64,000 nucleotides of DNA from a virus. Location: positions 1 through 64,000 of IMG/VR virus record IMGVR_UViG_3300021335_000011; one strand, written 5' to 3'. The notes below the pieces were generated by a model that was not told the origin of the DNA, did no database searches, and saw only the letters and a list, made by a program, of their open reading frames with translations. The position numbers and the translations under genes were made by a program. Positions 1-64,000 of the stretch are shown here, piece after piece; positions within the stretch are counted from its first letter, which is position 1; every line of letters starts with the position of its first letter.

Positions 1-459
1 GCAGCATTGTTATTTACTAAACCTAAAAAATTAATTGGCATTGATGTACAACCGCATTTCTTTACGCCATACCAAAAGCATTTTGAAAAGTATGCAGAAG
101 AGAATAATATAGAGTTTGAATATCGAGAACAGTCAAGCCATGATCCTAAGGGAGTTGAACCGTGTGATGTACTACATATTGATTCACTACATAAAGCTCC
201 ACATCTTGCCAAAGAATTAGAGATGCATGCGCCGCATGTACGTAAATACATTGTTTTTCATGATACAGCAGAATATAAAAATACTCATGGACTATTTCCA
301 GTAATTGCTAAATACATTACACAAGTTGAGCAAAAATGGCAAGTAGTAGATCATTACATTCATAGAGTTGGATATACTGTTATCAAACGAGTTGATCGTA
401 AAGAAGCGGTGTGGAATGATAAAAAAAAAGATCTAATTAATCTGAGCGCTTATCAATGA
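1..459 (+). CDS. SAM-dependent methyltransferase-like protein, 5' partial
   Basis: The reading frame is open to the first base of the window, so the N-terminal part lies outside it. About 150 residues are visible. They contain a GIDV stretch, then CDVLHIDSLH and, about 30 residues later, YIVFHDT. This order (acidic strand, HIDxxH, later HD) is seen in the Methyltransf_24/cephalosporin-hydroxylase type of class I methyltransferase, so the visible part would be the C-terminal two thirds of the Rossmann fold. The substrate is unknown. The gene overlaps the next by four bases and heads a run of surface-sugar genes, which suggests sugar or lipid methylation (inference). The SAM-binding motif is off-window, so the family call is moderate. 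Confidence 0.55.
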   Translation, partial: AALLFTKPKKLIGIDVQPHFFTPYQKHFEKYAEENNIEFEYREQSSHDPKGVEPCDVLHIDSLHKAPHLAKELEMHAPHVRKYIVFHDTAEYKNTHGLFPVIAKYITQVEQKWQVVDHYIHRVGYTVIKRVDRKEAVWNDKKKDLINLSAYQ

Positions 460-1013
460 AAATTTGGAAATATGAATCATATGATGATTACGTAAAAGCT
501 CAAACAAAGGCTAACGTAAAAAAAATCAAAAAAGTATTGGTTCAAAAATCTACTATTAAACAGATATACAATAGAATTCCTATGGCTGCTAATATACTTT
601 GTCATGGTACACGTAATGCTGCAGAACAAAAATATTTTTCTGATATGTATCCTATGGCTAATATTGTTGGAACAGAGATTTCTTATACTGCATCAGATTT
701 TCCAATGACAGTGCAGCATGATTTTCATGAGGTTGTTAATGATTGGATTGGAGAATTCGATATTGTGTATTCAAATTCTTTTGATCATAGCTACGATCCA
801 GAAAAATGTATGTCGACATGGGCTAACCAATTAACTAAAATTGGAACTTTATGTATAGAATTACAGTGTGGCGAAAATAATAGATCAAAAGCTACTGATC
901 CATTAGAATTAACTTATAATGATTTAATTGAATTGGCATCTCAAAGCGGATTATGGTTATCACACAAATTAAAACTAGAAAACAATGATATGTTGTGTAT
1001 GTTTAGAAAATGA
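456..1013 (+). CDS. class I SAM methyltransferase-like protein
   Basis: A 185-residue protein. After a basic N-terminus it shows ILCHGTRNAAEQ (motif I position), then VGTEIS (acidic residue at the end of strand 2) and EFDIVYSNSFDHSYDP, which resembles the DxVxSNxxxxH segment of Methyltransf_11-type enzymes. The classical GxGxG is degenerate (CHGTRN), so activity is uncertain. It overlaps its neighbours by four bases on each side and is probably co-translated with them. Substrate unknown; a sugar or small metabolite is the likeliest guess from the glycosyltransferases that follow. Confidence 0.55.
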   Translation: MKIWKYESYDDYVKAQTKANVKKIKKVLVQKSTIKQIYNRIPMAANILCHGTRNAAEQKYFSDMYPMANIVGTEISYTASDFPMTVQHDFHEVVNDWIGEFDIVYSNSFDHSYDPEKCMSTWANQLTKIGTLCIELQCGENNRSKATDPLELTYNDLIELASQSGLWLSHKLKLENNDMLCMFRK

Positions 1014-1696
1014 AATCATATATTATAAAAATCAAAGGTCATGCCAAGTCAGAAGAACAGGCAGAAAAATGCATTAATTCTACAATGTTATATGGGTTTG
1101 ACTCTGAATTTTTTAATGGTACAACTCCTAAAACATTAGCTGATGCTGAAAAGATACATAACTTTGGTATAATGAAACCGAGTAGAGTTTTTAATTTTAG
1201 AGTAGAAAACTTAAAAAAATATCTTACTAAAAAATCTTGTTTTATGAATCATGTTATTCTATGGAATAAATGCCTAGAAATAAACGAACCTATTGTAGTA
1301 TTAGAGCATGATGCATTAGCTATACGAAAATGGGATAATGCTACCTTTAAAGAAGTTTTAATTCTTAATATTAATTCAGCAAAAAAACATAATCGTAACG
1401 TTGGTTCACGTATGGGTAAATACGAATATAAACAAGAAGGTCATACTGAAATACATGAATTAAATTATCCGTTTAGGTATAAGATGGAAAATATTTGGAA
1501 GGGTGGATGTCTGATGCCTGGAACTGCAGCCTATGCTATTACTCCTGCGGGGGCCACTAAACTTTTAGATTCTCTCTATAAAAACGGTTGGGATCAAAGT
1601 GATTTTTTTATCAATAGTAAAAATGTACATATAGAATACGCATCACCAGAATATTTTGGATTTAATGGAAAGAATCTAAATACAAGTAAAGGTTAA
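1010..1696 (+). CDS. GT25-family glycosyltransferase, copy 1
   Basis: A 228-residue protein of the LPS-type glycosyltransferase family 25. The family signature is visible: an N-terminal strand (SYIIKIKGH), a Cys/His/Trp segment (CFMNHVILW), the acidic VLEHDAL motif where GT25 enzymes have ExDA, and a C-terminal GTAAYAITPAGA segment. Family members transfer a sugar from a nucleotide sugar to LPS or a protein side chain. It is the first of three tandem paralogues and has the longest insertion between the acidic motif and the C-terminal motif. It begins inside the previous stop codon (ATGA overlap). Confidence 0.8.
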   Translation: MKSYIIKIKGHAKSEEQAEKCINSTMLYGFDSEFFNGTTPKTLADAEKIHNFGIMKPSRVFNFRVENLKKYLTKKSCFMNHVILWNKCLEINEPIVVLEHDALAIRKWDNATFKEVLILNINSAKKHNRNVGSRMGKYEYKQEGHTEIHELNYPFRYKMENIWKGGCLMPGTAAYAITPAGATKLLDSLYKNGWDQSDFFINSKNVHIEYASPEYFGFNGKNLNTSKG

Positions 1697-1698
1697 TT

Positions 1699-2394
1699 AT
1701 GAAAGCGCATATAATAACAATATTAGGACATACACTTTCTGAAGCAGGTGCAGAAAATTGTATTAAGTCTTCAGAAGAATTAAATAATCCATTTGAAATT
1801 AAAAGATTTGAAGCTTGTACACCAATCGATGTCGGTGATGTAATGAATGAATATGGCCTTGAATGGAATTTTCCTTGGGAAGGTCAAGTTCGAGATATAA
1901 AATCTGGATTAACTCTCAATGCATATAGAACTCAAGATCATTTAGCCCGAATGGCATGTGCATTAAGTCATTATGTGCTATGGCAAAAATGCCAGAATGA
2001 AAATGAACCACTACTAATTCTTGAACACGATGCTATCTTTAGGCATCGTCTTGATCCTACATTTATCTTGAAATCTAAATATAATGTTGTCGGACTTAAT
2101 GATCCTATTGGTGCTACTCGAAAGGCGAACCTGTTTAAAACAAAAGTTGAAAATTCTGAAAAAGATATTGTTTCTGTACCTCATGTTGATTCGTTTGAAA
2201 TCCCACAAGGTTTAGCTGGAAACAGCGCATATATAATTAAACCAACTGGAGCTACAGCGTTAATTGCAGCTATAGAAGAATATGGATTATGGCCAAATGA
2301 TGCTATTATGTGTAGGCAATTAATTAAAAAATTAGGTGTAACTCGTAAGTTTTACACATTAGTTCAAGGTTTACCATCAACTACTACGGAATAA
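1699..2394 (+). CDS. GT25-family glycosyltransferase, copy 2
   Basis: A 231-residue paralogue of the upstream gene, separated by two bases. GT25 landmarks are the N-terminal HIITILGHTLSE, CALSHYVLWQKC, LILEHDAIF (acidic motif) and a C-terminal GNSAYIIKPTGA. The segment linking acidic and C-terminal motifs differs from copies 1 and 3, so acceptor specificity probably differs. Likely cytoplasmic and nucleotide-sugar dependent. Three non-identical copies in a row argue for sequential addition of sugars to one acceptor or for diversification after duplication (inference). Confidence 0.8.
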   Translation: MKAHIITILGHTLSEAGAENCIKSSEELNNPFEIKRFEACTPIDVGDVMNEYGLEWNFPWEGQVRDIKSGLTLNAYRTQDHLARMACALSHYVLWQKCQNENEPLLILEHDAIFRHRLDPTFILKSKYNVVGLNDPIGATRKANLFKTKVENSEKDIVSVPHVDSFEIPQGLAGNSAYIIKPTGATALIAAIEEYGLWPNDAIMCRQLIKKLGVTRKFYTLVQGLPSTTTE

Positions 2395-2396
2395 AA

Positions 2397-3050
2397 ATGA
2401 AAGCTTTTGTAATTACTATACCATCGCACGAATTGTCTGTAATGTCAGCAAAAAAGTGTATTCGAAGTGCAGCTAAATTTGGTTTAACTGTAGAAACGTG
2501 GAATGCTACCACACCGAAAGATCGACCAGCAGAGATCTTAGAATCAAAGGGTATTCCAACTCAACCGTTTGACGAGATCTATTCTCGTACTCAAAATTGT
2601 ATGGCAGCGTTTTGTTCTCATATGAGTTTATGGGAACATAGCATTGAAATTAATGAGCCAGTCGTTATCTTTGAACATGATGCTGTAATGACTGGATCTT
2701 TACCAGAGGATCTTGAATTTGATAAAGTAATCACGTTTTCAAAACCTTCATATGGCAATTTTAATACTCCAGTAGATATAGGAGTTGTTCCTCTTATTCA
2801 AAAACCATATTTTGGCGGAGCACATGGTTACATTGTAAAACCAGAAGGAGCTGTTGAATTAATTGAAGTCGCTAGAGAAAATCCTCTTTCTACAGACGTT
2901 TTTCTTAATGTAAATAACTTCCCTTGGTTAGAAGAATATTACCCGTGGGTTTGTATTGCAGCTGATAACTTTACTACAATTCAACAAGAAGCGGGTTGTA
3001 AAGCTAAACATCGTTATGGAGAAACTTATGCAATCGAAAATATTAGATAA
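2397..3050 (+). CDS. GT25-family glycosyltransferase, copy 3
   Basis: A 217-residue protein, the third GT25 paralogue, two bases after copy 2. It carries the N-terminal AFVITIPSHELS, AAFCSHMSLWEH, VIFEHDAVM and, near residue 140, GGAHGYIVKPEGA. The C-terminal 70 residues, with DVFLNVNNFPWL, are not shared with the other two. The start of the next gene lies inside its last codons, giving a 23-base overlap in another frame. Confidence 0.78.
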   Translation: MKAFVITIPSHELSVMSAKKCIRSAAKFGLTVETWNATTPKDRPAEILESKGIPTQPFDEIYSRTQNCMAAFCSHMSLWEHSIEINEPVVIFEHDAVMTGSLPEDLEFDKVITFSKPSYGNFNTPVDIGVVPLIQKPYFGGAHGYIVKPEGAVELIEVARENPLSTDVFLNVNNFPWLEEYYPWVCIAADNFTTIQQEAGCKAKHRYGETYAIENIR

Positions 3051-3690
3051 GACATTTTTAACTGGTTGTGATCAAAAAACTGAGTGGCAGCTACCGTTTT
3101 TTCTTGATAAGTTTTTAGAGTTTAAACATAAAACTAAACTTATTGTTTGTGACTTTGGTATGTCAGAGGAAATGCGCAATAAAGTTGTTATGCATAAAGC
3201 AGTTGAAGCTGTAATGAATATGGTATTAGATGGACCAGAAACTGGATGGTTTCTAAAACCTAAATCTATGCTGCATTGTCCATCGAATGCTACTATCTGG
3301 CTTGATACTGATTGCGAGATTAGAACAAATATTGATGATTTATTTACTAAATTAGTACCAAATAAATTAAATATGGTTGAAGACAGGCCATGGACAAAAC
3401 GTCGTGGTGAAGTATGGTTTAATTCAGGTGTTGTTGGATTTATTGGTAAACCAGCAATCTTGCGCTTGTGGGTAGAAAGCACAGAAAAGAATCAAACAAT
3501 TGGTGATCAAGAAGTATTGCATGATATATTAAACCCTATTACACAATTGACTTGGATTAATCCTTTGCCTAATGCATATAATGTGCTACGTTTGCAAACT
3601 GAACACGATAAATATGAAGGTAAAATTAAAGTTATGCACTGGACAGGTGCGAAGGGTAATGAGTCTATTAGGAGTATGATGAATGAGTAG
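3028..3690 (+). CDS. GT8-like nucleotide-sugar glycosyltransferase
   Basis: About 220 residues. ATG 3028 is preferred because GGAG lies seven bases upstream, inside the end of the GT25 gene; ATG 3016 is the alternative. The fold is suggested by IWLDTDCEI near residue 90 (the DxD metal/nucleotide-sugar motif of GT-A enzymes), VWFNSGVVGF about 45 residues later and a DQEVLHD segment, the order seen in glycogenin/GT8-like proteins, plus a C-terminal MHWTGAKG resembling the conserved His of that family. Donor and acceptor are unknown. The end overlaps the next gene by eight bases. Confidence 0.65.
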   Translation: MQSKILDKTFLTGCDQKTEWQLPFFLDKFLEFKHKTKLIVCDFGMSEEMRNKVVMHKAVEAVMNMVLDGPETGWFLKPKSMLHCPSNATIWLDTDCEIRTNIDDLFTKLVPNKLNMVEDRPWTKRRGEVWFNSGVVGFIGKPAILRLWVESTEKNQTIGDQEVLHDILNPITQLTWINPLPNAYNVLRLQTEHDKYEGKIKVMHWTGAKGNESIRSMMNE

Positions 3691-4288
3691 AGTTGTACAC
3701 GTAATTGGAAACGGTGATAGTGCAGCATTTTATCAAAAAGAGCCTCGTAAAGGTTTAAAGCTTACTTGCAATATTCCTCCTTTTGAGGTAAAAGCATATG
3801 CTACTTGTATAGTAGATTTTAAAATGATGAAAGCTATTGATAAGGGAGAGGTAACTCTTGGTGGTGAATGGATTGTAGGAGCAAGGCCAAAAGAATATTG
3901 CGCAAGAAATCCTAAATTTCATATGAAAATTGCACATCATATTAAAGAATTCTATACTAAGATTCCTAAGTATGCTCCTAATTATACTGATTTTAACTGC
4001 GGTATGATGGCAGTTTATTATGCTGCACAAAAGTTAAAAGCCGATGAAATCAATATGTGGGGATTTGATACTATCTTTGATTTCAATATGAGAAGCTATA
4101 CTGATCTAGTAATTGAATCAGATAGGGGAAATATGAATAACAATCGGCTAATCAATAATTGGAGGCCGGTATGGATGAATATGTTTAAAGATAAAAACTT
4201 CAAAGAAATTAAGTTCAATCTACATCATAAACATTCAGCTATCAAATTTAAAATTCCAAGCAATGTAGAAATTATTACACATCAATAG
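3683..4288 (+). CDS. GT42/MptE-like (DUF115-type) putative glycosyltransferase
   Basis: A 201-residue protein opening with VVHVIGNGDSA, which matches the nucleotide-binding GNGPS loop of sialyltransferase GT42 (CstII-like) and DUF115/MptE-like proteins. A second landmark is TDFNCGMMAVYYAA followed by INMWGFDTIFD, similar to the Gly-Phe-Asp segment of those families. It could transfer a nonulosonic acid or a phosphate-linked group to a glycan. It is the last gene of the 5' glycan cluster, before the promoter at 4291. The family assignment rests on short motifs only. Confidence 0.5.
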   Translation: MSRVVHVIGNGDSAAFYQKEPRKGLKLTCNIPPFEVKAYATCIVDFKMMKAIDKGEVTLGGEWIVGARPKEYCARNPKFHMKIAHHIKEFYTKIPKYAPNYTDFNCGMMAVYYAAQKLKADEINMWGFDTIFDFNMRSYTDLVIESDRGNMNNNRLINNWRPVWMNMFKDKNFKEIKFNLHHKHSAIKFKIPSNVEIITHQ

Positions 4289-4290
4289 CA

Positions 4291-4319
4291 TTTACTTTTT
4301 AATATAAATATGGTATAAT
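4291..4319 (+). promoter_or_regulatory. sigma70-like promoter, upstream of metalloprotease gene
   Basis: TTTACT, a 17-base spacer ending in TGG, then TATAAT. This is the architecture of the other promoters in the window with a weaker -35. The expected start point (about seven bases after the -10) coincides with the ATG at 4326, so the message may be leaderless. A TATAAATA string (4303-4310) lies inside the spacer and could act as a weak late promoter. Confidence 0.7.
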
Positions 4320-4325
4320 GGTACC

Positions 4326-4748
4326 ATGAATATAATAGAGATAGATGGTGGAACAATAGTAGAACGTAAAGTGGCTGAAAAAGCAATTGATTTTGCTATT
4401 AAAAAATTAATGCCACGAATTCAGACACTTGATATTAGTTTACAAATCATGAAGATTGAAGATAAAGTTGATGGTTATTGCCTTTGTATTGATAACAGAA
4501 CATTTGAAATAGAGATACAAAGCGGTATACATTATGAAGATTTTGTAACAGCCATATTCCATGAAATGGTGCACGTTAAACAACATGTGCGTAAAGAGCT
4601 TGTAGATAAAGGTTTTATAAAAATATGGAAAGGCGAGGATTGGATTAGCATGTTTACAACTGTTGATGAATATATGCGATTTCCATGGGAAGCTGAAGCA
4701 TACAGACTACAAGAAGAATTGTTTGAGGAGTACACAAATGCTAGTTGA
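4326..4748 (+). CDS. HExxH zinc metalloprotease-like protein
   Basis: A 140-residue protein with HEMVH at residues 79-83, the zincin zinc-binding/catalytic motif, followed about 40 residues later by PWEAEAYRLQEE, whose Glu residues are candidates for the third zinc ligand. The size and HExxH-plus-WEAEAY pattern resemble small SprT/DUF-type phage metallopeptidases. Role unknown; maturation of a virion or host protein is possible. No ribosome-binding site precedes the ATG, which sits at the predicted transcription start. It overlaps the first desaturase by 11 bases. Confidence 0.6.
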   Translation: MNIIEIDGGTIVERKVAEKAIDFAIKKLMPRIQTLDISLQIMKIEDKVDGYCLCIDNRTFEIEIQSGIHYEDFVTAIFHEMVHVKQHVRKELVDKGFIKIWKGEDWISMFTTVDEYMRFPWEAEAYRLQEELFEEYTNAS

Positions 4749-5517
4749 ATGGGATAGATTTGACAAATTGCGGCTCATAGTTCCTATATGGACACATAGC
4801 ATGCTAGTGTATTTTTTATACACTTTTCAGTGGTGGTATCTTATACCATTTATTTTTGTTAATTACTTAATGAATACCACACAGACGGTATTCTTACATA
4901 AAACTTTAGCTCATAGAAATTTTAGTTACAATTCTAAGGTTATTGATCATCTTTTTTCATTTATAGTTATGTTAAACTTTATGGGTGGTCCGATACAGTG
5001 GGCAATTATGCATAGATTACACCATAAGTATACAGATAAATTTGAAGATCCGCATTCTCCATCAATTGTAGGTTCGCTAATTTCTCATTTTCATTTATGG
5101 AAAAAGCCTCCAATAGATACAACAAAAAAAGTTGTGATTCGCGATTTATTCAGAGATTATAAGCATTTAATAATCTATATTAGATACCAGTGGCTTTCAT
5201 CAATTTTAGCATGGCTAATTATTGGTGTATTGTTTGGTATAGAAGGATTAGCTATTGTAGGTGCTGCATCTTGTTGGCAACTGCACACATTAGGAATTAT
5301 CGACAGCTGGGTACATCGTAAGGGAAATGGTGCAATTACAAATGTTAGCAGCTGGGTGACTGCATTGAGCATGGCTTCACCTGAAGCTATAGAACATGAT
5401 AAGCACCATAAAAGCCCATGGATATATACACACATCGATGGTTGGTTTGATTACCATTCAAGAGTAATGGAAATTTTGGCTAAATACGGGTTGGTAAAAA
5501 TAAATGTTGTTAAATAA
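4738..5517 (+). CDS. membrane fatty-acid desaturase, copy 1
   Basis: ATG 4738 is chosen because GGAG lies eight bases upstream in the end of the previous gene; it gives 259 residues. The three histidine boxes of acyl-CoA/acyl-lipid delta-9-type desaturases are present: HKTLAH, HRLHHKYTD and EHDKHHKSP. Hydrophobic segments lie before the first box and between the second and third, as in this di-iron membrane family. It would introduce a double bond into fatty acyl chains using O2 and electrons from a host carrier. Its tandem partner follows with a 14-base overlap. A phage copy suggests change of host membrane fluidity during infection (inference). Confidence 0.88.
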   Translation: MLVEWDRFDKLRLIVPIWTHSMLVYFLYTFQWWYLIPFIFVNYLMNTTQTVFLHKTLAHRNFSYNSKVIDHLFSFIVMLNFMGGPIQWAIMHRLHHKYTDKFEDPHSPSIVGSLISHFHLWKKPPIDTTKKVVIRDLFRDYKHLIIYIRYQWLSSILAWLIIGVLFGIEGLAIVGAASCWQLHTLGIIDSWVHRKGNGAITNVSSWVTALSMASPEAIEHDKHHKSPWIYTHIDGWFDYHSRVMEILAKYGLVKINVVK

Positions 5518-6295
5518 AATATCTTGGCTTAGATTGACATATAATCTATTATTACAATTTGTTGGATTATACGCTCTATATTTCATTTTTAGTACTGAAC
5601 AATATATGCTTTTAATTCCAGCATTGTTAATCATGTTCTTTACGCAATTTACAATTTATGCGCATTATCATATGGTAGTAACACATCAATCATGGAAGTT
5701 TAATTATAAATTATTTGACCATATTTTTTCTGTATCAGGAATTTTAATGGGTATGGGATCTCCTATCCCTTGGGCTATTATACATCGTTTGCATCATAAA
5801 CATACTGATACAGAAGATGATCCACATTCACCATCATATTATGGTTTGTTTATCACACATTTTCATGCATGGAAAGCACCAGATATTATAAATGCAAAAG
5901 TACCTAAAAAAGATTTACTTAGAAATTTTAGTCATCTAAGTGTATATAACAATGCAATTTCAATAGGTATTATAAACATATTGACATGGACTATTTTATA
6001 TTACTTATTTGGTCTAGGAGGAATTTTAGTCACAGCACTGGGTTTAGCTATTACTAATAATAATATTGGTATTACAAATGGTTGGACTCATAGATTAGGA
6101 GATGGTAAAGTAGATAAACCCAACTTACTTATTTGGGCACTAATGTTGGGATCACCTGAAGCATACTTTCATAAAGAACATCACGAAAAGCCATTTAAAT
6201 ATAAACATTCTGAATCATGGTTTGAATGGCATGCACGATTAGTTGAAATATTTGATAAAGTTGGCTTAGTTACTATTCATGATAAAAAAATTTAA
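5504..6295 (+). CDS. membrane fatty-acid desaturase, copy 2
   Basis: A 263-residue paralogue of the upstream gene with its own full set of histidine boxes: HYHMVVTHQ (first box region), HRLHHKHTDTEDDPHSP and KEHHEKP. Membrane segments cluster at residues 15-55 and 150-190. The paralogues have diverged well beyond recent duplication (for instance EHDKHH versus KEHH in the last box), so they may act on different positions or acyl carriers. The start overlaps copy 1 by 14 bases and has only a weak ribosome-binding site, consistent with translational coupling. Confidence 0.86.
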   Translation: MLLNKISWLRLTYNLLLQFVGLYALYFIFSTEQYMLLIPALLIMFFTQFTIYAHYHMVVTHQSWKFNYKLFDHIFSVSGILMGMGSPIPWAIIHRLHHKHTDTEDDPHSPSYYGLFITHFHAWKAPDIINAKVPKKDLLRNFSHLSVYNNAISIGIINILTWTILYYLFGLGGILVTALGLAITNNNIGITNGWTHRLGDGKVDKPNLLIWALMLGSPEAYFHKEHHEKPFKYKHSESWFEWHARLVEIFDKVGLVTIHDKKI

Positions 6296-7349
6296 TGGAT
6301 TAATACCTAATCACCAGCGCGATGTTCATGTAGCTCACACACGCTGGGAATTTGGTTATATTATTGATGGTCAAAAAATTATAGATCCATTTTTAGGATT
6401 AGGTCAATTCAATCTTGGTTTTAAAAGACAGGATATAATAGATTATGTTTGTAAAAATCTTTCAAATAATATTTTTGAATCCGCCGAAGATTTAAATAAT
6501 CTAGTTGATACTAATATATATTTGCATGATATTTCATTTAAATTAAATAATGATTTATATGAAGAGACTGGTTATTATAATTTTTCGTCCCTTTCTGGGA
6601 GTGATGCAAACGAAGGTGCATTAAAATTATCAGCTGCATATCATAAATTAAAAGGCAATAATAAATCTAAAATTATTAGCTTTGACGGTAGCTACCATGG
6701 TAGTACATATTTAAATTATAGCATGGGTGATGAAAGCATATTTTCAAATCCATTTTATAATATGCCAAGACCAGATTTTATTGAACGCATAAGACATGAA
6801 GATCTTACTAAGATTAAATGGAATGACGTTATGTGTTTAATCATTGAACCTTGGCAATGGGCAGTAGGATCACCAGGACCTTCAGCTAAATTTTGGGATA
6901 CATTGAAAACAATTAGAACTACATACGATGTTCTAATAATTATAGACGATATATTTACTGGTGGGGGTAAAACAGGTGATTGGTGCGGATGGAAATCAAC
7001 ACCAATAACTCCTGATATTTTTACTCAAGGTAAAGCAATTACCGGTGGATATTTCCCTCTTTCTCTAACATATTACTCAGAACAAGTAAATTCTGTTTTA
7101 CCAAATGATTTTTTATGGGAACATGGATTTACAAATAGTTTTAGTTCTTCTGGCACATTAAGCTGCTTAGCTTATAGAGAAGCATATAAAAAATATGATT
7201 ATTGGTCTGTTAATAAAATGGCTATAGATATTTTTGGAGAAAGAATCATAGCTCAATTTGGTAATATTTTTACTGTTGAAGGTTTAGGACTAATACAAAT
7301 ACCAATAAATGCTACTGATGAATATTTTGATTTGTTAAAAAAAATTTAA
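6279..7349 (+). CDS. class III PLP aminotransferase (BioA/GSAM-like), short
   Basis: A 356-residue fold-type I PLP enzyme. Visible landmarks are SGSDANEGALKL and SFDGSYHGST (cofactor-phosphate region), IIEPW, DDIFTGGGKTGDW (the Asp binding the PLP nitrogen) and TQGKAITGGY with K252 as Schiff-base lysine. The closest types are adenosylmethionine-8-amino-7-oxononanoate (BioA) and glutamate-1-semialdehyde enzymes. These usually have 420-430 residues; here the C-terminal small domain is about 60-70 residues shorter, so the enzyme may be altered or decaying. It overlaps the second desaturase by 17 bases. A biotin link to fatty-acid synthesis is attractive but unproven. Confidence 0.75.
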   Translation: MIKKFNGLIPNHQRDVHVAHTRWEFGYIIDGQKIIDPFLGLGQFNLGFKRQDIIDYVCKNLSNNIFESAEDLNNLVDTNIYLHDISFKLNNDLYEETGYYNFSSLSGSDANEGALKLSAAYHKLKGNNKSKIISFDGSYHGSTYLNYSMGDESIFSNPFYNMPRPDFIERIRHEDLTKIKWNDVMCLIIEPWQWAVGSPGPSAKFWDTLKTIRTTYDVLIIIDDIFTGGGKTGDWCGWKSTPITPDIFTQGKAITGGYFPLSLTYYSEQVNSVLPNDFLWEHGFTNSFSSSGTLSCLAYREAYKKYDYWSVNKMAIDIFGERIIAQFGNIFTVEGLGLIQIPINATDEYFDLLKKI

Positions 7350-7367
7350 AAAAGTGCGTTTTAGGCA

Positions 7368-7396
7368 TGTACAAACTAGTAAAAACAGGGTATAAT
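7368..7396 (+). promoter_or_regulatory. sigma70-like promoter (TGTACA-17-TATAAT)
   Basis: TGTACA at 7368-7373, a 17-base spacer ending in GGG, TATAAT at 7391-7396. It is preceded by a conserved box (GCGTTTTAGGCA) also found before the promoter at 13368. It drives the operon starting at 7430. An in-frame ATG at 7367 lies inside the promoter and is not a gene start. Confidence 0.88.
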
Positions 7397-7429
7397 GGTC
7401 CTATAATAAAGAAGGAAGAGGAGCCTTAC

Positions 7430-7780
7430 ATGTTTACTAAATCACAAATCGAATTGCAAGCCCACATCGAAGCTAAAAATGCTGAAGGTAAGAAGTGGAT
7501 GGATGAAAATCCTGGTTCTTACTACGGCATGACCGTAACTGACCCAGCGCATTGGGCAGAGCAGGGTATTACTACTGTCGAGCAGTATGAGTACCAAATG
7601 GAGTACTATGGTCTGTTTGACTATATTGCTGGTTTAACGTCAAAGGGCAATGCTCGGTATTTGCTGAGTCTTTGTACCACCATGGATGATTTGAATGCTG
7701 TGTATTCAGATTTCGGTGCTCAAATGGATATTGATGAAGCCTGGGAAGTAGAAAAGGCATGGTGTGAGGATGCAGCATAA
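7430..7780 (+). CDS. conserved small phage protein, unknown function
   Basis: A 116-residue acidic protein. The start at 7430 lies downstream of the promoter, with GGAGG-like bases (GAAGAGGAG) seven bases before it; the longer frame from 7367 would begin inside the -35 element. The sequence is rich in Asp, Glu, Tyr and Trp (for example HWAEQGITTVEQYEYQ) with no signal peptide or membrane segment. I recognise no family. First gene of a promoter-proximal pair; its stop overlaps the next ATG by one base. Confidence 0.7.
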   Translation: MFTKSQIELQAHIEAKNAEGKKWMDENPGSYYGMTVTDPAHWAEQGITTVEQYEYQMEYYGLFDYIAGLTSKGNARYLLSLCTTMDDLNAVYSDFGAQMDIDEAWEVEKAWCEDAA

Positions 7781-8013
7781 TGGAAAAAACTACAGAAATT
7801 TTAGGTTCTTATTTTACAACACATCCATACGACGAGTATAATGGTGATGGTGTAAGTTTAACAGATAAGTTTGCAATATTAAGAGAAGAGTATACCAAAT
7901 CTGGTAAAAAGATTATTAATATGAAAACTTATTATAATAGTGGATTTAATCATACGACTCAACAAGACGAAGCAGAACCAGAATTTGGTGTTGAGATTGA
8001 GTGGATATGGTAG
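7780..8013 (+). CDS. hypothetical protein
   Basis: A 77-residue protein starting on the last base of the previous stop (TAATG). Composition is polar and soluble, ending in a short aromatic tail (VEIEWIW). No recognisable motif. Its stop is followed within four bases by a 13-base inverted repeat, so it is probably the last gene of this transcript. Confidence 0.6.
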   Translation: MEKTTEILGSYFTTHPYDEYNGDGVSLTDKFAILREEYTKSGKKIINMKTYYNSGFNHTTQQDEAEPEFGVEIEWIW

Positions 8014-8183
8014 AGTTTAGCAAAATCGCTCCTGTCTCGCTCCTCTCTCAGTCGATGCGATTTTGCTAATCCAATAGTCGAGCGGTATAACGCGGTTAAG
8101 CCAGTAAACGACTTTAAATTTAAGACGCTGGTGGGAAATTATAGAGCGCCCTCATTAGAAAGACTCACCTTATTGGAGTAATT
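8014..8183 (+). other. non-coding stretch with strong secondary structure
   Basis: These 170 bases contain no plausible gene in a genome where genes usually overlap. The first half is an inverted repeat (8017-8069). The second half has an outer AGTCG/CGACT pairing at about 8077-8115 and further short complementary blocks. It looks like a structured leader or small RNA before the FkbM gene. It has no tRNA signature (no T-loop). Confidence 0.4.
8017..8069 (+). repeat. 13-base perfect inverted repeat
   Basis: TTAGCAAAATCGC at 8017-8029 is the exact reverse complement of bases 8057-8069, with a 27-base pyrimidine-rich loop. No run of T follows, so it is not a canonical Rho-independent terminator. 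It may be an RNA hairpin or a protein-binding site. Confidence 0.8.
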
Positions 8184-8966
8184 ATGAGTTGGAATAAAGC
8201 AGGTTTTGATCGAGGTAAATCTCTCGATATTGAATACGGTACTGGAAAACCTATTCGTGCGTTATACAGTAACAATCATGAAAAGATGCGGTGGATGGCA
8301 ACTTACACAAAGGAACCAGACACTTTATGGTGGATTTCACAGTTTGAAAAAAATAAAGTATTCTATGATATAGGAGCAAATATTGGATTATTCAGTTTTG
8401 TAGCTGCAAAGCATGGTGTTAAAGTAATAGCTTTTGAACCCGAAAGCCAGAACTTTGCATCTCTACAAAGAAATATACATGCCAATCCAACGTATGATAT
8501 TACGGCCTATTGCATAGGAGTTACAAATGAGAGATCTTTTTCTACGCTTTATTGTTCTAGTATGGGTGCTGGCTCTTCTTATCATGAGTTAGGTGTAAAA
8601 AATAAAAGAACAACATACAAACAAGGTAGTTATGGATTATCTCTTGATGAAATAACAAAGAGTTTACCAGTTCCTAATTACATCAAAATAGATGTTGACG
8701 GTATTGAGAGATTAGTAATAGACGGATATTCTCATTGGGATCAATTAGATTCGTTTTTAGTGGAAATGAATGACGATAAAGATAAAACATATATTACTCA
8801 AAAAATTTTACCATTAGGATTTAAAAATGTTTCTGTTAGCAATAATGTTATCTTTTATAAAAAGGGATTTGATGCATCATTCTTAACTGTAAAAAATTAT
8901 GCACGTGGTACCGCAGCCCAACAGATGTACAAAATAATAAATAAAGATGGGTTGGTCGCCAAATAG
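8184..8966 (+). CDS. FkbM-family SAM methyltransferase
   Basis: A 260-residue protein with the FkbM pattern: FYDIGANIGLFSF (SAM-binding motif I, residues about 62-74), VIAFEPESQNFASLQRNI (motif II) and YIKIDVDGIERLVIDG (the IDVEG-like segment typical of FkbM). Such enzymes O-methylate sugars or secondary metabolites. GGAG lies seven bases before the ATG. The gene stands alone between two structured non-coding stretches, unlike the overlapping genes around it, suggesting a separately acquired and regulated unit. Confidence 0.85.
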   Translation: MSWNKAGFDRGKSLDIEYGTGKPIRALYSNNHEKMRWMATYTKEPDTLWWISQFEKNKVFYDIGANIGLFSFVAAKHGVKVIAFEPESQNFASLQRNIHANPTYDITAYCIGVTNERSFSTLYCSSMGAGSSYHELGVKNKRTTYKQGSYGLSLDEITKSLPVPNYIKIDVDGIERLVIDGYSHWDQLDSFLVEMNDDKDKTYITQKILPLGFKNVSVSNNVIFYKKGFDASFLTVKNYARGTAAQQMYKIINKDGLVAK

Positions 8967-9085
8967 ACCCGCAAGTCCTTACTGTTAGGGACTATAACAA
9001 AGGAGAACCGCATCCAGCAATTATAAGTTGGCTCTGCTTTATAAGGGAGAGGTAATATATTGCCTCTCCTACTTAAAGGATTTAA
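8967..9085 (+). other. non-coding stretch with hairpins
   Basis: About 120 bases without a convincing gene. It holds a small AGTCC/GGACT stem-loop (about 8974-8995) and a strong hairpin at 9046-9069. It mirrors the structured stretch on the other side of the FkbM gene. Confidence 0.4.
9046..9069 (+). repeat. RNA hairpin downstream of FkbM gene
   Basis: GGAGAGGTAA at 9046-9055 pairs with 9060-9069 (one G-U pair) around a four-base loop. No T tract follows, so it could be a processing or stability hairpin or a weak terminator. Confidence 0.65.
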
Positions 9086-9229
9086 ATGTTAAAATGGTAT
9101 GACCATATTATGGTTTCAATGTTTGCTTGGGTTATATCTCAAGGATTAATTCATAATCTTTTTTGGGCTGTATTAGGTTATGCGGTATTTGTAAATTATA
9201 TGGCACAAAGGAGAGATGGAAATGTCTGA
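9086..9229 (+). CDS. small single-span membrane protein
   Basis: A 47-residue frame preceded by AAAGGA seven bases before the ATG. It has a short charged N-terminus, a hydrophobic stretch rich in Phe, Trp, Val and Leu (residues about 9-40) and a basic tail QRRDG. This composition fits one or two membrane passes with the C-terminus in the cytoplasm. It overlaps the next gene by eight bases. Function unknown. Confidence 0.55.
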   Translation: MLKWYDHIMVSMFAWVISQGLIHNLFWAVLGYAVFVNYMAQRRDGNV

Positions 9230-9485
9230 TGATTTCTTTGATTTCGGTTTTACAGCTGTAGATGAAACAGAACTACAAGCCGTGCAAGATGCAGAAAAGG
9301 CAAAAGGAGATGTCGAAGTAAAGGCTAATACTAATCAAGAAAAACTCGATAAGTTATACAATGCTATTACTCCTCTGCTTAATAATCTAAAGAAAAATCC
9401 TGAAAAAGATTATATTTTATGGCCAAATCGTGTAGAAAAGGTAGATCAGTTCGAAGATATGCTTCGCAAAATCTATCAGTCTTAA
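9222..9485 (+). CDS. conserved T4-like phage protein, unknown function
   Basis: ATG 9222 is preferred over 9216 because AAGGAG ends eight bases before it; this gives 87 residues. The protein opens with an acidic aromatic segment (SDDFFDFGFTAVDE), then a Lys/Glu-rich helical middle, and ends with DYILWPNRVEKV. I associate this pattern with conserved hypothetical proteins of marine T4-like phages, from memory and unchecked. Last gene before the terminator at 9512. Confidence 0.65.
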   Translation: MSDDFFDFGFTAVDETELQAVQDAEKAKGDVEVKANTNQEKLDKLYNAITPLLNNLKKNPEKDYILWPNRVEKVDQFEDMLRKIYQS

Positions 9486-9511
9486 AAATTATTTTAAAAA
9501 AAATGACAAGC

Positions 9512-9546
9512 CTTTGTTTTTATTCGAAAACAAAGTGCGTTTTTTT
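9512..9546 (+). terminator. Rho-independent terminator
   Basis: CTTTGTTTT (9512-9520) pairs perfectly with AAAACAAAG (9527-9535) around a six-base loop, followed by TGCG and a run of seven T (9540-9546). It ends the transcript of the previous gene and directly abuts the next promoter. Confidence 0.8.
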
Positions 9547-9547
9547 G

Positions 9548-9576
9548 TGTACAAACCTAAAAAAACAGGGTATAAT
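9548..9576 (+). promoter_or_regulatory. sigma70-like promoter (TGTACA-17-TATAAT)
   Basis: TGTACA at 9548-9553, 17-base spacer ending in GGG, TATAAT at 9571-9576. The following leader (9577-9606) is nearly identical to that after the promoter at 13368, including AGATCT and a GCTGAGGAGC ribosome-binding segment. Confidence 0.88.
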
Positions 9577-9611
9577 AGATCTATAAAATGAAGAAAGCTG
9601 AGGAGCAAAAA

Positions 9612-9884
9612 ATGTTTTTAAAGAATCTTACAAAGTTAGAACAGAACCTTTGGAAGTCTCACGTTGAATTTATGGGCGTTGACAACGATATGGCTGAAAT
9701 GTATGCTGAAGATCGCAATGATGTCATAGAAGCTAAGTATCGTTTCAACAAAGGTCATATGGGTTCACTTCGTCACTTCATCGATCGTATGGATACACAT
9801 CCGCGCGAAGGTGTGGTAATGGCTTTTGCTGCTGATCTTGGTGAAGATTGGGTTTATGATAATCTTGGTTATGAGGTACGCTAA
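9612..9884 (+). CDS. hypothetical protein
   Basis: A 90-residue protein. ATG 9612 is chosen over 9588 because the bases from 9577 to 9606 are a leader shared with the operon at 13433, where the upstream ATG is out of frame with the gene; GAGGAGC then serves as the ribosome-binding site. The sequence is mixed alpha with FLKNLTKLEQN near the start and many acidic residues. No family recognised. First of a run of seven closely linked genes ending with the lipoprotein, then the ketoacyl synthase. Confidence 0.65.
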   Translation: MFLKNLTKLEQNLWKSHVEFMGVDNDMAEMYAEDRNDVIEAKYRFNKGHMGSLRHFIDRMDTHPREGVVMAFAADLGEDWVYDNLGYEVR

Positions 9885-9885
9885 T

Positions 9886-10104
9886 ATGGGTAAGATGAAA
9901 GCATTAGCAATGGATTTTGAAGAGCAACTGTTCGAGCTCGTAAACATCGAAGAGATCATCGGTGAGTGTGAAGACTTTGGTCAGTTCAGCCACAAACTAA
10001 TAATGGCACCAGGTGTGTTGGCTTGGTGGACTGATGTTGGTACACACAACGGTCGTTATATTGTATCAAATATTTGGAATGAGTATTGGGGAGCATACGT
10101 ATGA
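9886..10104 (+). CDS. hypothetical protein, MDxEEQ family member 1
   Basis: ATG 9886 follows the previous stop by one base and is preceded by GAGG at a nine-base spacing, giving 72 residues. Its N-terminus (MGKMKALAMDFEEQ) resembles that of the gene at 10235 (MGMSSYVMDIEEQ), so the two are probable paralogues. The rest contains IEEIIGECEDF and an aromatic tail. Function unknown; stop overlaps the next ATG by four bases. Confidence 0.65.
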   Translation: MGKMKALAMDFEEQLFELVNIEEIIGECEDFGQFSHKLIMAPGVLAWWTDVGTHNGRYIVSNIWNEYWGAYV

Positions 10105-10235
10105 GAGTAGTACAAGATGGAGTTGGATTTGAGTTTGAAGGTATTTGGATTGAAAATCCTTATTTGTCAGAGTGTGGTCGGTTTGAAGTAGATCCAAAAG
10201 AATATTATGGAATTGATGTAGAGGAGTCAGAATAA
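10101..10235 (+). CDS. hypothetical small acidic protein
   Basis: A 44-residue frame filling the gap between two supported genes, overlapping by four bases upstream (ATGA) and one base downstream (TAATG). The overlaps and phage-like codon use make it credible despite its size. Sequence is acidic (ends in DVEESE) with one Cys. Function unknown. Confidence 0.6.
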   Translation: MRVVQDGVGFEFEGIWIENPYLSECGRFEVDPKEYYGIDVEESE

Positions 10236-10441
10236 TGGGTATGTCAAGTTATGTTATGGATATTGAAGAGCAGTTTATTGATAAGTGTGCTGATATTGCA
10301 ATTGATTCAGAATCATTCGAAGAGTATGCTAAGAGAACAGTGAAAGTTCTCAATATGGTACCACATCTAAGTGGTCAAGAAATCTCTGATATTATCGATG
10401 ACGTTTGGTATGAAATGACTGTGCAATTGGGAGGAAATTAA
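10235..10441 (+). CDS. hypothetical protein, MDxEEQ family member 2
   Basis: A 68-residue acidic protein sharing the MDIEEQ opening with the gene at 9886. A predicted helical body (IDKCADIAIDSESFEEY) and C-terminal EISDIIDDVWYEM follow. It could be a small regulatory or inhibitor protein, but nothing in the sequence names a target. It is coupled to its neighbour by a one-base overlap. Confidence 0.62.
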   Translation: MGMSSYVMDIEEQFIDKCADIAIDSESFEEYAKRTVKVLNMVPHLSGQEISDIIDDVWYEMTVQLGGN

Positions 10442-10442
10442 T

Positions 10443-10688
10443 ATGGGTATTGTTATTACTAAAGAGTCGACTTATGAAGAGCGTATGGATGCTATCCGCG
10501 CAGCATCAAAAAGATTGGCTGCATTGAAGAAGCGTGAAGCTTATTACACTCGCCAAGAAGTCGAACCTAAAAAAGGTCAAGATCTTGATGAGAACTATAA
10601 CCACTGGCAAGATGCGCCACAATATGCGGAGAAATATTATGGCGATAAGATGCGCGATACTGTTGCTATGGATAACGATTGGAACTAG
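10443..10688 (+). CDS. hypothetical protein
   Basis: An 81-residue charged protein with a helical N-terminal half (YEERMDAIRAASKRLAALKKRE, split by a turn) and an Asp/Tyr/Trp-rich C-terminal half. GGAGG lies seven bases before the ATG. Its last 50 bases also encode the signal peptide of the next gene in another frame. Confidence 0.6.
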   Translation: MGIVITKESTYEERMDAIRAASKRLAALKKREAYYTRQEVEPKKGQDLDENYNHWQDAPQYAEKYYGDKMRDTVAMDNDWN

Positions 10689-10917
10689 TGCTTATGCGCA
10701 AGATTGTTTCTATTCGCAGCAGACAACATATTCTGATGGATCGGTTATCAATGATATTAAGAGGTATGATTGCAAATCACCTCCAAAAACAATTATCATT
10801 GAAAAAGAAGTTCCATCAAAAGATCGTGGTTTAGGAGAATTTTTATTTGGTGCTGAAGAAAACAATCAAAGTATCAGTAAGTTGTTTGAAGTAGTGCTAA
10901 GTTTAGGAGTTTTGTAA
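10639..10917 (+). CDS. exported hypothetical protein with signal peptide
   Basis: ATG 10639 is chosen because GGAG lies seven bases upstream and the resulting N-terminus is a classic signal peptide: MAIR, a hydrophobic core (CAILLLWITIGT) and an AYA cleavage site before QD. The 92-residue precursor gives a mature protein of about 70 residues with two Cys (a possible disulfide) and a moderately hydrophobic C-terminus. A longer frame from 10534 would destroy the signal peptide. It sits upstream of a small membrane protein and a lipoprotein, so these three probably act in the envelope (inference). Confidence 0.62.
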   Translation: MAIRCAILLLWITIGTSAYAQDCFYSQQTTYSDGSVINDIKRYDCKSPPKTIIIEKEVPSKDRGLGEFLFGAEENNQSISKLFEVVLSLGVL

Positions 10918-11042
10918 TGTTTAATATTGGTTTAGGAATTGTTATAGGTATAGGTATGACAGTATTTTTTCCAGATATGCAGAACCTATTTGTAGATTCT
11001 GGTTTAAGAGATATTATTGTTGAAAGATTGAATGGAGTATAA
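10917..11042 (+). CDS. small membrane protein
   Basis: A 41-residue frame starting on the last base of the previous stop, with AGGAG eight bases upstream. Residues about 4-19 form a Gly/Ile-rich hydrophobic segment (IGLGIVIGIGMTVFF) able to span the membrane, followed by an amphipathic acidic tail. Tight coupling to an exported protein and a lipoprotein supports an envelope role. Confidence 0.55.
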   Translation: MFNIGLGIVIGIGMTVFFPDMQNLFVDSGLRDIIVERLNGV

Positions 11043-11043
11043 A

Positions 11044-11667
11044 ATGAGAAGTGTTGTGTTAATGGCAGGTGTATTAGGTCTCTCTGCATGTAGTGATAAG
11101 TTGCCACCAAATTTGGCAATGTCTGAAAAAGAATTTGAATATCGTACTGAACAAGTCGAAAAACAAATTGATGATATGCCTAAGTGGTATACAAATATCC
11201 CAAAAGAAGATGATGCTGTATACGCAGTTGGCACTGCAGTCACACCAGATCTTCAACTCGCGGTAGATATCGCAGTACTATCAGCTAAGACTACTCTGGC
11301 CGATCGTGTTGATAGCCGCATTCGATCTCAACTGAAAACCTTTAAGTCTAAGTTAGGTTCTACTGATTTTGATTCAAACGTTGCTGTTGAGTTTGAACAA
11401 GTTACGCGTAATCTTATTGCAGATGCAGATGTAGCTGGGTACACAGTTAAAGAAAATGTCATTGTCCAGAATGGTACGCAATATCGATCATACGTTTTGC
11501 TTGAGTATAAAAACGAAGTAGCTAATCGAGTGATTCAAACTCGACTTGCCAAGAATAATGTACTGTTGTCTAAGTTTAAGTCTACGAAAGCATGGAAAGA
11601 ACTTGATACAAACGTTGAAGCTCAACAACAAGCAGAAGTAGATACACTAAAGGCATTAGCCGAATGA
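11044..11667 (+). CDS. LPP20-family lipoprotein
   Basis: ATG 11044 is preferred over 11032 because GGAG lies nine bases upstream and the N-terminus is then a lipoprotein signal: MRSVVLMAGVLGLSAC with an LSAC lipobox, Cys at residue 16. The 207-residue precursor contains PKWYTNIP and DAVYAVGTAVTPDLQLAVD, matching the LPP20 lipoprotein domain known from Helicobacter and Vibrio-type envelope proteins. It would be acylated and anchored in the host envelope. It precedes a ketoacyl synthase with a four-base overlap, a pairing that may be more than chance. Possible roles are superinfection exclusion or envelope remodelling; neither is shown. Confidence 0.75.
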   Translation: MRSVVLMAGVLGLSACSDKLPPNLAMSEKEFEYRTEQVEKQIDDMPKWYTNIPKEDDAVYAVGTAVTPDLQLAVDIAVLSAKTTLADRVDSRIRSQLKTFKSKLGSTDFDSNVAVEFEQVTRNLIADADVAGYTVKENVIVQNGTQYRSYVLLEYKNEVANRVIQTRLAKNNVLLSKFKSTKAWKELDTNVEAQQQAEVDTLKALAE

Positions 11668-12824
11668 TAAAAAGAGTTGCCGTAACTGGTATTGGAATGA
11701 TCGATGCATGTGGTAATAATACTACCATGTGCTTCGATAACGTTTTAAGTAATGAGGACTTTGCAAAGCCAGTTTCTGATTTCTTTACGGCAGTTGATCA
11801 TTTCTCAGATAAAATAAAAGCAGATGCATGTCGATCACCAATCGGATTAGCACCAGACGAAGATTGGATAAACATATCTGATGCTCATAAAACGAAGTAT
11901 ATGCCACGTTATATGCGCTATGGTATTCATGCTGTAGAACAAGCATTAGAAATGTCTGGTGTGTCTATTACACCAAATGTTGGTGTCTTTATATCTAATA
12001 TTACACACAATGAGAATGAATACAACGATTTAATGCAATATAGAATATCGCCATTAAAAGCTGTGAATATTCCACATGACGCTCTATGCGGTTATATCTC
12101 TCAACATTATGGATACACTGGACAAAATATGAGTTTCCAAGCTGCGTGTGCAACAGGTTTGGCAACGATTGATTATGGAATGAAAGTTATTGATCAATAT
12201 GATTATGTAATCGTAGGTGGAGCAGATGCTGGCATTAATCAAATTGATATGGGATTATTTTCTTTCTTGCGCGCGCTTGGCACCGAGTCAAAACCATTTG
12301 ATGAAAATAGAGATGGCTTTATTATGGGTGAAGGTTCTGGTGTATTAATTTTAGAGTCTGAAGAAAAAGCGCGTAAGAGAGGGGCAAATGTAATAGCATG
12401 GTTGCACGAAGCTGGACATGCCTCAGATGCATGGAATAGAACAGCTCCGTCAGGTGAAGGTGCTAAAACTGCAATGTATGATGCTATCTACGCTGGAGGT
12501 TTTCCTGATGTTGTAAATGCGCATGGTACTAGTACTCCAGCTGGCGATGAGGTAGAACATAGAAGCATACGTGAAGTGACAGCTGCTGACATCTACTCAG
12601 TTAAAGGTAAAATTGGACATACATTTGCTGCAGCTGGCATTTTAGAAACGATTTACTCTATCCTATCAATGCAAAACGGAGTAATCCCACCCTGTCACAA
12701 CACGCGTGTACCTGCATTCGATGTTGTAACGAAGCCTACGAGGGGTGAGTTTAAGAAGACATTGAACAATTCTTTTGGCTTTGGTGGTAAATGTATTTCA
12801 CAAATGATCACAATTGGTAAATAA
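11664..12824 (+). CDS. beta-ketoacyl-ACP synthase (FabF/FabB-type)
   Basis: A 386-residue thiolase-fold condensing enzyme. The Cys-His-His triad of KAS I/II enzymes is visible: C162 in FQAACATG, H287 in NAHGTSTPAGD and H319 in KIGHTFAAAG, and the C-terminal NNSFGFGGKC loop is intact. Length is slightly below the usual 405-415. It should condense malonyl-ACP with an acyl-ACP in host fatty-acid elongation. Together with the two desaturases upstream it gives the phage an unusual lipid toolkit. It starts in the lipoprotein stop codon and ends just before the next promoter. Confidence 0.9.
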   Translation: MIKRVAVTGIGMIDACGNNTTMCFDNVLSNEDFAKPVSDFFTAVDHFSDKIKADACRSPIGLAPDEDWINISDAHKTKYMPRYMRYGIHAVEQALEMSGVSITPNVGVFISNITHNENEYNDLMQYRISPLKAVNIPHDALCGYISQHYGYTGQNMSFQAACATGLATIDYGMKVIDQYDYVIVGGADAGINQIDMGLFSFLRALGTESKPFDENRDGFIMGEGSGVLILESEEKARKRGANVIAWLHEAGHASDAWNRTAPSGEGAKTAMYDAIYAGGFPDVVNAHGTSTPAGDEVEHRSIREVTAADIYSVKGKIGHTFAAAGILETIYSILSMQNGVIPPCHNTRVPAFDVVTKPTRGEFKKTLNNSFGFGGKCISQMITIGK

Positions 12825-12828
12825 AACA

Positions 12829-12857
12829 TGTACAAATGCAAAAAACTATGGTAGAAT
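12829..12857 (+). promoter_or_regulatory. sigma70-like promoter (TGTACA-17-TAGAAT)
   Basis: TGTACA at 12829-12834, a 17-base spacer ending in TGG, TAGAAT at 12852-12857, then ATAGATCTAG in the leader as at the sister promoters. The -10 has one mismatch to consensus. Confidence 0.82.
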
Positions 12858-12880
12858 AGATCTAGAATAAAGGAGTGATT

Positions 12881-13048
12881 ATGGAACTTTCTGATAAAGA
12901 ACGCATTACTCTTCTTGAACAAAACGTTGCAGAATTACAAGAATCTTTGTATGCTGCATATAAAAGGATAGGAGAACTAAATGAGTGGAATGCATATGAT
13001 TCGGGGGATGTCAAGTCTCAACAAAAAACAGTCAAAGAAGAATCGTAA
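12881..13048 (+). CDS. hypothetical small protein, partly overlapping next gene
   Basis: A 55-residue frame immediately downstream of the promoter, with AGGAG five bases before its ATG. The N-terminal 35 residues are Glu/Leu-rich and probably coiled coil (RITLLEQNVAELQESL), similar to phage Rz- or clamp-like small helical proteins, though no family is evident. The C-terminal third overlaps the next gene by 68 bases in another frame. Confidence 0.55.
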   Translation: MELSDKERITLLEQNVAELQESLYAAYKRIGELNEWNAYDSGDVKSQQKTVKEES

Positions 13049-13343
13049 ACCTGGCTGGGAAAAAGCCAAAACAGAACATGATAAGTGGTTGATGGCACGA
13101 GGTGTTCATCCTACTCAACTCAAACAGAAAGAGAAAGTCCATGTCACGTCACTTCCGAGCTATTCAACAGAATGTACGTCAGTCCCAACGTCGGACGTCG
13201 TCGTTCCAATCGCTGGCAAAAGAGCGGCAAATGAATACTCAGGAGACTACATCGTCGGACTTGCCACTCTCCACAAATCAAACACAGTCCCAGTTGGCAA
13301 AGGTGATTCCCCTGAAGAATACGCCAAAATGAGACGAAATTAA
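12981..13343 (+). CDS. conserved phage protein, unknown function
   Basis: A 120-residue basic protein with GGAG eight bases before the ATG. The first half is Lys-rich (NKKQSKKNRKPGWEKAK), followed by a disordered Ser/Thr/Val stretch, and the end holds YIVGLATLHKSNTVPVGKG and EEYAKMRRN. I recall this pattern from conserved hypothetical proteins of several tailed-phage groups, without a known function. Nucleic-acid binding is plausible from the charge. Confidence 0.65.
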   Translation: MSGMHMIRGMSSLNKKQSKKNRKPGWEKAKTEHDKWLMARGVHPTQLKQKEKVHVTSLPSYSTECTSVPTSDVVVPIAGKRAANEYSGDYIVGLATLHKSNTVPVGKGDSPEEYAKMRRN

Positions 13344-13367
13344 TTTTAATAAAACGCGTTTTAGGCA

Positions 13368-13396
13368 TGTACAAACGGCTAAAACTGTGGTAGAAT
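13368..13396 (+). promoter_or_regulatory. sigma70-like promoter (TGTACA-17-TAGAAT)
   Basis: TGTACA at 13368-13373, a 17-base spacer ending in TGG, TAGAAT at 13391-13396, preceded by the same CGTTTTAGGCA box as the promoter at 7368 and followed by the same leader as that at 9548. Confidence 0.86.
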
Positions 13397-13432
13397 AGAT
13401 CTATAAAATGAAAAAAGCTGAGGAGCTACAAA

Positions 13433-13627
13433 ATGTCTATTACAAAATCACATGCTTACAAATATGGTGAATTAAAAGTTGCAGCTGAGACTGCAGCTAA
13501 TGCCATGTTAAATTTTAAACATCTCAATGATCGTCTTCTTAGCGACTTCGAAATTGAATTCCTTGAGAGTCGTGCACAATCTGTGCTTAATTTAATTAAA
13601 GAACAAGACGAGCGAGGTGCAGCATAA
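13433..13627 (+). CDS. hypothetical protein
   Basis: A 64-residue helical protein (AETAANAMLNFKHL, then FEIEFLESRAQSVLNLIKEQ). ATG 13433 is set by the GAGGAGC ribosome-binding site in the shared leader. Its stop overlaps the next ATG by one base. No family recognised. Confidence 0.62.
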   Translation: MSITKSHAYKYGELKVAAETAANAMLNFKHLNDRLLSDFEIEFLESRAQSVLNLIKEQDERGAA

Positions 13628-14760
13628 TGGCTATGCGTAAAAAACAAAAGAAGTTACCTCGTCGTAATCGGACAGGACTAGCAGCTGCGCCTCTTGAAAA
13701 AGGGTTTGAAGCGGTGCAGTCCTACTTCCAAACAGAAGTATCGAATGCTGATATTTCGAAGGTACTCAAAACTTTTATTCGAGATAAGTTTAAGAATTCA
13801 ATCAATAAAGATTATGTTCTTGCTTGTCCTGAATATAAGTTTACAGCTGTGCCATATCAAGCAGCAACAGCTTTTTGGTTGACCCACACTACGAGAAAGG
13901 ACGATGATTATCGTTCGCGAAGTTATTCAGATGCTTTGACAAAATATTTATCTCAACTCATTGCAATGGGTAAAGATCTTTATTTTGAGAAGCAGGCTAA
14001 ACTAAAAGATTCTGCTGCTGTAAGATCTATTTCTCCTATGGAAAGACTACAGCGTAAGATTAGTAATACTATCATGCAAGATCTTCTTGATCTTGAAGAT
14101 AAATGGATCGAAGGTGAAGATGCTACCTTAGATCTATATCAAGAGTTTAAGCGTCATGGTCTACCATCTTCTGCTACTAAAGCTGTTCGCAATGTAGTAG
14201 ATGGTTGGTTACAAGATTATAATGACGCTTATACGAAGGCGTGTCCAGATGCAGTTGAGGGTTATTCACACTTAAGTCGCGTGCAATTACGCAAACGTGT
14301 ACAAGCATGTGAATCAATGCTCGCTGATCTTGATCGTCTTCAGTCTGCTGCGAAAGCAACACGCAAATCCCGCGTAAAACAACCAAAAGCAGCAGACAAG
14401 CAAGTTGCAAAACTTCAGTATAAGAAAGAGGATAATGACTACAAGATCGTATCTGTAGCTCCTCTCTCGATGATCGGTGGTCATCGCCTCTTTACCTTCA
14501 ATGTGAAAACACGGGTAATTACTGAGTTTGTAACTTCATCCGCAAAAGGCTTCGAAGTCAGTGGTACTACTTTGAAAAATATTGATACATTATTGAGTAG
14601 GTCTACTCGACTTCGAAAGCCCGATGCATTTCTTCCTGTTGTCTTAAAAAAGACTCCTAAACAAATTGATAAGGAATGGAAGACACTCACAACTAAAGCG
14701 ACTGTGCCAAACGGTCGAATTAACAAAGACACAGTCTTACTAAGGGTTATTGATAAATGA
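13627..14760 (+). CDS. conserved hypothetical protein upstream of gp33
   Basis: A 377-residue basic, largely helical protein. The N-terminus is Lys/Arg-rich (MRKKQKKLPRRNR). The middle contains a possible coiled coil (residues about 220-260), and the C-terminal domain includes PLSMIGGHRLFTFNVKTR. No catalytic motif is evident. It is co-transcribed with gp33 (four-base overlap), which suggests a part in transcription or replication, but that is context only. Confidence 0.6.
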   Translation: MAMRKKQKKLPRRNRTGLAAAPLEKGFEAVQSYFQTEVSNADISKVLKTFIRDKFKNSINKDYVLACPEYKFTAVPYQAATAFWLTHTTRKDDDYRSRSYSDALTKYLSQLIAMGKDLYFEKQAKLKDSAAVRSISPMERLQRKISNTIMQDLLDLEDKWIEGEDATLDLYQEFKRHGLPSSATKAVRNVVDGWLQDYNDAYTKACPDAVEGYSHLSRVQLRKRVQACESMLADLDRLQSAAKATRKSRVKQPKAADKQVAKLQYKKEDNDYKIVSVAPLSMIGGHRLFTFNVKTRVITEFVTSSAKGFEVSGTTLKNIDTLLSRSTRLRKPDAFLPVVLKKTPKQIDKEWKTLTTKATVPNGRINKDTVLLRVIDK

Positions 14761-14999
14761 CAGTTGAAACACAATTTCTAAACAAATCTCGGTTCTCTAA
14801 ACTCATTGAATCTACAGTCTCTGAATTAAAGATTAGTTATATGGAAGCTATCTTATATTTGTGTGACAAGAATGAGATTGAACCAGAAGATATGAAGAAG
14901 TTTGTATCTCCTATTATTAAAGATAAACTAGAGGCCGAAGCAATGGCTCTTAACTTCTTGCCAAAAACCAATAGTATAGACTCATCTCTTTTTGAATGA
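14757..14999 (+). CDS. 33: late-promoter transcription coactivator gp33
   Basis: An 80-residue protein aligned by eye with T4 gp33: SYMEAILYLCDKNEIEP corresponds to the conserved SYLEA...IPE segment, followed by KFVSPIIKDKLEAEAM and a C-terminal DSSLFE tail of the hydrophobic-acidic kind that binds the sliding clamp. In T4, gp33 bridges RNA polymerase and clamp so that the gp55 sigma factor can fire late promoters. Slightly shorter than the T4 protein (112). Its place just upstream of gp32 matches the T4 order (33-59-32). The TATAAATA motifs in this window are its expected targets. Confidence 0.8.
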   Translation: MTVETQFLNKSRFSKLIESTVSELKISYMEAILYLCDKNEIEPEDMKKFVSPIIKDKLEAEAMALNFLPKTNSIDSSLFE

Positions 15000-15015
15000 G
15001 ATGATTATATATAGA

Positions 15016-15044
15016 TTTACATTACAGCAATACTGTGGTATAAT
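15016..15044 (+). promoter_or_regulatory. sigma70-like promoter of gp32
   Basis: TTTACA at 15016-15021, a 17-base spacer ending in TGTGG, TATAAT at 15039-15044. The -35 differs from the TGTACA of sister promoters, and the promoter is interleaved with three short repeats (15024-15065). Confidence 0.82.
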
Positions 15045-15065
15045 ACAGCAATATTTCAGCAATAC
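15024..15065 (+). repeat. three phased CAGCAATA repeats over gp32 promoter and leader
   Basis: ACAGCAATAC (15024-15033), ACAGCAATAT (15045-15054) and TCAGCAATAC (15056-15065). Start-to-start distances are 21 and 11 bases, about two and one helical turns, placing all copies on one face of the DNA: one in the spacer, one at the start point, one in the leader. This looks like an operator, or an RNA site for self-regulation by gp32. Confidence 0.65.
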
Positions 15066-15077
15066 AAGGAAACAAAA

Positions 15078-15980
15078 ATGTCATTTGAAAATATGAAACG
15101 CAATCGCGATCAAATCTCTAAACTCGTTCAAGCTGCCGAATCAGTCGGTGGTGGTGAAAAGAAAAACTATGATGATGATCGAGTTTGGAAACCAACTGTA
15201 GATAAAGCGGGAAATGGATATGCAGTCTTACGATTCCTTCCAGCAAAAGAAGGTGAAGATCTACCATGGGTACGATACTGGGACCATGGCTTCAAAGGTC
15301 CTACAGGTCAATGGTATATCGAGAACAGCCTTACTTCTATTGGTCAACCTGACCCTGTTGGCGAACTCAACTCAAGACTGTGGAATTCTGGGGTTGAAGC
15401 CGACAAAGAAAAAGCACGATCACAAAAGCGACGTCTGCATTATGTAGTAAACGCTCTTGTTGTGCAAGATCCATCTGCACCGCATAACGAAGGCCGTGTA
15501 GTTCTATATAAATTTGGTAAGAAAATCTTTGATAAGATTATGGACGTTATGCAGCCTCAATTTGCAGACGAACAGCCAGTAAATCCTTTTGATTTCTGGG
15601 AAGGTGCTGACTTTAAATTGAAGATTCGTCAAGTTGAAGGTTATCGTAACTATGACAAATCAGAATTTGCAAGTCCTTCTGCTATGTCTGATGATGAAGC
15701 ACGTCTTGAAGGTGTGTATAATCAACTGCATTCTCTTTCAGAGTTTACTGAACCAAAAAATTACAAATCATATGATGAGCTAAAAGCCAAGCTATCACGT
15801 GTTCTTGGAGAAGATGCAGGATTTGGTTCACCATTGATGGCAGAAGAGCGCATGATGAATACACCTGTTCTGCAACCTGAAATCCCAGTTGCAGAACCAG
15901 TTACAGCAGAACAAGTAACTAATACTGATGATATGGATGATACGATGTCTTACTTTGCTAAATTGGCAAACGACGACTAA
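15078..15980 (+). CDS. 32: single-stranded DNA-binding protein gp32
   Basis: A 300-residue gp32 homologue (T4: 301). The N-terminal self-association region (MSFENMKRNRDQISKLVQ) and the OB-fold core (YAVLRFLPA, WYIENSLTS, HYVVNALVV, VVLYKFGKKIFDKI) are recognisable, as is an acidic C-terminal tail for partner proteins (DDMDDTMSYFAKLANDD). It coats ssDNA in replication, recombination and repair. The zinc ligands of T4 gp32 are mostly missing: the CPVC pair is DPVG here, although the His upstream of the subdomain remains. AAGGA lies nine bases before the ATG. The stop overlaps the convergent gene by four bases. Confidence 0.93.
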   Translation: MSFENMKRNRDQISKLVQAAESVGGGEKKNYDDDRVWKPTVDKAGNGYAVLRFLPAKEGEDLPWVRYWDHGFKGPTGQWYIENSLTSIGQPDPVGELNSRLWNSGVEADKEKARSQKRRLHYVVNALVVQDPSAPHNEGRVVLYKFGKKIFDKIMDVMQPQFADEQPVNPFDFWEGADFKLKIRQVEGYRNYDKSEFASPSAMSDDEARLEGVYNQLHSLSEFTEPKNYKSYDELKAKLSRVLGEDAGFGSPLMAEERMMNTPVLQPEIPVAEPVTAEQVTNTDDMDDTMSYFAKLANDD

Positions 15981-17602
15981 GGGCTTAAAAACATATTGTC
16001 TGTTGCATCAACAGAATGTGTAAAGCCTGTAACTAAACCTTGATTCGTTGACGCATCGACATTTGTATTTGTCGGTGCGTTGACTATTTGAGTTCCAGCC
16101 GCTTGAGCTCCCATTGCATGATATGCTGCAGCGTCAGACATTGCTGCACCAGATTGAGGAGTTGCACGACTTACTGTAGATCGACTAGACGGAGTAGATG
16201 ATACAAAATCTGGTACACCTGGTGAAGATGTTCCTAAACTTTGCGCTGGTGTTGCAGTACCTTCTCCGTTTAAAGCATCATTTACTATCTCAGGAAACGC
16301 ATCAACATTTTGGCCAAGTAAGTATTGTGCTAAGCCTTTAGCAATCATATCACCAAAGAAGTAACCTCCCATACCACCGAGTGCACCTAATAGTGGAGAC
16401 ATTACAACTGCAGCAGGACCTGTCAGTCCACCAAGTGCCAAACCAGCTATACCACCTAAAGTACTACCACCTAAACCACCTAATATACCAGACATGCCAG
16501 CAACTTTATCGGTTACAGAACCAGGACTTGTTAGAAGCTGGAAGAGATCTAATGCTGCAAATGCTTGTGCTATACCAGGAACACGCAATAAGTTTTTCAA
16601 TTTAGGAAACTTTTTGCCTATTTCAGTGACATCTGCTGCCTTTACCATTTTACCTTTATCAGTGTGAAATCTACCAGTTTTTTTGTTAAATGTTACTTTA
16701 GTTCCATCTTTTAGTTTTCCTTGTGAGCCTGCAGGACCTTTAGGATCTTTAGTAAGAGCATTTACATCTGTTTTATTTTTACCTAGCATAGCCATTATAC
16801 CAGCTTTTGCCGCAGTAAATGGCAACATAAGACCACGCAATGCTAAGGAGATTGCTTTACCAGGAGCGAATAACGTAAATAATCCTGCCATTGCAATAGC
16901 TACACTATCAATCTCTCCAAGAAAACCGTCAAAGTCACCTTGCAATAATGCATCAATACCATCAAGTGCACTACCTACAGTAGTTGTAATACTTGTTAAT
17001 ATATCTTCTATACTTGGTAATTGTATATTAAACATTGTAAAAAATTTAGTAGATAGAACACCAAAGCTATCTCCAATTTTCTTGATCTTTTCAATATTAT
17101 CGTCAGACAGTACAGCACCAAGTACTGCACCGATAGCAGCAAACTTTGCACCAAATATTAATCCAAGACCACCAATTGATAATGATCTTTCGACCACATC
17201 TCGCATATTTTTACTTACACCGTCTACATTATCAAATACAAAATCAGCGATTTCATCGGCTAGCATAGTAATAATTAAACCTGGAATACCACGCTTCAAT
17301 AATGCACCACCAATACCAGAAAGTGCTCCCATCATACCAGCGCCTGTAAGTCCACCTAAAAATGGTAAACTAAATCCCTTTGACTCTCCGCCTCGAGCTG
17401 TTGATACATTATCTTTTCTTTGTGCTTCTTGCGCTTGGTTACGACCCTCAATATCAGCTTCAAGCGATTCTGATTCTACTTCTCTCAACTCTTGAAAGAA
17501 TTTGTCAAAGCGACGATCAAGTCGTTTTAGCACCCGAGTTTGCGCCTCGTTGCCAGCTTGTTGATCTTCTAAAGATTTATTAATATCAGCTAAAGTTGCC
17601 AT
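15977..17602 (-). CDS. tape-measure/hub-like tail protein (gp29 position)
   Basis: A 541-residue protein with a coiled-coil N-terminus (residues about 5-75), then long Gly/Ala/Leu-rich hydrophobic stretches (about 80-180 and 350-450) and a Ser/Thr/Ala-rich C-terminus. This profile fits a tape-measure protein. It directly follows the gp26/gp51-like frameshift pair, as tape-measure genes follow tail-assembly chaperones in many phages, and its length is close to T4 gp29 (590). No sequence motif proves gp29 identity; another hub or internal structural protein remains possible. GAGG lies six bases before the ATG. Confidence 0.5.
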   Translation of the reverse strand: MATLADINKSLEDQQAGNEAQTRVLKRLDRRFDKFFQELREVESESLEADIEGRNQAQEAQRKDNVSTARGGESKGFSLPFLGGLTGAGMMGALSGIGGALLKRGIPGLIITMLADEIADFVFDNVDGVSKNMRDVVERSLSIGGLGLIFGAKFAAIGAVLGAVLSDDNIEKIKKIGDSFGVLSTKFFTMFNIQLPSIEDILTSITTTVGSALDGIDALLQGDFDGFLGEIDSVAIAMAGLFTLFAPGKAISLALRGLMLPFTAAKAGIMAMLGKNKTDVNALTKDPKGPAGSQGKLKDGTKVTFNKKTGRFHTDKGKMVKAADVTEIGKKFPKLKNLLRVPGIAQAFAALDLFQLLTSPGSVTDKVAGMSGILGGLGGSTLGGIAGLALGGLTGPAAVVMSPLLGALGGMGGYFFGDMIAKGLAQYLLGQNVDAFPEIVNDALNGEGTATPAQSLGTSSPGVPDFVSSTPSSRSTVSRATPQSGAAMSDAAAYHAMGAQAAGTQIVNAPTNTNVDASTNQGLVTGFTHSVDATDNMFLSP

Positions 17603-17603
17603 A

Positions 17604-17789
17604 TTATCCTCGTTGTTGCTGAGCTTGTAATTCTTTTTCTTTCAATTCGTCGAGTAGCATAGTAATGTAGATTTCCCTCTCCCACGGAATCATAGTGTCA
17701 AGATCATATAACGAATAATGGAAATTCTGTAATAACTGGTAGTTTACTCTATAAAAATTCTCGAGACTATCGTGTGAGAGGTTTATTAA
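17604..17789 (-). CDS. gp51-like extension of gp26, reached by -1 frameshift
   Basis: A 61-codon frame with no ATG, GTG or TTG before its middle; it begins exactly where the gp26 gene reaches a U UUU UUU run. Read in -1 after the run it continues FF-LINLSHDSLENFYRV and holds the aromatic YDLDTMIPWEREIY segment typical of tail-assembly chaperone C-terminal domains (the T part of lambda GT) and of small gp51-like proteins. The gp26 fusion would be about 298 residues. The stop lies one base before the tape-measure-like gene. If there is no frameshift, only a 29-residue peptide from the internal ATG could be made. Confidence 0.75.
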   Translation of the reverse strand, partial: LINLSHDSLENFYRVNYQLLQNFHYSLYDLDTMIPWEREIYITMLLDELKEKELQAQQQRG

Positions 17790-18499
17790 AAAAAATCATC
17801 AAGTCCTTTCAATGTTCGTTTGTTAACTGCTTCACATGATTTACATTTAAATTCTATATCTTGAGTCACTGTTGGCATAGCCTCAACCCAAGTTGTAATA
17901 GCCTCAAACTGCGAAGTAGTTAATGAATCTAAAAACCTTTGTACTTCTTCAATTGGTTCATCACTAATTTTAATAGCTTCTTCTTCAGTATAAACTGTAT
18001 CAATGCATGCAATAATAAGATCCATTAATACGTCTGTTCTTGATTTGTTATCATCAAAGAATGTGCCACGATTCATAAAGAAAGAATATGTAGGATGCCT
18101 CAATTTTATCGAGATCTCATCAGTAATTTTAACAGTGTTTTTATCTTCAGTTTGTAGAACTTCGATTTTGTCAAGATTTACTGTTACTTCATTTGATTCT
18201 TCACATTCTTGGCAAGCAATCATAATGTTTGCTGCTTCACCAACAGACTTAGATCTAATTTTAGTAAAAATATAATCTACGTCATACGTTGTTAACTTAT
18301 TTAATTCATAATCACCTATTACACATGTGTCAATAGTATTCATAATAGAATTTACAATTTCTTTTTTATTCTGTGATTCGTATGCTAACATCAATACTTT
18401 TTGTTCTTTAACTAAGAATGGTCTGTATTTAACTTGATTGTTTGTTGATGGAATAACTAAATCATATTGTGGATTGTCATTCAAACGTGGTAGTGCCAT
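17786..18499 (-). CDS. 26: baseplate hub/tail assembly protein gp26
   Basis: A 237-residue member of the T4 gp26 family (T4: 208). The N-terminus MALPRLN...YDLVIPSTN, followed by VKYRPFLVKEQKVLMLAYES, is characteristic of that domain. Four Cys in two CxxC pairs (ACQECEES and CKSCEAVN) could bind zinc, as in related proteins. It ends at GLDDFF followed by TAA, directly on a run of eight T in the message, which supports a programmed frameshift into the gp51-like frame. It acts in assembly of the central baseplate hub. Confidence 0.85.
   Translation of the reverse strand: MALPRLNDNPQYDLVIPSTNNQVKYRPFLVKEQKVLMLAYESQNKKEIVNSIMNTIDTCVIGDYELNKLTTYDVDYIFTKIRSKSVGEAANIMIACQECEESNEVTVNLDKIEVLQTEDKNTVKITDEISIKLRHPTYSFFMNRGTFFDDNKSRTDVLMDLIIACIDTVYTEEEAIKISDEPIEEVQRFLDSLTTSQFEAITTWVEAMPTVTQDIEFKCKSCEAVNKRTLKGLDDFF
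17789..17795 (-). promoter_or_regulatory. slippery heptamer T TTT TTT, -1 ribosomal frameshift site
   Basis: In the message the zero frame reads GAT TTT TTT TAA; slipping back one base keeps both Phe tRNAs paired and continues as TTA ATA AAC. The stop codon directly after the heptamer should favour pausing and slippage. The new frame is open for exactly 61 codons up to the next gene. Confidence 0.72.
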
Positions 18500-18508
18500 T
18501 TATTTCTC

Positions 18509-19177
18509 CTATAAACCCAAAGATCCCAACCCGGCTGAAGCTGAAATCCATCCTTGGCCACTCGATGTATTTTGCCAATTAGTATAAGCTATCGTAACTG
18601 ATACTTGTACTAATCCATCAAGTTCATTATTTAATTCGATTGTTGATACATTAATTGGAAATGCGTCAATAAGTTCTACTGAATATACACTTCCTCCGCC
18701 TAATCCCAGATTTACTCGAATAGGTCCAAGGTTTGCACCTGCACCTATTAACGGTTTTCTTAGTTGATGTATCTTAATACTACGTGCATAATCTTTTTTG
18801 TAATTTGCTTCACCAGGTGTTTCACTAATTGTTATAGAACGCCATTCATCAAAATACTTTACAATTCCATAATCATTCAAACAATAAAAGGTAAGAGTTA
18901 CATCATCAACCGCATAGCCATATGCTACTCTTTGGTTTTCAGCACCAATAGCTCTATCGTGTGTTAATACTCTTTTACCTGGTAATTCAGCTGAAGCACA
19001 GATAATATTCATATCTGCTCCACCTAATAAATTTGACAGTTGTGTAAGTACACCTACTAGACCACCGAGTTGTGGTTTACCTCCAAGATTTGATGGTAGC
19101 TGCACCAAGAACTGATTATTACGGGCGAAACCCATCTTTAATGAAGCTGCTGACTTTAGCTGGTCAATTGATGTCAT
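18509..19177 (-). CDS. tail-tube-like protein (gp54/gp19-type)
   Basis: A 222-residue protein with the phage tail-tube pattern: an N-terminal FLVQLP strand, then ASAELPGKRVLTHDRAIG, VDDVTLTFYCLNDYGIVKYFDEW, an RSIKIHQL strand and a C-terminal VYSVELIDAFPINVSTIEL followed by VQVSVTIAYTNWQ. These match the tube fold shared by T4 gp19 and the tube initiator gp54. Its place beside gp26, gp4 and gp48 points to gp54-like tube initiation rather than the main tube, which normally sits beside the sheath gene. It overlaps the upstream gene by four bases. Confidence 0.7.
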   Translation of the reverse strand: MTSIDQLKSAASLKMGFARNNQFLVQLPSNLGGKPQLGGLVGVLTQLSNLLGGADMNIICASAELPGKRVLTHDRAIGAENQRVAYGYAVDDVTLTFYCLNDYGIVKYFDEWRSITISETPGEANYKKDYARSIKIHQLRKPLIGAGANLGPIRVNLGLGGGSVYSVELIDAFPINVSTIELNNELDGLVQVSVTIAYTNWQNTSSGQGWISASAGLGSLGL

Positions 19178-19758
19178 ACCATACTCCTACTATTTTTATA
19201 TACTTGAGCTTGATTAGATTTTTGCCAATCAGCTGTAGGTAAGAATGTAGCAATCTCCCATTCAGGTGCATGTACTCTTGCAAATCGACTTTTAACATGC
19301 GCAGTAAGATAGTGTTTATAGCAAGGTTTAAAATATCGCATCTTACTTGAAGCATTTAATAATTTATAATTTAATTGAAATTTCGTAGTTTCATCATATG
19401 ATTTATTATTAGTAATATCAAGTAATGTATCTAAAAATTTTGCACGTAAGACTGGAGGTAGATAATGTAAATTCAAACCAAAAAAACCACCAGGTGCAGG
19501 GCCAACTACAATAGCTAGAGGAAACTTATCATAGAATGGTAGAGTGTCTTTATGTTTTGGATCATAAAAAAACATATTCATTGATCCAACTAGCTGACGA
19601 TTAGTAAGTTTAGTCTGATCGTCTTGCATAAGCTCAAGTCTATTAACACGACTTAGACTTTGTGCTTTCTTACGAAACCAATCACGGGCCTCTTGACTAC
19701 GTGGATTAATACCTGCACGAAATGCTTCGTATCCAATTTTTTGAAATAGATTACTCAT
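19174..19758 (-). CDS. conserved T4-like phage protein, unknown function
   Basis: A 194-residue basic protein. Conserved-looking segments are FFYDPKHKDTLPFYDKFPLAIV and GGFFGLNLHYLPPVLRAKFLD in the middle. It has no signal peptide, coiled coil or catalytic motif I can name. It lies between gp4 and the tube-like gene with a four-base overlap to the latter, so it is probably a structural or head-tail completion factor expressed late. Confidence 0.6.
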   Translation of the reverse strand: MSNLFQKIGYEAFRAGINPRSQEARDWFRKKAQSLSRVNRLELMQDDQTKLTNRQLVGSMNMFFYDPKHKDTLPFYDKFPLAIVVGPAPGGFFGLNLHYLPPVLRAKFLDTLLDITNNKSYDETTKFQLNYKLLNASSKMRYFKPCYKHYLTAHVKSRFARVHAPEWEIATFLPTADWQKSNQAQVYKNSRSMV

Positions 19759-19763
19759 GAGTC

Positions 19764-19771
19764 TATTTATA
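19764..19771 (-). promoter_or_regulatory. T4-type late promoter motif, weak case
   Basis: TATAAATA on the minus strand, only five bases from the ATG at 19758. Transcription from it would be practically leaderless for that gene, so it may serve the downstream genes or be fortuitous. Confidence 0.35.
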
Positions 19772-20269
19772 TCATTTTTTCTTGTTTTTACGATAAGGAG
19801 CTAGAGGTTTAAGTGGTTTCAATTTACCAGGTTGGGCTTTAGGCATGATACCATTTTCACGCAATGTGTTTTCTGTCCAGATTTGGAATTCCCAACCTCT
19901 ATCCTTTGCATATTTATTTGCAGCTTCCCACTTATTCATATTCTTGACATATGTTAGTGATTCTGAAATATATTTTTTAGTACGTTTAGTTCCTGTCGGC
20001 GGTGAAGTTTCTTTATTAGGCTTTATCTCTACAAGCACAGTTTTACCATTCTGAAATGTAATTTTCAGATCTACAAAATATCTATGGTATCTCTTATCGA
20101 CGTCGTAGTAATATGGTACTACAGTCTCTTCAGATGACCATGATTTTACTTCAGGCGTTTTATCGCACCACATAAAGGCATATTTTTCCCACATAGATCG
20201 ATAAACGACCTTGTCAGGATTGCCTTTATACTTTTTAATGTTAGGTCGGTATCTTCCAGAATATGCCAT
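19772..20269 (-). CDS. 4: head completion protein gp4
   Basis: ATG 20269 gives the family-typical N-terminus MAYSGRYRPNIKKYKG and 165 residues (T4: 150); the frame extends to 20302, but that start lies upstream of the conserved beginning. Core motifs are VYRSMWEKYAFMWCD, WSSEETVVPYYYD, HRYFVDLKITF and VLVEIKP, the TnsA/gp4-type endonuclease-like fold (D...ExK). In T4, gp4 closes the filled head before tail attachment. A minus-strand TATAAATA lies 36 bases upstream. The C-terminus is Lys/Pro-rich. Confidence 0.85.
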   Translation of the reverse strand: MAYSGRYRPNIKKYKGNPDKVVYRSMWEKYAFMWCDKTPEVKSWSSEETVVPYYYDVDKRYHRYFVDLKITFQNGKTVLVEIKPNKETSPPTGTKRTKKYISESLTYVKNMNKWEAANKYAKDRGWEFQIWTENTLRENGIMPKAQPGKLKPLKPLAPYRKNKKK

Positions 20270-20276
20270 TTTTTGA

Positions 20277-20284
20277 TATAAATA
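20277..20284 (+). promoter_or_regulatory. T4-type late promoter of gp48 operon
   Basis: TATAAATA, 38 bases before the gp48 ATG. It is back-to-back with the minus-strand motif at 20305-20312, so the two late promoters overlap head-to-head and their leaders are complementary. Confidence 0.72.
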
Positions 20285-20304
20285 GGTTGTAAGGTGTTCC
20301 ATGA

Positions 20305-20312
20305 TATTTATA
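20305..20312 (-). promoter_or_regulatory. T4-type late promoter of gp4 operon
   Basis: TATAAATA on the minus strand, 35 bases before the gp4 start at 20269, the same distance as the plus-strand counterpart to gp48. It likely drives gp4 and the genes following it on the minus strand. Confidence 0.68.
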
Positions 20313-20322
20313 AGGATAGGAC

Positions 20323-21561
20323 ATGGCAGAACAACAATATAAAATGGTGAAGGCTAAAAACGGAAATTGGAAATCTAAGGATTATAGTCAGCCAATTCCT
20401 AGTGATGGCGATGCACCATCTGCAGCCGGTACAACTACATCAGTAAAAATTGCTGACCCATCTAGTTTGTTTAATCAATTAGGTACAAACGGAGGTAATA
20501 CTAAAGGAGCAATGGGACCACCATTAGTATTAAGATACCCATTAGAAAATCAAGACTATTATAAAGCAGCAATTAAATTTGCATTATATAGTGTCAATCC
20601 ATATGATATTGATGCACAAGCAGCCAAAAATATTATCGATGCACCTTTTTTAGTCAACACATTTGCTGGTAAGAAGGTAACAGAAAATGCCTCAGATCAA
20701 TCGCGATTGGCTGCAGAAGCGGACAATGACGGTGCTATTGGATATGAAGGACAAGATCTAATACCGTCAGATGTTAAAGGTAAAGAACAGCAAGAGGCAT
20801 CATTTACTGGAACTAATATTGATTTAAGTCTTGATCCAACAGCTTTAAACAAAAATATTATATTGTATTTCCCTCCAGGTGTACAACTTAATGATGCAGT
20901 TGTCTATGATACTAATACAAATTTAGGACCTGGCGGTGCAACTGCCCTTGCAGCTTTGCGTAATGGTGAATCATTAGCTGGTTCTGTAGGCACTGGAGTT
21001 ATGGAAGGTATCGCAAACTTATTTAGTTTGTTGAAAGGTGATATTATGAATCAAGAAGCTGCGCAAGTTGCAGCTACTCGAGCATTTAATAAAATGCCTT
21101 CTGGCGGTGTACAAAATATGACTCGTATTGCTTTGCAAAAAATGATTAATCCTAATACACGAACTATGTTTCAGGGTGTACCAATTCGTGAATTTGCATT
21201 TACATTCCGTATGGTTGCAACTTCTGCATCTGAAGCACGAGAGATAGAAAAAATTATAAAAGAATTTAGAACAGAATTATATCCAGAAGCGGTACAGGCT
21301 GGAGGATTGCCTGTTGGCTATAAATTCCCTAATTTATTTAAAATTAATTTTATGTACAACGGAACTACTAATAAAGCAATGCCACAACCTCTTTTGTGCT
21401 ACTTAAGATCAGTACAAACTTCATACAATCCAGGTAATATGGTTTTTCATGCTGATGGCCAACCGACAGAGATTGATCTATCATTAAGCTTTGCAGAATT
21501 CAGAGCACTTACAAAACAAGATATTTTAAAGGGATCATCTGCTTCAGGAGGACCACATTAA
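20323..21561 (+). CDS. 48: baseplate tail-tube cap/initiator gp48
   Basis: A 412-residue homologue of T4 gp48 (364). A low-complexity N-terminus is followed by PPLVLRYPLENQDYYKA. The second half has the conserved ALQKMINPNTRTMFQGV and REFAFTFRMVATS segments, then KIIKEFRTELYPE and YKFPNLFKINFMYNG, the tube-like fold by which gp48 seats the tail tube on the baseplate hub. First gene of the rightward late baseplate operon; its stop overlaps the next ATG by one base. Confidence 0.88.
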   Translation: MAEQQYKMVKAKNGNWKSKDYSQPIPSDGDAPSAAGTTTSVKIADPSSLFNQLGTNGGNTKGAMGPPLVLRYPLENQDYYKAAIKFALYSVNPYDIDAQAAKNIIDAPFLVNTFAGKKVTENASDQSRLAAEADNDGAIGYEGQDLIPSDVKGKEQQEASFTGTNIDLSLDPTALNKNIILYFPPGVQLNDAVVYDTNTNLGPGGATALAALRNGESLAGSVGTGVMEGIANLFSLLKGDIMNQEAAQVAATRAFNKMPSGGVQNMTRIALQKMINPNTRTMFQGVPIREFAFTFRMVATSASEAREIEKIIKEFRTELYPEAVQAGGLPVGYKFPNLFKINFMYNGTTNKAMPQPLLCYLRSVQTSYNPGNMVFHADGQPTEIDLSLSFAEFRALTKQDILKGSSASGGPH

Positions 21562-22316
21562 TGGATTATTTTAAATATTTTCCATACACTCGATATGTGT
21601 TTGGCAATGAAGCCGAAGAAATTGGCACAGGTAAAGTTATTACTGAGGTAGTACAAGACATATCACGTTATGTCGATGTAATTGATGAAGTAAAGAGAAG
21701 TAAAGCATTTTCTACTCAATACTATATTCAAGAGAATGAACGACCTGATAATGTTTCTCAGTTACTTTATGGTAATCCATCATATCATTGGACATTTTGG
21801 TTAATGAATGACCATATTAGAGAGCAAGGTTGGCCACTTACATATAGGCAAATGCAGAAACAATTGGACAGAGATTTTCCTGGTTATGTTGCAATCACTA
21901 CAACAGATCTTACTGGTCACTATGTTCCTGGTGAGATAGTAACAGGATCTACATCTGGTGCACGTGCTGAAGTAGTGCGTAGAAGACTTGATTTTGGAGC
22001 TATACATCTAAAAATGATTGGCGATCGAAAATTTAATAGCTATGAACGTATAGTCTCAAAATCTCTAAGTGCATTGCAAACACAAGCGGTTAACGCCAAT
22101 ATAATGCTTGAGTATAAGTCGCCACACCATTATGTCAATGGTTCTGGTGATAGGGTTGATATCGATCCGTCATCTGGACCAGGTGCTTTAGTGACTGAGG
22201 TTACTATTGAAGACTATTATCATATACAAAACGATAAACTCAAAGAGATAAACGTTATTAAACCTGATAGCATTGTTGAAGTAGCTAGTCTTTATAGGGA
22301 AGCAATTAGCAGTTAA
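21561..22316 (+). CDS. 53: baseplate wedge protein gp53
   Basis: A 251-residue homologue of T4 gp53 (196). The N-terminal signature is clear: YFPYTRYVFG, then YYIQENERPDNVSQLLYGNPSYHWTFWLMNDHI, a LysM-like wedge domain, and GWPLTYRQMQ. An insertion near residues 110-150 (TGHYVPGEIVTGSTSGARAEV) resembles a small beta domain also seen in marine-phage baseplate proteins. gp53 completes the wedge and contacts the hub. Coupled to both neighbours by one-base overlaps. Confidence 0.87.
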   Translation: MDYFKYFPYTRYVFGNEAEEIGTGKVITEVVQDISRYVDVIDEVKRSKAFSTQYYIQENERPDNVSQLLYGNPSYHWTFWLMNDHIREQGWPLTYRQMQKQLDRDFPGYVAITTTDLTGHYVPGEIVTGSTSGARAEVVRRRLDFGAIHLKMIGDRKFNSYERIVSKSLSALQTQAVNANIMLEYKSPHHYVNGSGDRVDIDPSSGPGALVTEVTIEDYYHIQNDKLKEINVIKPDSIVEVASLYREAISS

Positions 22317-23668
22317 TGTCAAATCAATCTTTTCAAAATGATGTAGCTTCATCTGATGTTATTTTTGAAGCGTTAAGTATTTTTTCTTCAAGAATGATAG
22401 AAGCAGTTGACGTGCGGGATTTTAGTCCTGGTTTGCAAATCTTCGAGCATCTTGATAAACCATACTTAACTGGCACATTAGTTATAGCAGACACTACTCG
22501 AATATACGATAGAATGGATTTTCAAGGTGCAGAATATCTTGAAGTAAAACTAAAAAGAAGTCCATCTTCACCAACTTATGTAAAAATGTTTAACATAACT
22601 GAAGTAACAAATACACGAAAAACTAATGACCAGTCAGAAGTTATTACTCTACAAATTGTAGAAGATCTAGCTTATAAGGCAAAGTTACATAATATCAATA
22701 AACATTATTATGGCAAACCTTCGAAGATTATAGAATCTATTGCTAAAGAGTATCTCTATAAAAGTTTAATTACTTCAGAAGAAGCAGATTATCAAGGAGA
22801 TATGAATGTTATTATTCCTAATTTAAATCCTATTGAGACTATGATATGGTTAAAGGAACGTATGACAAATATAGAAGGATTTCCATATTTTCTGTATTCT
22901 ACTATAGGGAAACGTGAATTATTTTTTATAAATTTAGCTGATATGCTTTCTGCACCTGCTATTAACAAAAAAACTCCATTTGTATATTCACAGGCACCTA
23001 CTTCAGTAGAAAATAAAAATAGATTTTTTAATATACAAGATTATAAACATCATAAATCAGAAAACATGTTAAATCTTATATCAAAGGGTTTAGTCGGTGG
23101 TGTGCATAATTTTTATAATACTATGGATGCAAAATATGAAGAAGTTACTTTTGATATAATTAAAGAACTAAATGAAGCTGTATCAACTAAAAACTCAAAT
23201 CAAAAAACAATGGATATTGCAGATGACTTTGAGATTGACGGCGATAAGTTACATAATTATAGGTCAAGATACATATACAGATTAAGCTCGTCAGGTGCAT
23301 ATAGTATTCTCGAAGGATCCGCTAAAAGTTATGACGAAGAATACAATGTTGGAGATCATAAGAAAAAAATTATTAAAGCTGCTTTAAAACAATTGTTAGC
23401 TAGAAGTGCTATAGAAATACGTGTATCAGGTAAAGAATTTTTAGCTGCAGATGGAAGTATGCCTGAACATTATACAATAGGTAATTCAATAAGAATACAA
23501 TTTATGGGAAATGGACCAAATCAAGAAAAGCCATTTCTTGATCCAAAAAAATCAGGTGATTATATTATTTTTGCAGCAAATCATAGTATGTCTGCTGAAA
23601 GATATGATATAACTTTCTTATGCGTTAAAATAGCAAATATTAATAACGCTGAAATTATAGGTGAGTAA
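22316..23668 (+). CDS. 27: baseplate hub protein, gp27-like
   Basis: A 450-residue protein in the gp27 position immediately before gp5. The N-terminal half shows the hub/tube-fold pattern (IEAVDVRDFSPGLQIFEHL, YLTGTLVIADTTRIYDRM, LQIVEDLAYKAKLHN), and the C-terminal half has PEHYTIGNSIRIQFMG. T4 gp27 (391) forms a trimer linking the tail tube to the gp5 spike. The assignment rests on order and general pattern more than on a sharp motif. Confidence 0.72.
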   Translation: MSNQSFQNDVASSDVIFEALSIFSSRMIEAVDVRDFSPGLQIFEHLDKPYLTGTLVIADTTRIYDRMDFQGAEYLEVKLKRSPSSPTYVKMFNITEVTNTRKTNDQSEVITLQIVEDLAYKAKLHNINKHYYGKPSKIIESIAKEYLYKSLITSEEADYQGDMNVIIPNLNPIETMIWLKERMTNIEGFPYFLYSTIGKRELFFINLADMLSAPAINKKTPFVYSQAPTSVENKNRFFNIQDYKHHKSENMLNLISKGLVGGVHNFYNTMDAKYEEVTFDIIKELNEAVSTKNSNQKTMDIADDFEIDGDKLHNYRSRYIYRLSSSGAYSILEGSAKSYDEEYNVGDHKKKIIKAALKQLLARSAIEIRVSGKEFLAADGSMPEHYTIGNSIRIQFMGNGPNQEKPFLDPKKSGDYIIFAANHSMSAERYDITFLCVKIANINNAEIIGE

Positions 23669-24546
23669 TGATACCAAATAGCAATATTGATTATTATGGA
23701 GATCAAACTCGATGGTTTATTGGTACAGCTATTGATATTAATGATCCATTAGAAATGGGTAGAGTTAAAGTGCGGGTCTATGGTATTCATAGCTCTGATA
23801 CTGGAGACATACCACTTGGCGCATTACCATGGGCTCAAGTAGTATCTCCTATTACTGAAGGTGGTAGTAGTGGTATAGGTGCAAATACTGGTATAAAACC
23901 GATGGCTCAAGTATATGGCATATTTTTAGATGGTAAAAATTCACAGTTACCATTAATTTTAGGATCTATACCTAAATTTGAGCCTGTGCATATTAATCAA
24001 GTAGAATCGAACTTTTCAAGAGACGAGATTCCTAGTCGACCTGATGGAAGTCCAGCAACTCGCAACGTGATAGCAGCATCTATTATCGATGATGAAAAAT
24101 TAATTGGTAGTGATAATAAAGAAAAGTGTTTTAATTTCTTTATATCAGATGAAGTACCTGAAAGATTTCTATCGCATCAAGCTGCAGGTATTGTAGGTAA
24201 TTTAATTGTAGAGAGTGGCAATACAGTAAATCCACTCGCTAAAAATAAAGGTGAAGGATCATTTGGTATTGCGCAATGGAATCCAGCAACCGAAAGATTA
24301 ACAAATTTATATTCATTTGCCCGAAGAAATAATTTACCACCTGAAAGCTTATATGTACAACTTCAGTATATAATACATGAATTATATAAACATTCATATT
24401 TTGGTTTGGCCAAATTACGGGCCGCAGAAGATGTACAAACTGCATCAAATGTATTTGAACAATATTACGAAAGACCAGCTAAAGGCAGTTCATCTCGAAG
24501 AGTTGCTGCATCAAGAGAACTATTAGCTAAGATGGATACAGTATGA
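23668..24546 (+). CDS. 5: gp5 hub protein with tail lysozyme, lacking the beta-helix
   Basis: A 292-residue, two-domain protein. Residues 1-110 are the gp5 OB-fold (WFIGTAIDINDPLEMGRVKVRVYGIH, LPWAQVV, GIFLDGKNSQLPLILGSIP). After a linker, residues about 145-290 form a phage tail lysozyme-type domain (GIVGNLIVESGN with a candidate catalytic Glu, then GSFGIAQWNPATERL). T4 gp5 (575) uses a T4-lysozyme domain and continues into a triple beta-helix; here the lysozyme type differs and the helix is encoded separately at 26356. The protein digests peptidoglycan during penetration. Confidence 0.85.
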   Translation: MIPNSNIDYYGDQTRWFIGTAIDINDPLEMGRVKVRVYGIHSSDTGDIPLGALPWAQVVSPITEGGSSGIGANTGIKPMAQVYGIFLDGKNSQLPLILGSIPKFEPVHINQVESNFSRDEIPSRPDGSPATRNVIAASIIDDEKLIGSDNKEKCFNFFISDEVPERFLSHQAAGIVGNLIVESGNTVNPLAKNKGEGSFGIAQWNPATERLTNLYSFARRNNLPPESLYVQLQYIIHELYKHSYFGLAKLRAAEDVQTASNVFEQYYERPAKGSSSRRVAASRELLAKMDTV

Positions 24547-25064
24547 CAGTTAATAAAGAAGAAATGAAGGCACAAGCTGCACAGGCTATTAATGCGCTAC
24601 AATCAACAGGTTTACTTCCTGCTGAATCAGCCTTAATTTTAAGTGCAATGGCTACAACAACTATTGAAATCGCTGCTGATCTTGAAGAGAAAGGCGGATT
24701 CAAAAAACTTGGTGCACAAGGCGTAACAGGAGAAACTGTTACTGATGGGCCAATGGTTGCTAGACTTACAAATAATGGGCCAGCAAATATCGAAAAAACA
24801 AATACGAAAGTGCAAAGTCAGTCAGATATTACTGGTAAATCTGGTGGCAACGGGCAACTTACAGTTGCTATTAGTCAAGCTACACCAAAGGCACAAAAGA
24901 AGGTATTAGAAGATGTTGTTAAAGCACCAAAGGATGTTATTGATAAAGTAAACAAAGAAACTTCAACAGCTCCAGATGTTGTAAATGAAGAAATCAAAAA
25001 AGATCCAAAGGCTGAACTAGGTAAGTTTATTAAGGCTGCTAAAAAAGCAGAAAACATTGCATAG
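24543..25064 (+). CDS. hub-region structural protein, unknown
   Basis: A 173-residue protein. A helical Ala-rich N-terminus (QAAQAINALQSTGLLPAES) is followed by a Gly/Thr-rich middle and a Lys/Asp-rich C-terminus. It starts in the gp5 stop (four-base overlap). The next frame (-1) is open from just before its stop into the amidase-like gene, and a run of six A lies at 25041-25046, so the two may be joined by frameshifting. No family recognised. Confidence 0.6.
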   Translation: MTVNKEEMKAQAAQAINALQSTGLLPAESALILSAMATTTIEIAADLEEKGGFKKLGAQGVTGETVTDGPMVARLTNNGPANIEKTNTKVQSQSDITGKSGGNGQLTVAISQATPKAQKKVLEDVVKAPKDVIDKVNKETSTAPDVVNEEIKKDPKAELGKFIKAAKKAENIA

Positions 25065-25126
25065 ATAATCCTATTGGTTCTCAGAATAATGAGCTCGGTT
25101 CTATCGGTGCCAAGTTTGGCAATTTA

Positions 25127-26359
25127 ATGGGAACTCTTGCATCTCTTACTCAAGGCACGGGTTCATTTAAAGAAGTTGGAACAGCTATCGCAGATGTAGG
25201 TTCTGAAGCTACAGATCCGGCAACCGGTGAAAAATTCTATACACAAAATGTTGTTGAGAATAATGGTAATACCAACATTGCTAGATCAGTAACTAAAGGT
25301 TCGTCAATCGGAGATCTTGTTTCATCATTCGAATCAATGAATCTTAATCTACTTGCTAAAGGATTTGCCGGAAGACATACGAATACACGATCATATAAAT
25401 TCGAGCCAATCTCAACTCAAGAAGAATTTGAATTAGAGATTACTAATAGTACTCGAGAACTACAAAATATGGTTATTGGTTGGTTAGGAAATGCTGCAGA
25501 TGTTTCATTTACTGTAAAAGAACTGCATCTTAAATTAGCTAACAGTATACCAACCGATGTTGAAGCTATACAATCAGGTATTCAACATCACTATATACTA
25601 ATGCCTGATGGACAGTTAATACGTGGTCGTCCAATTGGATATGAAATGGGCAGTTTTCATGATGAAGCAATTCGAGTTGGTGCATGTAATATCCAAATTA
25701 TGGCAGGATCTACAGAAAGTAAATCAAATCCAAAATGGAAAAGTTATTATAGCGCCAATAGTATAACTCCTGAACAGTGGGAATCAATTGATATGTTAGT
25801 ACAAAGTTGGTTTAGAACTAAACCAGGTGGGGAAGTATTAACTATACAAGATATTCAAGCTGGTAAACTCGAGCCAGGATTTAGTGGTATTGAGTATGTA
25901 AAGAAATTTAATAAAGAAAGCATATATCAAGATTTTACTGCATTTTCTAATGTGCCACAAAAAAGAACAGATGGTACAACACTTGATGTAAAAACTACTA
26001 CAGCAGAAGTTGCAGAGTCTCCTGCACCAGCTAACGTTCAAGGAGTACCCGATCCAACTGTTCCTACATCATTATCTGATTTGAAAAAGAAAGTTATACC
26101 AGAAAAAGTAGATCCTGCTGCTGATCAAGCAAAATTTGATAAAGCTATTGCTGATATGAAAAATGGTAAAGCAGATCTTGATTCTAAGATAGGAGAAGCA
26201 TCAAAGATAGGTACAGGTTTATTTGGTAATTTTGCAAATAATATTAAAAGCTCGAACAATATATTTGAAGCTGCAGCTAAGACTGCAAGTGGAACGAGAC
26301 AAAAGCTGTTAGATAATGGTTACACGTATGATCCTAAAACAAAAGGTTGGAATAAATGA
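25127..26359 (+). CDS. amidase/PGRP-like baseplate hub protein
   Basis: A 410-residue frame from ATG 25127, which has a poor ribosome-binding site; the frame is open and coding-like back to 25043. The central domain (residues about 85-230) resembles an N-acetylmuramoyl-alanine amidase/PGRP fold: SFTVKELHLKLANSIP, HHYILMPDGQLIRGRPIG, FHDEAIRVGACNIQIMAGS and PEQWESIDMLV. The second half is a linker-rich, helical C-terminus. Lying between lysozyme-gp5 and the spike, it may be a second wall-degrading enzyme or a catalytically altered structural relative. Confidence 0.62.
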   Translation: MGTLASLTQGTGSFKEVGTAIADVGSEATDPATGEKFYTQNVVENNGNTNIARSVTKGSSIGDLVSSFESMNLNLLAKGFAGRHTNTRSYKFEPISTQEEFELEITNSTRELQNMVIGWLGNAADVSFTVKELHLKLANSIPTDVEAIQSGIQHHYILMPDGQLIRGRPIGYEMGSFHDEAIRVGACNIQIMAGSTESKSNPKWKSYYSANSITPEQWESIDMLVQSWFRTKPGGEVLTIQDIQAGKLEPGFSGIEYVKKFNKESIYQDFTAFSNVPQKRTDGTTLDVKTTTAEVAESPAPANVQGVPDPTVPTSLSDLKKKVIPEKVDPAADQAKFDKAIADMKNGKADLDSKIGEASKIGTGLFGNFANNIKSSNNIFEAAAKTASGTRQKLLDNGYTYDPKTKGWNK

Positions 26360-27885
26360 GTTACGAAATAGATTTAGACGAAAATTCTGGCACAATAGAG
26401 AATGATGGTTTTAAAGATCCTAAAAAAGTCTTTCCTCGTAAAGAGTATATGGGTCAAGCTACTACTAACTTTGCAGCCCGTGGTATAAAAAGAAATAATC
26501 TCTATATTGGTGGAGGCCACGTTGCATTAGATTTAGGATTACGTGAAGGTCCAATATCGCAATATCCTCTTAATCAGGTAAGAGAATCTATTAGTGGACA
26601 TGTGACAGAAATTGATGATACTCCAGGTAATGAGCGTATGTTGTTTAAACATAAGACTGGTGCAGGAGTCGAATTCCGTGCTGACGGCACAGTAATTGTT
26701 TCATCAGTCAATAACACAATTAGAGTTTCTGGTGGTGATGAAAAAGTAATTATTGAAGGTAATGGAGAACTTTTCTATAATGGTAATTTAAAATTAAATG
26801 TAGCCGGTGATTTTGATTTAAATGTTGGCGGTAATTATAATATTACTACAGGCGGAGATAAAGTCGAGAATGTTAAAGGTGGTGTACGGCAAACAGTAAC
26901 TAAAAACCTTGAGTCAACTATTATTAAAAATAAAACAGAATATGTAGCAGGAAGTATGTCAGAAACTATATTAAAAGATAAGACTTCTATTACTAAAGGT
27001 GCATCTTCTGAATATGTAGAAGGCAATAAAGAAATCTTTGTAGGATATAAAGATCCTGATGACGGCAGTGGCGATCTCGTTGGAGATTTTATTATTACAA
27101 CTGCAAATACATTTACAACAACATCAGATAATATCAATGTGTTAGCAAGAGATTTAACAGCTGTTGGGGATGAAGGTATTATTGGTGGAACTAATATTAT
27201 TATGCATAACTATAACATGTACACTGGACATTCAATAGATGCTGGTGATAATATTACAGTTCCAACCATTTATAACGATACACAAGTAACAACTGGACAT
27301 ATGAATATTCCTGTTGTATATGGCGATTTGCAGGGTACTGCGCATCAGGCAATTACGGCTGACATAACAAATTCTCAGAATTATGCTGATCCATCTTCTC
27401 CTGGTGGAGGTGTAGGTGCTCCTCAGGGTTACACTGTTACTCAAAATAGTAATGCTGATATACCTGTCGATGCGACAACTCGTGTACTCGATGGAACAAA
27501 TTCAACTACTGCAGTAACACGAGTTGATACTGATGGTGCTGATGCATATTTACATCAAGGCGATTTAGGTATTCGTAATGTACGTATTGATATTAGCGAT
27601 GATTTAAAAGATGCAATTGATAAAACAACTCCCTATGGAAACTTATCATCTCGTAAGCTGAGCACACCCGAGATCAGAGCTAAATTAAGAGATGCAGCAA
27701 ATATGAAAAATACAGACTTCACAACTGCACAAAGTAACGAAGGAAAATTATCTGCATCATATGCAGTTCAAACGCCAGATCCCTTTGAAGTTGGAAGAGC
27801 TATAAATGAAAACGATACCAAAGTACGCGGTGTATATGGCTTTCCAAACGCTAAGGGTGTTGGAGTAAAGACGGTGACAAAGTAA
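26356..27885 (+). CDS. cell-puncturing spike protein, gp5 C-terminal/VgrG-like
   Basis: A 509-residue protein. After an N-terminal region (GGGHVALDLGLREGP) it has LFKHKTGAGVEFRADGTVIVSS and then regular short beta repeats with octad-like spacing (IEGNGELFYNGNLKLNVAGDFDLNVGGNYNI..., split by Gly), typical of the gp5C/VgrG triple beta-helix. This supplies the needle missing from the gp5 gene at 23668. The C-terminal 130 residues (after VDTDGADAYLHQG) are not helical-repeat and may carry a tip. It overlaps the previous gene by four bases. Confidence 0.78.
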   Translation: MSYEIDLDENSGTIENDGFKDPKKVFPRKEYMGQATTNFAARGIKRNNLYIGGGHVALDLGLREGPISQYPLNQVRESISGHVTEIDDTPGNERMLFKHKTGAGVEFRADGTVIVSSVNNTIRVSGGDEKVIIEGNGELFYNGNLKLNVAGDFDLNVGGNYNITTGGDKVENVKGGVRQTVTKNLESTIIKNKTEYVAGSMSETILKDKTSITKGASSEYVEGNKEIFVGYKDPDDGSGDLVGDFIITTANTFTTTSDNINVLARDLTAVGDEGIIGGTNIIMHNYNMYTGHSIDAGDNITVPTIYNDTQVTTGHMNIPVVYGDLQGTAHQAITADITNSQNYADPSSPGGGVGAPQGYTVTQNSNADIPVDATTRVLDGTNSTTAVTRVDTDGADAYLHQGDLGIRNVRIDISDDLKDAIDKTTPYGNLSSRKLSTPEIRAKLRDAANMKNTDFTTAQSNEGKLSASYAVQTPDPFEVGRAINENDTKVRGVYGFPNAKGVGVKTVTK

Positions 27886-28478
27886 TGGCAACTTTTAATA
27901 TTGATCCAGCTTATAATCCAGAACGAGCAGGTAAGATAACTCCGTTTACAAAGCTTGCACCAGGAATTACAATGGCTAAATTTCTTGGTGGATATGGTTC
28001 TGCAGGCAACATGAATCATTTAACTGATGATACTGATAGATTAGAATTAGCTAAAAATTATTCTATACATGCAAGTCTTATGCGTAAGATACAAACAAAT
28101 CAACATACTTTTAATAATCATAGGATGGTTGTAGTAGAAGGTTTATATAAGCCTGCCGATAATGAAGAAATGACTATTGACGATATTAATTTTTTAAAAT
28201 CAAAAGGAAGAGCAGTCGTATATGAACTACGCGGTTTAGATGGTCTTATATCACAAGAGAAAACATTTGACGCTGCAGTTTATCTCAAATCAAATACAGA
28301 GTTTGAAAAACTTATTTTAGGTTATGATAGATTCAATACTGATGGTAGTATGACTACACAATTGACTATTATAACACCTGTTATTATACCGTCATGGGAA
28401 GTAACTTATAAAAATGCATTAGAAACGAGATACAATCATAGCGTTTTAACTACCGGCGAGCTGCAAGAATTATTATAA
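27885..28478 (+). CDS. baseplate-region protein, unknown
   Basis: A 197-residue protein between the spike and gp25, coupled to the spike by a one-base overlap. N-terminal DPAYNPERAGKITPFTKLAPGI, a helical middle (LAKNYSIHASLMRKIQ) and VVYELRGLDGLISQEKTFDAAVYL are visible. No known family. The position suggests a spike-tip, hub or wall-degrading accessory function. A late promoter overlaps its last codons. Confidence 0.6.
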   Translation: MATFNIDPAYNPERAGKITPFTKLAPGITMAKFLGGYGSAGNMNHLTDDTDRLELAKNYSIHASLMRKIQTNQHTFNNHRMVVVEGLYKPADNEEMTIDDINFLKSKGRAVVYELRGLDGLISQEKTFDAAVYLKSNTEFEKLILGYDRFNTDGSMTTQLTIITPVIIPSWEVTYKNALETRYNHSVLTTGELQELL

Positions 28479-28481
28479 ATA
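28474..28481 (+). promoter_or_regulatory. T4-type late promoter of gp25-gp6 operon
   Basis: TATAAATA, 22 bases before the gp25 ATG and overlapping the end of the preceding gene. Confidence 0.7.
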
Positions 28482-28503
28482 GGTCTATTAGTTAGGAAAT
28501 AAG

Positions 28504-28947
28504 ATGGCCAACAGAGCATATTCAATAGAAGATGGTAATACAACTAGAAGAACTATAAATCAGGCGATTGGTAGATCTTATAGTGATATCGATCTAACAT
28601 TTCAGAATAAGCCATCTGGTGACATATATAAAAAATTAGAAGTTGCTGCAGTTAAACAAGCTGTAAAAAATATTCTTATGACTTCAAATTCAGAAAGGCC
28701 ATTTCAACCAGCATTTGGTGCTAATTTAGGTGCAGCATTATTTGAGTTAGATACTGATTATGATCCTGAATTAATGGCAGAATTAATTGCAAGTTCTATT
28801 AAAAGGTATGAACCAAGGGCGAGGGTTCTTAATATTGATTTTACTACATTTCCAGATAGAAACGAATTACGCGCAACAATAAAATTCGAAGTACAAAACG
28901 TCGGTGAAGTTGTATCTCTCGACGTAGATTTAGCGAGGCTTAGATAA
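28504..28947 (+). CDS. 25: baseplate wedge protein gp25
   Basis: A 147-residue GPW/gp25-family protein (T4: 132). The family pattern is clear: YSDIDLTFQNKPSGDIYKKLEVAAVKQAVKNIL, ERPFQPAFGANLGAALFE, SIKRYEPRARVLNI and a final beta pair (RATIKFEV, VVSLDVDL). gp25 has a lysozyme-like name but structurally links the wedge to the sheath. It abuts gp6 directly. Confidence 0.92.
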   Translation: MANRAYSIEDGNTTRRTINQAIGRSYSDIDLTFQNKPSGDIYKKLEVAAVKQAVKNILMTSNSERPFQPAFGANLGAALFELDTDYDPELMAELIASSIKRYEPRARVLNIDFTTFPDRNELRATIKFEVQNVGEVVSLDVDLARLR

Positions 28948-30789
28948 ATGGCTACTACAATTAAATCATCAGATTTAGACTTTGAAAATATTAAAGGAAG
29001 GTTAAAAACCTATTTTCAGGCTAAACCCGAATATGCTGATTATGATTTTAATGCGGCTGGTCTAAATAATATCTTAGACGTTCTAGCCTATAATACTCAT
29101 GTAAATGGACTTACAGCCAACTTTGCATTGAATGAAGCTTTCCTTAATACAGCTCAATTAAGAAGTTCAGTTGTATCTCATGCTGAGGCTTTAGGTTATG
29201 ATGTTCGATCGAAGGTTGCATCACGAGCTTTACTTACAATAACATTCAATTTAACTGGTGTTACAAATAGGCCAACTACTGTTTTAGTTCCTCGCGGATT
29301 AACATTTAGTACACAAATTGATAGTATCTCATATACGTTTAGAACGTTAGAAACGTACACAGCTAGAGATGATGGCACTGGAAATTATACTCTTGAGACT
29401 TCTACTGGATCAACTGATATTCCAGTGTTCGAAGGTAAAGAAATGACAAAAACATTTCTTGTAGGAGAAAAAGAAGAACGTCAGATCTACGTCATACCTG
29501 ATGAAAATATGGATAAATCTACAGCAATTATTGAGGTATACGATACTGCAAGTTCGTCGAACTTTACTAGCTATTCACCAGTAAAAGATGCAGTACGCAT
29601 TACACCTGATTCTGAATTATTTACTATTCGTGAATCACCTAATGGATATTATGAAGTAAACTTCGGTGATGGTATTTCTTTTGGTAAATCACCAGAACCT
29701 GGTAATAAAATTGTTATTACTTATCTCTCATCTGGTGGACCAACTGGTAACGATGGCGCAGTATTTACACCTACTAGCACTGTCACTGTATTAGGGGTTG
29801 TGTATCCTACATCTTGTGTAACAGTATCAGTATCAACGGGTGGGGCTGAAAAGCAATCAATTGAATCAATTAAAAACTTAGCACCATATGCATATGCTAC
29901 ACAACAACGACTAGTTACATCGCTTGATTACAAAGCTACAATACAAAGTAATTATACAGATATTAAAGATGTGACTGTATGGAGCGGAGATCAAAACGTA
30001 CCGATTGATTATGGCGCAGCGTATGTCTCTATTAAATATAGTACTGGAACACCACAAAGCACAAAGACACAAATACAAAATAGCATTGTAAATAACTTTA
30101 CAGACAATCTATCAGTGATGTCTATTACTACTAAATTTGTTGAACCTATTGAAGTATTTTTAGAATTAAATACTGTGTTTAACTTTGATCCTGCATTAAC
30201 TGGAAGAACTTTGGCTTCTGTGGAACAAGATATATACAATTTCCAAACTAGTTATTTCGCAAATAATCTAGGAACATTTGATGCTGTTTTCCGTAGATCA
30301 AATATGCTCACAGAAATTGATGCATTTAATGCTGCAATCTTGTCATCTCGATCTGATGTACGGGCGCAATTAAGATTTGTTCCTACAGTAGGTCAAGTTA
30401 CATCTCATCAACTTAAATTCCCTATGCGTATTGCAGATCCCGATGATGTTGAAGCTCAAATAATTAGTGACACATTCCAGTTTAGAGGAGTAGTTGCTCA
30501 GCTACGTAATAAATTAAGTGATACAAAATTGCAAATATATGATCTTTCTGGTAATGTACTTGCTGATAACGTTGGCCAATATAATGCTGCAACAGGCGTA
30601 GTATCTATTATTGGATTTAATCCGCAAAAGCTTTTATTTGGATATAACTATATTAAAGTATCTGTTTATCCAGAGAATCAAAGCTTTGTAAAACCGCTAC
30701 GTAACTATGTTCTTGGCCTTGATCCTAATAATTCTTCTGCATCTGCAATTATTGATAGACAAACAACGACACTTGAAGTTGATAACTAA
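28948..30789 (+). CDS. 6: baseplate wedge protein gp6
   Basis: A 613-residue homologue of T4 gp6 (660). The N-terminus has SSDLDFENIKGRLKTYFQ, then NNILDVLAYNTHVNGLTANFALNEAFL and LRSSVVSHAEALGY, the Baseplate_J-like opening. Later segments include YYEVNFGDGISFGK and the C-terminal LRFVPTVGQVTSHQLKFPMRI. gp6 forms the continuous inner ring of the baseplate. Overlaps the next gene by one base. Confidence 0.92.
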   Translation: MATTIKSSDLDFENIKGRLKTYFQAKPEYADYDFNAAGLNNILDVLAYNTHVNGLTANFALNEAFLNTAQLRSSVVSHAEALGYDVRSKVASRALLTITFNLTGVTNRPTTVLVPRGLTFSTQIDSISYTFRTLETYTARDDGTGNYTLETSTGSTDIPVFEGKEMTKTFLVGEKEERQIYVIPDENMDKSTAIIEVYDTASSSNFTSYSPVKDAVRITPDSELFTIRESPNGYYEVNFGDGISFGKSPEPGNKIVITYLSSGGPTGNDGAVFTPTSTVTVLGVVYPTSCVTVSVSTGGAEKQSIESIKNLAPYAYATQQRLVTSLDYKATIQSNYTDIKDVTVWSGDQNVPIDYGAAYVSIKYSTGTPQSTKTQIQNSIVNNFTDNLSVMSITTKFVEPIEVFLELNTVFNFDPALTGRTLASVEQDIYNFQTSYFANNLGTFDAVFRRSNMLTEIDAFNAAILSSRSDVRAQLRFVPTVGQVTSHQLKFPMRIADPDDVEAQIISDTFQFRGVVAQLRNKLSDTKLQIYDLSGNVLADNVGQYNAATGVVSIIGFNPQKLLFGYNYIKVSVYPENQSFVKPLRNYVLGLDPNNSSASAIIDRQTTTLEVDN

Positions 30790-31874
30790 TGGCATCTAAC
30801 GAATCCCAAAAACACTACGATAGGATTGGTATCAATTTTAGGCGTGGTCTTATAGATGAAGTATTACCTGAATATTTCCTCGAAGACTATCCTAATTTAG
30901 TTACATTTCTAGAAGGTTACTACGAGTTTTTAGATTCAGATACTAACTTTGATGGGATTATACACGAACTTAATACGATTAAAGATGTTGAAGATGCAAG
31001 CCTAGCTCGTCTTGATCAGATGTTTGATACCCTTGCCCTTGGAATATCAGCTGGTCGGTTTAAGTTTCCTCGTGAAGCTATACGAAACTTTGGTAATTTT
31101 TTTAGAGTTAAAGGATCCCAATATTCTGGTGAAGGTTTCTTTAGAGCTTTCTTTGATGCTGAAGTCGAAATTAAATTTCCTAAAGATGAATTATTTAATG
31201 TAGGCGAATCTTTTATTGGTACTGAATACAATAAAAGAATTCAAGACGGTGGCGTGTATCAAATATTTTCTATTCTTATCAAAGGTCCTTTATCATTTAA
31301 AGATTGGGAACAGTTGTGGAGAAAGTATGTCCATCCTACTGGATTCCATCTTGCCAATGAGGTATCAATTGAAGGCATAGATACCATTAAAATGGTGACT
31401 GATGAATCTATACCAGATCCATTTAAAAATATTTTCTTTGTTATTGACAGCGCTGCAGCAATTCAAATTCATAGTCCGCCTCAGGCCCAAGGCGAAGTAT
31501 CTCATCTTAATAATACCAGTTATGGACCTAAAGCTCTTATTCAAAATAAGTTTCTTATCAATGATCCGCAGTTTAGAACAAATCCATATCGACTTATTAA
31601 TATGTTTGCAGATTCTGATGCTGCAGTTGCGGTTGGTAGTAAGCTATACCCAACAATTCAAGATGTTATGGGTGTTTATAAGAATCTTAAAGAATGGTCA
31701 GATTGGGGTGTAACTTATGATAACCTCGATTCGGCTACTGTAGCTATTACGTTTGATAATACTTTTGAAACATATGATATGAGAAAGTTCGATACATATA
31801 GAAGAATATATATCGAAGAAGATTACGTAGCCCGCGGTTACCACGTAGATAATAAACTACCGTCAAATGTCTAA
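30789..31874 (+). CDS. baseplate wedge-region structural protein (gp7 position)
   Basis: A 361-residue protein. Conserved-looking segments are RRGLIDEVLPEYFLEDYPNLVTFLEGYYEFL at the start, FGNFFRVKGSQYSGEGFFRAFF near residue 110, and KDWEQLWRKYVHPTGFHLANEV. I associate this pattern with baseplate proteins of marine T4-like phages lying after gp6. It is much shorter than T4 gp7 (1032), so gp7 identity is positional only. Confidence 0.6.
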   Translation: MASNESQKHYDRIGINFRRGLIDEVLPEYFLEDYPNLVTFLEGYYEFLDSDTNFDGIIHELNTIKDVEDASLARLDQMFDTLALGISAGRFKFPREAIRNFGNFFRVKGSQYSGEGFFRAFFDAEVEIKFPKDELFNVGESFIGTEYNKRIQDGGVYQIFSILIKGPLSFKDWEQLWRKYVHPTGFHLANEVSIEGIDTIKMVTDESIPDPFKNIFFVIDSAAAIQIHSPPQAQGEVSHLNNTSYGPKALIQNKFLINDPQFRTNPYRLINMFADSDAAVAVGSKLYPTIQDVMGVYKNLKEWSDWGVTYDNLDSATVAITFDNTFETYDMRKFDTYRRIYIEEDYVARGYHVDNKLPSNV

Positions 31875-31891
31875 TTAATTAGATCAACTTA

Positions 31892-31899
31892 TATAAATA
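31892..31899 (+). promoter_or_regulatory. T4-type late promoter of fibre/gp8 operon
   Basis: TATAAATA, 25 bases before the ATG at 31925, in a 50-base intergenic gap. Confidence 0.72.
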
Positions 31900-31924
31900 A
31901 GAATAATCGATTTGTAGGAAAAAA

Positions 31925-33754
31925 ATGGCACAGCAAACAGTAAATACAGGTACAGTTGGTAACGATGGTCTCGGTGACGATCTTCGAACTGGTGCTACTA
32001 AAATCAATGCTAACTTTACTGAAATCTATTCTAATATCACTGCTTTATCGCTGCAGCTAAATTTAGCGAGTGTTAATAGTAACGGTATTGGTTTTGGTGG
32101 TGATGGTATTCTTTTTGATGGAGCTACTAAAGATTCATTTACAACTGTCACTCGCCTTGTTCCTGAGGATCCTACACAAATTAATGTTGTTACCATACCA
32201 GATAGTACAGGTACATTATCTTTAATTAGTGATATTAAAAATGTGGCAGATAGAGACTATGTCTTAGGAATTCGTGGTTTAGGAACTGCACTATTAGATT
32301 CTGCTACTGCTATTCAAACAATGTTCGCAAGAGGATTTCTTGATTCTGCTCGTATGGTAAGAATTTCACTAGACTCTGCAGATGTAACAGCCTATATCGA
32401 TAGCGATTATGTCCAACAACGGCAAGCCGGTGGATTAGATTCTGCTCGTGCTTTAAATCTATTTTTAACTCCTATACAAATTGATTCTAATATTGATTCA
32501 AATTTTGCGCGGGACATTGCTTCTCGTGATGTACGATTAGACAATCTAGATTCGTCTCTCACTCTAATTACTAATTTTAAAACTGATAATATTCCAGAAG
32601 ATTCTGCACTCTCAAACGGTGGTTCAGGACCAGGTAATTTATACTTCACAACAACAAGAGCTAATACAGCAATTGATAATAGAGTTGATATAAACTTTAT
32701 TAACAATTTGAATGTAGATGCTGAAACACTTGGTGGTCAAACTTTAGCTAATATTCAAGCAGATTATCAAGATGCTACTGAAGTACAAACCATAATTAAT
32801 AATAACTTTGATGCAGTTAGTAGAGATTTTGTACCAGCCACTGACGAAACATACGATCTTGGTACAGCTACTAAAAAATGGAAAGACTTGCATCTTAGCG
32901 GTACTACTATCTTCCTTGGTGGTGGTGAGCTTAAATTTGAAAACAGTGAATTTAGATTTGGTGGTGGTACATTAGGTATTAATGATGCTGTTGTCCTTGA
33001 TCCAACGCAAAGGCTCTTCTTTGATTCTGCGGCTGGTGCACCAAATATTACTAAGTCAGATGCCGTACAACCAAACGGTTTGGTAATTAGCGCTAATGCT
33101 CTTTCATTACGAACAGTAGACGATGTAAGTGCAGATTGGTTTGTAAGAACAAATACACCAGCAGGTGGTACAATGTCTCGCTTCGGTGAAGGTGGTTTGG
33201 TTATGCTACCGCATAACACTGATACCGAGAGAACGCAATATCACACAAATGCATTTTATAATACAACATACCGTAAAGGTGCAATGCACTATAATACGGA
33301 TCAAAACAAATTTGAATTTGCAGACTCAGATGGTTGGTATGCAATTGATCGAGCTGCTGTAGCTTCGGCTGCAGTAAACGCCCAATATTTACAGTTTGGA
33401 TTAAATGGAACTGTTAGTGGAGCCTCAAGTGCTGTAGACTTAGTAGGTGCAAATGGAGCTTCGATGTTAAGCGGCGTTGTTATGCCAGTTGCAGGTACTA
33501 TATTAAGAATTACTATGTCTTCAAATGCAGCTGCACATAGTTCTGGCAGCTTGACACATCAAATAAATATATACAAGAATGGCTCATCAGTTGCAACTCC
33601 ATCAGTCGAAGTAACATCAACTGGAGAAATAACTCTAAACTCTGCATTAAGTATAGCCTTTGCAGCAGGCGATAGATTAAAAATAGCAGTTGATAATGAT
33701 ACTGGTCTTGATACTGAAGACCATAATGTTGTAGTCAGATTTGTAGAAAGTTAA
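31925..33754 (+). CDS. proximal tail-fibre/baseplate protein with DS-rich repeats
   Basis: A 609-residue protein. The N-terminus (TVGNDGLGDDLRTGATKINANFTEIYS) is a common attachment domain of marine myovirus fibres. Residues about 120-190 carry Asp-Ser motifs (LDSADVTAYIDSDYVQQRQ) like those repeated in the giant fibre at 54049, and LPGNLYFT-like text (SGPGNLYFTTTRANT) links it to the same module family. The last 130 residues form a predicted jelly-roll-like domain (VVMPVAGTILRITMSS ... INIYKNGSSVA). Likely role: gp10-like or short fibre. Confidence 0.68.
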   Translation: MAQQTVNTGTVGNDGLGDDLRTGATKINANFTEIYSNITALSLQLNLASVNSNGIGFGGDGILFDGATKDSFTTVTRLVPEDPTQINVVTIPDSTGTLSLISDIKNVADRDYVLGIRGLGTALLDSATAIQTMFARGFLDSARMVRISLDSADVTAYIDSDYVQQRQAGGLDSARALNLFLTPIQIDSNIDSNFARDIASRDVRLDNLDSSLTLITNFKTDNIPEDSALSNGGSGPGNLYFTTTRANTAIDNRVDINFINNLNVDAETLGGQTLANIQADYQDATEVQTIINNNFDAVSRDFVPATDETYDLGTATKKWKDLHLSGTTIFLGGGELKFENSEFRFGGGTLGINDAVVLDPTQRLFFDSAAGAPNITKSDAVQPNGLVISANALSLRTVDDVSADWFVRTNTPAGGTMSRFGEGGLVMLPHNTDTERTQYHTNAFYNTTYRKGAMHYNTDQNKFEFADSDGWYAIDRAAVASAAVNAQYLQFGLNGTVSGASSAVDLVGANGASMLSGVVMPVAGTILRITMSSNAAAHSSGSLTHQINIYKNGSSVATPSVEVTSTGEITLNSALSIAFAAGDRLKIAVDNDTGLDTEDHNVVVRFVES

Positions 33755-33764
33755 GGAATAAACT

Positions 33765-35117
33765 ATGCCAGCTATTGTAACCGACGCACTTAGAACCCTA
33801 CTTGCTAGACAATTTTTTGATCAGTTTGCTAATCAAACTGCACGCTACTATATCGGTATTGGTAGATCAGAAATTTGGGATAGCTCTGATGCAGTTCCTA
33901 CACCTCAAAATACACCAGGTGAAGTAGCAGCTGCCCGTGCACAAATGCAATCAGTTAAGAAAGTGCAAGCTACATCTCTAGTTGTTCCGCGCAATAACTG
34001 GTCAAACGGTACACTCTATTCACAATATGACAATACTGTGTCAGGTTACCCAACTGAACCATATTATGTTATGAATGATAACAACAACGTTTATATTTGC
34101 CTAGAAACTGGCAGAAATAATGCTGGTGTTGCTGTAGCATCAACTGTAGAACCAACTGGATCAAATAATGATTCATTTAGACTTTCTGATGGCTATGTAT
34201 GGAAATTCTTATTTACTGTAAGTGCATCTCGTGCAAATAGCTTTATGTCTTCTAACTTCTTGCCAGTTAAAAAGCAAGATCCTACAGATTCATCGTCTAC
34301 TGGTATTCAATTAAAACAAGAAGAAATTCAAGACACCGCATTGGTTGGCGCAGTCACATCAGTAATTATTACTAATGTTGGTTCTGGTTACACCTCAAAT
34401 CCTAATGTACAAATTATTGGTGCAGGTGGATTAGGTACTGGTGCAGCTGCTAGAACAAGAATTGATTCAGCAACAGGCACATTAGCTTATATCAAAATGG
34501 TTGATAGTGGTACAACTCAAAAACTTGGTAGTGGATATACTCGCGCTGAAGTTGTAATTAGTGGTGGCGGAGGTAATGGAGCCAAAGCAAGAGCAGTACT
34601 TGGACCAGACTCTGGTGTTGGTGCTGATGCACGTGTTGATTTAAAATCAGCAGCTATCATGTTCCATTCGAGAATTGAAGGCACAGATAGTAACTTTATT
34701 ATTGATCAGGACTTTAGACAAGTAACACTTATTAAAGATATTAAAGATAACAACGGTGTTATTTTTACTGGTACTACTGGTAATACTCTTTCTAAAATGA
34801 CCCTTGCAAGTACAGTACAAGCATTTACTAAAGACAAGATCATTCGTGGACAAATTACGCTTGCTGAAGCCTATATCGATAATATTGATTCAAACGAAAT
34901 TTATTATCATCAAACTAGTGAAACAGGATTCACAGCTTTCCAAGATGGAGAAGTAATTAACGAAACTAATGGTGTTGGTCAAGGTATTGTTGATTCTGCA
35001 GTAATTCCGCCTGAAGTTGATCCAAATACCGGTGATATATTATACATAGATAATAGAGCTGCTGTTGCTCGATCTAACGTACAAGCAGAAGATGTAAAAG
35101 TTATCATTCAGTTCTAA
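33765..35117 (+). CDS. 8: baseplate wedge protein gp8
   Basis: A 450-residue gp8-like protein (T4: 334). Typical features are the opening VTDALRTLLARQFFDQF, YYIGIGRSEIWD, the VVPRNNWSNGTLYSQYDN and YPTEPYYVMNDNNNVYICLE pair, and SDGYVWKFLFTVSAS. The extra length comes from Gly-rich beta insertions (TNVGSGYTSNPNVQIIGAGG, LGSGYTRAEVVISGGGG) near residues 205-290. gp8 dimers hold the outer wedge. The assignment rests on the N-terminal half. Confidence 0.78.
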   Translation: MPAIVTDALRTLLARQFFDQFANQTARYYIGIGRSEIWDSSDAVPTPQNTPGEVAAARAQMQSVKKVQATSLVVPRNNWSNGTLYSQYDNTVSGYPTEPYYVMNDNNNVYICLETGRNNAGVAVASTVEPTGSNNDSFRLSDGYVWKFLFTVSASRANSFMSSNFLPVKKQDPTDSSSTGIQLKQEEIQDTALVGAVTSVIITNVGSGYTSNPNVQIIGAGGLGTGAAARTRIDSATGTLAYIKMVDSGTTQKLGSGYTRAEVVISGGGGNGAKARAVLGPDSGVGADARVDLKSAAIMFHSRIEGTDSNFIIDQDFRQVTLIKDIKDNNGVIFTGTTGNTLSKMTLASTVQAFTKDKIIRGQITLAEAYIDNIDSNEIYYHQTSETGFTAFQDGEVINETNGVGQGIVDSAVIPPEVDPNTGDILYIDNRAAVARSNVQAEDVKVIIQF

Positions 35118-35126
35118 GGATACGAA

Positions 35127-38100
35127 ATGCCTAATACGTTCACTACTAGCTCATTTGCTACTACATATAAAGACGATTTTAAAGATAGTGATCACTATCA
35201 TCGTATCTTATTTAATAGCGGTAAACAACTGCAAGCGCGTGAACTTACGCAGATGCAGACTATTATACAAAAAGAAATTGAAAGATTCGGCCGTAACATC
35301 TTTAGAGAAGGAGCTTCAGTTGTACCAGGTGGTATGACTGTTAATAATAAGTACGAATTTATTAAGATCGCTGCATCTACCAATTTACCATCTGACACAT
35401 CATCAATGATTGGTGATACATTTACAGGTCAAACTTCAGGAGTTGCGTGTAAAATCCTAGAAGTTATAGCAGCTACTGGTAGTGATCCTGCAACTATTTA
35501 TGTTCAGTACACAAATCGTAGTTCAGTCGCAATCAGTGGTGCTGCTATTCGTATGTCACCTGCAGAAAACATTGTTGGTGCATCGAGCGGCGTAACACTT
35601 ACTGTACAAGCTACTAACACATCTTCTAATAGAGCAATTGGTCGTGGTACCAAAGCATCTATGCAAACAGGAACATTCTTTACTCAAGGTCATTTTGTGC
35701 AAGCAGATGAACAAGAAGTAATGATTTCTAAATATGATTCTGCACCAGACGAAAATGTTGGGTTTGTAGTTAATCAAGATATTGTCACAGTATCAGACAC
35801 TTTAGCACTATATGATAATCAAGGTACATTACCCAATCTTACTGCACCTGGTGCCGATAGATATCGTATTCAATTGACTCTTACTACTGAATCAGAAAAA
35901 GATGCTGCAGACACATTCGTATTCTATGGTAAGATACGTGATGGATTATTGATTGAAACCGTTACAGGTACAGATGAATATAATAAAATTGCTCAATTCG
36001 ATGCTATCAAAACGAAGGAAATTAACGGTGACTTTATTAAGAAGCCGTTTAAGATCCATTATGATTCTGCTTCAGGTACCGAATTTAATATTAATATTTC
36101 TCCTGGTACAGCTTATGTAAATGGATACAGAGCTAATAAATCAGATCCAACAGTTATTAAAGTTGACAAAGCTTTAACCGCAGTTACTTTGCAAAATGAG
36201 CCTATCTCAGCTGAATTTGGTAACTATGTTATTATTAATGAGGTTAATGGTCTACCTAATATTGAAGACTTTGAGAGTCAAGATTTGCGGGATGATAGCG
36301 GATTTGGTGGAGCTACTATTGGTACAGCACGAGTAAAATCTGTAGAAGAAGACGGTGCTAATTGGCGGTATTATTTGATGGACATTCAAATGAATGCTGG
36401 CGAAAACTTTAGAAATGTTAAATCACTTGGAACATCGGCTACTGCATTTGGTAATCTTGAACTTGAAAATACTATTGCTGTAATTAAAGATGCTGCAAAT
36501 AATAATTTGCTCTTCGGTTTTCCACAATCTCGTGTAAAAAGTATTTCTGATGTTGTACTAACAACTCAACGGCGATTGACTGCAACTGCCGATAATAATG
36601 GTAATGCAACATTTCCTGGACTTGGAACTAACGAAGCGTTCGAAAATAGTAATCAGTGGGTATTTTCTCGTGTGGCTGGTGGATCATTTTCTCCAACTAG
36701 TATTACTGGTAACGGTACACAAGCAGCATCTATCACAGGAGCGCCTGCTAATACTGCTATCGAAGTTATTGCACAAGTTCAGAAAACTGGTATTTTACGA
36801 AATAAAGTATTAACAGAAACAACTATAACATCTACAGTGAATACTCCTGCTACAGGCGCGCCATTCGTTAGTTTAGGAAAGGCAGATGTTTATTCAGTAG
36901 ATCGTATTCGCGCAGTTGATTCTGACGGTGCTGATTTATTTGCGGACTTCCTTGCTGATAATGGAGCTAGAGATAATTTCTATGATGTTGGTAAGATTAT
37001 TCTAAAATCAAATGCAAAAAGCCCAGTTGGTAATATCTTTGTACGATTTAAATATTTTGATCATACCACACCTGGACATTATTTTGCAGCCAACTCATAC
37101 ACAGGTCAACTTGATTACGGAGATATTCCAACCCATACCTTAGCTGATGGTGTTACTAGAATTCCATTAACTGACGTAATTGATTTTAGATCTCGTAAAG
37201 ATGACGCTGGAGTAGGATTTAGCGCAGGTACAGCCCGCGTAAATGAATTACCTGTAAATACAAGCCTTATTACAATTGATGCCGAATACTATATGCCTCG
37301 GTTTGATAAACTGGTTGTTGATCAAGAAGCAAATCTTAGTATTGTTACTGGTGCACCGTCGCTTACTCCACAGTATGCACCTACACCTCAAAACACCTTA
37401 GAGCTTTATCGAATTGAAATGAATGCAGGCTCAAAGGATGAAGAAGACATGGTAATGCGGAATATTGAATCCAAGGGATTCACAATGTCCGATATTCAGC
37501 GTCTCGAAGAAAGAGTAGATCGATTAGAAGAAGCAACAGCTCTTAGCTTGCTAGAAGTTGATGTTAATAACTTGGCAGTATTTGACTCTGCAGGAAATGA
37601 TCGTTCAAAGTCAGGATTCTTGGTCGATAACTTTAGTGACCACTCATCATCATTTACTAATAATCCTGAGTTTAGATCATCAATTGATCCGCTAGATCGT
37701 GTATTGCGACCAACATTTAACGAAGAAAATGTTAGACTTATTTACGATTCAGATCTTTCGACTAATGCTATTCTAAAAGGTGATAACGTCTATATTAAAT
37801 ACACTGAACAAACGTTTATCGATCAGCCAGAAGTATCACAGACAATTAATATTAATCCATTTGCGGTCATTACACATCAAGGAAACTTGACACTTTCACC
37901 GTCATCTGATGAATGGAAAGAAACAGTATACATTGCACCACGAGTTATCAATGGTGGTATACGACTTAATACTAACCAAGCCTTCTTGTTTAACAACTGG
38001 AATTGGGCATGGCAAGGCAATAACGTAAATAACTTACGATTAGGTCAAGTTACAAATTCTCGTACTACACGAGCTGGTAACCGTATTACTACTCAGCGTA

Positions 38101-40172
38101 ATAGAGTTGTACAAGACGAAACTATCCGTCAAGTAATTGGCGATCGTGTAGTTAACATCGCTATCATTCCATTCATGAGATCTAAAAAGATCTTCTTTAA
38201 AGCAGAAGGTTTAGCACCTAATGTTCAGATGTGGGCAAGATTTGATGGTGTACCTGTAAATGACTGGGTACGTGCAGAATCTTTCCAAAGGTTTGCAGCT
38301 ACAGAAGCAGAATACGGTAATAGAACTAATAACATTACTCAACACCCTGAAAATCCATCTACATTATTTAGTAATGCTAATGGAGTCTTAGAAGGTTCAT
38401 TCTTTATTCCATCTCAGAGAACTGGACTAAGATTTAGAACTGGTGAACGTGAGTTCAAGCTTATGGATATTACTGGTATAAATGAGCGTGATGCGCTGTC
38501 AATTGCAAAAGAAACATTTGAAGCAAATGGCGTAATTGAAACACGTCAACGTGATATTTTATCAACTCGTCATATTACTGTACGTGGCCAAACATCAGTA
38601 CGTATTCACGATCCAGTTGCTCAGTCATTCTTTGTAGATAAGAAAGATGGTATCTATTTAACTCGACTAAGGTTATTCTTTGCATCAAAAGATAGCACAG
38701 TTCCTGTTCAAGTAGAAATTCGGCCTATGGTTAATGGACATCCATCATCTGATACTGTGTTGCCTGGTTCAATTAAATTTATGAATCCAGCAAATATTAT
38801 TACTACTAATGATGCAACTAGTCCATCAGATTTTGTATTTGACGAGCCAGTATTCTTACAACCATTTACTGAGTACGCATTTGTTGTAAAAGCTGAATCA
38901 ACTAATTATAACATTTACATCGCTGAGACAGAGCAGTTCTTCTTAAATTCAACTGAAAAGAAAATTACTAAACAGCCTACACTCGGTTCATTGTTCTTAT
39001 CGCAAAATTCTACTACATGGGAACCAGCACAAACAAAAGATGCTATGTTCAGACTTTTCCATGCACAGTTCGATACATCTGGTGCAACTGTAGTATTAGA
39101 AAATGCTCCAATATCTACTAAGCTCGCACCGACTAATCCAGTTATTTTTGATTCATCGAGCAGTCGTATTATTATTAATCAACCGAATCACGGCTTTACA
39201 GCTGGCGACGAAGTTTCTATAACTGGACTTGATTCTGCTACAAACTACGGACAGAATCTATTAGGTGAAGATGTAATGGGTGCAAGAACAATCATTGATG
39301 TTGATGAGGATAACTTTACATTTACCGCTGGCGGAAGTAAATCAAACAACGCTGGAAGATTCGCATTTGGTGGTAACGACGTAATCACAACTCGCAATAT
39401 AATGTTTGAAACAGTTGTACCGTTCCTTGAGCCGCTACAGCCGCAGAATACTGGGATTTCTCTTGCTGGTAAATTTACTTCTGGTAAATCCCATGCTGGC
39501 ACAGAAACTCCATTCTTAAAAGATGTAGTTGATGTAGATTTAGAATTAAGAGAAAATAACATATTTACAGTTCCAAAAATGATAGGAAATCGTGGTCTTG
39601 AAATTAGCAATTTGGGAGCAGCGGTTAAATCTGCTACATTATCTGTAGGATTATCAACAGCAAATCCAGATGTGTGTCCAATGCTTGATATGCAAAGAGC
39701 TTCAATGTTCTTAATTCATAACCATATTGATCAGCAAGATTCAGCAAATGCACCAGTTAGTGCACCACCACATAATACACCAATCTTCTTTGGAGATGAA
39801 ACAACTGTTACTTCTGGTAGCCATATTGGTAAACACGTAGTGCGACCAGTTACTCTCGAAGAAGCTGCTATTGGTTTAAAAATTCTTATCGGCGCGCATC
39901 GGCCATCAGTAGCAGATTTTGATCTTTACTACAAAGTTGCTAACGATGGAGAAAACTTCAACGATATTGTGTGGACAGAAATTGCTAAAGAAGAAAGTTT
40001 ACCATCTGATGAGAATCCTAATGTGTTTAGGGATTATAGATATTTAGTTGGTGGACAAAATGGTCTATCAGCATCATTTACTCGATTTACGATTAAGATT
40101 GTAATGAAGTCATTAAGCTCGGCAAAACCACCGATATTTAGAGATTTGCGAATCATCGCGATGGCGGTATAA
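35127..40172 (+). CDS. giant baseplate/virion structural protein (DUF4815-like)
   Basis: A 1681-residue protein. The N-terminus (YKDDFKDSDHYHRILFNSGKQLQARELTQMQT, split by short loops) is the DUF4815 pattern of large marine-myovirus baseplate proteins. The middle has beta-rich fibre-like domains, and a coiled coil lies at about residues 790-815 (IQRLEERVDRLEEAT). The C-terminal third has FYVDKKDGIYLTRLRLFFASKD-like text and LGSLFLSQNSTTWEPAQ, as in outer wedge proteins. It may replace T4 gp7 and gp10 together (inference). RBS AAGGA lies six bases before the ATG. Confidence 0.68.
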   Translation: MPNTFTTSSFATTYKDDFKDSDHYHRILFNSGKQLQARELTQMQTIIQKEIERFGRNIFREGASVVPGGMTVNNKYEFIKIAASTNLPSDTSSMIGDTFTGQTSGVACKILEVIAATGSDPATIYVQYTNRSSVAISGAAIRMSPAENIVGASSGVTLTVQATNTSSNRAIGRGTKASMQTGTFFTQGHFVQADEQEVMISKYDSAPDENVGFVVNQDIVTVSDTLALYDNQGTLPNLTAPGADRYRIQLTLTTESEKDAADTFVFYGKIRDGLLIETVTGTDEYNKIAQFDAIKTKEINGDFIKKPFKIHYDSASGTEFNINISPGTAYVNGYRANKSDPTVIKVDKALTAVTLQNEPISAEFGNYVIINEVNGLPNIEDFESQDLRDDSGFGGATIGTARVKSVEEDGANWRYYLMDIQMNAGENFRNVKSLGTSATAFGNLELENTIAVIKDAANNNLLFGFPQSRVKSISDVVLTTQRRLTATADNNGNATFPGLGTNEAFENSNQWVFSRVAGGSFSPTSITGNGTQAASITGAPANTAIEVIAQVQKTGILRNKVLTETTITSTVNTPATGAPFVSLGKADVYSVDRIRAVDSDGADLFADFLADNGARDNFYDVGKIILKSNAKSPVGNIFVRFKYFDHTTPGHYFAANSYTGQLDYGDIPTHTLADGVTRIPLTDVIDFRSRKDDAGVGFSAGTARVNELPVNTSLITIDAEYYMPRFDKLVVDQEANLSIVTGAPSLTPQYAPTPQNTLELYRIEMNAGSKDEEDMVMRNIESKGFTMSDIQRLEERVDRLEEATALSLLEVDVNNLAVFDSAGNDRSKSGFLVDNFSDHSSSFTNNPEFRSSIDPLDRVLRPTFNEENVRLIYDSDLSTNAILKGDNVYIKYTEQTFIDQPEVSQTININPFAVITHQGNLTLSPSSDEWKETVYIAPRVINGGIRLNTNQAFLFNNWNWAWQGNNVNNLRLGQVTNSRTTRAGNRITTQRNRVVQDETIRQVIGDRVVNIAIIPFMRSKKIFFKAEGLAPNVQMWARFDGVPVNDWVRAESFQRFAATEAEYGNRTNNITQHPENPSTLFSNANGVLEGSFFIPSQRTGLRFRTGEREFKLMDITGINERDALSIAKETFEANGVIETRQRDILSTRHITVRGQTSVRIHDPVAQSFFVDKKDGIYLTRLRLFFASKDSTVPVQVEIRPMVNGHPSSDTVLPGSIKFMNPANIITTNDATSPSDFVFDEPVFLQPFTEYAFVVKAESTNYNIYIAETEQFFLNSTEKKITKQPTLGSLFLSQNSTTWEPAQTKDAMFRLFHAQFDTSGATVVLENAPISTKLAPTNPVIFDSSSSRIIINQPNHGFTAGDEVSITGLDSATNYGQNLLGEDVMGARTIIDVDEDNFTFTAGGSKSNNAGRFAFGGNDVITTRNIMFETVVPFLEPLQPQNTGISLAGKFTSGKSHAGTETPFLKDVVDVDLELRENNIFTVPKMIGNRGLEISNLGAAVKSATLSVGLSTANPDVCPMLDMQRASMFLIHNHIDQQDSANAPVSAPPHNTPIFFGDETTVTSGSHIGKHVVRPVTLEEAAIGLKILIGAHRPSVADFDLYYKVANDGENFNDIVWTEIAKEESLPSDENPNVFRDYRYLVGGQNGLSASFTRFTIKIVMKSLSSAKPPIFRDLRIIAMAV

Positions 40173-40378
40173 TGAGAAAGTTTGCAAAGGTAGAAGGATC
40201 ACAGACTTTAGTAAGAGACCTAAATACAGGTGCTATACTAAATACAGATAAATCTACTCTCGACAAAGCAAGGGAAGCAAAAGCTTTAAGGCAAAAGAAA
40301 AATCAAGAATTTGACGAACTTAAAGGTGAAGTCAAAGAAATGAAAGAAATGTTAACTAAACTGATAGAGAAACTATAA
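40172..40378 (+). CDS. small coiled-coil virion-region protein
   Basis: A 68-residue charged protein starting on the previous stop (TAATG) and ending on the next ATG. The N-terminus has VRDLNTGAILNTD; the C-terminal half is a heptad-like Lys/Glu/Leu coiled coil (FDELKGEVKEMKEMLTKLIEKL, broken here only for length). Likely a small structural or assembly factor. Confidence 0.65.
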   Translation: MRKFAKVEGSQTLVRDLNTGAILNTDKSTLDKAREAKALRQKKNQEFDELKGEVKEMKEMLTKLIEKL

Positions 40379-40932
40379 TGGCACGTTTTATACAAGTCAG
40401 CTTAACTAATCCTATAGGAACATGGGTTCAAAAGACAAATGCACTAAGCGGATTTGTAGGTGATCTTGATGATCTAAATCCAGCAATTAGACAAATTGTT
40501 CCAGCTGTTGACTCCAATGTAGTTACAGTTTTAAACTACCTTGATTCATCTCTTTCACAGATGCAAGATAGTGTGAATATGGAATATATGAAACTGGATT
40601 CAGGTGATTTCGGTTTAATTCGGGTTGATAGCGCTATTATTGGTTACTTGCAAGTAGATAGCGGATACTTTGGGTATCTACAAGCTAACAGCGCAGACAT
40701 CACTTATCTTACTGCAGATAGCGCAACAATTAATGGTGAATTAAGAGTAGAGCGATTAGTTGTATTTGGCACAGATTCTAACAATTCTGTAGTTTTACCG
40801 TATGGTGCTATAGATAGTGCAGAGATCCATGATAGCGCTGTAAGATCTAGACATTTCCAGAACTTAGTAACGACTCTTATTCTAGATTCTCAAGGACAAA
40901 CATTAAAGACAATATTCTCACCAGGTAAATAG
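40378..40932 (+). CDS. fibre-like protein with DS-rich repeats
   Basis: A 184-residue protein. After an N-terminal region (FIQVSLTNPIGTWVQKTN) come repeated 10-residue Asp-Ser units (LDSGDFGLIR, VDSAIIGYLQ, VDSGYFGYLQ, ANSADITYL, ADSATINGEL) likely forming a beta-helical or fibrous stem. The C-terminal third (RVERLVVFGTD ... SAEIHDSAVRSRHF) caps it. The spacing of DS units matches that in the large fibres. Confidence 0.68.
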   Translation: MARFIQVSLTNPIGTWVQKTNALSGFVGDLDDLNPAIRQIVPAVDSNVVTVLNYLDSSLSQMQDSVNMEYMKLDSGDFGLIRVDSAIIGYLQVDSGYFGYLQANSADITYLTADSATINGELRVERLVVFGTDSNNSVVLPYGAIDSAEIHDSAVRSRHFQNLVTTLILDSQGQTLKTIFSPGK

Positions 40933-40935
40933 ATT

Positions 40936-42192
40936 ATGACATTACGAAGACCTTTATATTATACTGATAGCGGCAATATCAAAGAAATGAGTGATATTGA
41001 ATTAGCTGATGTGCATGCTGAAGCAAAAAGATTCTATTTGAACAATCCACCAGTACAATTAACAGTTGTTAATAGCGGAGGTAATCTAGGCGGCATTAAC
41101 CAACGTCAAGTTATTGCTGGCGCGGCCACGAATAATTCAAGGCGTTTTTCTAGTAATAGTCCTGGAAATATTAGTGTTCAAACAATGACATATTCTAGGA
41201 TTCATGAAACTAAAGCTACGCCACCGTTTGGAGCTAATGGAAATTTTGATCTTACTACACTTAAAGGTAATTTAGGTACTAATTGGCCTGTATATTATAA
41301 TGATAGCGGTAATTTTGAACCATTTACTGATTCAGATTTTATAGATACGTTTGCAAACCCTGTTATCCAAGAGCTTGGTGCAGCTAATACTGATCCATTA
41401 TATGTTATTGGAGAAAGTTCTGGCGTTGTTAGTGGTAGATATACTAAAGTTTCTAATACTCCAGTATACACAGATCTTATTGCAAATATAGCAGCGTATA
41501 CTTCAGGTTCTTTACCAGAAACTAAAAAACAAAGTATAACAGTTCAAAACTGGTATTTGTGGAAATTAAAAAGTAATAGAACAGGTCAAGTGTTTATCGA
41601 TGTTGCTTATAGAGATTCAGCATATAATAGGCCAGTTTTAGGTACAGGCTTTGAGGTTGATTTAGAAAAAAGACCAGGTAGTACTTACATACATTCTATT
41701 AGATCTCCAGGTAGTGGATATGTAATCTCAGATAATTTTATTGTTACTGGCAATAAACTAGGTGGTAAATCACCTGAAAATGATTGGCATTATTATGTTG
41801 ATGCAATTGATTCTTTTGGTGGTGTAACTAATTTATTACCTCATCCATTTAATAATGGTATAGGTAATCGCTATAATCAACCGTTAACTCATACAGATAG
41901 TAGTAGTACACCTCTTGGAGTTCATCTTAGATCTATGAAGAAAACTGATTTTGAAACAATGGTAAATAGTGCTTTGACACATCAAGCAACGACAGAACCA
42001 GGCCAAATGATAGAATTTAAATGGAATCAGGGTGCACAAGTTGGAACTACTATCATTGACACACGTTATACTAATGCGACATCAAATCAACGAGATGAAC
42101 AAGATGCCGATAACTATAGGTCACAGAGAGTGCCAACAGGTGGAAACTTACAAGACGTAGACACGCATTACTTAGGAGTACGAATATTATGA
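40936..42192 (+). CDS. virion structural protein, unknown
   Basis: A 418-residue protein with RRPLYYTDSGNIKEMSDIELADV at the N-terminus. A second similar segment (NWPVYYNDSGNFEPFTDSDF) about 105 residues later suggests a tandem domain. A beta-rich C-terminus includes YIHSIRSPGSGYVISDNFIVTG. This is typical of baseplate-distal or fibre-connector proteins; no catalytic motif seen. Confidence 0.6.
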   Translation: MTLRRPLYYTDSGNIKEMSDIELADVHAEAKRFYLNNPPVQLTVVNSGGNLGGINQRQVIAGAATNNSRRFSSNSPGNISVQTMTYSRIHETKATPPFGANGNFDLTTLKGNLGTNWPVYYNDSGNFEPFTDSDFIDTFANPVIQELGAANTDPLYVIGESSGVVSGRYTKVSNTPVYTDLIANIAAYTSGSLPETKKQSITVQNWYLWKLKSNRTGQVFIDVAYRDSAYNRPVLGTGFEVDLEKRPGSTYIHSIRSPGSGYVISDNFIVTGNKLGGKSPENDWHYYVDAIDSFGGVTNLLPHPFNNGIGNRYNQPLTHTDSSSTPLGVHLRSMKKTDFETMVNSALTHQATTEPGQMIEFKWNQGAQVGTTIIDTRYTNATSNQRDEQDADNYRSQRVPTGGNLQDVDTHYLGVRIL

Positions 42193-42689
42193 GTATTCAA
42201 ATTACAGAAGCTAACTTAGTTAGCGCAGTATTTATGGATGATGAAGGCAGTTTAATACAAGCAGTTGTTTTAGGTGAAGACGGCTCAAATAATTCATTAA
42301 TTATTAGAACAGATCCTGAAGATTATTTGTTTCAACAATTAATGTTGGTATGTTCAGTGGATCAAATTAATGAATGGTCAGATGAATTTTATGCAATACA
42401 AAGACAGGACATTGAAAATTATCAGCTAAGATTAATAGAAGCTGGTGATGTAAGTTATATGCGGGCAACTGGTGCCGACGACAATGCTAGACTTATGTCA
42501 GAAGTTGCAACTATGCTATTTCAATATGACACTATTAATACCGAACATATTGAAAAGTTATTTAATCTTAAATTAGAAATGTTTGAATTAGCTGCAGTTA
42601 CCAATGCAACAGATGAACAGCGAGAAAGCCTTCGTGAAGCTGAAACTCCTATGGCTGCTATTCATATACTACATGGTATAATGCAGTAA
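42189..42689 (+). CDS. hypothetical protein, fibre-chaperone candidate
   Basis: A 166-residue acidic protein, last of the first rightward virion block. It has a beta N-terminus and a helical C-terminal two thirds (QLMLVCSVDQINEWSDEFY, EKLFNLKLEMFELAAV). It is non-repetitive, unlike its neighbours. Its position after fibre genes would fit an assembly chaperone (inference). The end overlaps the convergent gene by 21 bases, with no terminator visible between. Confidence 0.55.
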   Translation: MSIQITEANLVSAVFMDDEGSLIQAVVLGEDGSNNSLIIRTDPEDYLFQQLMLVCSVDQINEWSDEFYAIQRQDIENYQLRLIEAGDVSYMRATGADDNARLMSEVATMLFQYDTINTEHIEKLFNLKLEMFELAAVTNATDEQRESLREAETPMAAIHILHGIMQ

Positions 42690-43277
42690 TTTAACATCTG
42701 GATTAAATCCATCTAAATAAAAATATTTTCCTGGGTATTTAAGGTTTATTTGAGCTAACCAATCTTTGGTTGGTTCATCTACCCATCTGCCTGTCCAAGT
42801 ATCAGGTACAAATTTAAGATCTAAGTGTTTTTTAACCATGTATTCTACATAGTTTTCTTCTCCGTTTACTGGACCAGGTTTTGCGCCAATATCTATCCAA
42901 TGATTTTCGTATTTTTGTTTATTAGCTATAAACTCATCGTAAATATATTTAGTATCTGAAGGATAAAACTTATAAAAACCCCCGTTTAATTCACATTGCG
43001 AATCTTCCCACCAAGATCTTATACTTAGAAATTCTCCTCTTTTAATTGGGTATTCTAATAATTCCATATAGTTGTTTATTAAATCAATATCAATATCAAG
43101 TACAATAATTGGTTCATCAGACTTTTCTTTAAAAAAATTTAATTTATTCCATTGGAGTTTTAGACCATTATTTTCAGTATGTAGTACATGTAATCGATCA
43201 ATCTTTTCAATAAGATTTATTTCATAATCAAATCCATACTTATCACCAATGCGACACGTGTATACATCTAAACCCAT
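42669..43277 (-). CDS. GT-A type glycosyltransferase-like protein (cassette end)
   Basis: A 202-residue protein. VYTCRIGDKYGFDY opens it; PIIVLDIDIDLINN near residue 75 is the DxD-like metal motif; LNGGFYKFYP and a C-terminal VKLLHYTM (His of the metal site) follow the GT8-like order. It resembles its neighbour at 43268 in plan (CxxGDKYG at the N-terminus) and is probably a paralogue. Last gene of the antisense cassette, converging with the virion gene at 42689. Confidence 0.62.
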   Translation of the reverse strand: MGLDVYTCRIGDKYGFDYEINLIEKIDRLHVLHTENNGLKLQWNKLNFFKEKSDEPIIVLDIDIDLINNYMELLEYPIKRGEFLSIRSWWEDSQCELNGGFYKFYPSDTKYIYDEFIANKQKYENHWIDIGAKPGPVNGEENYVEYMVKKHLDLKFVPDTWTGRWVDEPTKDWLAQINLKYPGKYFYLDGFNPDVKLLHYTM

Positions 43278-44038
43278 AGTTTTTTTACCTGCTCAAATAG
43301 CTTTGCTGCATCATGTAATTCAAAATTAGTTGCGTCGTACTGATCAGTATTAAATACACACATAATTTTATCTTCTCTAATTTTATGTTTCGTTAAGTCA
43401 TCAGGCCATTCACATCCTCTATTAAAACTATAGTACATTGAAGATGGTACGAAGTCAAACAAATCTAAATGCCTTTGACTAATAAAATTGTCTGTACCAC
43501 CAGTAAATAAATGGTATATACGTTCGGCATATATCAGTGCGTCAATCCATATAAGTGCTAATTGCTTATCTTCCCACATATAGAATCCGCCATTATTATG
43601 CGCTCCTCTTCTATGTTTCCAATCAGGCCGTTTTTCGTATTCTCTATTATGCCACCACGATCTGCCAGTTAGGGGTTTATCGAATAAGTCGAGTAAGGGA
43701 GTCATATCATTATGTATGATCATATCTAGATCTAGCGCGATTCTCGTTCCTTTTAACCCCCAACCGTTAGGTTTAAAGTAATTAAGTTTTGGCCTATCCC
43801 ATAATCTTGGTAGACCATTTCTCCAATTATTAGATGCAAACATTTCTTGCGGAGTAGATTCTGGTAAGTCGGTTAAAAAAGGTAAAACTTCAATATCACT
43901 ATCAAGACCATGAGTATTTTCAGTCTGACAATAAAACTTATGTTTTGTTGGTAAGTGCCGTTTAACCATAGTCTTTAATCTATTAGCATATTCAGGGCCG
44001 TACTTATCACCCCACTTACTACATAAAACATGAATCAT
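43268..44038 (-). CDS. GT-A type glycosyltransferase-like protein
   Basis: A 256-residue protein opening MIHVLCSKWGDKYGPEY, with RIALDLDMIIHND (DxD) near residue 98, GRSWWHNREY and then AHNNGGFYMWED, the usual acceptor-side segment. GGTDNFISQRHLDLFDF suggests a GT8-like C-terminal region. Donor unknown. It overlaps the genes on both sides by 4-10 bases, so the cassette is translated as a coupled series. Confidence 0.66.
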   Translation of the reverse strand: MIHVLCSKWGDKYGPEYANRLKTMVKRHLPTKHKFYCQTENTHGLDSDIEVLPFLTDLPESTPQEMFASNNWRNGLPRLWDRPKLNYFKPNGWGLKGTRIALDLDMIIHNDMTPLLDLFDKPLTGRSWWHNREYEKRPDWKHRRGAHNNGGFYMWEDKQLALIWIDALIYAERIYHLFTGGTDNFISQRHLDLFDFVPSSMYYSFNRGCEWPDDLTKHKIREDKIMCVFNTDQYDATNFELHDAAKLFEQVKKLWV

Positions 44039-44655
44039 TGTCGACCTATAATCATAAATCTTTTACAGTCATTATAATTATCAAATGGTTTTTCACCCTG
44101 ATAATACACATCAGTAATAGCAGTTTGTTCTTTAAATTCTTCTAAGCTATGTGCACAATTTACGTGTGCATCTTCTTGAGTAAAATCATTTGATTGAAAT
44201 GCGCATAAGCCTTCAAAGTTTATATCTTTCATATGCCACATATGTTCGCATGAAGTATTGATTATAATATCTGCTTTCATATCTCTTATATCAAAACTAA
44301 TATCTTTTACTTCAGTCGTAATATCTTTATTCATCCATTTTGCTATTTTCATAGCTTCGATATCGTAGTCAATAAGATGTATATTTGATATATCAGTTAA
44401 ATAATATTTTAATAACGGTACTAAAACGGTGCCATACCATGATCCTAAAACTACAATCTTTTTATTTTTAATAGATGCAGCTGGAGACATAGATAATTGT
44501 TCTACTAACCATGATTTAGCCATAACTTGATTTTGAGAAAATGATTTCGCAAAGTCTTTTATCCTATGTGGATAATAATGATTTATATGTAGCATTGCAT
44601 TTGAAAATTCCCAAAACGGAATAGGAAATTTATGCATTGTTCGTGTAGTACTCAA
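44035..44655 (-). CDS. class I SAM methyltransferase-like protein
   Basis: A 206-residue protein from TTG 44655; ATG 44637 is an alternative start with a poorer ribosome-binding site. SAM motifs are IVVLGSWYGTVLVPLL (motif I), IHLIDYDIEAMKIA (motif II, acidic residue) and ADIIINTSCEHMWHM (motif IV). The rest resembles small phage methyltransferases acting on metabolites or proteins. It overlaps the radical SAM gene by 26 bases. Confidence 0.68.
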   Translation of the reverse strand: MSTTRTMHKFPIPFWEFSNAMLHINHYYPHRIKDFAKSFSQNQVMAKSWLVEQLSMSPAASIKNKKIVVLGSWYGTVLVPLLKYYLTDISNIHLIDYDIEAMKIAKWMNKDITTEVKDISFDIRDMKADIIINTSCEHMWHMKDINFEGLCAFQSNDFTQEDAHVNCAHSLEEFKEQTAITDVYYQGEKPFDNYNDCKRFMIIGRQ

Positions 44656-45400
44656 AACTTTCTTTTCCTAATACTTGACCATTTACATTACAACTTAAAC
44701 ACGGACTCATATCTCTACGATTTTTAGCTAACATATTTCGATATGAGTTCATATAACTAGATTCCCAAATTTTATGTATAGGTTCTCTGTTTACATTACC
44801 CATAACTTTAGATACATTCCAATCATTACTACATAACCCGACATCGCCATTCCAATTTATAAACATTTTGTAAAACGGTAAAAAACATGCTTTGTTAATT
44901 TTTAATGATTTTGGTTTTTTCCATAAATCATTTCTATTAACTTCAACTTCTGTAGGCAGTCCATCATAATAATGTTTATAGATTCTTTCTATATCATATT
45001 GTTGTAAAAAAGACTCATAATGTTCTGTCATATCTGCATCATACATTGATACTTTTATGCAATTTATACCCGCGTTGACAAGCCCGCGACTTAAATTAGG
45101 TGTTAAATAATCACCATTAGTTATAAGTTTTATCTGTTTAAATTGTACACTATTTTTAAGAGTTTGTACATAGTTAATTATCTTTTTATGCAATAAAGGT
45201 TCTCCAAAACCAGCTAAGGTTATGGTTCCTGTATAATTAATTTCTCTAAGTGCTGATGAAATAGAGTCAATTGTTTTATGACTCATTTGATTTTTTGTAT
45301 TTTCGAAACCTACTCCGCGAGGGCAAAAACTGCAGGTACGATTGCATATATCAATGAGATTAAGTTCTACTGAAGAAAGCGTGTTCTTTGTCAAGTGCAC
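44630..45400 (-). CDS. radical SAM enzyme with SPASM-like C-terminus
   Basis: A 256-residue protein from GTG 45400. The [4Fe-4S]-binding CxxxCxxC is C19, C23, C26 (ICNRTCSFCPRG). The TITLAGFGEPLL segment matches the GGE-like SAM-binding motif. The C-terminus has additional Cys (KACFLPFYKMFINWNGDVGLC, PCLSCNVNG) in the SPASM arrangement that binds auxiliary clusters. SPASM proteins often modify peptides or proteins, but some act on sugars or aminoglycosides. The only radical enzyme in the cassette; the start overlaps the aminotransferase by 41 bases. Confidence 0.85.
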   Translation of the reverse strand: MHLTKNTLSSVELNLIDICNRTCSFCPRGVGFENTKNQMSHKTIDSISSALREINYTGTITLAGFGEPLLHKKIINYVQTLKNSVQFKQIKLITNGDYLTPNLSRGLVNAGINCIKVSMYDADMTEHYESFLQQYDIERIYKHYYDGLPTEVEVNRNDLWKKPKSLKINKACFLPFYKMFINWNGDVGLCSNDWNVSKVMGNVNREPIHKIWESSYMNSYRNMLAKNRRDMSPCLSCNVNGQVLGKESFEYYTNNA

Positions 45401-46238
45401 TTTTTGTTACCATACTACGATTTATCAATGACATCCGAGCATGATCATCAAACTCTTTTAGATGATAATGTCGAATAAACTTTTCATAATTTTTTATCAA
45501 CACGTAATTAGAGTGTGACTCTATACAATTATAATTCTTTTCTATATATGCTTTAGTTTGATTCATTCTTTTTACATGATGTGGTATTTCATCGAGTATA
45601 GAAACTAAGTTGCGAGTCATACCACCTATGCATACTTGTGCGGGTCTCAAGTTTTGTATTTCATTTATAATAGGCTCATGACCAATGGCCCATCCGAATC
45701 GAGCTCCAGGTAATGCAATAGATTTACTTAACGTTTTTAATATAAGTAATTTACTTGAACCTAGTTTTCTCTCGGGCATATCACAAAAATCGCCATAGGC
45801 TTCATCAACGATAACTAATTTGTGTTTATCTAATAATTTATCGTATGATTCTAATCTTGTACCATTAGTGCCGTGCGGGTTACTTACATAACAGACATCA
45901 TCACCATGCGGTATGTTATATAATTTTTGTATCATATGGATTGGTTTCCATGAATTATGATGTGATGTCATAGATAATCCGCGTTCTTTGATGATTAAAC
46001 CAATACGCATTATTAATTCACTTAATCCTAAACCAATTGCAATTTGACGAGTATTTACTGAATGATAGTCTGCTAATATATTATAACATCTACTAGTATC
46101 AACATAGCTATTTAAGTCAAATTCCCATATAGGGTTTGCTGCATCAAAACATACATTTGTTGATAAATCAATCTTATAATCGTGATGATATTGATCTTCA
46201 TCCCAAGCTGGTCTTAAGCCCAGATTTTTTGTATCCAT
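45360..46238 (-). CDS. HisC/CobD-like class I/II PLP aminotransferase
   Basis: A 292-residue fold-type I enzyme, shorter than HisC (about 350). Visible are IGLGLSELIMRIG (PLP-phosphate region), YVSNPHGTNGT, LVIVDEAYGDFCD (Asp contacting the PLP nitrogen) and LKTLSKSIALPGARFGWAIG with the Schiff-base Lys. HisC/CobD relatives act on phosphorylated amino acids or amino alcohols. In the cassette it may supply an amino sugar or an aminated side chain. It overlaps neighbours by 41 and 25 bases. Confidence 0.82.
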   Translation of the reverse strand: MDTKNLGLRPAWDEDQYHHDYKIDLSTNVCFDAANPIWEFDLNSYVDTSRCYNILADYHSVNTRQIAIGLGLSELIMRIGLIIKERGLSMTSHHNSWKPIHMIQKLYNIPHGDDVCYVSNPHGTNGTRLESYDKLLDKHKLVIVDEAYGDFCDMPERKLGSSKLLILKTLSKSIALPGARFGWAIGHEPIINEIQNLRPAQVCIGGMTRNLVSILDEIPHHVKRMNQTKAYIEKNYNCIESHSNYVLIKNYEKFIRHYHLKEFDDHARMSLINRSMVTKSALDKEHAFFSRT

Positions 46239-46828
46239 TTTTCTTCTCTTAATTCATCTTGCTTCTTTTCTAAGAATATATGAATTTGATCTAATGGTTT
46301 ATCATAGAGTAAGAAATCTTTTGGAAACCTGTGTTCTATGAATGAATCAATACCAGTAAAAATACTCGTTATTTTTTCTTTGTTGTTTATAAAATATTCC
46401 CATATATGGTGTCGCTGTGTATCTTTATTCCACATTAATACCGAAGAATTAATAGAACAATAACGTTGAGTATTGCCAATTGTATCTTTTTTTAACTGAC
46501 TTAAATCTACCCAATCTGTGTGTATAAATTTCATATGTTTACCAGGATTGTAAAAATTGTTTATATCACCTTTAACAAGAATATCTAAATCAAAAAATAT
46601 ACCTGATTCTATAAAACTTTCGTCAAATAAAACCATTTTTGCCCACCATTTTTCTAATCCATAGTCAGGCATTTTAATAGTACGTATATACGAGGGCAAT
46701 GTAGAAGTATCATCAGTGATACAATATAATTTGTAATGTCTGTCATAGCATTGAGAGATCATACTCTCTAACTTAATTACAAATTCATCAGTATACCGAG
46801 TGCCTACCTTCACGCAATAAAAATTCAT
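46214..46828 (-). CDS. GT-A type glycosyltransferase-like protein
   Basis: A 204-residue protein. MNFYCVKVGTRYTDEFVIKLESMI opens as in its relatives here; IFFDLDILVKGD near residue 98 is the DxD motif; SINSSVLMWN is the acceptor-side segment; TGIDSFIEHRF follows. C-terminal half is basic and charged (EKKQDELREEKW). Fits a nucleotide-sugar transferase of the LPS type. Overlaps the next upstream gene by 41 bases. Confidence 0.64.
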   Translation of the reverse strand: MNFYCVKVGTRYTDEFVIKLESMISQCYDRHYKLYCITDDTSTLPSYIRTIKMPDYGLEKWWAKMVLFDESFIESGIFFDLDILVKGDINNFYNPGKHMKFIHTDWVDLSQLKKDTIGNTQRYCSINSSVLMWNKDTQRHHIWEYFINNKEKITSIFTGIDSFIEHRFPKDFLLYDKPLDQIHIFLEKKQDELREEKWIQKIWA

Positions 46829-47426
46829 ATCTGTCTAACCATAAATCTGAGTGTTTAGTATTGCTATATTTATCGTGTAGTGGAACTCCATCTGTAAAAT
46901 GAATACCTTTAGGATTATTGAAATCATAATAACCCTCGAGCGTATTCCATTCTAAAGGCAAATTGCCAATGTGTTTATCATCTAACCAACGGAATTGATG
47001 AAAAAATAGTGGATCTTCGGTACTTAAAGTATACGGAGTTAAAACTTTATTTGCAGGATGAGAACAATTCCATAGCATTAATGATGACCAATTCTTTCTT
47101 TTATACGTGGTCTGCTCTTGGCCAACCATTTTAAGTTTAGATTTCGGTCTATAGTTAGGATGTTTTGCTACACACACTGCATATTTTGAATCTGCATAAT
47201 GTAATAGTTTTCTCAGATCATCTGTAAAATAAAAGTCTGAGTCACAAAATACATGCCAGCCGTCGTACTTCATCATATATGGAACCATGAATCGTGACAT
47301 AGTAAAGGCTGTAGAACCTTTTCTTAAAAACATATTTTGTGTTGGTATAGATTCAACTGACACTGTTGATTCACATACAAGATATTGATCTACGAGATCA
47401 TCATCCCATCCGATTACGCATTTCAT
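46788..47426 (-). CDS. glycosyltransferase-like protein
   Basis: A 212-residue protein. WHVFCDSDFYFTDDL near residue 60 is a DxD-type motif; YAVCVAKHPNY, SSLMLWNCSHPANKVL and LPLEWNTLEGYYDF follow in GT8-like order, and IHFTDGVPLHDKY has a candidate metal-binding His. Lacks the CxxGDKYG start seen in the other cassette transferases, so it forms a distinct subgroup. Overlaps the GT-B-like gene by 26 bases. Confidence 0.62.
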   Translation of the reverse strand: MKCVIGWDDDLVDQYLVCESTVSVESIPTQNMFLRKGSTAFTMSRFMVPYMMKYDGWHVFCDSDFYFTDDLRKLLHYADSKYAVCVAKHPNYRPKSKLKMVGQEQTTYKRKNWSSLMLWNCSHPANKVLTPYTLSTEDPLFFHQFRWLDDKHIGNLPLEWNTLEGYYDFNNPKGIHFTDGVPLHDKYSNTKHSDLWLDRYEFLLREGRHSVY

Positions 47427-48195
47427 CTTTTAAATCACCTGTATCAATGTTTGTTACACCAGTAAAATATTTTTGTACTATCTTATTATCTTCATAGTGA
47501 CTAACGTTATATGTTAATCCTAAATTTCCATTACCTAATAGTACTGGTCTCATTTCGTTCCCTAAAAACATTTCTAATTTTGGTTTCGAAACAAGTAATA
47601 TCGGTGTACCTGTTAATATTGCTAAACACATAAGCGTAGTTCTTTCGGTAACTACAAACTTAGCATGTATCATACAATTAACTATATCTTCCCATTTATC
47701 GCTATAGCTAAATTCTCTAATATTGTGCTCGTTAATACCATCAAGCTGGATACCTCTTACTTGAGCAGTATATTGATCGAACCCCTTAGACTCTGCTTTA
47801 TATACAGCAATATAGTCTTTATCACCTTTCCATTGTTTTTTAAATGGCCAAATGGATGTCCATGTTTCTATATCAGAAAATGGGACATTATCTACTTCAA
47901 AGATTGTATAATCAACTACGAAATCTGGTTTAGTAAAACTATTAATTAAGTATACTAATCTTTCTAGATTTGTTTCTTTATCTTTATCTTTGAATTTACC
48001 AAGTTTTTTTGAATCTACAATTATACGTATAGACCAAACGCTGATTTTAGAAATTTCATTTAACTTTTGGGCTTTAGTTAGTGATGCAGATAATTGGCCT
48101 GCAGAAACATTAAGATCCCACAGTTCTCGCATAATAATTGTGTCGTGATAAGGAGCGTGCGAAGGGTGGTAATTAACTGAGTAAATTTTCTTCAT
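47401..48195 (-). CDS. GT-B/GT9-like putative glycosyltransferase
   Basis: A 264-residue protein. The end of the N-terminal domain has YIAVYKAESKG; the C-terminal domain has WEDIVNCMIHAKFVVTERTTLMCLAILTGTPILLVSKPK, which resembles the nucleotide-sugar-binding part of heptosyltransferases and polysaccharide pyruvyl transferases (segment given with breaks in mind: ERTTLMCLAILTGTPIL). The family call is by pattern only. It joins the four GT-A-like proteins of the cassette. Confidence 0.5.
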   Translation of the reverse strand: MKKIYSVNYHPSHAPYHDTIIMRELWDLNVSAGQLSASLTKAQKLNEISKISVWSIRIIVDSKKLGKFKDKDKETNLERLVYLINSFTKPDFVVDYTIFEVDNVPFSDIETWTSIWPFKKQWKGDKDYIAVYKAESKGFDQYTAQVRGIQLDGINEHNIREFSYSDKWEDIVNCMIHAKFVVTERTTLMCLAILTGTPILLVSKPKLEMFLGNEMRPVLLGNGNLGLTYNVSHYEDNKIVQKYFTGVTNIDTGDLKDEMRNRMG

Positions 48196-48784
48196 TTAGT
48201 ACCTGATCAATTGCTGCATAATATTGGTTTATATCTCCATCATTGTGTATATGGTAGTCGACAGTATCTCTTAGTTGATCTATGAATTTTTCTCTAGCGT
48301 CTAACTCTTTTTCAATTTCAGGCTTGACCAAATACATGTAATTACTTTTTCCTGCAATTCTTGGATCTGATTCAGAATATTGTGCTACTAATCTTTCAAT
48401 TTGCGTTTCACGAGGAGCTGTAATAAGAACATAAGTATTATCATGATCAGGAAATGTGTTTTGAATATGAACTGTTGTACCAGGACACGGAAAATTACAT
48501 ACTTTAAAAAAAGGTCGATCATACATTTTTTCATACGCAAGTTGATTATTAGGCTGTAACATAGCAACATATTCCCTTGAAAACTCAGCATCTAGTTCAG
48601 CATGCGCTTCAGCTTCACCCATTAAATCTGTTGTAGTTCGACTTGGACCTAATGGCCTTTCGTATGACTCATTAAGTGTTGGGTACTCAAAGTCAAATAT
48701 ATTTTGTGTCGGAACACCGCGAGCAAGTGATCTTTGTAAAAAAGTTTTAACTCCTACTCCTTGTAGACCAGTTAATACAAGCAT
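48173..48784 (-). CDS. P-loop kinase-like protein
   Basis: A 203-residue protein. TGLQGVGVKTFL at residues 5-16 is a Walker A-like loop with one extra residue before KT. TYVLITAPRETQIERL resembles a kinase or sulfotransferase region, and the C-terminal half is acidic and helical. It may phosphorylate a small molecule or nucleotide, or be a sulfotransferase relative. The aberrant P-loop lowers certainty. Overlaps both neighbours. Confidence 0.5.
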   Translation of the reverse strand: MLVLTGLQGVGVKTFLQRSLARGVPTQNIFDFEYPTLNESYERPLGPSRTTTDLMGEAEAHAELDAEFSREYVAMLQPNNQLAYEKMYDRPFFKVCNFPCPGTTVHIQNTFPDHDNTYVLITAPRETQIERLVAQYSESDPRIAGKSNYMYLVKPEIEKELDAREKFIDQLRDTVDYHIHNDGDINQYYAAIDQVLNEENLLS

Positions 48785-49509
48785 TAAATTCTCCTAGACA
48801 TCATAGTGTCGTATGCTGAAATTTTTAATCCTATAAAGAATTGATATATGTTATTACCAATAGCATGTGCCTCATGAACCAAGGACGAATCAAAAATATA
48901 AATTTTACCAGGTTTTATGTTATTTATAATTTTATCGTCCATTTTTAATTGCATTTCTGTTGAAGTTGTTCCCCATAATCTTAAATTAGGAGACGGCACT
49001 ATAACATCTACATGCTTTTTAAAATGGCCCATTGCATCCCAACGCAATATAGCACTGCGACAAAGGTGCTCATCAAAAACTTCAATTAATGGTTTTAAAG
49101 ATGGTAAGCTACATAATTCAGTTTTTACATCAATTTCATGGTCAAATAGTATGTTATCAATATTTTGATGTTCCATAAAGTGCTCATCTAAAGGCATTCT
49201 TGATGGATCGTTTTCTTCATCTAATTTACCGGTAAGATTAACTAAAGGAATTCCGTACCGCGGAAAATGTTTATGTGTATCACCCCAATGACTAAAATTA
49301 TTTTTATAAGTTTCTATTTCTTGTAAGAAATTATCTACATCAATTTCAATGTCGGTTTCTACTATTGGTGCAGTATGTAATTCATTATACTCTGCTGCTT
49401 CAATTGCTGGTTGAGAAATATATTTAAAGATAAATGCCATGAGCTTATCTTCTGGTTGTCCCTTCAAATGCGGGTGAGTAGAAAATAATATGTCTAATGC
49501 TTCTTTCAT
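48784..49509 (-). CDS. 2-oxoglutarate/Fe(II) hydroxylase-like protein 1
   Basis: A 241-residue protein. HVD at residues 166-168 and His at 212/215 (SSLVHEAHAIGNN) form a plausible His-Asp-His facial triad; SAILRWDAMGHFKKHVD and LKPGKIYIFD-like text (IKPGKIYIFD) match double-stranded beta-helix dioxygenases. No Arg lies ten residues after the second His, unlike the next two genes, so 2-oxoglutarate anchoring must differ. First of three related genes in a row. The substrate may be a protein Asp/Asn or a small molecule. Confidence 0.55.
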   Translation of the reverse strand: MKEALDILFSTHPHLKGQPEDKLMAFIFKYISQPAIEAAEYNELHTAPIVETDIEIDVDNFLQEIETYKNNFSHWGDTHKHFPRYGIPLVNLTGKLDEENDPSRMPLDEHFMEHQNIDNILFDHEIDVKTELCSLPSLKPLIEVFDEHLCRSAILRWDAMGHFKKHVDVIVPSPNLRLWGTTSTEMQLKMDDKIINNIKPGKIYIFDSSLVHEAHAIGNNIYQFFIGLKISAYDTMMSRRI

Positions 49510-50033
49510 TGCACCATCCTTTTGTAAAAATTTGTCAAATCGCTACCGCCACGAAGACAAACTGTAAAATGCAATCGTTCTTCTTTACCAAGATTTATAG
49601 CTGTGTGCTTAAGTGTAGTTTTTAGGCGATACGTACAACCAATATCTGACATGCGAAGTACATTATCTTCAACTAAGAAAATCGCATCTTCATTTGTTTG
49701 TATAGGAATATGAATTCTATCTGTAAGATCGTAGTGATATGAGTAACCTCTAAATTCACTTCCTAACCACATAAATCTTCCACGACAAACGCCATATAAA
49801 TTATCAAGGTCGTTATAGACTTCTTCAACATAAGTATTTTTAAATAAACGATTGACCTTTGTAAAATCATTCTGATCTAGCTTTTGTTTAAACAAATCGC
49901 CAGTCGGTAATTCATAAGTTTCTCCGTCTGGAGAACTAGTATGAATTTGTTGCGCTTTTAGTTTTGAATCTAATAGACAATGTAAAAGTTTCTTAGAATC
50001 ATATCGTTGTTCTAATTTTTCAAGCATTCGCAT
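49506..50033 (-). CDS. aspartyl/asparaginyl beta-hydroxylase-like protein 2
   Basis: A 175-residue protein with the clearest hydroxylase pattern of the three: HYD at 100-102, H143 in LKHTAINLGKEERLH, and R153 ten residues later as a 2-oxoglutarate anchor. RIHIPIQTNEDAIF between them is typical of the Asp/Asn beta-hydroxylase family, which hydroxylates Asp or Asn in proteins. The coupled neighbours and DS-rich fibres nearby raise the idea of hydroxylated fibre Asp residues (inference). Confidence 0.68.
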   Translation of the reverse strand: MRMLEKLEQRYDSKKLLHCLLDSKLKAQQIHTSSPDGETYELPTGDLFKQKLDQNDFTKVNRLFKNTYVEEVYNDLDNLYGVCRGRFMWLGSEFRGYSYHYDLTDRIHIPIQTNEDAIFLVEDNVLRMSDIGCTYRLKTTLKHTAINLGKEERLHFTVCLRGGSDLTNFYKRMVQ

Positions 50034-50473
50034 ACTTCCTCATAACTAATATCAAAAAAAGATATTTTGAATAAGTATCTATCTTTCTTCCCAAGATTCA
50101 TAACACCATGTTTAATTGTAGTATTTAATACTGCTGTCGTGTATTTAAAGTCACCTATTCCTGGAAATGATACAGGAGCTGGATTATCACTTAATACGTG
50201 GTTGATGGAACATGTGGTATTATAATCAATATGTGGTAATAATACACTATTTTCTTTTAAAATATAATATCGTGGTTTACCAAGTGGCAAAGAATATACA
50301 TTGCAGAAGTGTTCCATTTCTGCAGTGGCCACATCTAATTTTTCATTTGCTATTTTCCAATTATCTGTTGTACCATGTTTAGGATCAGAATAGCTATTTT
50401 GTTTTTGATTAAATAATTCTGACAATAATAATTCATTATCAAAATCATAATCTATGTTGCAAACGGGTTTCAT
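50012..50473 (-). CDS. aspartyl/asparaginyl beta-hydroxylase-like protein 3
   Basis: A 153-residue protein with HID at 81-83, H122 in IKHGVMNLGKKDRYL and R132, the same spacing as protein 2. TTCSINHVLSDNPAPVSFPG lies between. It has the shortest N-terminal region of the three. Overlaps gene 2 by 22 bases and the next upstream gene by 29 bases. The triad looks complete, so activity is plausible. Confidence 0.64.
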   Translation of the reverse strand: MKPVCNIDYDFDNELLLSELFNQKQNSYSDPKHGTTDNWKIANEKLDVATAEMEHFCNVYSLPLGKPRYYILKENSVLLPHIDYNTTCSINHVLSDNPAPVSFPGIGDFKYTTAVLNTTIKHGVMNLGKKDRYLFKISFFDISYEEVCECLKN

Positions 50474-51092
50474 AATCCATCCTTAATGCATGTTCGTCAT
50501 ATGACATAACTTTAGGGTTCCAATCTTCGAATTTGTAATCTCCTCTTGTGTAATACATCATATTTTGGTAACAACTTGTTTCTTCACAATTGGCTACTTG
50601 CACTAAACCTTTATCATAGTTTATCCATTCAATATTGTGAAATTCACTCATTAGTTTTACTACAGCTTTCCACCATAGTTGTTGTTTAGCTCTTTTATTT
50701 CTTTGTTGCATGCTTATAAAAATAAGCTTATGATCAACATTTTCTAAAGTAAATTTTAAAAAATCAGAAAATCCATCCATTAGTTCTTTAGAAAACATTG
50801 GCGGTTTTGCTTGATATTTTCTAGTATTTGGAAATGTGTAATGCCGGTTGCAATATCGTAATATATCTTTGTTATATTCTTTTACTCCCGTCATGATAAT
50901 AGGATTTCCATCATGACCATACAAAACACAATAAAAAATGTGGTCAGAGATCTTAAGATTTTCTTTGGTGTAATTATCTCTTAACCAATTATTTTTATCT
51001 GACAAACAAAGCTCGCGCACTCTTTCGAACTCTTTATTATCGTAATCGAAAATCCAAACTGTACCTGCGTTTATTTTAATCTCTCTATCCAT
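50445..51092 (-). CDS. hypothetical protein, possible GNAT-like fold
   Basis: A 215-residue protein, first gene after the cassette promoter. HIFYCVLYGHDGNPIIMTGVKEYN followed by a predicted helical stretch (MDGFSDFLKFTLENV) and LIFISMQQRNKRAKQQLWWKAVVKLM could be a GNAT-like acetyltransferase arrangement, but the acetyl-CoA loop is not clear. Otherwise unrecognised. Its start is 37 bases downstream of the -10 element. Confidence 0.45.
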   Translation of the reverse strand: MDREIKINAGTVWIFDYDNKEFERVRELCLSDKNNWLRDNYTKENLKISDHIFYCVLYGHDGNPIIMTGVKEYNKDILRYCNRHYTFPNTRKYQAKPPMFSKELMDGFSDFLKFTLENVDHKLIFISMQQRNKRAKQQLWWKAVVKLMSEFHNIEWINYDKGLVQVANCEETSCYQNMMYYTRGDYKFEDWNPKVMSYDEHALRMDYETRLQHRL

Positions 51093-51128
51093 ATGGGTCC
51101 TTTATCCCCTTTTAACTTAATACTACTT

Positions 51129-51157
51129 ATTATACCATATTTTGAGCTGATTGTACA
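51129..51157 (-). promoter_or_regulatory. sigma70-like promoter of the antisense cassette
   Basis: On the minus strand TGTACA (51157-51152), a 17-base spacer ending in TGG, then TATAAT (51134-51129). It is a consensus member of the family seen at 7368 and 9548, in the opposite orientation, so the cassette is predicted to be on earlier than the surrounding late genes. Confidence 0.85.
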
Positions 51158-51159
51158 TG

Positions 51160-51167
51160 TATAAATA
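51160..51167 (+). promoter_or_regulatory. T4-type late promoter, distal of a tandem pair
   Basis: TATAAATA, three bases from the -35 of the opposing cassette promoter and 63 bases before the ATG at 51230. Loading here would compete with the opposing promoter. Confidence 0.6.
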
Positions 51168-51194
51168 GAGTAATAACTCTTAAACAGTTTTATT

Positions 51195-51202
51195 TATAAA
51201 TA
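51195..51202 (+). promoter_or_regulatory. T4-type late promoter, proximal of a tandem pair
   Basis: TATAAATA, 27 bases before the ATG at 51230, inside the palindromic string TATTTATAAATA (51191-51202), so a minus-strand reading also exists. Confidence 0.66.
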
Positions 51203-51229
51203 GAACAGAAACATTTGCACGAGTGAACA

Positions 51230-51583
51230 ATGGCACAATACGAGTACTTTACATTTGATCAAGGTTCAGACATCGCAGTTGAGCTTCATCTGCAAGATGC
51301 ATCAGGAAATAAGAAAAATTTAACTAATTACTCAGGCGCTGCCACTATGAAGCGAAGTTATAGTAGCGATAGCGCGGATACGCAATTCTTCGACTTTGCA
51401 ATTCAAGCCCCTCCTACAGATGGCATTGTTACTTTATCGCTGACTAATGCTCAAACTGATGCTATGGAAGCTGGAAAATATGTGTATGACGTAGAGATTT
51501 CTTATGTAGATAGTAACAGTAATACTATTATCGAAAGAATTTTAGAAGGCAAAATAGACCTTACACCTTCTGTAACAACATAA
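51230..51583 (+). CDS. small virion/fibre-associated protein
   Basis: A 117-residue beta-rich protein (YEYFTFDQGSDIAVELHLQD, MEAGKYVYDVEISYVD, ILEGKIDLTPSV) resembling an Ig-like or BppU-type domain of baseplate proteins. DS motifs (SYSSDSADTQFF, VDSNSN) are present. First gene of the second rightward virion block. Confidence 0.58.
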   Translation: MAQYEYFTFDQGSDIAVELHLQDASGNKKNLTNYSGAATMKRSYSSDSADTQFFDFAIQAPPTDGIVTLSLTNAQTDAMEAGKYVYDVEISYVDSNSNTIIERILEGKIDLTPSVTT

Positions 51584-51592
51584 GGATCACTT

Positions 51593-51844
51593 ATGGCTCA
51601 ACAAACCTTCGTATCTAGAATTACGGTCAACGAAGACGTAGGACAAACTATTGTCAAAAAGGTAATAGTTGGCTCTCCGATTCGTCGTGTCACAGGTACA
51701 TCAGCTCAAGAATTATGTGATCTTATCGACGTAGTTTGTACCGGAAAAGAAGATGGGGATATAGTTGAATTTGATCTTGTAACAGAAAAGTTTTATATAA
51801 GAAGAGACCCTCGATTACTGATAATTAGAGGGGGTACATTTTAA
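51593..51844 (+). CDS. small virion-region protein, unknown
   Basis: An 83-residue protein: FVSRITVNEDVGQTIVKKVIVGSPIRRV, then ELCDLIDVVCTGKEDGDIVEFD and a basic end (KFYIRRDPRLLIIRGG). Probably a small beta-structured adaptor for fibres. RBS AAGGA lies eight bases before the ATG; the stop overlaps the next ATG by one base. Confidence 0.58.
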   Translation: MAQQTFVSRITVNEDVGQTIVKKVIVGSPIRRVTGTSAQELCDLIDVVCTGKEDGDIVEFDLVTEKFYIRRDPRLLIIRGGTF

Positions 51845-53994
51845 TGCAGACCACTGGTCACAATAACAGAATACTTATAAAAACCTCTGCTACAACTCCT
51901 AATATTGCGGTATCTGATAATACTTTAATGGTAGGAGAGCTCGGCTATTCATATGCTGGTGCTAATTCAGATGGAGGAGGTAGACTCTTTATAGGTGTAT
52001 CTCTTGTAGAAGGCGATAGCGATTTTGCTACTGCCATTCATGAGATTGGTGGCAAATATTATACAGACATGATGGATCATGATCGTGGTCATGTTGTAGC
52101 CAATTCTGTTCTTATTACCGACAGCGCAAATAAAATAGATTTCTTACAAGTCGATAATCTAATTTTTGATGGTAATACCATAGAGAATGATAATAGTGGG
52201 ATTACAATCGACGGATTTGGCAATGTTACGCTTATAACAAATGGCGCAGGTCATATTGATGTCGATAGTAATCGAATTATAAATGTCGCTAATCCAGTCA
52301 ATCCTATGGATGCGGTTAATAAAAGATTTTTTGTAGATGCAGTAACTAATGTGCGTGCTGACAATAGACAAAGTCAGTGGAATATATTTGATGCGAATGA
52401 CGAATTACATCTTATCGGTGGTAAAAATATTACCACATCTATGGAAGTGCCTAATGCAGGAAATCTTGATGTAACAGTTAAGCTGAATGATAGTGTAGAT
52501 GGCCTTACAAGTATTACTATTGATAATGTTAAAATTGATGGTAACACAATTAAGAGCTTAGTTGGTAATTTAGTTATCGACCCTACCCCTGACGGATCAA
52601 GCGGCACACTAGTAGTTCAAGGAAATTTACAAGTTGAAGGTACAACAACTACCATTAATTCAACTGAATTAACTATTAACGATAAAAATATTGTATTAGG
52701 TGATGGAGCTGCAGACTCAGCACAAGCAGATGGCGGCGGTATTACTCTTGACGGAGCTGATGCTACAATCATATATAATGCATCGACAGATGCATGGGTA
52801 TTTAATAAAGATATAACTGCTCCCAATCTTGATGTTACTGGTGATTTTACATCTACCACATTAACTGGTAAATATCTTGGATTTGATTCTGACCTCCTTA
52901 ATTCTACAACTGATGGTTTACCTGAAGGCAATACTAATCTATATTATACACAAGCCCGGTTTGATTCAGCCTTTAGTGGAAAAACTACATCTGATTTAGC
53001 CGAAGGTTCAAATTTATACTATACAACTGCTAGAGCAGACAGCGATGCACGTAGCGCATTATCAGTTGCAAATCCATCTGGATTTGGTACTTTATCGTAC
53101 GATTCAGCTACAGGTAAATTTACATTTACTGGAGTTTCAACACCTCAGATACGAGCACAATTCTCAGCTGGTGGAGATATTACCTATAATGAATCAACTG
53201 GAACATTTAGTCTTGATGTAGAACAAATTTATACGGCTGATAACTTTGATTCCGATTTTAGAGATAGGTTACAAACCACAACTACTGATTCGATTGGTGA
53301 AGGAACATCGAATCTTTACTATACAAAAACCCGAGTAGATTCAGATTTTGATTCTAAGCTTTTACTAAAAACAACTGACGATCTAGCCGAAGGCTCGACA
53401 AACCTTTATTATACTACAACTCGGGCTGATAGCGATGCACGACATTCAATTAGTGTTGTAGACGGCGGTGGTCCAGGTTCACTTGATTATAATAACAATA
53501 CTGGTGTTATTACTTACATAGGTCCTAGTCCAGCAGAATTAGCTGTAAATATTCGTCCTCAGTTTTCAGCTGAAGGTGATTTGAACTATAATGAATCAAC
53601 CGGTGTATTTAGTATTGATGTTGAGGTTGCATATACAAAGGTTAATTTTGATTCTGACTTAGGCACAGCATCTACAACAGATCTACCAGAAGGCACCAAC
53701 TTATATTATACACAAGGTCGTTTCGATAGTGCACTAGGAGATAAATCTACTGATGATGTAACCGAAGGTACTAATCAATACTTCACAAACGAAAGAGTAG
53801 ATGACCGAGTAAATGATCTCTTAGTTGCTGGCCAAGCGATTGACTTAGTTTATTCTGATGTGTTAAATACTCTTGCTATTGGGGCTGAAATAGCAACAAC
53901 AACCAATTTTGGTGTTTCAAGATATGATTCAGTTGACTTTAGTGTAACTGCAGGAATGGTTGAAATAAACACTATCGATTGCGGTACATATTGA
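51844..53994 (+). CDS. tail fibre protein with LYYT/DS repeats
   Basis: A 716-residue fibre. The N-terminus includes NTLMVGELGYSYAGAN and a beta-helical region (DNLIFDGNTIENDNSGITIDGFGNV). From residue about 355 come six units of the form EGxxNLYYTxxRxDSD (for example LPEGNTNLYYTQARFDSA, LAEGSNLYYTTARADSD), probably trimeric stem segments. The same unit occurs in the 2780-residue fibre, so they are paralogous. The C-terminus lacks a clear adhesin domain, suggesting an adaptor or connector for the larger fibre. Confidence 0.75.
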   Translation: MQTTGHNNRILIKTSATTPNIAVSDNTLMVGELGYSYAGANSDGGGRLFIGVSLVEGDSDFATAIHEIGGKYYTDMMDHDRGHVVANSVLITDSANKIDFLQVDNLIFDGNTIENDNSGITIDGFGNVTLITNGAGHIDVDSNRIINVANPVNPMDAVNKRFFVDAVTNVRADNRQSQWNIFDANDELHLIGGKNITTSMEVPNAGNLDVTVKLNDSVDGLTSITIDNVKIDGNTIKSLVGNLVIDPTPDGSSGTLVVQGNLQVEGTTTTINSTELTINDKNIVLGDGAADSAQADGGGITLDGADATIIYNASTDAWVFNKDITAPNLDVTGDFTSTTLTGKYLGFDSDLLNSTTDGLPEGNTNLYYTQARFDSAFSGKTTSDLAEGSNLYYTTARADSDARSALSVANPSGFGTLSYDSATGKFTFTGVSTPQIRAQFSAGGDITYNESTGTFSLDVEQIYTADNFDSDFRDRLQTTTTDSIGEGTSNLYYTKTRVDSDFDSKLLLKTTDDLAEGSTNLYYTTTRADSDARHSISVVDGGGPGSLDYNNNTGVITYIGPSPAELAVNIRPQFSAEGDLNYNESTGVFSIDVEVAYTKVNFDSDLGTASTTDLPEGTNLYYTQGRFDSALGDKSTDDVTEGTNQYFTNERVDDRVNDLLVAGQAIDLVYSDVLNTLAIGAEIATTTNFGVSRYDSVDFSVTAGMVEINTIDCGTY

Positions 53995-54002
53995 TATAAA
54001 TA
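53995..54002 (+). promoter_or_regulatory. T4-type late promoter of the giant fibre
   Basis: TATAAATA, 46 bases before the ATG, beginning just after the previous stop codon. Confidence 0.7.
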
Positions 54003-54048
54003 GAATCAAGGTTTTTATCTTGATTACTCATCCTTATTAGGAAGCACT

Positions 54049-57000
54049 ATGACTACACCAAAGGTCCTATTAAAACGTTCATCCGTAGTTGGTCGAGTCC
54101 CTCAATCAGGAGATCTCGATTACGGCGAACTGGCCATCAATTTCGCAGATGGCAAAATATATTATAAAGATAACTCAAATACTATTAAGGCATTTATAGA
54201 TTCAGCACGAACGCAGTCATTAATTGATGCTGTGAATCAAGCTGCAGAGAATCAACTTGATTCTGCAGAAGTAATAGATCTTATTGACTCAGCATATGTA
54301 CAACTAAGACAGTCATATAACGCTTTAACGTTAGGTGGTGATAGTGGTGATTATTATAGGAATTACCATAACCTATATAACAAACCATTAATTTTAGATA
54401 TCGTCGATATACAAAACATTATCGATAATTATGTAAATCAAACCTTTGTCGATAATCTAAATGTAGATGCAGATACTTTAGATGGCCTAAATTCAACTCA
54501 ATTCTTGCGTAGTGATTCTGATACTAGACTAACAGCCGATTTGATAATTGATTCAAACCTTACGGTTGGTGGTGATGCAACATTCAATAATAATGTAACA
54601 CTAAGTGGCAACCTATATGGTCCAGCTACAATGTACATTGATCCAGCAGCGCATGATAGTGATACTGGTCGAGTAATTATTCGTGGTGATCTTCAAGTTG
54701 ATGGTACACAAACAATTGTCAACTCAACGACTGTAAGTATAAATGATAAAAATATTGTTTTAGCTGATAGCGCAACAAATGCTGCTGAAGCTGATGGAGC
54801 TGGTATTACAGTTAACGGCGCAAATGCTAATATAACGTATAATGCAGCCGAAGACGAATGGCAATTTAACAAAAAAACACAAACTCCTAATTTGGAAGTT
54901 ACGAATGTAATTGATGCCACTACTGTTAATACAACAAATATTACAGCCACAACTATTAATACAACTAATATTACTGGTAACTACACAAATTTTGATTCAG
55001 ACTTTGATTCTGCATTAGGTACTAAAACTACTACTGATGTTGCAGAAGGTACAAATCTATATTATACAACTACTCGAGCTGATTCTGATTTTGATGTTCG
55101 TATTACTACAAAAACTACTAATAATCTAACTGAAGGTGACAACCTTTATTATACGACCGCAAGAGCAGATAGTGATGCTCGTAGTGCACTCAGCGCAAAT
55201 AAAGTTAGTGGATTTGGTAATCTAACATATGACTCTGCTGCAGGCAAGTTTTCATACACAGGTATTTCTACTCAAGAAATACGTAATCGATTTGCTGCAC
55301 AAGGTGATTTGTCATATGACTCTGCAACAGGTGTATTTAGTATTGATGTTGAAAATGTTTATACAAAAACAAATTTTGATTCTGATTTAGGAGATGCTAG
55401 TACTACTGATTTGCCAGAAGGTAGTAACTTATACTATACAAAAACCCGTGTAGATTCAGATTTTGATGCTAGATTCGCAGGAAAATCTACTGATAATCTT
55501 GCAGAAGGAAATACTAATCTATATTATACTACAACTCGCCACGATAGTGATACACGAGTTTTAGTTGATTCTGCTTATGTACAAGCAAGAGTTGATTCAT
55601 CATTTATAGCAACAATTGCCGATCTAACATTCTTAGATTCTGGAGATGCATTACAATTAATCGATAGCTCTCATGTCCAATTAAAAGCTAAAGGCCTAGA
55701 TTATAATGTACTGAGTAATAAGCCTGCATTAATTGACTCTACGTTAGTAACACAACTTATTGATTCAACTTATATTAGAGTAACAATCGATTCTGCGCAT
55801 ATTGAAAATGTTATTAACAATTCAACAACTGTTTTTGTTAATAATGTCGATAGCGCATATGTCCAATTAAAAGCTAAAAACTTAGATTATAATGTTCTTT
55901 CTAATAAACCAAATCTTATTGATTCGGGTTTAGTCGAAGGTTTAGTTGATAGCGCATATGTACAACTACACGCTAAAGGATTAAACTATAACGTATTAAG
56001 CAATAAGCCGAATGTACTTGATTCATCAGATATTGTAAGCATTATTGTATCAGAAACTTTAGACTCTGATCTTATTATAAATCTTGTTGACTCTGCATAT
56101 ATTCAATTGCGCGATAGATTCCAAGACTCTGCAGGTGTAAAAGCTGTTATTGATTCTGCTTATGTAAGAGCGCGAGTAAAAACAAACCAAGACTTACGTA
56201 CAACTGATAGTGTTACTTTTGCTGGAATTAATGTTTTAGCTAATAGTATTACCTTTGGTGAATCTGATGCTACAATGACATATTTGCCTGACAGCGATAT
56301 GATTCAATTTAATAAGCCAGTAAAGGGTGATAATGTAGAATTTACTGGAGCTACTATTCAAAGTGACTCAAGTACATTTAATGGTTTATATGTATATGAC
56401 AATAGATTAGGTCAAAAAGATTGGGTTGCAAGATTCTCACGAAGACAAAACGAATATAGCTCTCCAGCTGTCGTTCTAATTTCTACAGACGCAGAAGAAA
56501 GAAGCGATATTGCATTTGAGATACGTGGTAATGCAAACTCAAATCTCTTAGGTCCAGAATTTGATGATAAATTCCATGATGACAGCAATACAAAATTTGC
56601 TATTTACGGATCTGGTCATACACTTATTGGTTATTCTAATTTACCAGGCGGAGTTGGCGCACTATATCCGTATAGTATGCTATCAGGTGATAATAATGTA
56701 AAACTGCAAGTTAACTATGGTATATCTGTTGATTCTAATTTAGTTTTCCATGAAGGCAATTATAAGACTTATATTGATTCTGCATATATTGAAGCACGGC
56801 GACCTGCTGAAACAATATTTTCTGTTGGTGGTGATGGATCAAATTATGTGTTTAGCGGAGATGGTTTCCCATCAAATGCGAATGATCCAACATTATACTT
56901 AACTCGTGGTAAAACATATAAATTTACTAATATTTCTTCTAGCCATCCATTTGAAATTAGATTATCAAATGGTGGAGCAGCTTATAGCGATGGTGTAACA

Positions 57001-60000
57001 AATAACGGAGGTTCGGGTACAGTAGAATTTACAGTACCTATGAATGCTCCAACATCCCTAGTTTATCAGTGTACAGTTCACGGTGGAATGGTTGGCGATA
57101 TTGTTATTAATGCTGCAGCTGGTCTTGATTCTGCACAAATTATTAATTTAATTGATAGCGCCTATGTTCAGCTTCGCGACTCTTCTAGTAGTGGTGGCGG
57201 CGGTGGTGGTGGAGGCGTTGATTCGGCCACAACAATTGCACTTATTGATTCTGCTTATGTTAAAGCAAGAGTCGATCACAATGCTAACGAAGTATTAATT
57301 TTTGGTGATGACCAACAAGTCGCTGGTACACTTGCACAATCTAACACTTCAGTAGTTTCATTCTTTAATAGTATTTATCCTGATGGTCAATTTATAGCAT
57401 CTTACAATTATGCTAGTGGTGGCTTGCCTATTGGTCAATGGTTGTATGCTTATTATTGGGTCAATTCTGGTCATGGTTATTTCCAAGTAGTAAGTAAAAC
57501 AGATCTTGGAAATGGCACATACAGATATTACTGTGAAAATTCAGCAGGAAATCCAGCACCTAACTGGGCCGGCGGTTGGACAAACTACGTTGTTATAGCA
57601 AGTACAGTAGGTGCTAAAGACAAAGCTTTACGAATTAGTCACCAAACAAACGGTGATTACCTTTTCTTTGACGGTCGTAGAAACTTCTATTTCTCACAGA
57701 ATGATAGCGATCAAAGAAACTTTAAGATCGAACTTACTGGAACCTCAGCCCTTGAAATGGTTGGCGGTAAACATATACATTACGGAAATAGTTATGATAG
57801 TGATGGTGATTTTCCAAATGCTTCAGTGTTTAAAGGTATGGTTGCACATGCTAAGAATAATGATGCTTTGTATTATGCGAATGATTCTGGTGTATGGACA
57901 ACAATTGCTGGAACAGGTGCACAAGCATTCCAAGATTCTGCGGTTGTTGTTGGGTTAATCGATTCGGATTATATTCTCAATAAGAAGTTTGTACCTGGTG
58001 ATGCTGAAAGACGATGGAATATTACATCAGCGGCACCTGCTGGAGCACAGGCTGTCGCTGTTGGAGATTATTGGCTTGATCGTGATACCGAAGTTTTATA
58101 TAAACTTACTACTGATACAAATTGGACAACTACTTTACCTGCAGGGACCTTTACTGCAGAAGCAGGATTAACATCAAATAATTGGTTTGCAAATGGAGTT
58201 GGTGGTGATCCAGCCACAATTAATCAGGGTCCTCCTGGTCCAGTTGGTACATTTAACAGAACTTTCTTGATGGGTACTAGCCCATATAATTCTGGTGGTC
58301 GATACACATTTACACAACCAGTTAATTTTGGATATTTTCAGATTGGTAATCTAGCCTCTGGACATATTTACTCTGTCGGATATACCGATGGCTCGTACAT
58401 GGTTTCAAACACTGGTATCAATGGTTCTAAAACCGCAACGCCAAGTTCATATACTTGGTATGACGCAAACGGTGTTTCTTTAGGTCAAACAGTGGCGGCT
58501 GGTAGTGGTTTTAGAAACTATAGTCATCCAAACGGCACATTAGCAACATATATCGTTATTGGTAGAAATAACTATGGTACTCGTGGCTATAGTTGCTATA
58601 TGTTCTTTTCTGGAGCAAGTAGTTGGCAGCGGATAGGTGAAATTTATGATTCAGGTGATATTAAAAATGTTATCGATTCTGCGTATGTTACTGGTATTTC
58701 TGGCAGTGGCGGTAGCGGCAGTGGATTAGATTCAGCTGCAGTCACCACTCTTATCGATTCAGCATATGTACAAGCGAGACAAACAGCTGGTGGTGGAGGC
58801 ACAGACTCTGCAGCAGTACAAACTCTAATTAATGCTGCTATTGATTCTGGTGCTGTACCATTCACCCAAAATTACTTTCATTTTACATCAGATTCTGGAC
58901 ATAAAATATATAGTGGATTCGATGATGATAGTGATAGTTTAACCTACACAACTGGAGCATTAACTGTTTACCTTAACGGTATTTTGCTTGTAGATTCAGT
59001 AGACTATACTGCAACTAATGGAACATCTATTGTATTGACTGATTCTGCAGAATTGGGAGATATTCTTACAGTACAAACATTTGCTGGCAATAGCCTTGGA
59101 CTAGACTCAGCAAAAGCAATCAACTTAATTGACAGTGCATATATCGCTGCAAGAACAACAGCAGGTACAGACTCTGCTGCCATTATCAACCTTATTGATA
59201 GTGCGTATGTTCAAGCTCGGCAAGCAGCTGCTTCTAGCGGTGTTGATTCTGCTGTTGTTATAAGTCTTATAGACAGTGCGTATGTTAATCAAAGGGTTTC
59301 CTTTACAGGACCATCATCATCTAGAACTTCTCTTGGATTAACCGGTGTAACAACCGGATCAAATAATGCAACTTGGACATTTAACACTGATGCATCTGCC
59401 GAGAACTTTAAGTTATTAATTGACGGCGTGTATTTAGCAAGCAGCGCCACAGGTAGCGTATTAGGATTTAAAGATGCTGGTGGAAAATACTTCTCTGTTG
59501 GAGACAATTACAATAGCCATAATTTTACCAGATCAGTTGTTGCTGTTAGAACCAATAATGCAGTAACTCTTAGTTGGTCTGGTGGACTTGCATATAGTTG
59601 GGCTAACTTTACAGATTATAGCGGTGGATTTAGTGCTGCATTCACAGCAAATGGTGGCACATTACCTTTAGTTTCTGTGTATTCACCAAAAATAACAAAT
59701 GGCCAGCCTGGATCATTTACTACTCCATATGTTGTTGGCGATGCAACAACTGGTAATGGAGCTGGTGTATTTGGTACAAACACAACAAACTATGGTGCAC
59801 TAGTAACAGTTGCCGCCTCAGCAACATATTTGTCATTAACAAATGTCATTGATTCTGCTTATGTAGAAGCTCGCGTAAATGCTTTGGATTCAGCAGAAGC
59901 AATTAACCTTATTGATTCCGCTTATGTAAGAGCTAGACAAAACTTTGCGTATAGCGCACTTACTAGTACACCAACAGATCTTAGTGACTTTGATAATGAT

Positions 60001-62391
60001 GTAGGTTATATTACCGATGCATCATTTGATGACTTTGAATCAAGAGAATTTATTGGTAATCAAGGTGGGTTAACAGATAAAGTATATTCATTTATTGTCC
60101 CGGTTGGAGTTACAACTATTTCTGCTGTCGCCATTGCTGGTGGTGGTGGAGGTGGTGAGGCAGCATCTGGCACAGATGGTGTAGGTGGCGGTGGTGGTCT
60201 ATCGTACGATACTTCTCTTGCTGTTACTCCAGGTGAAACACTTACAATTACAGTTGGCCATAGCGGCAATGGCGGTATGGCACCTAGCGATCCACCTAAT
60301 TCTATCGGTACCGGTGACACGGCTAATAACACGACTATTAAAAGAGGTTCTACTGTATTATTGCAAGCCAATGGTGGTACAGGTGGTAGTGGAGGTACTA
60401 ATGGTACCGGTGGATCTGGTGGTACAACTTTATCATACGATGGTGGTGGTAATGGTGGAGTTCGTGGAGCAGGTCAATATACTGGTAACGGTGGATCTTC
60501 AGGATCTGCGAGTCTCTTAGGAACATCAAGTACAGATTATTTGTATGGTGAAGGTGGTGCAGGCTACAGCCATGGCCAAAAGGGTGCAGTAAGAATTATT
60601 TGGGGCACTGGTAGATCTTATCCAGATACAAATATTGTACAAACGTTCTTGAACGTATATAGTAGTGGAATTGATTCAGCTGCTGTTATAAGTCTTATTG
60701 ACTCAAATTATGTAAGACAAAGAGTTACTAAATCTGATCTCGATATGGAAGGGAATAAAGTTCTCTTTGCAAATGTTTATGATTCAACCGGAGCTTTGCC
60801 AAGTGCAACCACTTATCATGGCATGTTTGCTCATGTTCATGCCACTGGTGCAGGATATTTTGCTCACGCTGGTAACTGGACAAGATTAGCTAATCAATCG
60901 GAAGTAAGTTCATACGATTCAACAAATACTATCGGCATAATAGATTCTGCATATGTTCAAGCTAGACAAACATCTGGTGGTGGTGGAACAGTCGATAGTG
61001 CAGATATTATTGCGATTGTTGATAGTGCATATGTTCAAGCTAGACAAACATCTGGTGGCGGAGGCGGAGGCGGAGGCCTAGATTCTGCTCTCGTATCACA
61101 ATTAATTGATTCAGATTATATTGCTACAAAGGTAGACTTTACTCGTGGAGAATTTACTACACAAAGATCGCAGTATACAGCGACAGCATCGCAAACAGTA
61201 TTTAATCATAGCTCAATTGATGCTACTCATCTTGACGTCTATCTTAATGGTATCTTGCAAGTGGTCAATGATGATTACACTGCCAATACATCCGCCGTTA
61301 CCTTCACAACAGGTGTCGACAGCGGATACAGCGTCTCAATTATTGAAAGGCGTGGACGTGTCGCTACCCAACGAGGACTAGTTGAAAGTAAATATTACTT
61401 TACTACACCGACACCAATCACATCAATTACCGGTGTTGATGATAATGGTGTTACACTTGATTACTCAAATGGAAATTTAGATGTCTACTTGAATGGTATT
61501 CTTCTAAAAGATTCAGATGATTATTCTACCAATGCTGGTACTACAGTAACTCTTATATCTGCCACAGATTCAAATGATCTTGTTACTCTTATCAATCGTA
61601 AGGGTGTAGTCGTAACACCAAATGTAGAGAATTATGAATTTACTGCTACCGCTAATCAAACGGTGTTTAGCGGTTCAGACATTAATGGTAATACTTTATC
61701 ATATGCACCTGGTGCAATTCAAGTTTATATGAATGGTATTCTGCTTCGAGCTGTTGATTACACGTCAACAACTGGTTCTAGTATTATACTTGCTACAGCA
61801 GCTGCAGCTAATGATGAAGTTGTTGTATCAGCATTTAGTAATCCTGGTCAGAATATGGAGCTGTATAAGTTTACCGCAGATTCTGGTCAAACCATTTTTA
61901 GCGGTAATGATATTGTAGGTGCTTCACTTGCATATCAGCCTGGTAACATTCAGGTATTCATGAATGGCTTGTTATTAAATGATTCAGATGATTACAACGC
62001 CTTAAACGGTATGTCAGTTGTTCTAACATCTGGCGCCGATGCAAGCGATGAAATTAAAGTTGCATCTTTTGTATCGAATACAAATGCAATTAGAACAAAT
62101 GCATGGACTGCGCCAAGCGGAACACCGGTTGCAGCATCTGCTGGTGATAAGTTATTCATTGATGTTTCATCTTCTGCAAAGACTGTGACACTTCCATCAT
62201 CTGCAAGTATGGGTGATGAGATTCGAATCATTGATGTGACAGGAAATGCAGCAACAAACAATATTACAGTCGCACGAAATGGACATAATATTCAGGGTTC
62301 ATCAAGCGATCTAACTATTAACATTAACAGAGCTGGTATCGGATTGGTTTATTACAATTCCGCTCAAGGTTGGGTACTGATAGAGAACTAA
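54049..62391 (+). CDS. giant tail fibre with IDSAYVQAR repeats, cupredoxin and Gly-rich domains
   Basis: A 2780-residue protein. Residues 1-45 are a common fibre attachment domain (YGELAINFADGKIYYKD). About 315-500: EGTNLYYT units. About 500 onward: some twenty units like LIDSAYVQARQ, often followed by poly-Gly. About 922-1023: a cupredoxin-like domain with H966, C1008, H1011, M1014. About 2000-2185: a glycine-rich, polyglycine-type domain. About 1605-1683 and 2368-2670: five copies of a module containing LDVYLNGILxxxxDDY. The final 100 residues are a domain often found at fibre ends (KLFIDVSSSAKTVTLP). It probably recognises the host surface. The internal repeats may drive rearrangement. Confidence 0.82.
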   Translation: MTTPKVLLKRSSVVGRVPQSGDLDYGELAINFADGKIYYKDNSNTIKAFIDSARTQSLIDAVNQAAENQLDSAEVIDLIDSAYVQLRQSYNALTLGGDSGDYYRNYHNLYNKPLILDIVDIQNIIDNYVNQTFVDNLNVDADTLDGLNSTQFLRSDSDTRLTADLIIDSNLTVGGDATFNNNVTLSGNLYGPATMYIDPAAHDSDTGRVIIRGDLQVDGTQTIVNSTTVSINDKNIVLADSATNAAEADGAGITVNGANANITYNAAEDEWQFNKKTQTPNLEVTNVIDATTVNTTNITATTINTTNITGNYTNFDSDFDSALGTKTTTDVAEGTNLYYTTTRADSDFDVRITTKTTNNLTEGDNLYYTTARADSDARSALSANKVSGFGNLTYDSAAGKFSYTGISTQEIRNRFAAQGDLSYDSATGVFSIDVENVYTKTNFDSDLGDASTTDLPEGSNLYYTKTRVDSDFDARFAGKSTDNLAEGNTNLYYTTTRHDSDTRVLVDSAYVQARVDSSFIATIADLTFLDSGDALQLIDSSHVQLKAKGLDYNVLSNKPALIDSTLVTQLIDSTYIRVTIDSAHIENVINNSTTVFVNNVDSAYVQLKAKNLDYNVLSNKPNLIDSGLVEGLVDSAYVQLHAKGLNYNVLSNKPNVLDSSDIVSIIVSETLDSDLIINLVDSAYIQLRDRFQDSAGVKAVIDSAYVRARVKTNQDLRTTDSVTFAGINVLANSITFGESDATMTYLPDSDMIQFNKPVKGDNVEFTGATIQSDSSTFNGLYVYDNRLGQKDWVARFSRRQNEYSSPAVVLISTDAEERSDIAFEIRGNANSNLLGPEFDDKFHDDSNTKFAIYGSGHTLIGYSNLPGGVGALYPYSMLSGDNNVKLQVNYGISVDSNLVFHEGNYKTYIDSAYIEARRPAETIFSVGGDGSNYVFSGDGFPSNANDPTLYLTRGKTYKFTNISSSHPFEIRLSNGGAAYSDGVTNNGGSGTVEFTVPMNAPTSLVYQCTVHGGMVGDIVINAAAGLDSAQIINLIDSAYVQLRDSSSSGGGGGGGGVDSATTIALIDSAYVKARVDHNANEVLIFGDDQQVAGTLAQSNTSVVSFFNSIYPDGQFIASYNYASGGLPIGQWLYAYYWVNSGHGYFQVVSKTDLGNGTYRYYCENSAGNPAPNWAGGWTNYVVIASTVGAKDKALRISHQTNGDYLFFDGRRNFYFSQNDSDQRNFKIELTGTSALEMVGGKHIHYGNSYDSDGDFPNASVFKGMVAHAKNNDALYYANDSGVWTTIAGTGAQAFQDSAVVVGLIDSDYILNKKFVPGDAERRWNITSAAPAGAQAVAVGDYWLDRDTEVLYKLTTDTNWTTTLPAGTFTAEAGLTSNNWFANGVGGDPATINQGPPGPVGTFNRTFLMGTSPYNSGGRYTFTQPVNFGYFQIGNLASGHIYSVGYTDGSYMVSNTGINGSKTATPSSYTWYDANGVSLGQTVAAGSGFRNYSHPNGTLATYIVIGRNNYGTRGYSCYMFFSGASSWQRIGEIYDSGDIKNVIDSAYVTGISGSGGSGSGLDSAAVTTLIDSAYVQARQTAGGGGTDSAAVQTLINAAIDSGAVPFTQNYFHFTSDSGHKIYSGFDDDSDSLTYTTGALTVYLNGILLVDSVDYTATNGTSIVLTDSAELGDILTVQTFAGNSLGLDSAKAINLIDSAYIAARTTAGTDSAAIINLIDSAYVQARQAAASSGVDSAVVISLIDSAYVNQRVSFTGPSSSRTSLGLTGVTTGSNNATWTFNTDASAENFKLLIDGVYLASSATGSVLGFKDAGGKYFSVGDNYNSHNFTRSVVAVRTNNAVTLSWSGGLAYSWANFTDYSGGFSAAFTANGGTLPLVSVYSPKITNGQPGSFTTPYVVGDATTGNGAGVFGTNTTNYGALVTVAASATYLSLTNVIDSAYVEARVNALDSAEAINLIDSAYVRARQNFAYSALTSTPTDLSDFDNDVGYITDASFDDFESREFIGNQGGLTDKVYSFIVPVGVTTISAVAIAGGGGGGEAASGTDGVGGGGGLSYDTSLAVTPGETLTITVGHSGNGGMAPSDPPNSIGTGDTANNTTIKRGSTVLLQANGGTGGSGGTNGTGGSGGTTLSYDGGGNGGVRGAGQYTGNGGSSGSASLLGTSSTDYLYGEGGAGYSHGQKGAVRIIWGTGRSYPDTNIVQTFLNVYSSGIDSAAVISLIDSNYVRQRVTKSDLDMEGNKVLFANVYDSTGALPSATTYHGMFAHVHATGAGYFAHAGNWTRLANQSEVSSYDSTNTIGIIDSAYVQARQTSGGGGTVDSADIIAIVDSAYVQARQTSGGGGGGGGLDSALVSQLIDSDYIATKVDFTRGEFTTQRSQYTATASQTVFNHSSIDATHLDVYLNGILQVVNDDYTANTSAVTFTTGVDSGYSVSIIERRGRVATQRGLVESKYYFTTPTPITSITGVDDNGVTLDYSNGNLDVYLNGILLKDSDDYSTNAGTTVTLISATDSNDLVTLINRKGVVVTPNVENYEFTATANQTVFSGSDINGNTLSYAPGAIQVYMNGILLRAVDYTSTTGSSIILATAAAANDEVVVSAFSNPGQNMELYKFTADSGQTIFSGNDIVGASLAYQPGNIQVFMNGLLLNDSDDYNALNGMSVVLTSGADASDEIKVASFVSNTNAIRTNAWTAPSGTPVAASAGDKLFIDVSSSAKTVTLPSSASMGDEIRIIDVTGNAATNNITVARNGHNIQGSSSDLTININRAGIGLVYYNSAQGWVLIEN
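60949..61058 (+). repeat. 32-base direct repeat inside the giant fibre gene
   Basis: Bases 60949-60980 recur exactly at 61027-61058, 78 bases apart (26 codons), each coding for AYVQARQTSGG and leading into poly-Gly codons. Recombination between them would delete or add one unit in frame. Confidence 0.85.
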
Positions 62392-62392
62392 T

Positions 62393-64000
62393 ATGACAAA
62401 TTTAACTGACATTAGAAGTAATGCAATATCAGCGGCAGGTGCCGGATTAACTGTATATGCAACAAAAGAAGATCTACCATCAAGTGGATTAACTTCTGGT
62501 GATCAGGCTTATGTGACTGCTAACTCTCGTCTGTATGTTTCAAACGGTTCTGGTTGGTATAACATTGCACTGATTAACGCAACTCCGTCTCTGTCAATTG
62601 ATCCTACTGGTGTTATAGCACTTGCGAAAGATGGTTCAACACCAACAGTAATTACTCTTACAGCTACTGACTCTGATAATGCTGTATCTGGATTAACATT
62701 TACCGTTGATTCAGATGGAAGCTTTGGCGGTATGGCCACGATTAGCCAAGATTCGAGTGTATTTACTATCACACCGTTAAGTGAAGATAGCGCCACGACT
62801 TCATCAGCAACGTTGACATTCAAGGCATCAGATGGTATTAACTTTGGATCTGGTGATAGAACACTTACTCTACTTTTTGAAATTCCTAATTCCCAATATA
62901 CTACCTTTTTACTTCAAACTGATGCATCTCAATCAGATACACAAATCGATGCTTCTACTAATGCACATACACTAACACAATATAATAATGTAACTTCTGA
63001 TGCATTTACTCCATATCATCCTGGTGGATACGCAACGTATTTTGGCTCAGCTACAGATGGTATCACAACAGATCTTTCTCCAGCAACTGGAGATTGGACA
63101 ATAGAAGGATGGGTTTGTCACACAGCAAACACCGGTACAGGAAATCAAAATAGAATATTTGGCGCTGGTACGAATGATCCACTTTTGAATAACACAGGTT
63201 TAAATGGTCATAATTTTACAATCGGAAATAACCAGAAATTCAGTGTAAGTCAAAATTTTGCTATCGGTCAATGGTATCATTTTGCCATTGTAAGAACCAT
63301 ATCAGATACGACAATAAGATTTTATGTTGATGGAGTAGAAAAGGCATCACATACTGCTGCAAGTGGCCATGATATACCAACTAAATCGGCATTTTCTGTA
63401 GGTCGTGATAATGGATTTACTAGTTATGGAATGACAGGCCTTATTAAAGATTTTAGATATGTAATTGGCACTGCAGTATATACATCAGCATTTACTCCGC
63501 CAACTCAGCCTTTAACTGCGATTAGTGGAACAGATCTACTATTATGTAGTTTGCCCTATATAGCTGACGCGTCTGGTAATGATAATGCAATTACACAAAC
63601 AAGTTCAGTATTTACGCAAGTCAGCACCCCATATCCATTAGGATCTGCATACAATAGAGATACACACCTTGGTTCTACAATATTTGATGGAACTGATGAT
63701 TATATCGAAGGTCCTTCTGTAGACTTAATGGGAGATGGCGCATTTACAGTTGAATGTTGGACAAAAGTGAATTCAAGTGGTGGCACTTATACAGATGCAT
63801 TCTTAGCACAATACCAAACAAATAATAAATTTATCTTAGGTGTAAAATCAAATGTCACTCGAGTTTGGATGGGTGGATCTGAGGTTAGAGTAGGTACTAC
63901 TAACATTGTTGGTGGAGATTGGAATCATATTGCATTAGTTAGAAATGCAAGTAACTCATGTCAACTTTATGTTAATGGTAAGGCTGATGGCGCAGCATTT
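62393..64000 (+). CDS. tail fibre/adhesin with LamG-like domains, 3' partial
   Basis: From ATG 62393 (one base after the previous stop) the frame is open to the end of the window, at least 536 residues. The N-terminal 60 residues (KEDLPSSGLTSGDQAYVTANSRLYVS) are a common fibre segment. A cadherin-like beta domain follows (TLTATDSDNAVSGLTFTVDSDG). Two concanavalin/LamG-type jelly rolls come next: the first at about residues 210-365 (WTIEGWVCH, FYVDGVEKAS, GLIKDFRYVIGTAVYT), the second starting near 425 (FTVECWTKV, LYVNGKADG). Such domains bind carbohydrates. Confidence 0.8.
   Translation, partial: MTNLTDIRSNAISAAGAGLTVYATKEDLPSSGLTSGDQAYVTANSRLYVSNGSGWYNIALINATPSLSIDPTGVIALAKDGSTPTVITLTATDSDNAVSGLTFTVDSDGSFGGMATISQDSSVFTITPLSEDSATTSSATLTFKASDGINFGSGDRTLTLLFEIPNSQYTTFLLQTDASQSDTQIDASTNAHTLTQYNNVTSDAFTPYHPGGYATYFGSATDGITTDLSPATGDWTIEGWVCHTANTGTGNQNRIFGAGTNDPLLNNTGLNGHNFTIGNNQKFSVSQNFAIGQWYHFAIVRTISDTTIRFYVDGVEKASHTAASGHDIPTKSAFSVGRDNGFTSYGMTGLIKDFRYVIGTAVYTSAFTPPTQPLTAISGTDLLLCSLPYIADASGNDNAITQTSSVFTQVSTPYPLGSAYNRDTHLGSTIFDGTDDYIEGPSVDLMGDGAFTVECWTKVNSSGGTYTDAFLAQYQTNNKFILGVKSNVTRVWMGGSEVRVGTTNIVGGDWNHIALVRNASNSCQLYVNGKADGAAF

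Follow-up and report, generated by a model that had tools for sequence, protein, structure and literature searches.

Organization and conservation of the cassette

The window analysed is a stretch of 64,000 nucleotides (positions 1 to 64,000 of IMG/VR virus record IMGVR_UViG_3300021335_000011) from a marine T4-like phage, probably of a SAR11 host. It contains 13 minus-strand ORFs, g1 to g13 (42669-51092), each overlapping its neighbour by 1-41 bp. The plus-strand gene at 42189-42689 meets the cassette tail to tail with an overlap of 21 bp, and the plus-strand gene at 51230-51583 is transcribed divergently from it. The first-pass annotation had described thirteen overlapping genes splitting the rightward tail genes; the coordinates were confirmed and the complete order was identified at the same place in four further IMG/VR contigs (L001, L003, L006 and L011). 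In L002, L004, L005 and L056 the cassette runs off the contig ends. The homologues occur in related phages as a full block at a fixed locus, and not only scattered in unrelated contexts. All 13 genes presented dN/dS values far below 1, indicating purifying selection. Since the order recurs in relatives and dN/dS is this low, the arrangement is more than chance, and the cassette is a conserved, co-inherited and exchangeable operon. No near match to the window DNA was found among phage records.

The cassette is located inside the published pelagimyophage "host recognition cluster" (HRC), here from VrlC to d51.2, a region described as hypervariable and adjoining VrlC by Zaragoza-Solas et al. 2020 (PMC7029224). 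Like HRC cassettes, it is part of a variable stretch of structural genes that adjoins VrlC. The left border is a VrlC homologue (35127-40172, plus strand), just 29-31% identical to the pelagiphage versions; identity is 31-33% with Mosig VrlC and its C48C1 counterpart and 29% with HTVC008M. Genes for a small tail protein, fibre and tail proteins follow (40172-42689, plus strand), and the right border is d51.2 (51230-51583, plus strand), coding for an L-shaped-tail-fibre-assembly-like protein (PHROG_3304, E 1e-16). The distal border of the HRC is the neck gene gp14, which lies outside the 72-kb record of the window; the record ends still within fibre genes. The same site was empty in L129 and L130 (where lower fibre DS was observed, in these two contigs only), contained only fibre genes in L088 and L096 and was filled differently in others. 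Backbone and cassette were discordant, VrlC being 40-42% identical and single cassette genes 76-80%; the block is therefore mosaic and exchanged.

Among 80 loci of the g11 family, an island border gene was identified within 10 kb in 34, and in only 2 was there a gene of another genome region. This linkage argues for decoration of the virion, in which soluble enzymes would act in the cytoplasm on tail-fibre or baseplate proteins not yet assembled, adding hydroxyl groups and sugars that alter receptor binding or stability. In mycobacteriophages, transferases encoded beside structural genes glycosylate virion proteins. Virion decoration is a serious possibility, although one held at clearly less than an even chance. 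Against it, the window and L011 share 80% identity in g12 and 48% in the fibre gene u40.9, the values for L003 being 72% and 56%; the divergence of fibre and cassette therefore do not track each other. The DS-rich fibres first proposed as the decorated target are still a possible one but gained no support, and the idea of them as a marked acceptor was dropped: fibre DS enrichment did not differ between loci that have cassette-family genes and loci that lack them (Mann-Whitney p = 0.18), and Mosig, where relatives of g11 and g13 are present, has fibres that are not DS-rich.

Predicted functions of the 13 proteins

The protein g10 (44630-45400) belongs to the BtrN type of radical SAM proteins and has a single auxiliary 4Fe-4S site. 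It matched BtrN in the PDB over its full length (E 5e-29), as well as Pfam Radical_SAM and SPASM, and 7 of 7 cysteines were aligned: three of the radical-SAM motif CxxxCxxC and four of the auxiliary cluster, in a compact protein. Its neighbour g9 (45360-46238) is a HisC/CobC-like PLP aminotransferase of fold type I (Pfam Aminotran_1_2, E 4e-13; HisC in the PDB) with invariant D145, K172, R180 and R268. Against NCBIfam hisC it reached E 1e-19 and 70.7 bits, far under the TIGR01141 equivalog cut-off of 276.55, so it was assigned a HisC-like fold and rejected as a histidinol-phosphate aminotransferase. The third element, g1 (50445-51092), is a GNAT-fold N-acyl/acetyltransferase-like protein by predicted structure. 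Its AlphaFold model is of moderate confidence (pLDDT 69, pTM 0.66), and the PDB matches listed were nearly all GNAT acetyltransferases (best E 1.4e-5); identity between 13-gene lineages was 44-58%. From these assignments, g10 would convert a secondary alcohol group, on a sugar or a cyclitol, into a ketone, g9 would transaminate the ketone to an amine and g1 would N-acylate the amine.

The pair of radical SAM protein and aminotransferase is recurrent. It was also identified in L019, and S-SCSM2R presents a HisC and SPASM pair some 3 kb upstream of the gene for a long tail fibre, a position consistent with virion decoration. At SAR11-type loci, a class-III aminotransferase was found within 3 genes of the g10 relative in 12 of 20. 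The class-III aminotransferase of the window (6279-7349) was rejected as its counterpart, since it shares just 24-29% identity with the enzymes encoded next to g10 relatives in SAR11.

Three proteins are hydroxylase-like and are proposed to carry out hydroxylations. The first, g3 (49506-50033), belongs to the Asp/Asn beta-hydroxylase family of 2OG-Fe(II) oxygenases, with a profile match to Cpz10 (7v4f, E 7e-17), an invariant H100-x-D102...H143 and the iron-ligand region aligned with Cpz10; the single-sequence match to Pfam Asp_Arg_Hydrox (E 0.003) was below the cut-off. The family membership of g3 is in favour of virion decoration, but its nearest solved relative, Cpz10, hydroxylates a small molecule. 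Tentative 2OG-Fe(II)-oxygenase-like proteins are g2 (50012-50473; H81-x-D83...H122 and R132 invariant), linked weakly to g3 by profile (hhalign probability 36%), and g4 (48784-49509; H166-x-D168...H212 invariant), with a weak match to PF13759 (E 0.08, below cut-off) and no significant hhalign match to g3. The least conserved gene is g5 (48173-48784), coding for a P-loop kinase-like protein. Its P-loop is GxQGxG(V/Q)xT, lacking the Walker lysine in 5 of 5 aligned relatives; g5 of L011 contains GSGRTT and its likely counterpart in L018 GAGKTT.

Five putative transferases, g6, g7, g8, g12 and g13, would assemble and transfer the sugars. GT-A-like proteins with a DxD motif and family similarity are g7 (46788-47426; PHROG_28018, E 9e-42, a family without function, its phage relatives being annotated as glycosyltransferase or nucleotide-diphospho-sugar transferase), g8 (46214-46828; PHROG glycosyltransferase, E 5e-10, invariant DLD) and g12 (43268-44038; hhalign to g8 with probability 96% and E 3e-9, invariant DLD). 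The GT-A assignment of g13 (42669-43277) comes from its motif and weak HMM links to g8 and g12 only, the hhalign comparison with g8 being not significant; D61-I62-D63 and NGGFYKF are invariant as far as Mosig. A GT-B-like fold is tentative for g6 (47401-48195), whose model is of low confidence (pLDDT 60) and whose best Foldseek matches, indicative only, were mostly GT-B transferases (POMGNT2, GT9, TibC and WaaC; weak, E 0.003-0.1). The remaining protein, g11 (44035-44655), is methyltransferase-like, with LGSWYGT and NTSCEHM motifs and a Mosig relative annotated as methyltransferase; it may methylate the sugar product. The family to which it belongs is large, viral contigs containing at least 597 relatives. 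For g11 there was no informative match in Pfam, NCBIfam or the PDB, neither the g11 nor the g13 family matched a functional profile, and PDB profile searches with g2, g4, g6, g8 and g11 gave nothing useful. The gene functions first assigned, to 12 of the 13, were mostly sustained and extended, with g1 added as GNAT-like and the P-loop of g5 found to lack its lysine.

The dedicated sugar or modification pathway first proposed is well supported by the conserved operon, the family assignments and the fixed locus, and the cassette is very probably a sugar-tailoring and glycosyl-transfer operon, whose product appears to be an unusual amino-sugar glycan.

Promoters

A TG-extended sigma70-type promoter (TGTACA-17-TATAAT, 51129-51157, minus strand) precedes the cassette. 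Its conservation extends over the 13-gene relatives, L062 and L089, and for most of these no more than 1 shuffle in 200 reached such a match. The same intergenic region contains a late-type TATAAATA box in the cassette direction (51191-51198, minus strand) and two more for the downstream tail-fibre gene (51160-51202, plus strand); across the entire window the octamer occurs 11 times against 12.7 expected, no more often than by chance. The sigma70-like promoter of the first-pass annotation stands, but the contrast it drew with late-promoter neighbours is less clear, and late transcription of the cassette is possible too. A conserved promoter other than a late one alone speaks against virion decoration and for modification of a host glycan; the late-type box speaks against the latter, as does the presence of late-type boxes only at several of the other antisense cassettes that occupy this locus. 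Promoter timing was accordingly rejected as a discriminator.

Relatives in host genomes

A relative of g10 was identified in 23 of 197 genomes of the SAR11 family. In a separate count, also of 23, cellular relatives of g10 were from Pelagibacterales by record title, with the exception of one Campylobacterales MAG and three Clostridia MAGs. In an annotated SAR11 locus the g10 relative lies among genes for NeuB, PIG-L, an epimerase, an NTP transferase, GT2 and O-antigen ligase. For g9, no host homologues other than generic HisC were found. The SAR11 chromosomes sampled yielded none of g11, g12 and g13: the lone match (1/197) was on a Mosig-like phage contig, the rest being 0/197. The core is therefore not a host surface pathway, which favours virion decoration over a host glycan.

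These contexts bear also on DNA hypermodification, first raised as an alternative, in which kinase, PLP enzyme, radical SAM protein and transferases would work on phage nucleotides or bases. Known hypermodification pathways combine such genes, and a thymidylate-synthase-family gene is present on one diverged contig with the core cassette, that of L137. No thymidylate-synthase-family (PF00303, hydroxymethylase) gene was found in the 72-kb record, a genome fragment, and g10 relatives in surface-polysaccharide loci, a g5 without Walker lysine in the five aligned relatives and a g11 family that tracks the tail-fibre island argue against it. The alternative gained no positive support and is unlikely, with a minimal probability left to it.

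Comparison with known systems

Sugar-gene islands beside the tail-fibre genes were known from such phages, and the cassette is a well-defined variant of them. It shares with the HRC the tail-fibre region beside VrlC, glycosyltransferases, radical-SAM cassettes and beta-hydroxylases; the available part of the HRC paper (PMC7029224) names the class and contains no description of this 13-gene operon and how it is conserved as one unit, of a BtrN/HisC/GNAT logic or of the empty sites. The cluster Mosig_00082-00094 of Mosig EXVC030M occupies the same island and contains aminotransferase and radical-SAM enzymes, with relatives of g11 (E 1.5e-24), g13 (2e-22) and, weakly, g12. It differs in its other tailoring enzymes (nitroreductases, MoaA-like, carbamoyltransferase), and no g9 or g10 relatives were found in it.

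Among relatives with solved structures, those closest to g10 and g3 are enzymes that tailor antibiotics. BtrN, the butirosin radical-SAM dehydrogenase, resembles g10 in its full length, seven cluster cysteines and aminotransferase partner; the partner in the window, unlike that of BtrN, is HisC-like, the cassette is a phage operon with transferases and the activity of g10 is a prediction from sequence. Cpz10 is the caprazamycin beta-hydroxylase, but no nucleoside pathway was seen here. Both, along with the nitroreductases, radical-SAM enzymes, carbamoyltransferase and ArnB-like aminotransferase of the Mosig cluster, are compatible with a diffusible small molecule, produced in the infected cell by a phage-encoded pathway of natural-product character (aminocyclitol or nucleoside type) and serving, for instance, as a signal or as a weapon against competitors. 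Such a product has a slim chance: no exporter or self-protection gene was seen, five transferases suggest an oligosaccharide, the nearest cellular settings of g10 are loci for surface glycans and PDB relatives are biased towards well-studied antibiotics.

Phage Gtr seroconversion would have the same outcome as the cassette if a host glycan is the target. Gtr systems use membrane-bound transferases and a flippase. No transmembrane segment was predicted in any of the 13 proteins (Kyte-Doolittle), and LPS seroconversion of the Gtr type was rejected; the predicted solubility is consistent both with virion decoration and with a host glycan modified on the cytoplasmic side.

Candidate acceptor and meaning

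Slightly favoured as acceptor is the envelope glycan of the infected host, namely LPS core or lipid A at the cytoplasmic side, whereby the receptor recognised by the neighbouring fibres would be altered or hidden. As a whole, an exchangeable glycan-modification operon in the tail-fibre island with this acceptor is plausible, at a little under an even chance, and fibre decoration is nearly as likely. The full-length BtrN match of g10, its recurrent pairing with an aminotransferase, the GNAT fold of g1 and the mostly Pelagibacterales polysaccharide loci are in favour of the host glycan, as is a second envelope-type cluster (GT25, desaturases and FabF) in the same record. Modification of the host O-chain by HRC glycosyltransferases is, in PMC7029224, a proposal without direct test. 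On the other side, the cassette encodes no lipid-carrier transferase, flippase, polymerase or ligase, its location suits fibre decoration equally, the g11 and g13 families match no functional profile, and g2, g4, g5 and g6 are tentative.

Phages of abundant marine bacteria spend kilobases of tight genomes on sugar-tailoring genes by their receptor-binding proteins, and this cassette is unusually well defined, with 13 conserved genes, fixed borders, empty sites and a BtrN-anchored chemical logic. Because it is so defined and g11 and g13 have relatives in Mosig, a SAR11 phage cultured on HTCC1062, the question of host surface or virion is directly testable. More speculative is a phage-only "glyco-code", in which the cassette would be one allele among interchangeable pathways, locked to the tail-fibre locus, that put a phage-made amino-sugar glycan on the phage's own fibres. 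If that were true, host range or escape would depend on the chemistry of the sugars in addition to the sequence of the fibres.

Organization and conservation of the cassette

The cassette comprises 13 genes, numbered g1 (50445-51092, minus strand) to g13 (42669-43277, minus strand) in transcription order, and belongs to a 72,061-base IMG/VR virus record. The first-pass annotation had described 13 minus-strand reading frames within the rightward tail genes; all were found, with neighbours overlapping by 1-41 bp. The G+C content is about 0.29-0.34, somewhat below most of the surroundings. A sigma70-type promoter (51157-51129, minus strand) presents 17-base spacing and a TG extension, both conserved across the 13-gene relatives as well as at the diverged loci L062 and L089. 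A late-type TATAAATA box was identified in the cassette direction (51191-51198), and likewise in L052 and L054.

By tblastn, the related loci L001, L003, L006 and L011 contain all 13 genes with order, strand and neighbours unchanged, and in L002, L004, L005 and L056 the cassette was seen as far as each contig reaches. Identity to the relatives is about 33-80% (minimum at g5), and every one of the 13 genes shows a dN/dS far under 1 wherever a pair allows both rates to be computed. The VrlC homologue at the left border (35127-40172) shares 40-42% identity with L001 and L011, while g10 reaches 76% with L001 and g12 80% with L011; against L003 the values are 70% (VrlC), 65% (g10) and 72% (g12). 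Between L001 and L011, VrlC is 91% identical and g1-g5 just 48-72%. These divergent identities indicate that the cassette is a mosaic, exchanged independently of the backbone.

Enzyme families

The DxD motif is retained in g7, g8, g12 and g13. A PHROG family of glycosyltransferases matches g8, to which g12 is in turn related; g13 is a putative transferase from motifs and weak HMM links, and g6 looks GT-B-like in a low-confidence model. Transmembrane segments were predicted in none of the 13 proteins. Radical_SAM and SPASM domains form g10, which matches the BtrN profile over its full length (5e-29) with three radical-SAM and four auxiliary-cluster cysteines aligned. A HisC-like fold-type-I PLP enzyme was identified in g9 (score far under the HisC equivalog cut-off) and a GNAT fold is predicted for g1. 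The Asp/Asn beta-hydroxylase family is represented by g3, whose closest solved relative is Cpz10, a caprazamycin biosynthesis enzyme (PMC9814697); in g2 and g4 the HxD...H motif is invariant and profile support is weak. Finally, g5 is P-loop-like, the Walker Lys being absent in five aligned relatives, and g11 appears methyltransferase-like from a motif and the annotation of a single relative.

Variation of the island

PMC7029224 describes a hypervariable pelagimyophage 'host recognition cluster' between VrlC and gp14, containing transferases, radical-SAM cassettes and beta-hydroxylases, for which its authors proposed host O-chain modification. The comparison of sites took in 80 relatives of d51.2, the gene at the right border. 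Two are empty (L129 and L130, merely 56 bp between the upstream flank gene u40.2 and d51.2) and L088 and L096 have just 1.8 kb; other loci carry cassettes of differing content, in both orientations. L018 retains g2-g4, g6, g8 and g11-g13, lacks g7, g9 and g10, and also has a ketoacyl synthase and an additional oxygenase. The former (1057-2193), placed within the cassette locus, is of the same family as a FabF-like ketoacyl synthase with Cys-His-His residues elsewhere in the window (11664-12824); the L018 g1-like gene (2755-3303, minus strand) is opposite to the rest of its cassette. L019 retains g9 and g10 and adds QueC-like and second radical-SAM genes; its insert (2190-6349), between g7/g9/g10 and g8, encodes the QueC-like PP-loop protein, the radical-SAM protein (twitch-like) and an accompanying protein of 265 aa. 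The island of the cultured phage Mosig contains relatives of g11 and g13 and, weakly, of g12, g3 and g4. The cassette is a conserved, selected and soluble operon of the listed families at a fixed hotspot.

Origin of the components

By record titles, the 23 cellular loci of the g10 family belong to Pelagibacterales (19), Clostridia MAGs (3) and a Campylobacterales MAG (1). Of 197 genomes from one SAR11 family, 23 carry a member of it. Neighbours in L029 are PIG-L, NeuB, epimerase, nucleotidyltransferase, GT2 and O-antigen-ligase genes. Of 20 loci, counting that from Campylobacterales, 12 have a class-III aminotransferase no more than three genes away. In contrast, g11 was identified in at least 597 viral contigs and in 1 of the 197 genomes, where its contig (7.6 kb) is itself a Mosig-like phage cassette. 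This contig (L224, G049:C49; 74.7% DNA identity over 85%) comes from an infected cell or contamination. Neither g12 nor g13 was found in the 197 genomes, empty results without a positive control. With g10 relatives in host glycan loci and g11-g13 nearly or wholly missing from these SAR11 genomes, the transferase core is apparently phage-borne, and the sugar-tailoring step resembles that of host surface-glycan enzymes.

Proposed pathway and target

In the proposed pathway g10 would oxidize an alcohol to a ketone, g9 would convert it to an amine and g1 would N-acylate the amine; the five transferases would carry out assembly and g2-g4 hydroxylation. A second sugar/lipid cluster (7-8966) comprises methyltransferase-like frames, three GT25-family (LPS-type) transferases, a GT-A-like frame, two membrane fatty-acid-desaturase-like frames (4663-6295), a class-III aminotransferase (6279-7349) and an FkbM-like methyltransferase (8184-8966).

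Modification of the virion fibres is close behind the leading reading, favoured by the cassette location, the core found solely in phage and the soluble proteins. The DS-rich fibres, earlier suggested as acceptor, gained no support when tested. Huge fibre-like frames with many DSAYV-type repeats occupy 54049-62391 and L220 2544-5633, DS dipeptides being about 3.6x expected in the 2780-aa one, and fibre genes continue up to the end of the record. In the fibres downstream of the empty sites, which are only two contigs (L129 and L130), the DS observed/expected ratio is about 1 vs about 2.2 elsewhere. Two further readings, DNA hypermodification and a diffusible product, are of minor weight.

The cassette is real and well defined; the published class of islands had foreshadowed part of it. 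The promoter, the host loci of g10, the second envelope-type cluster and the published proposal slightly favour the host envelope as its target.
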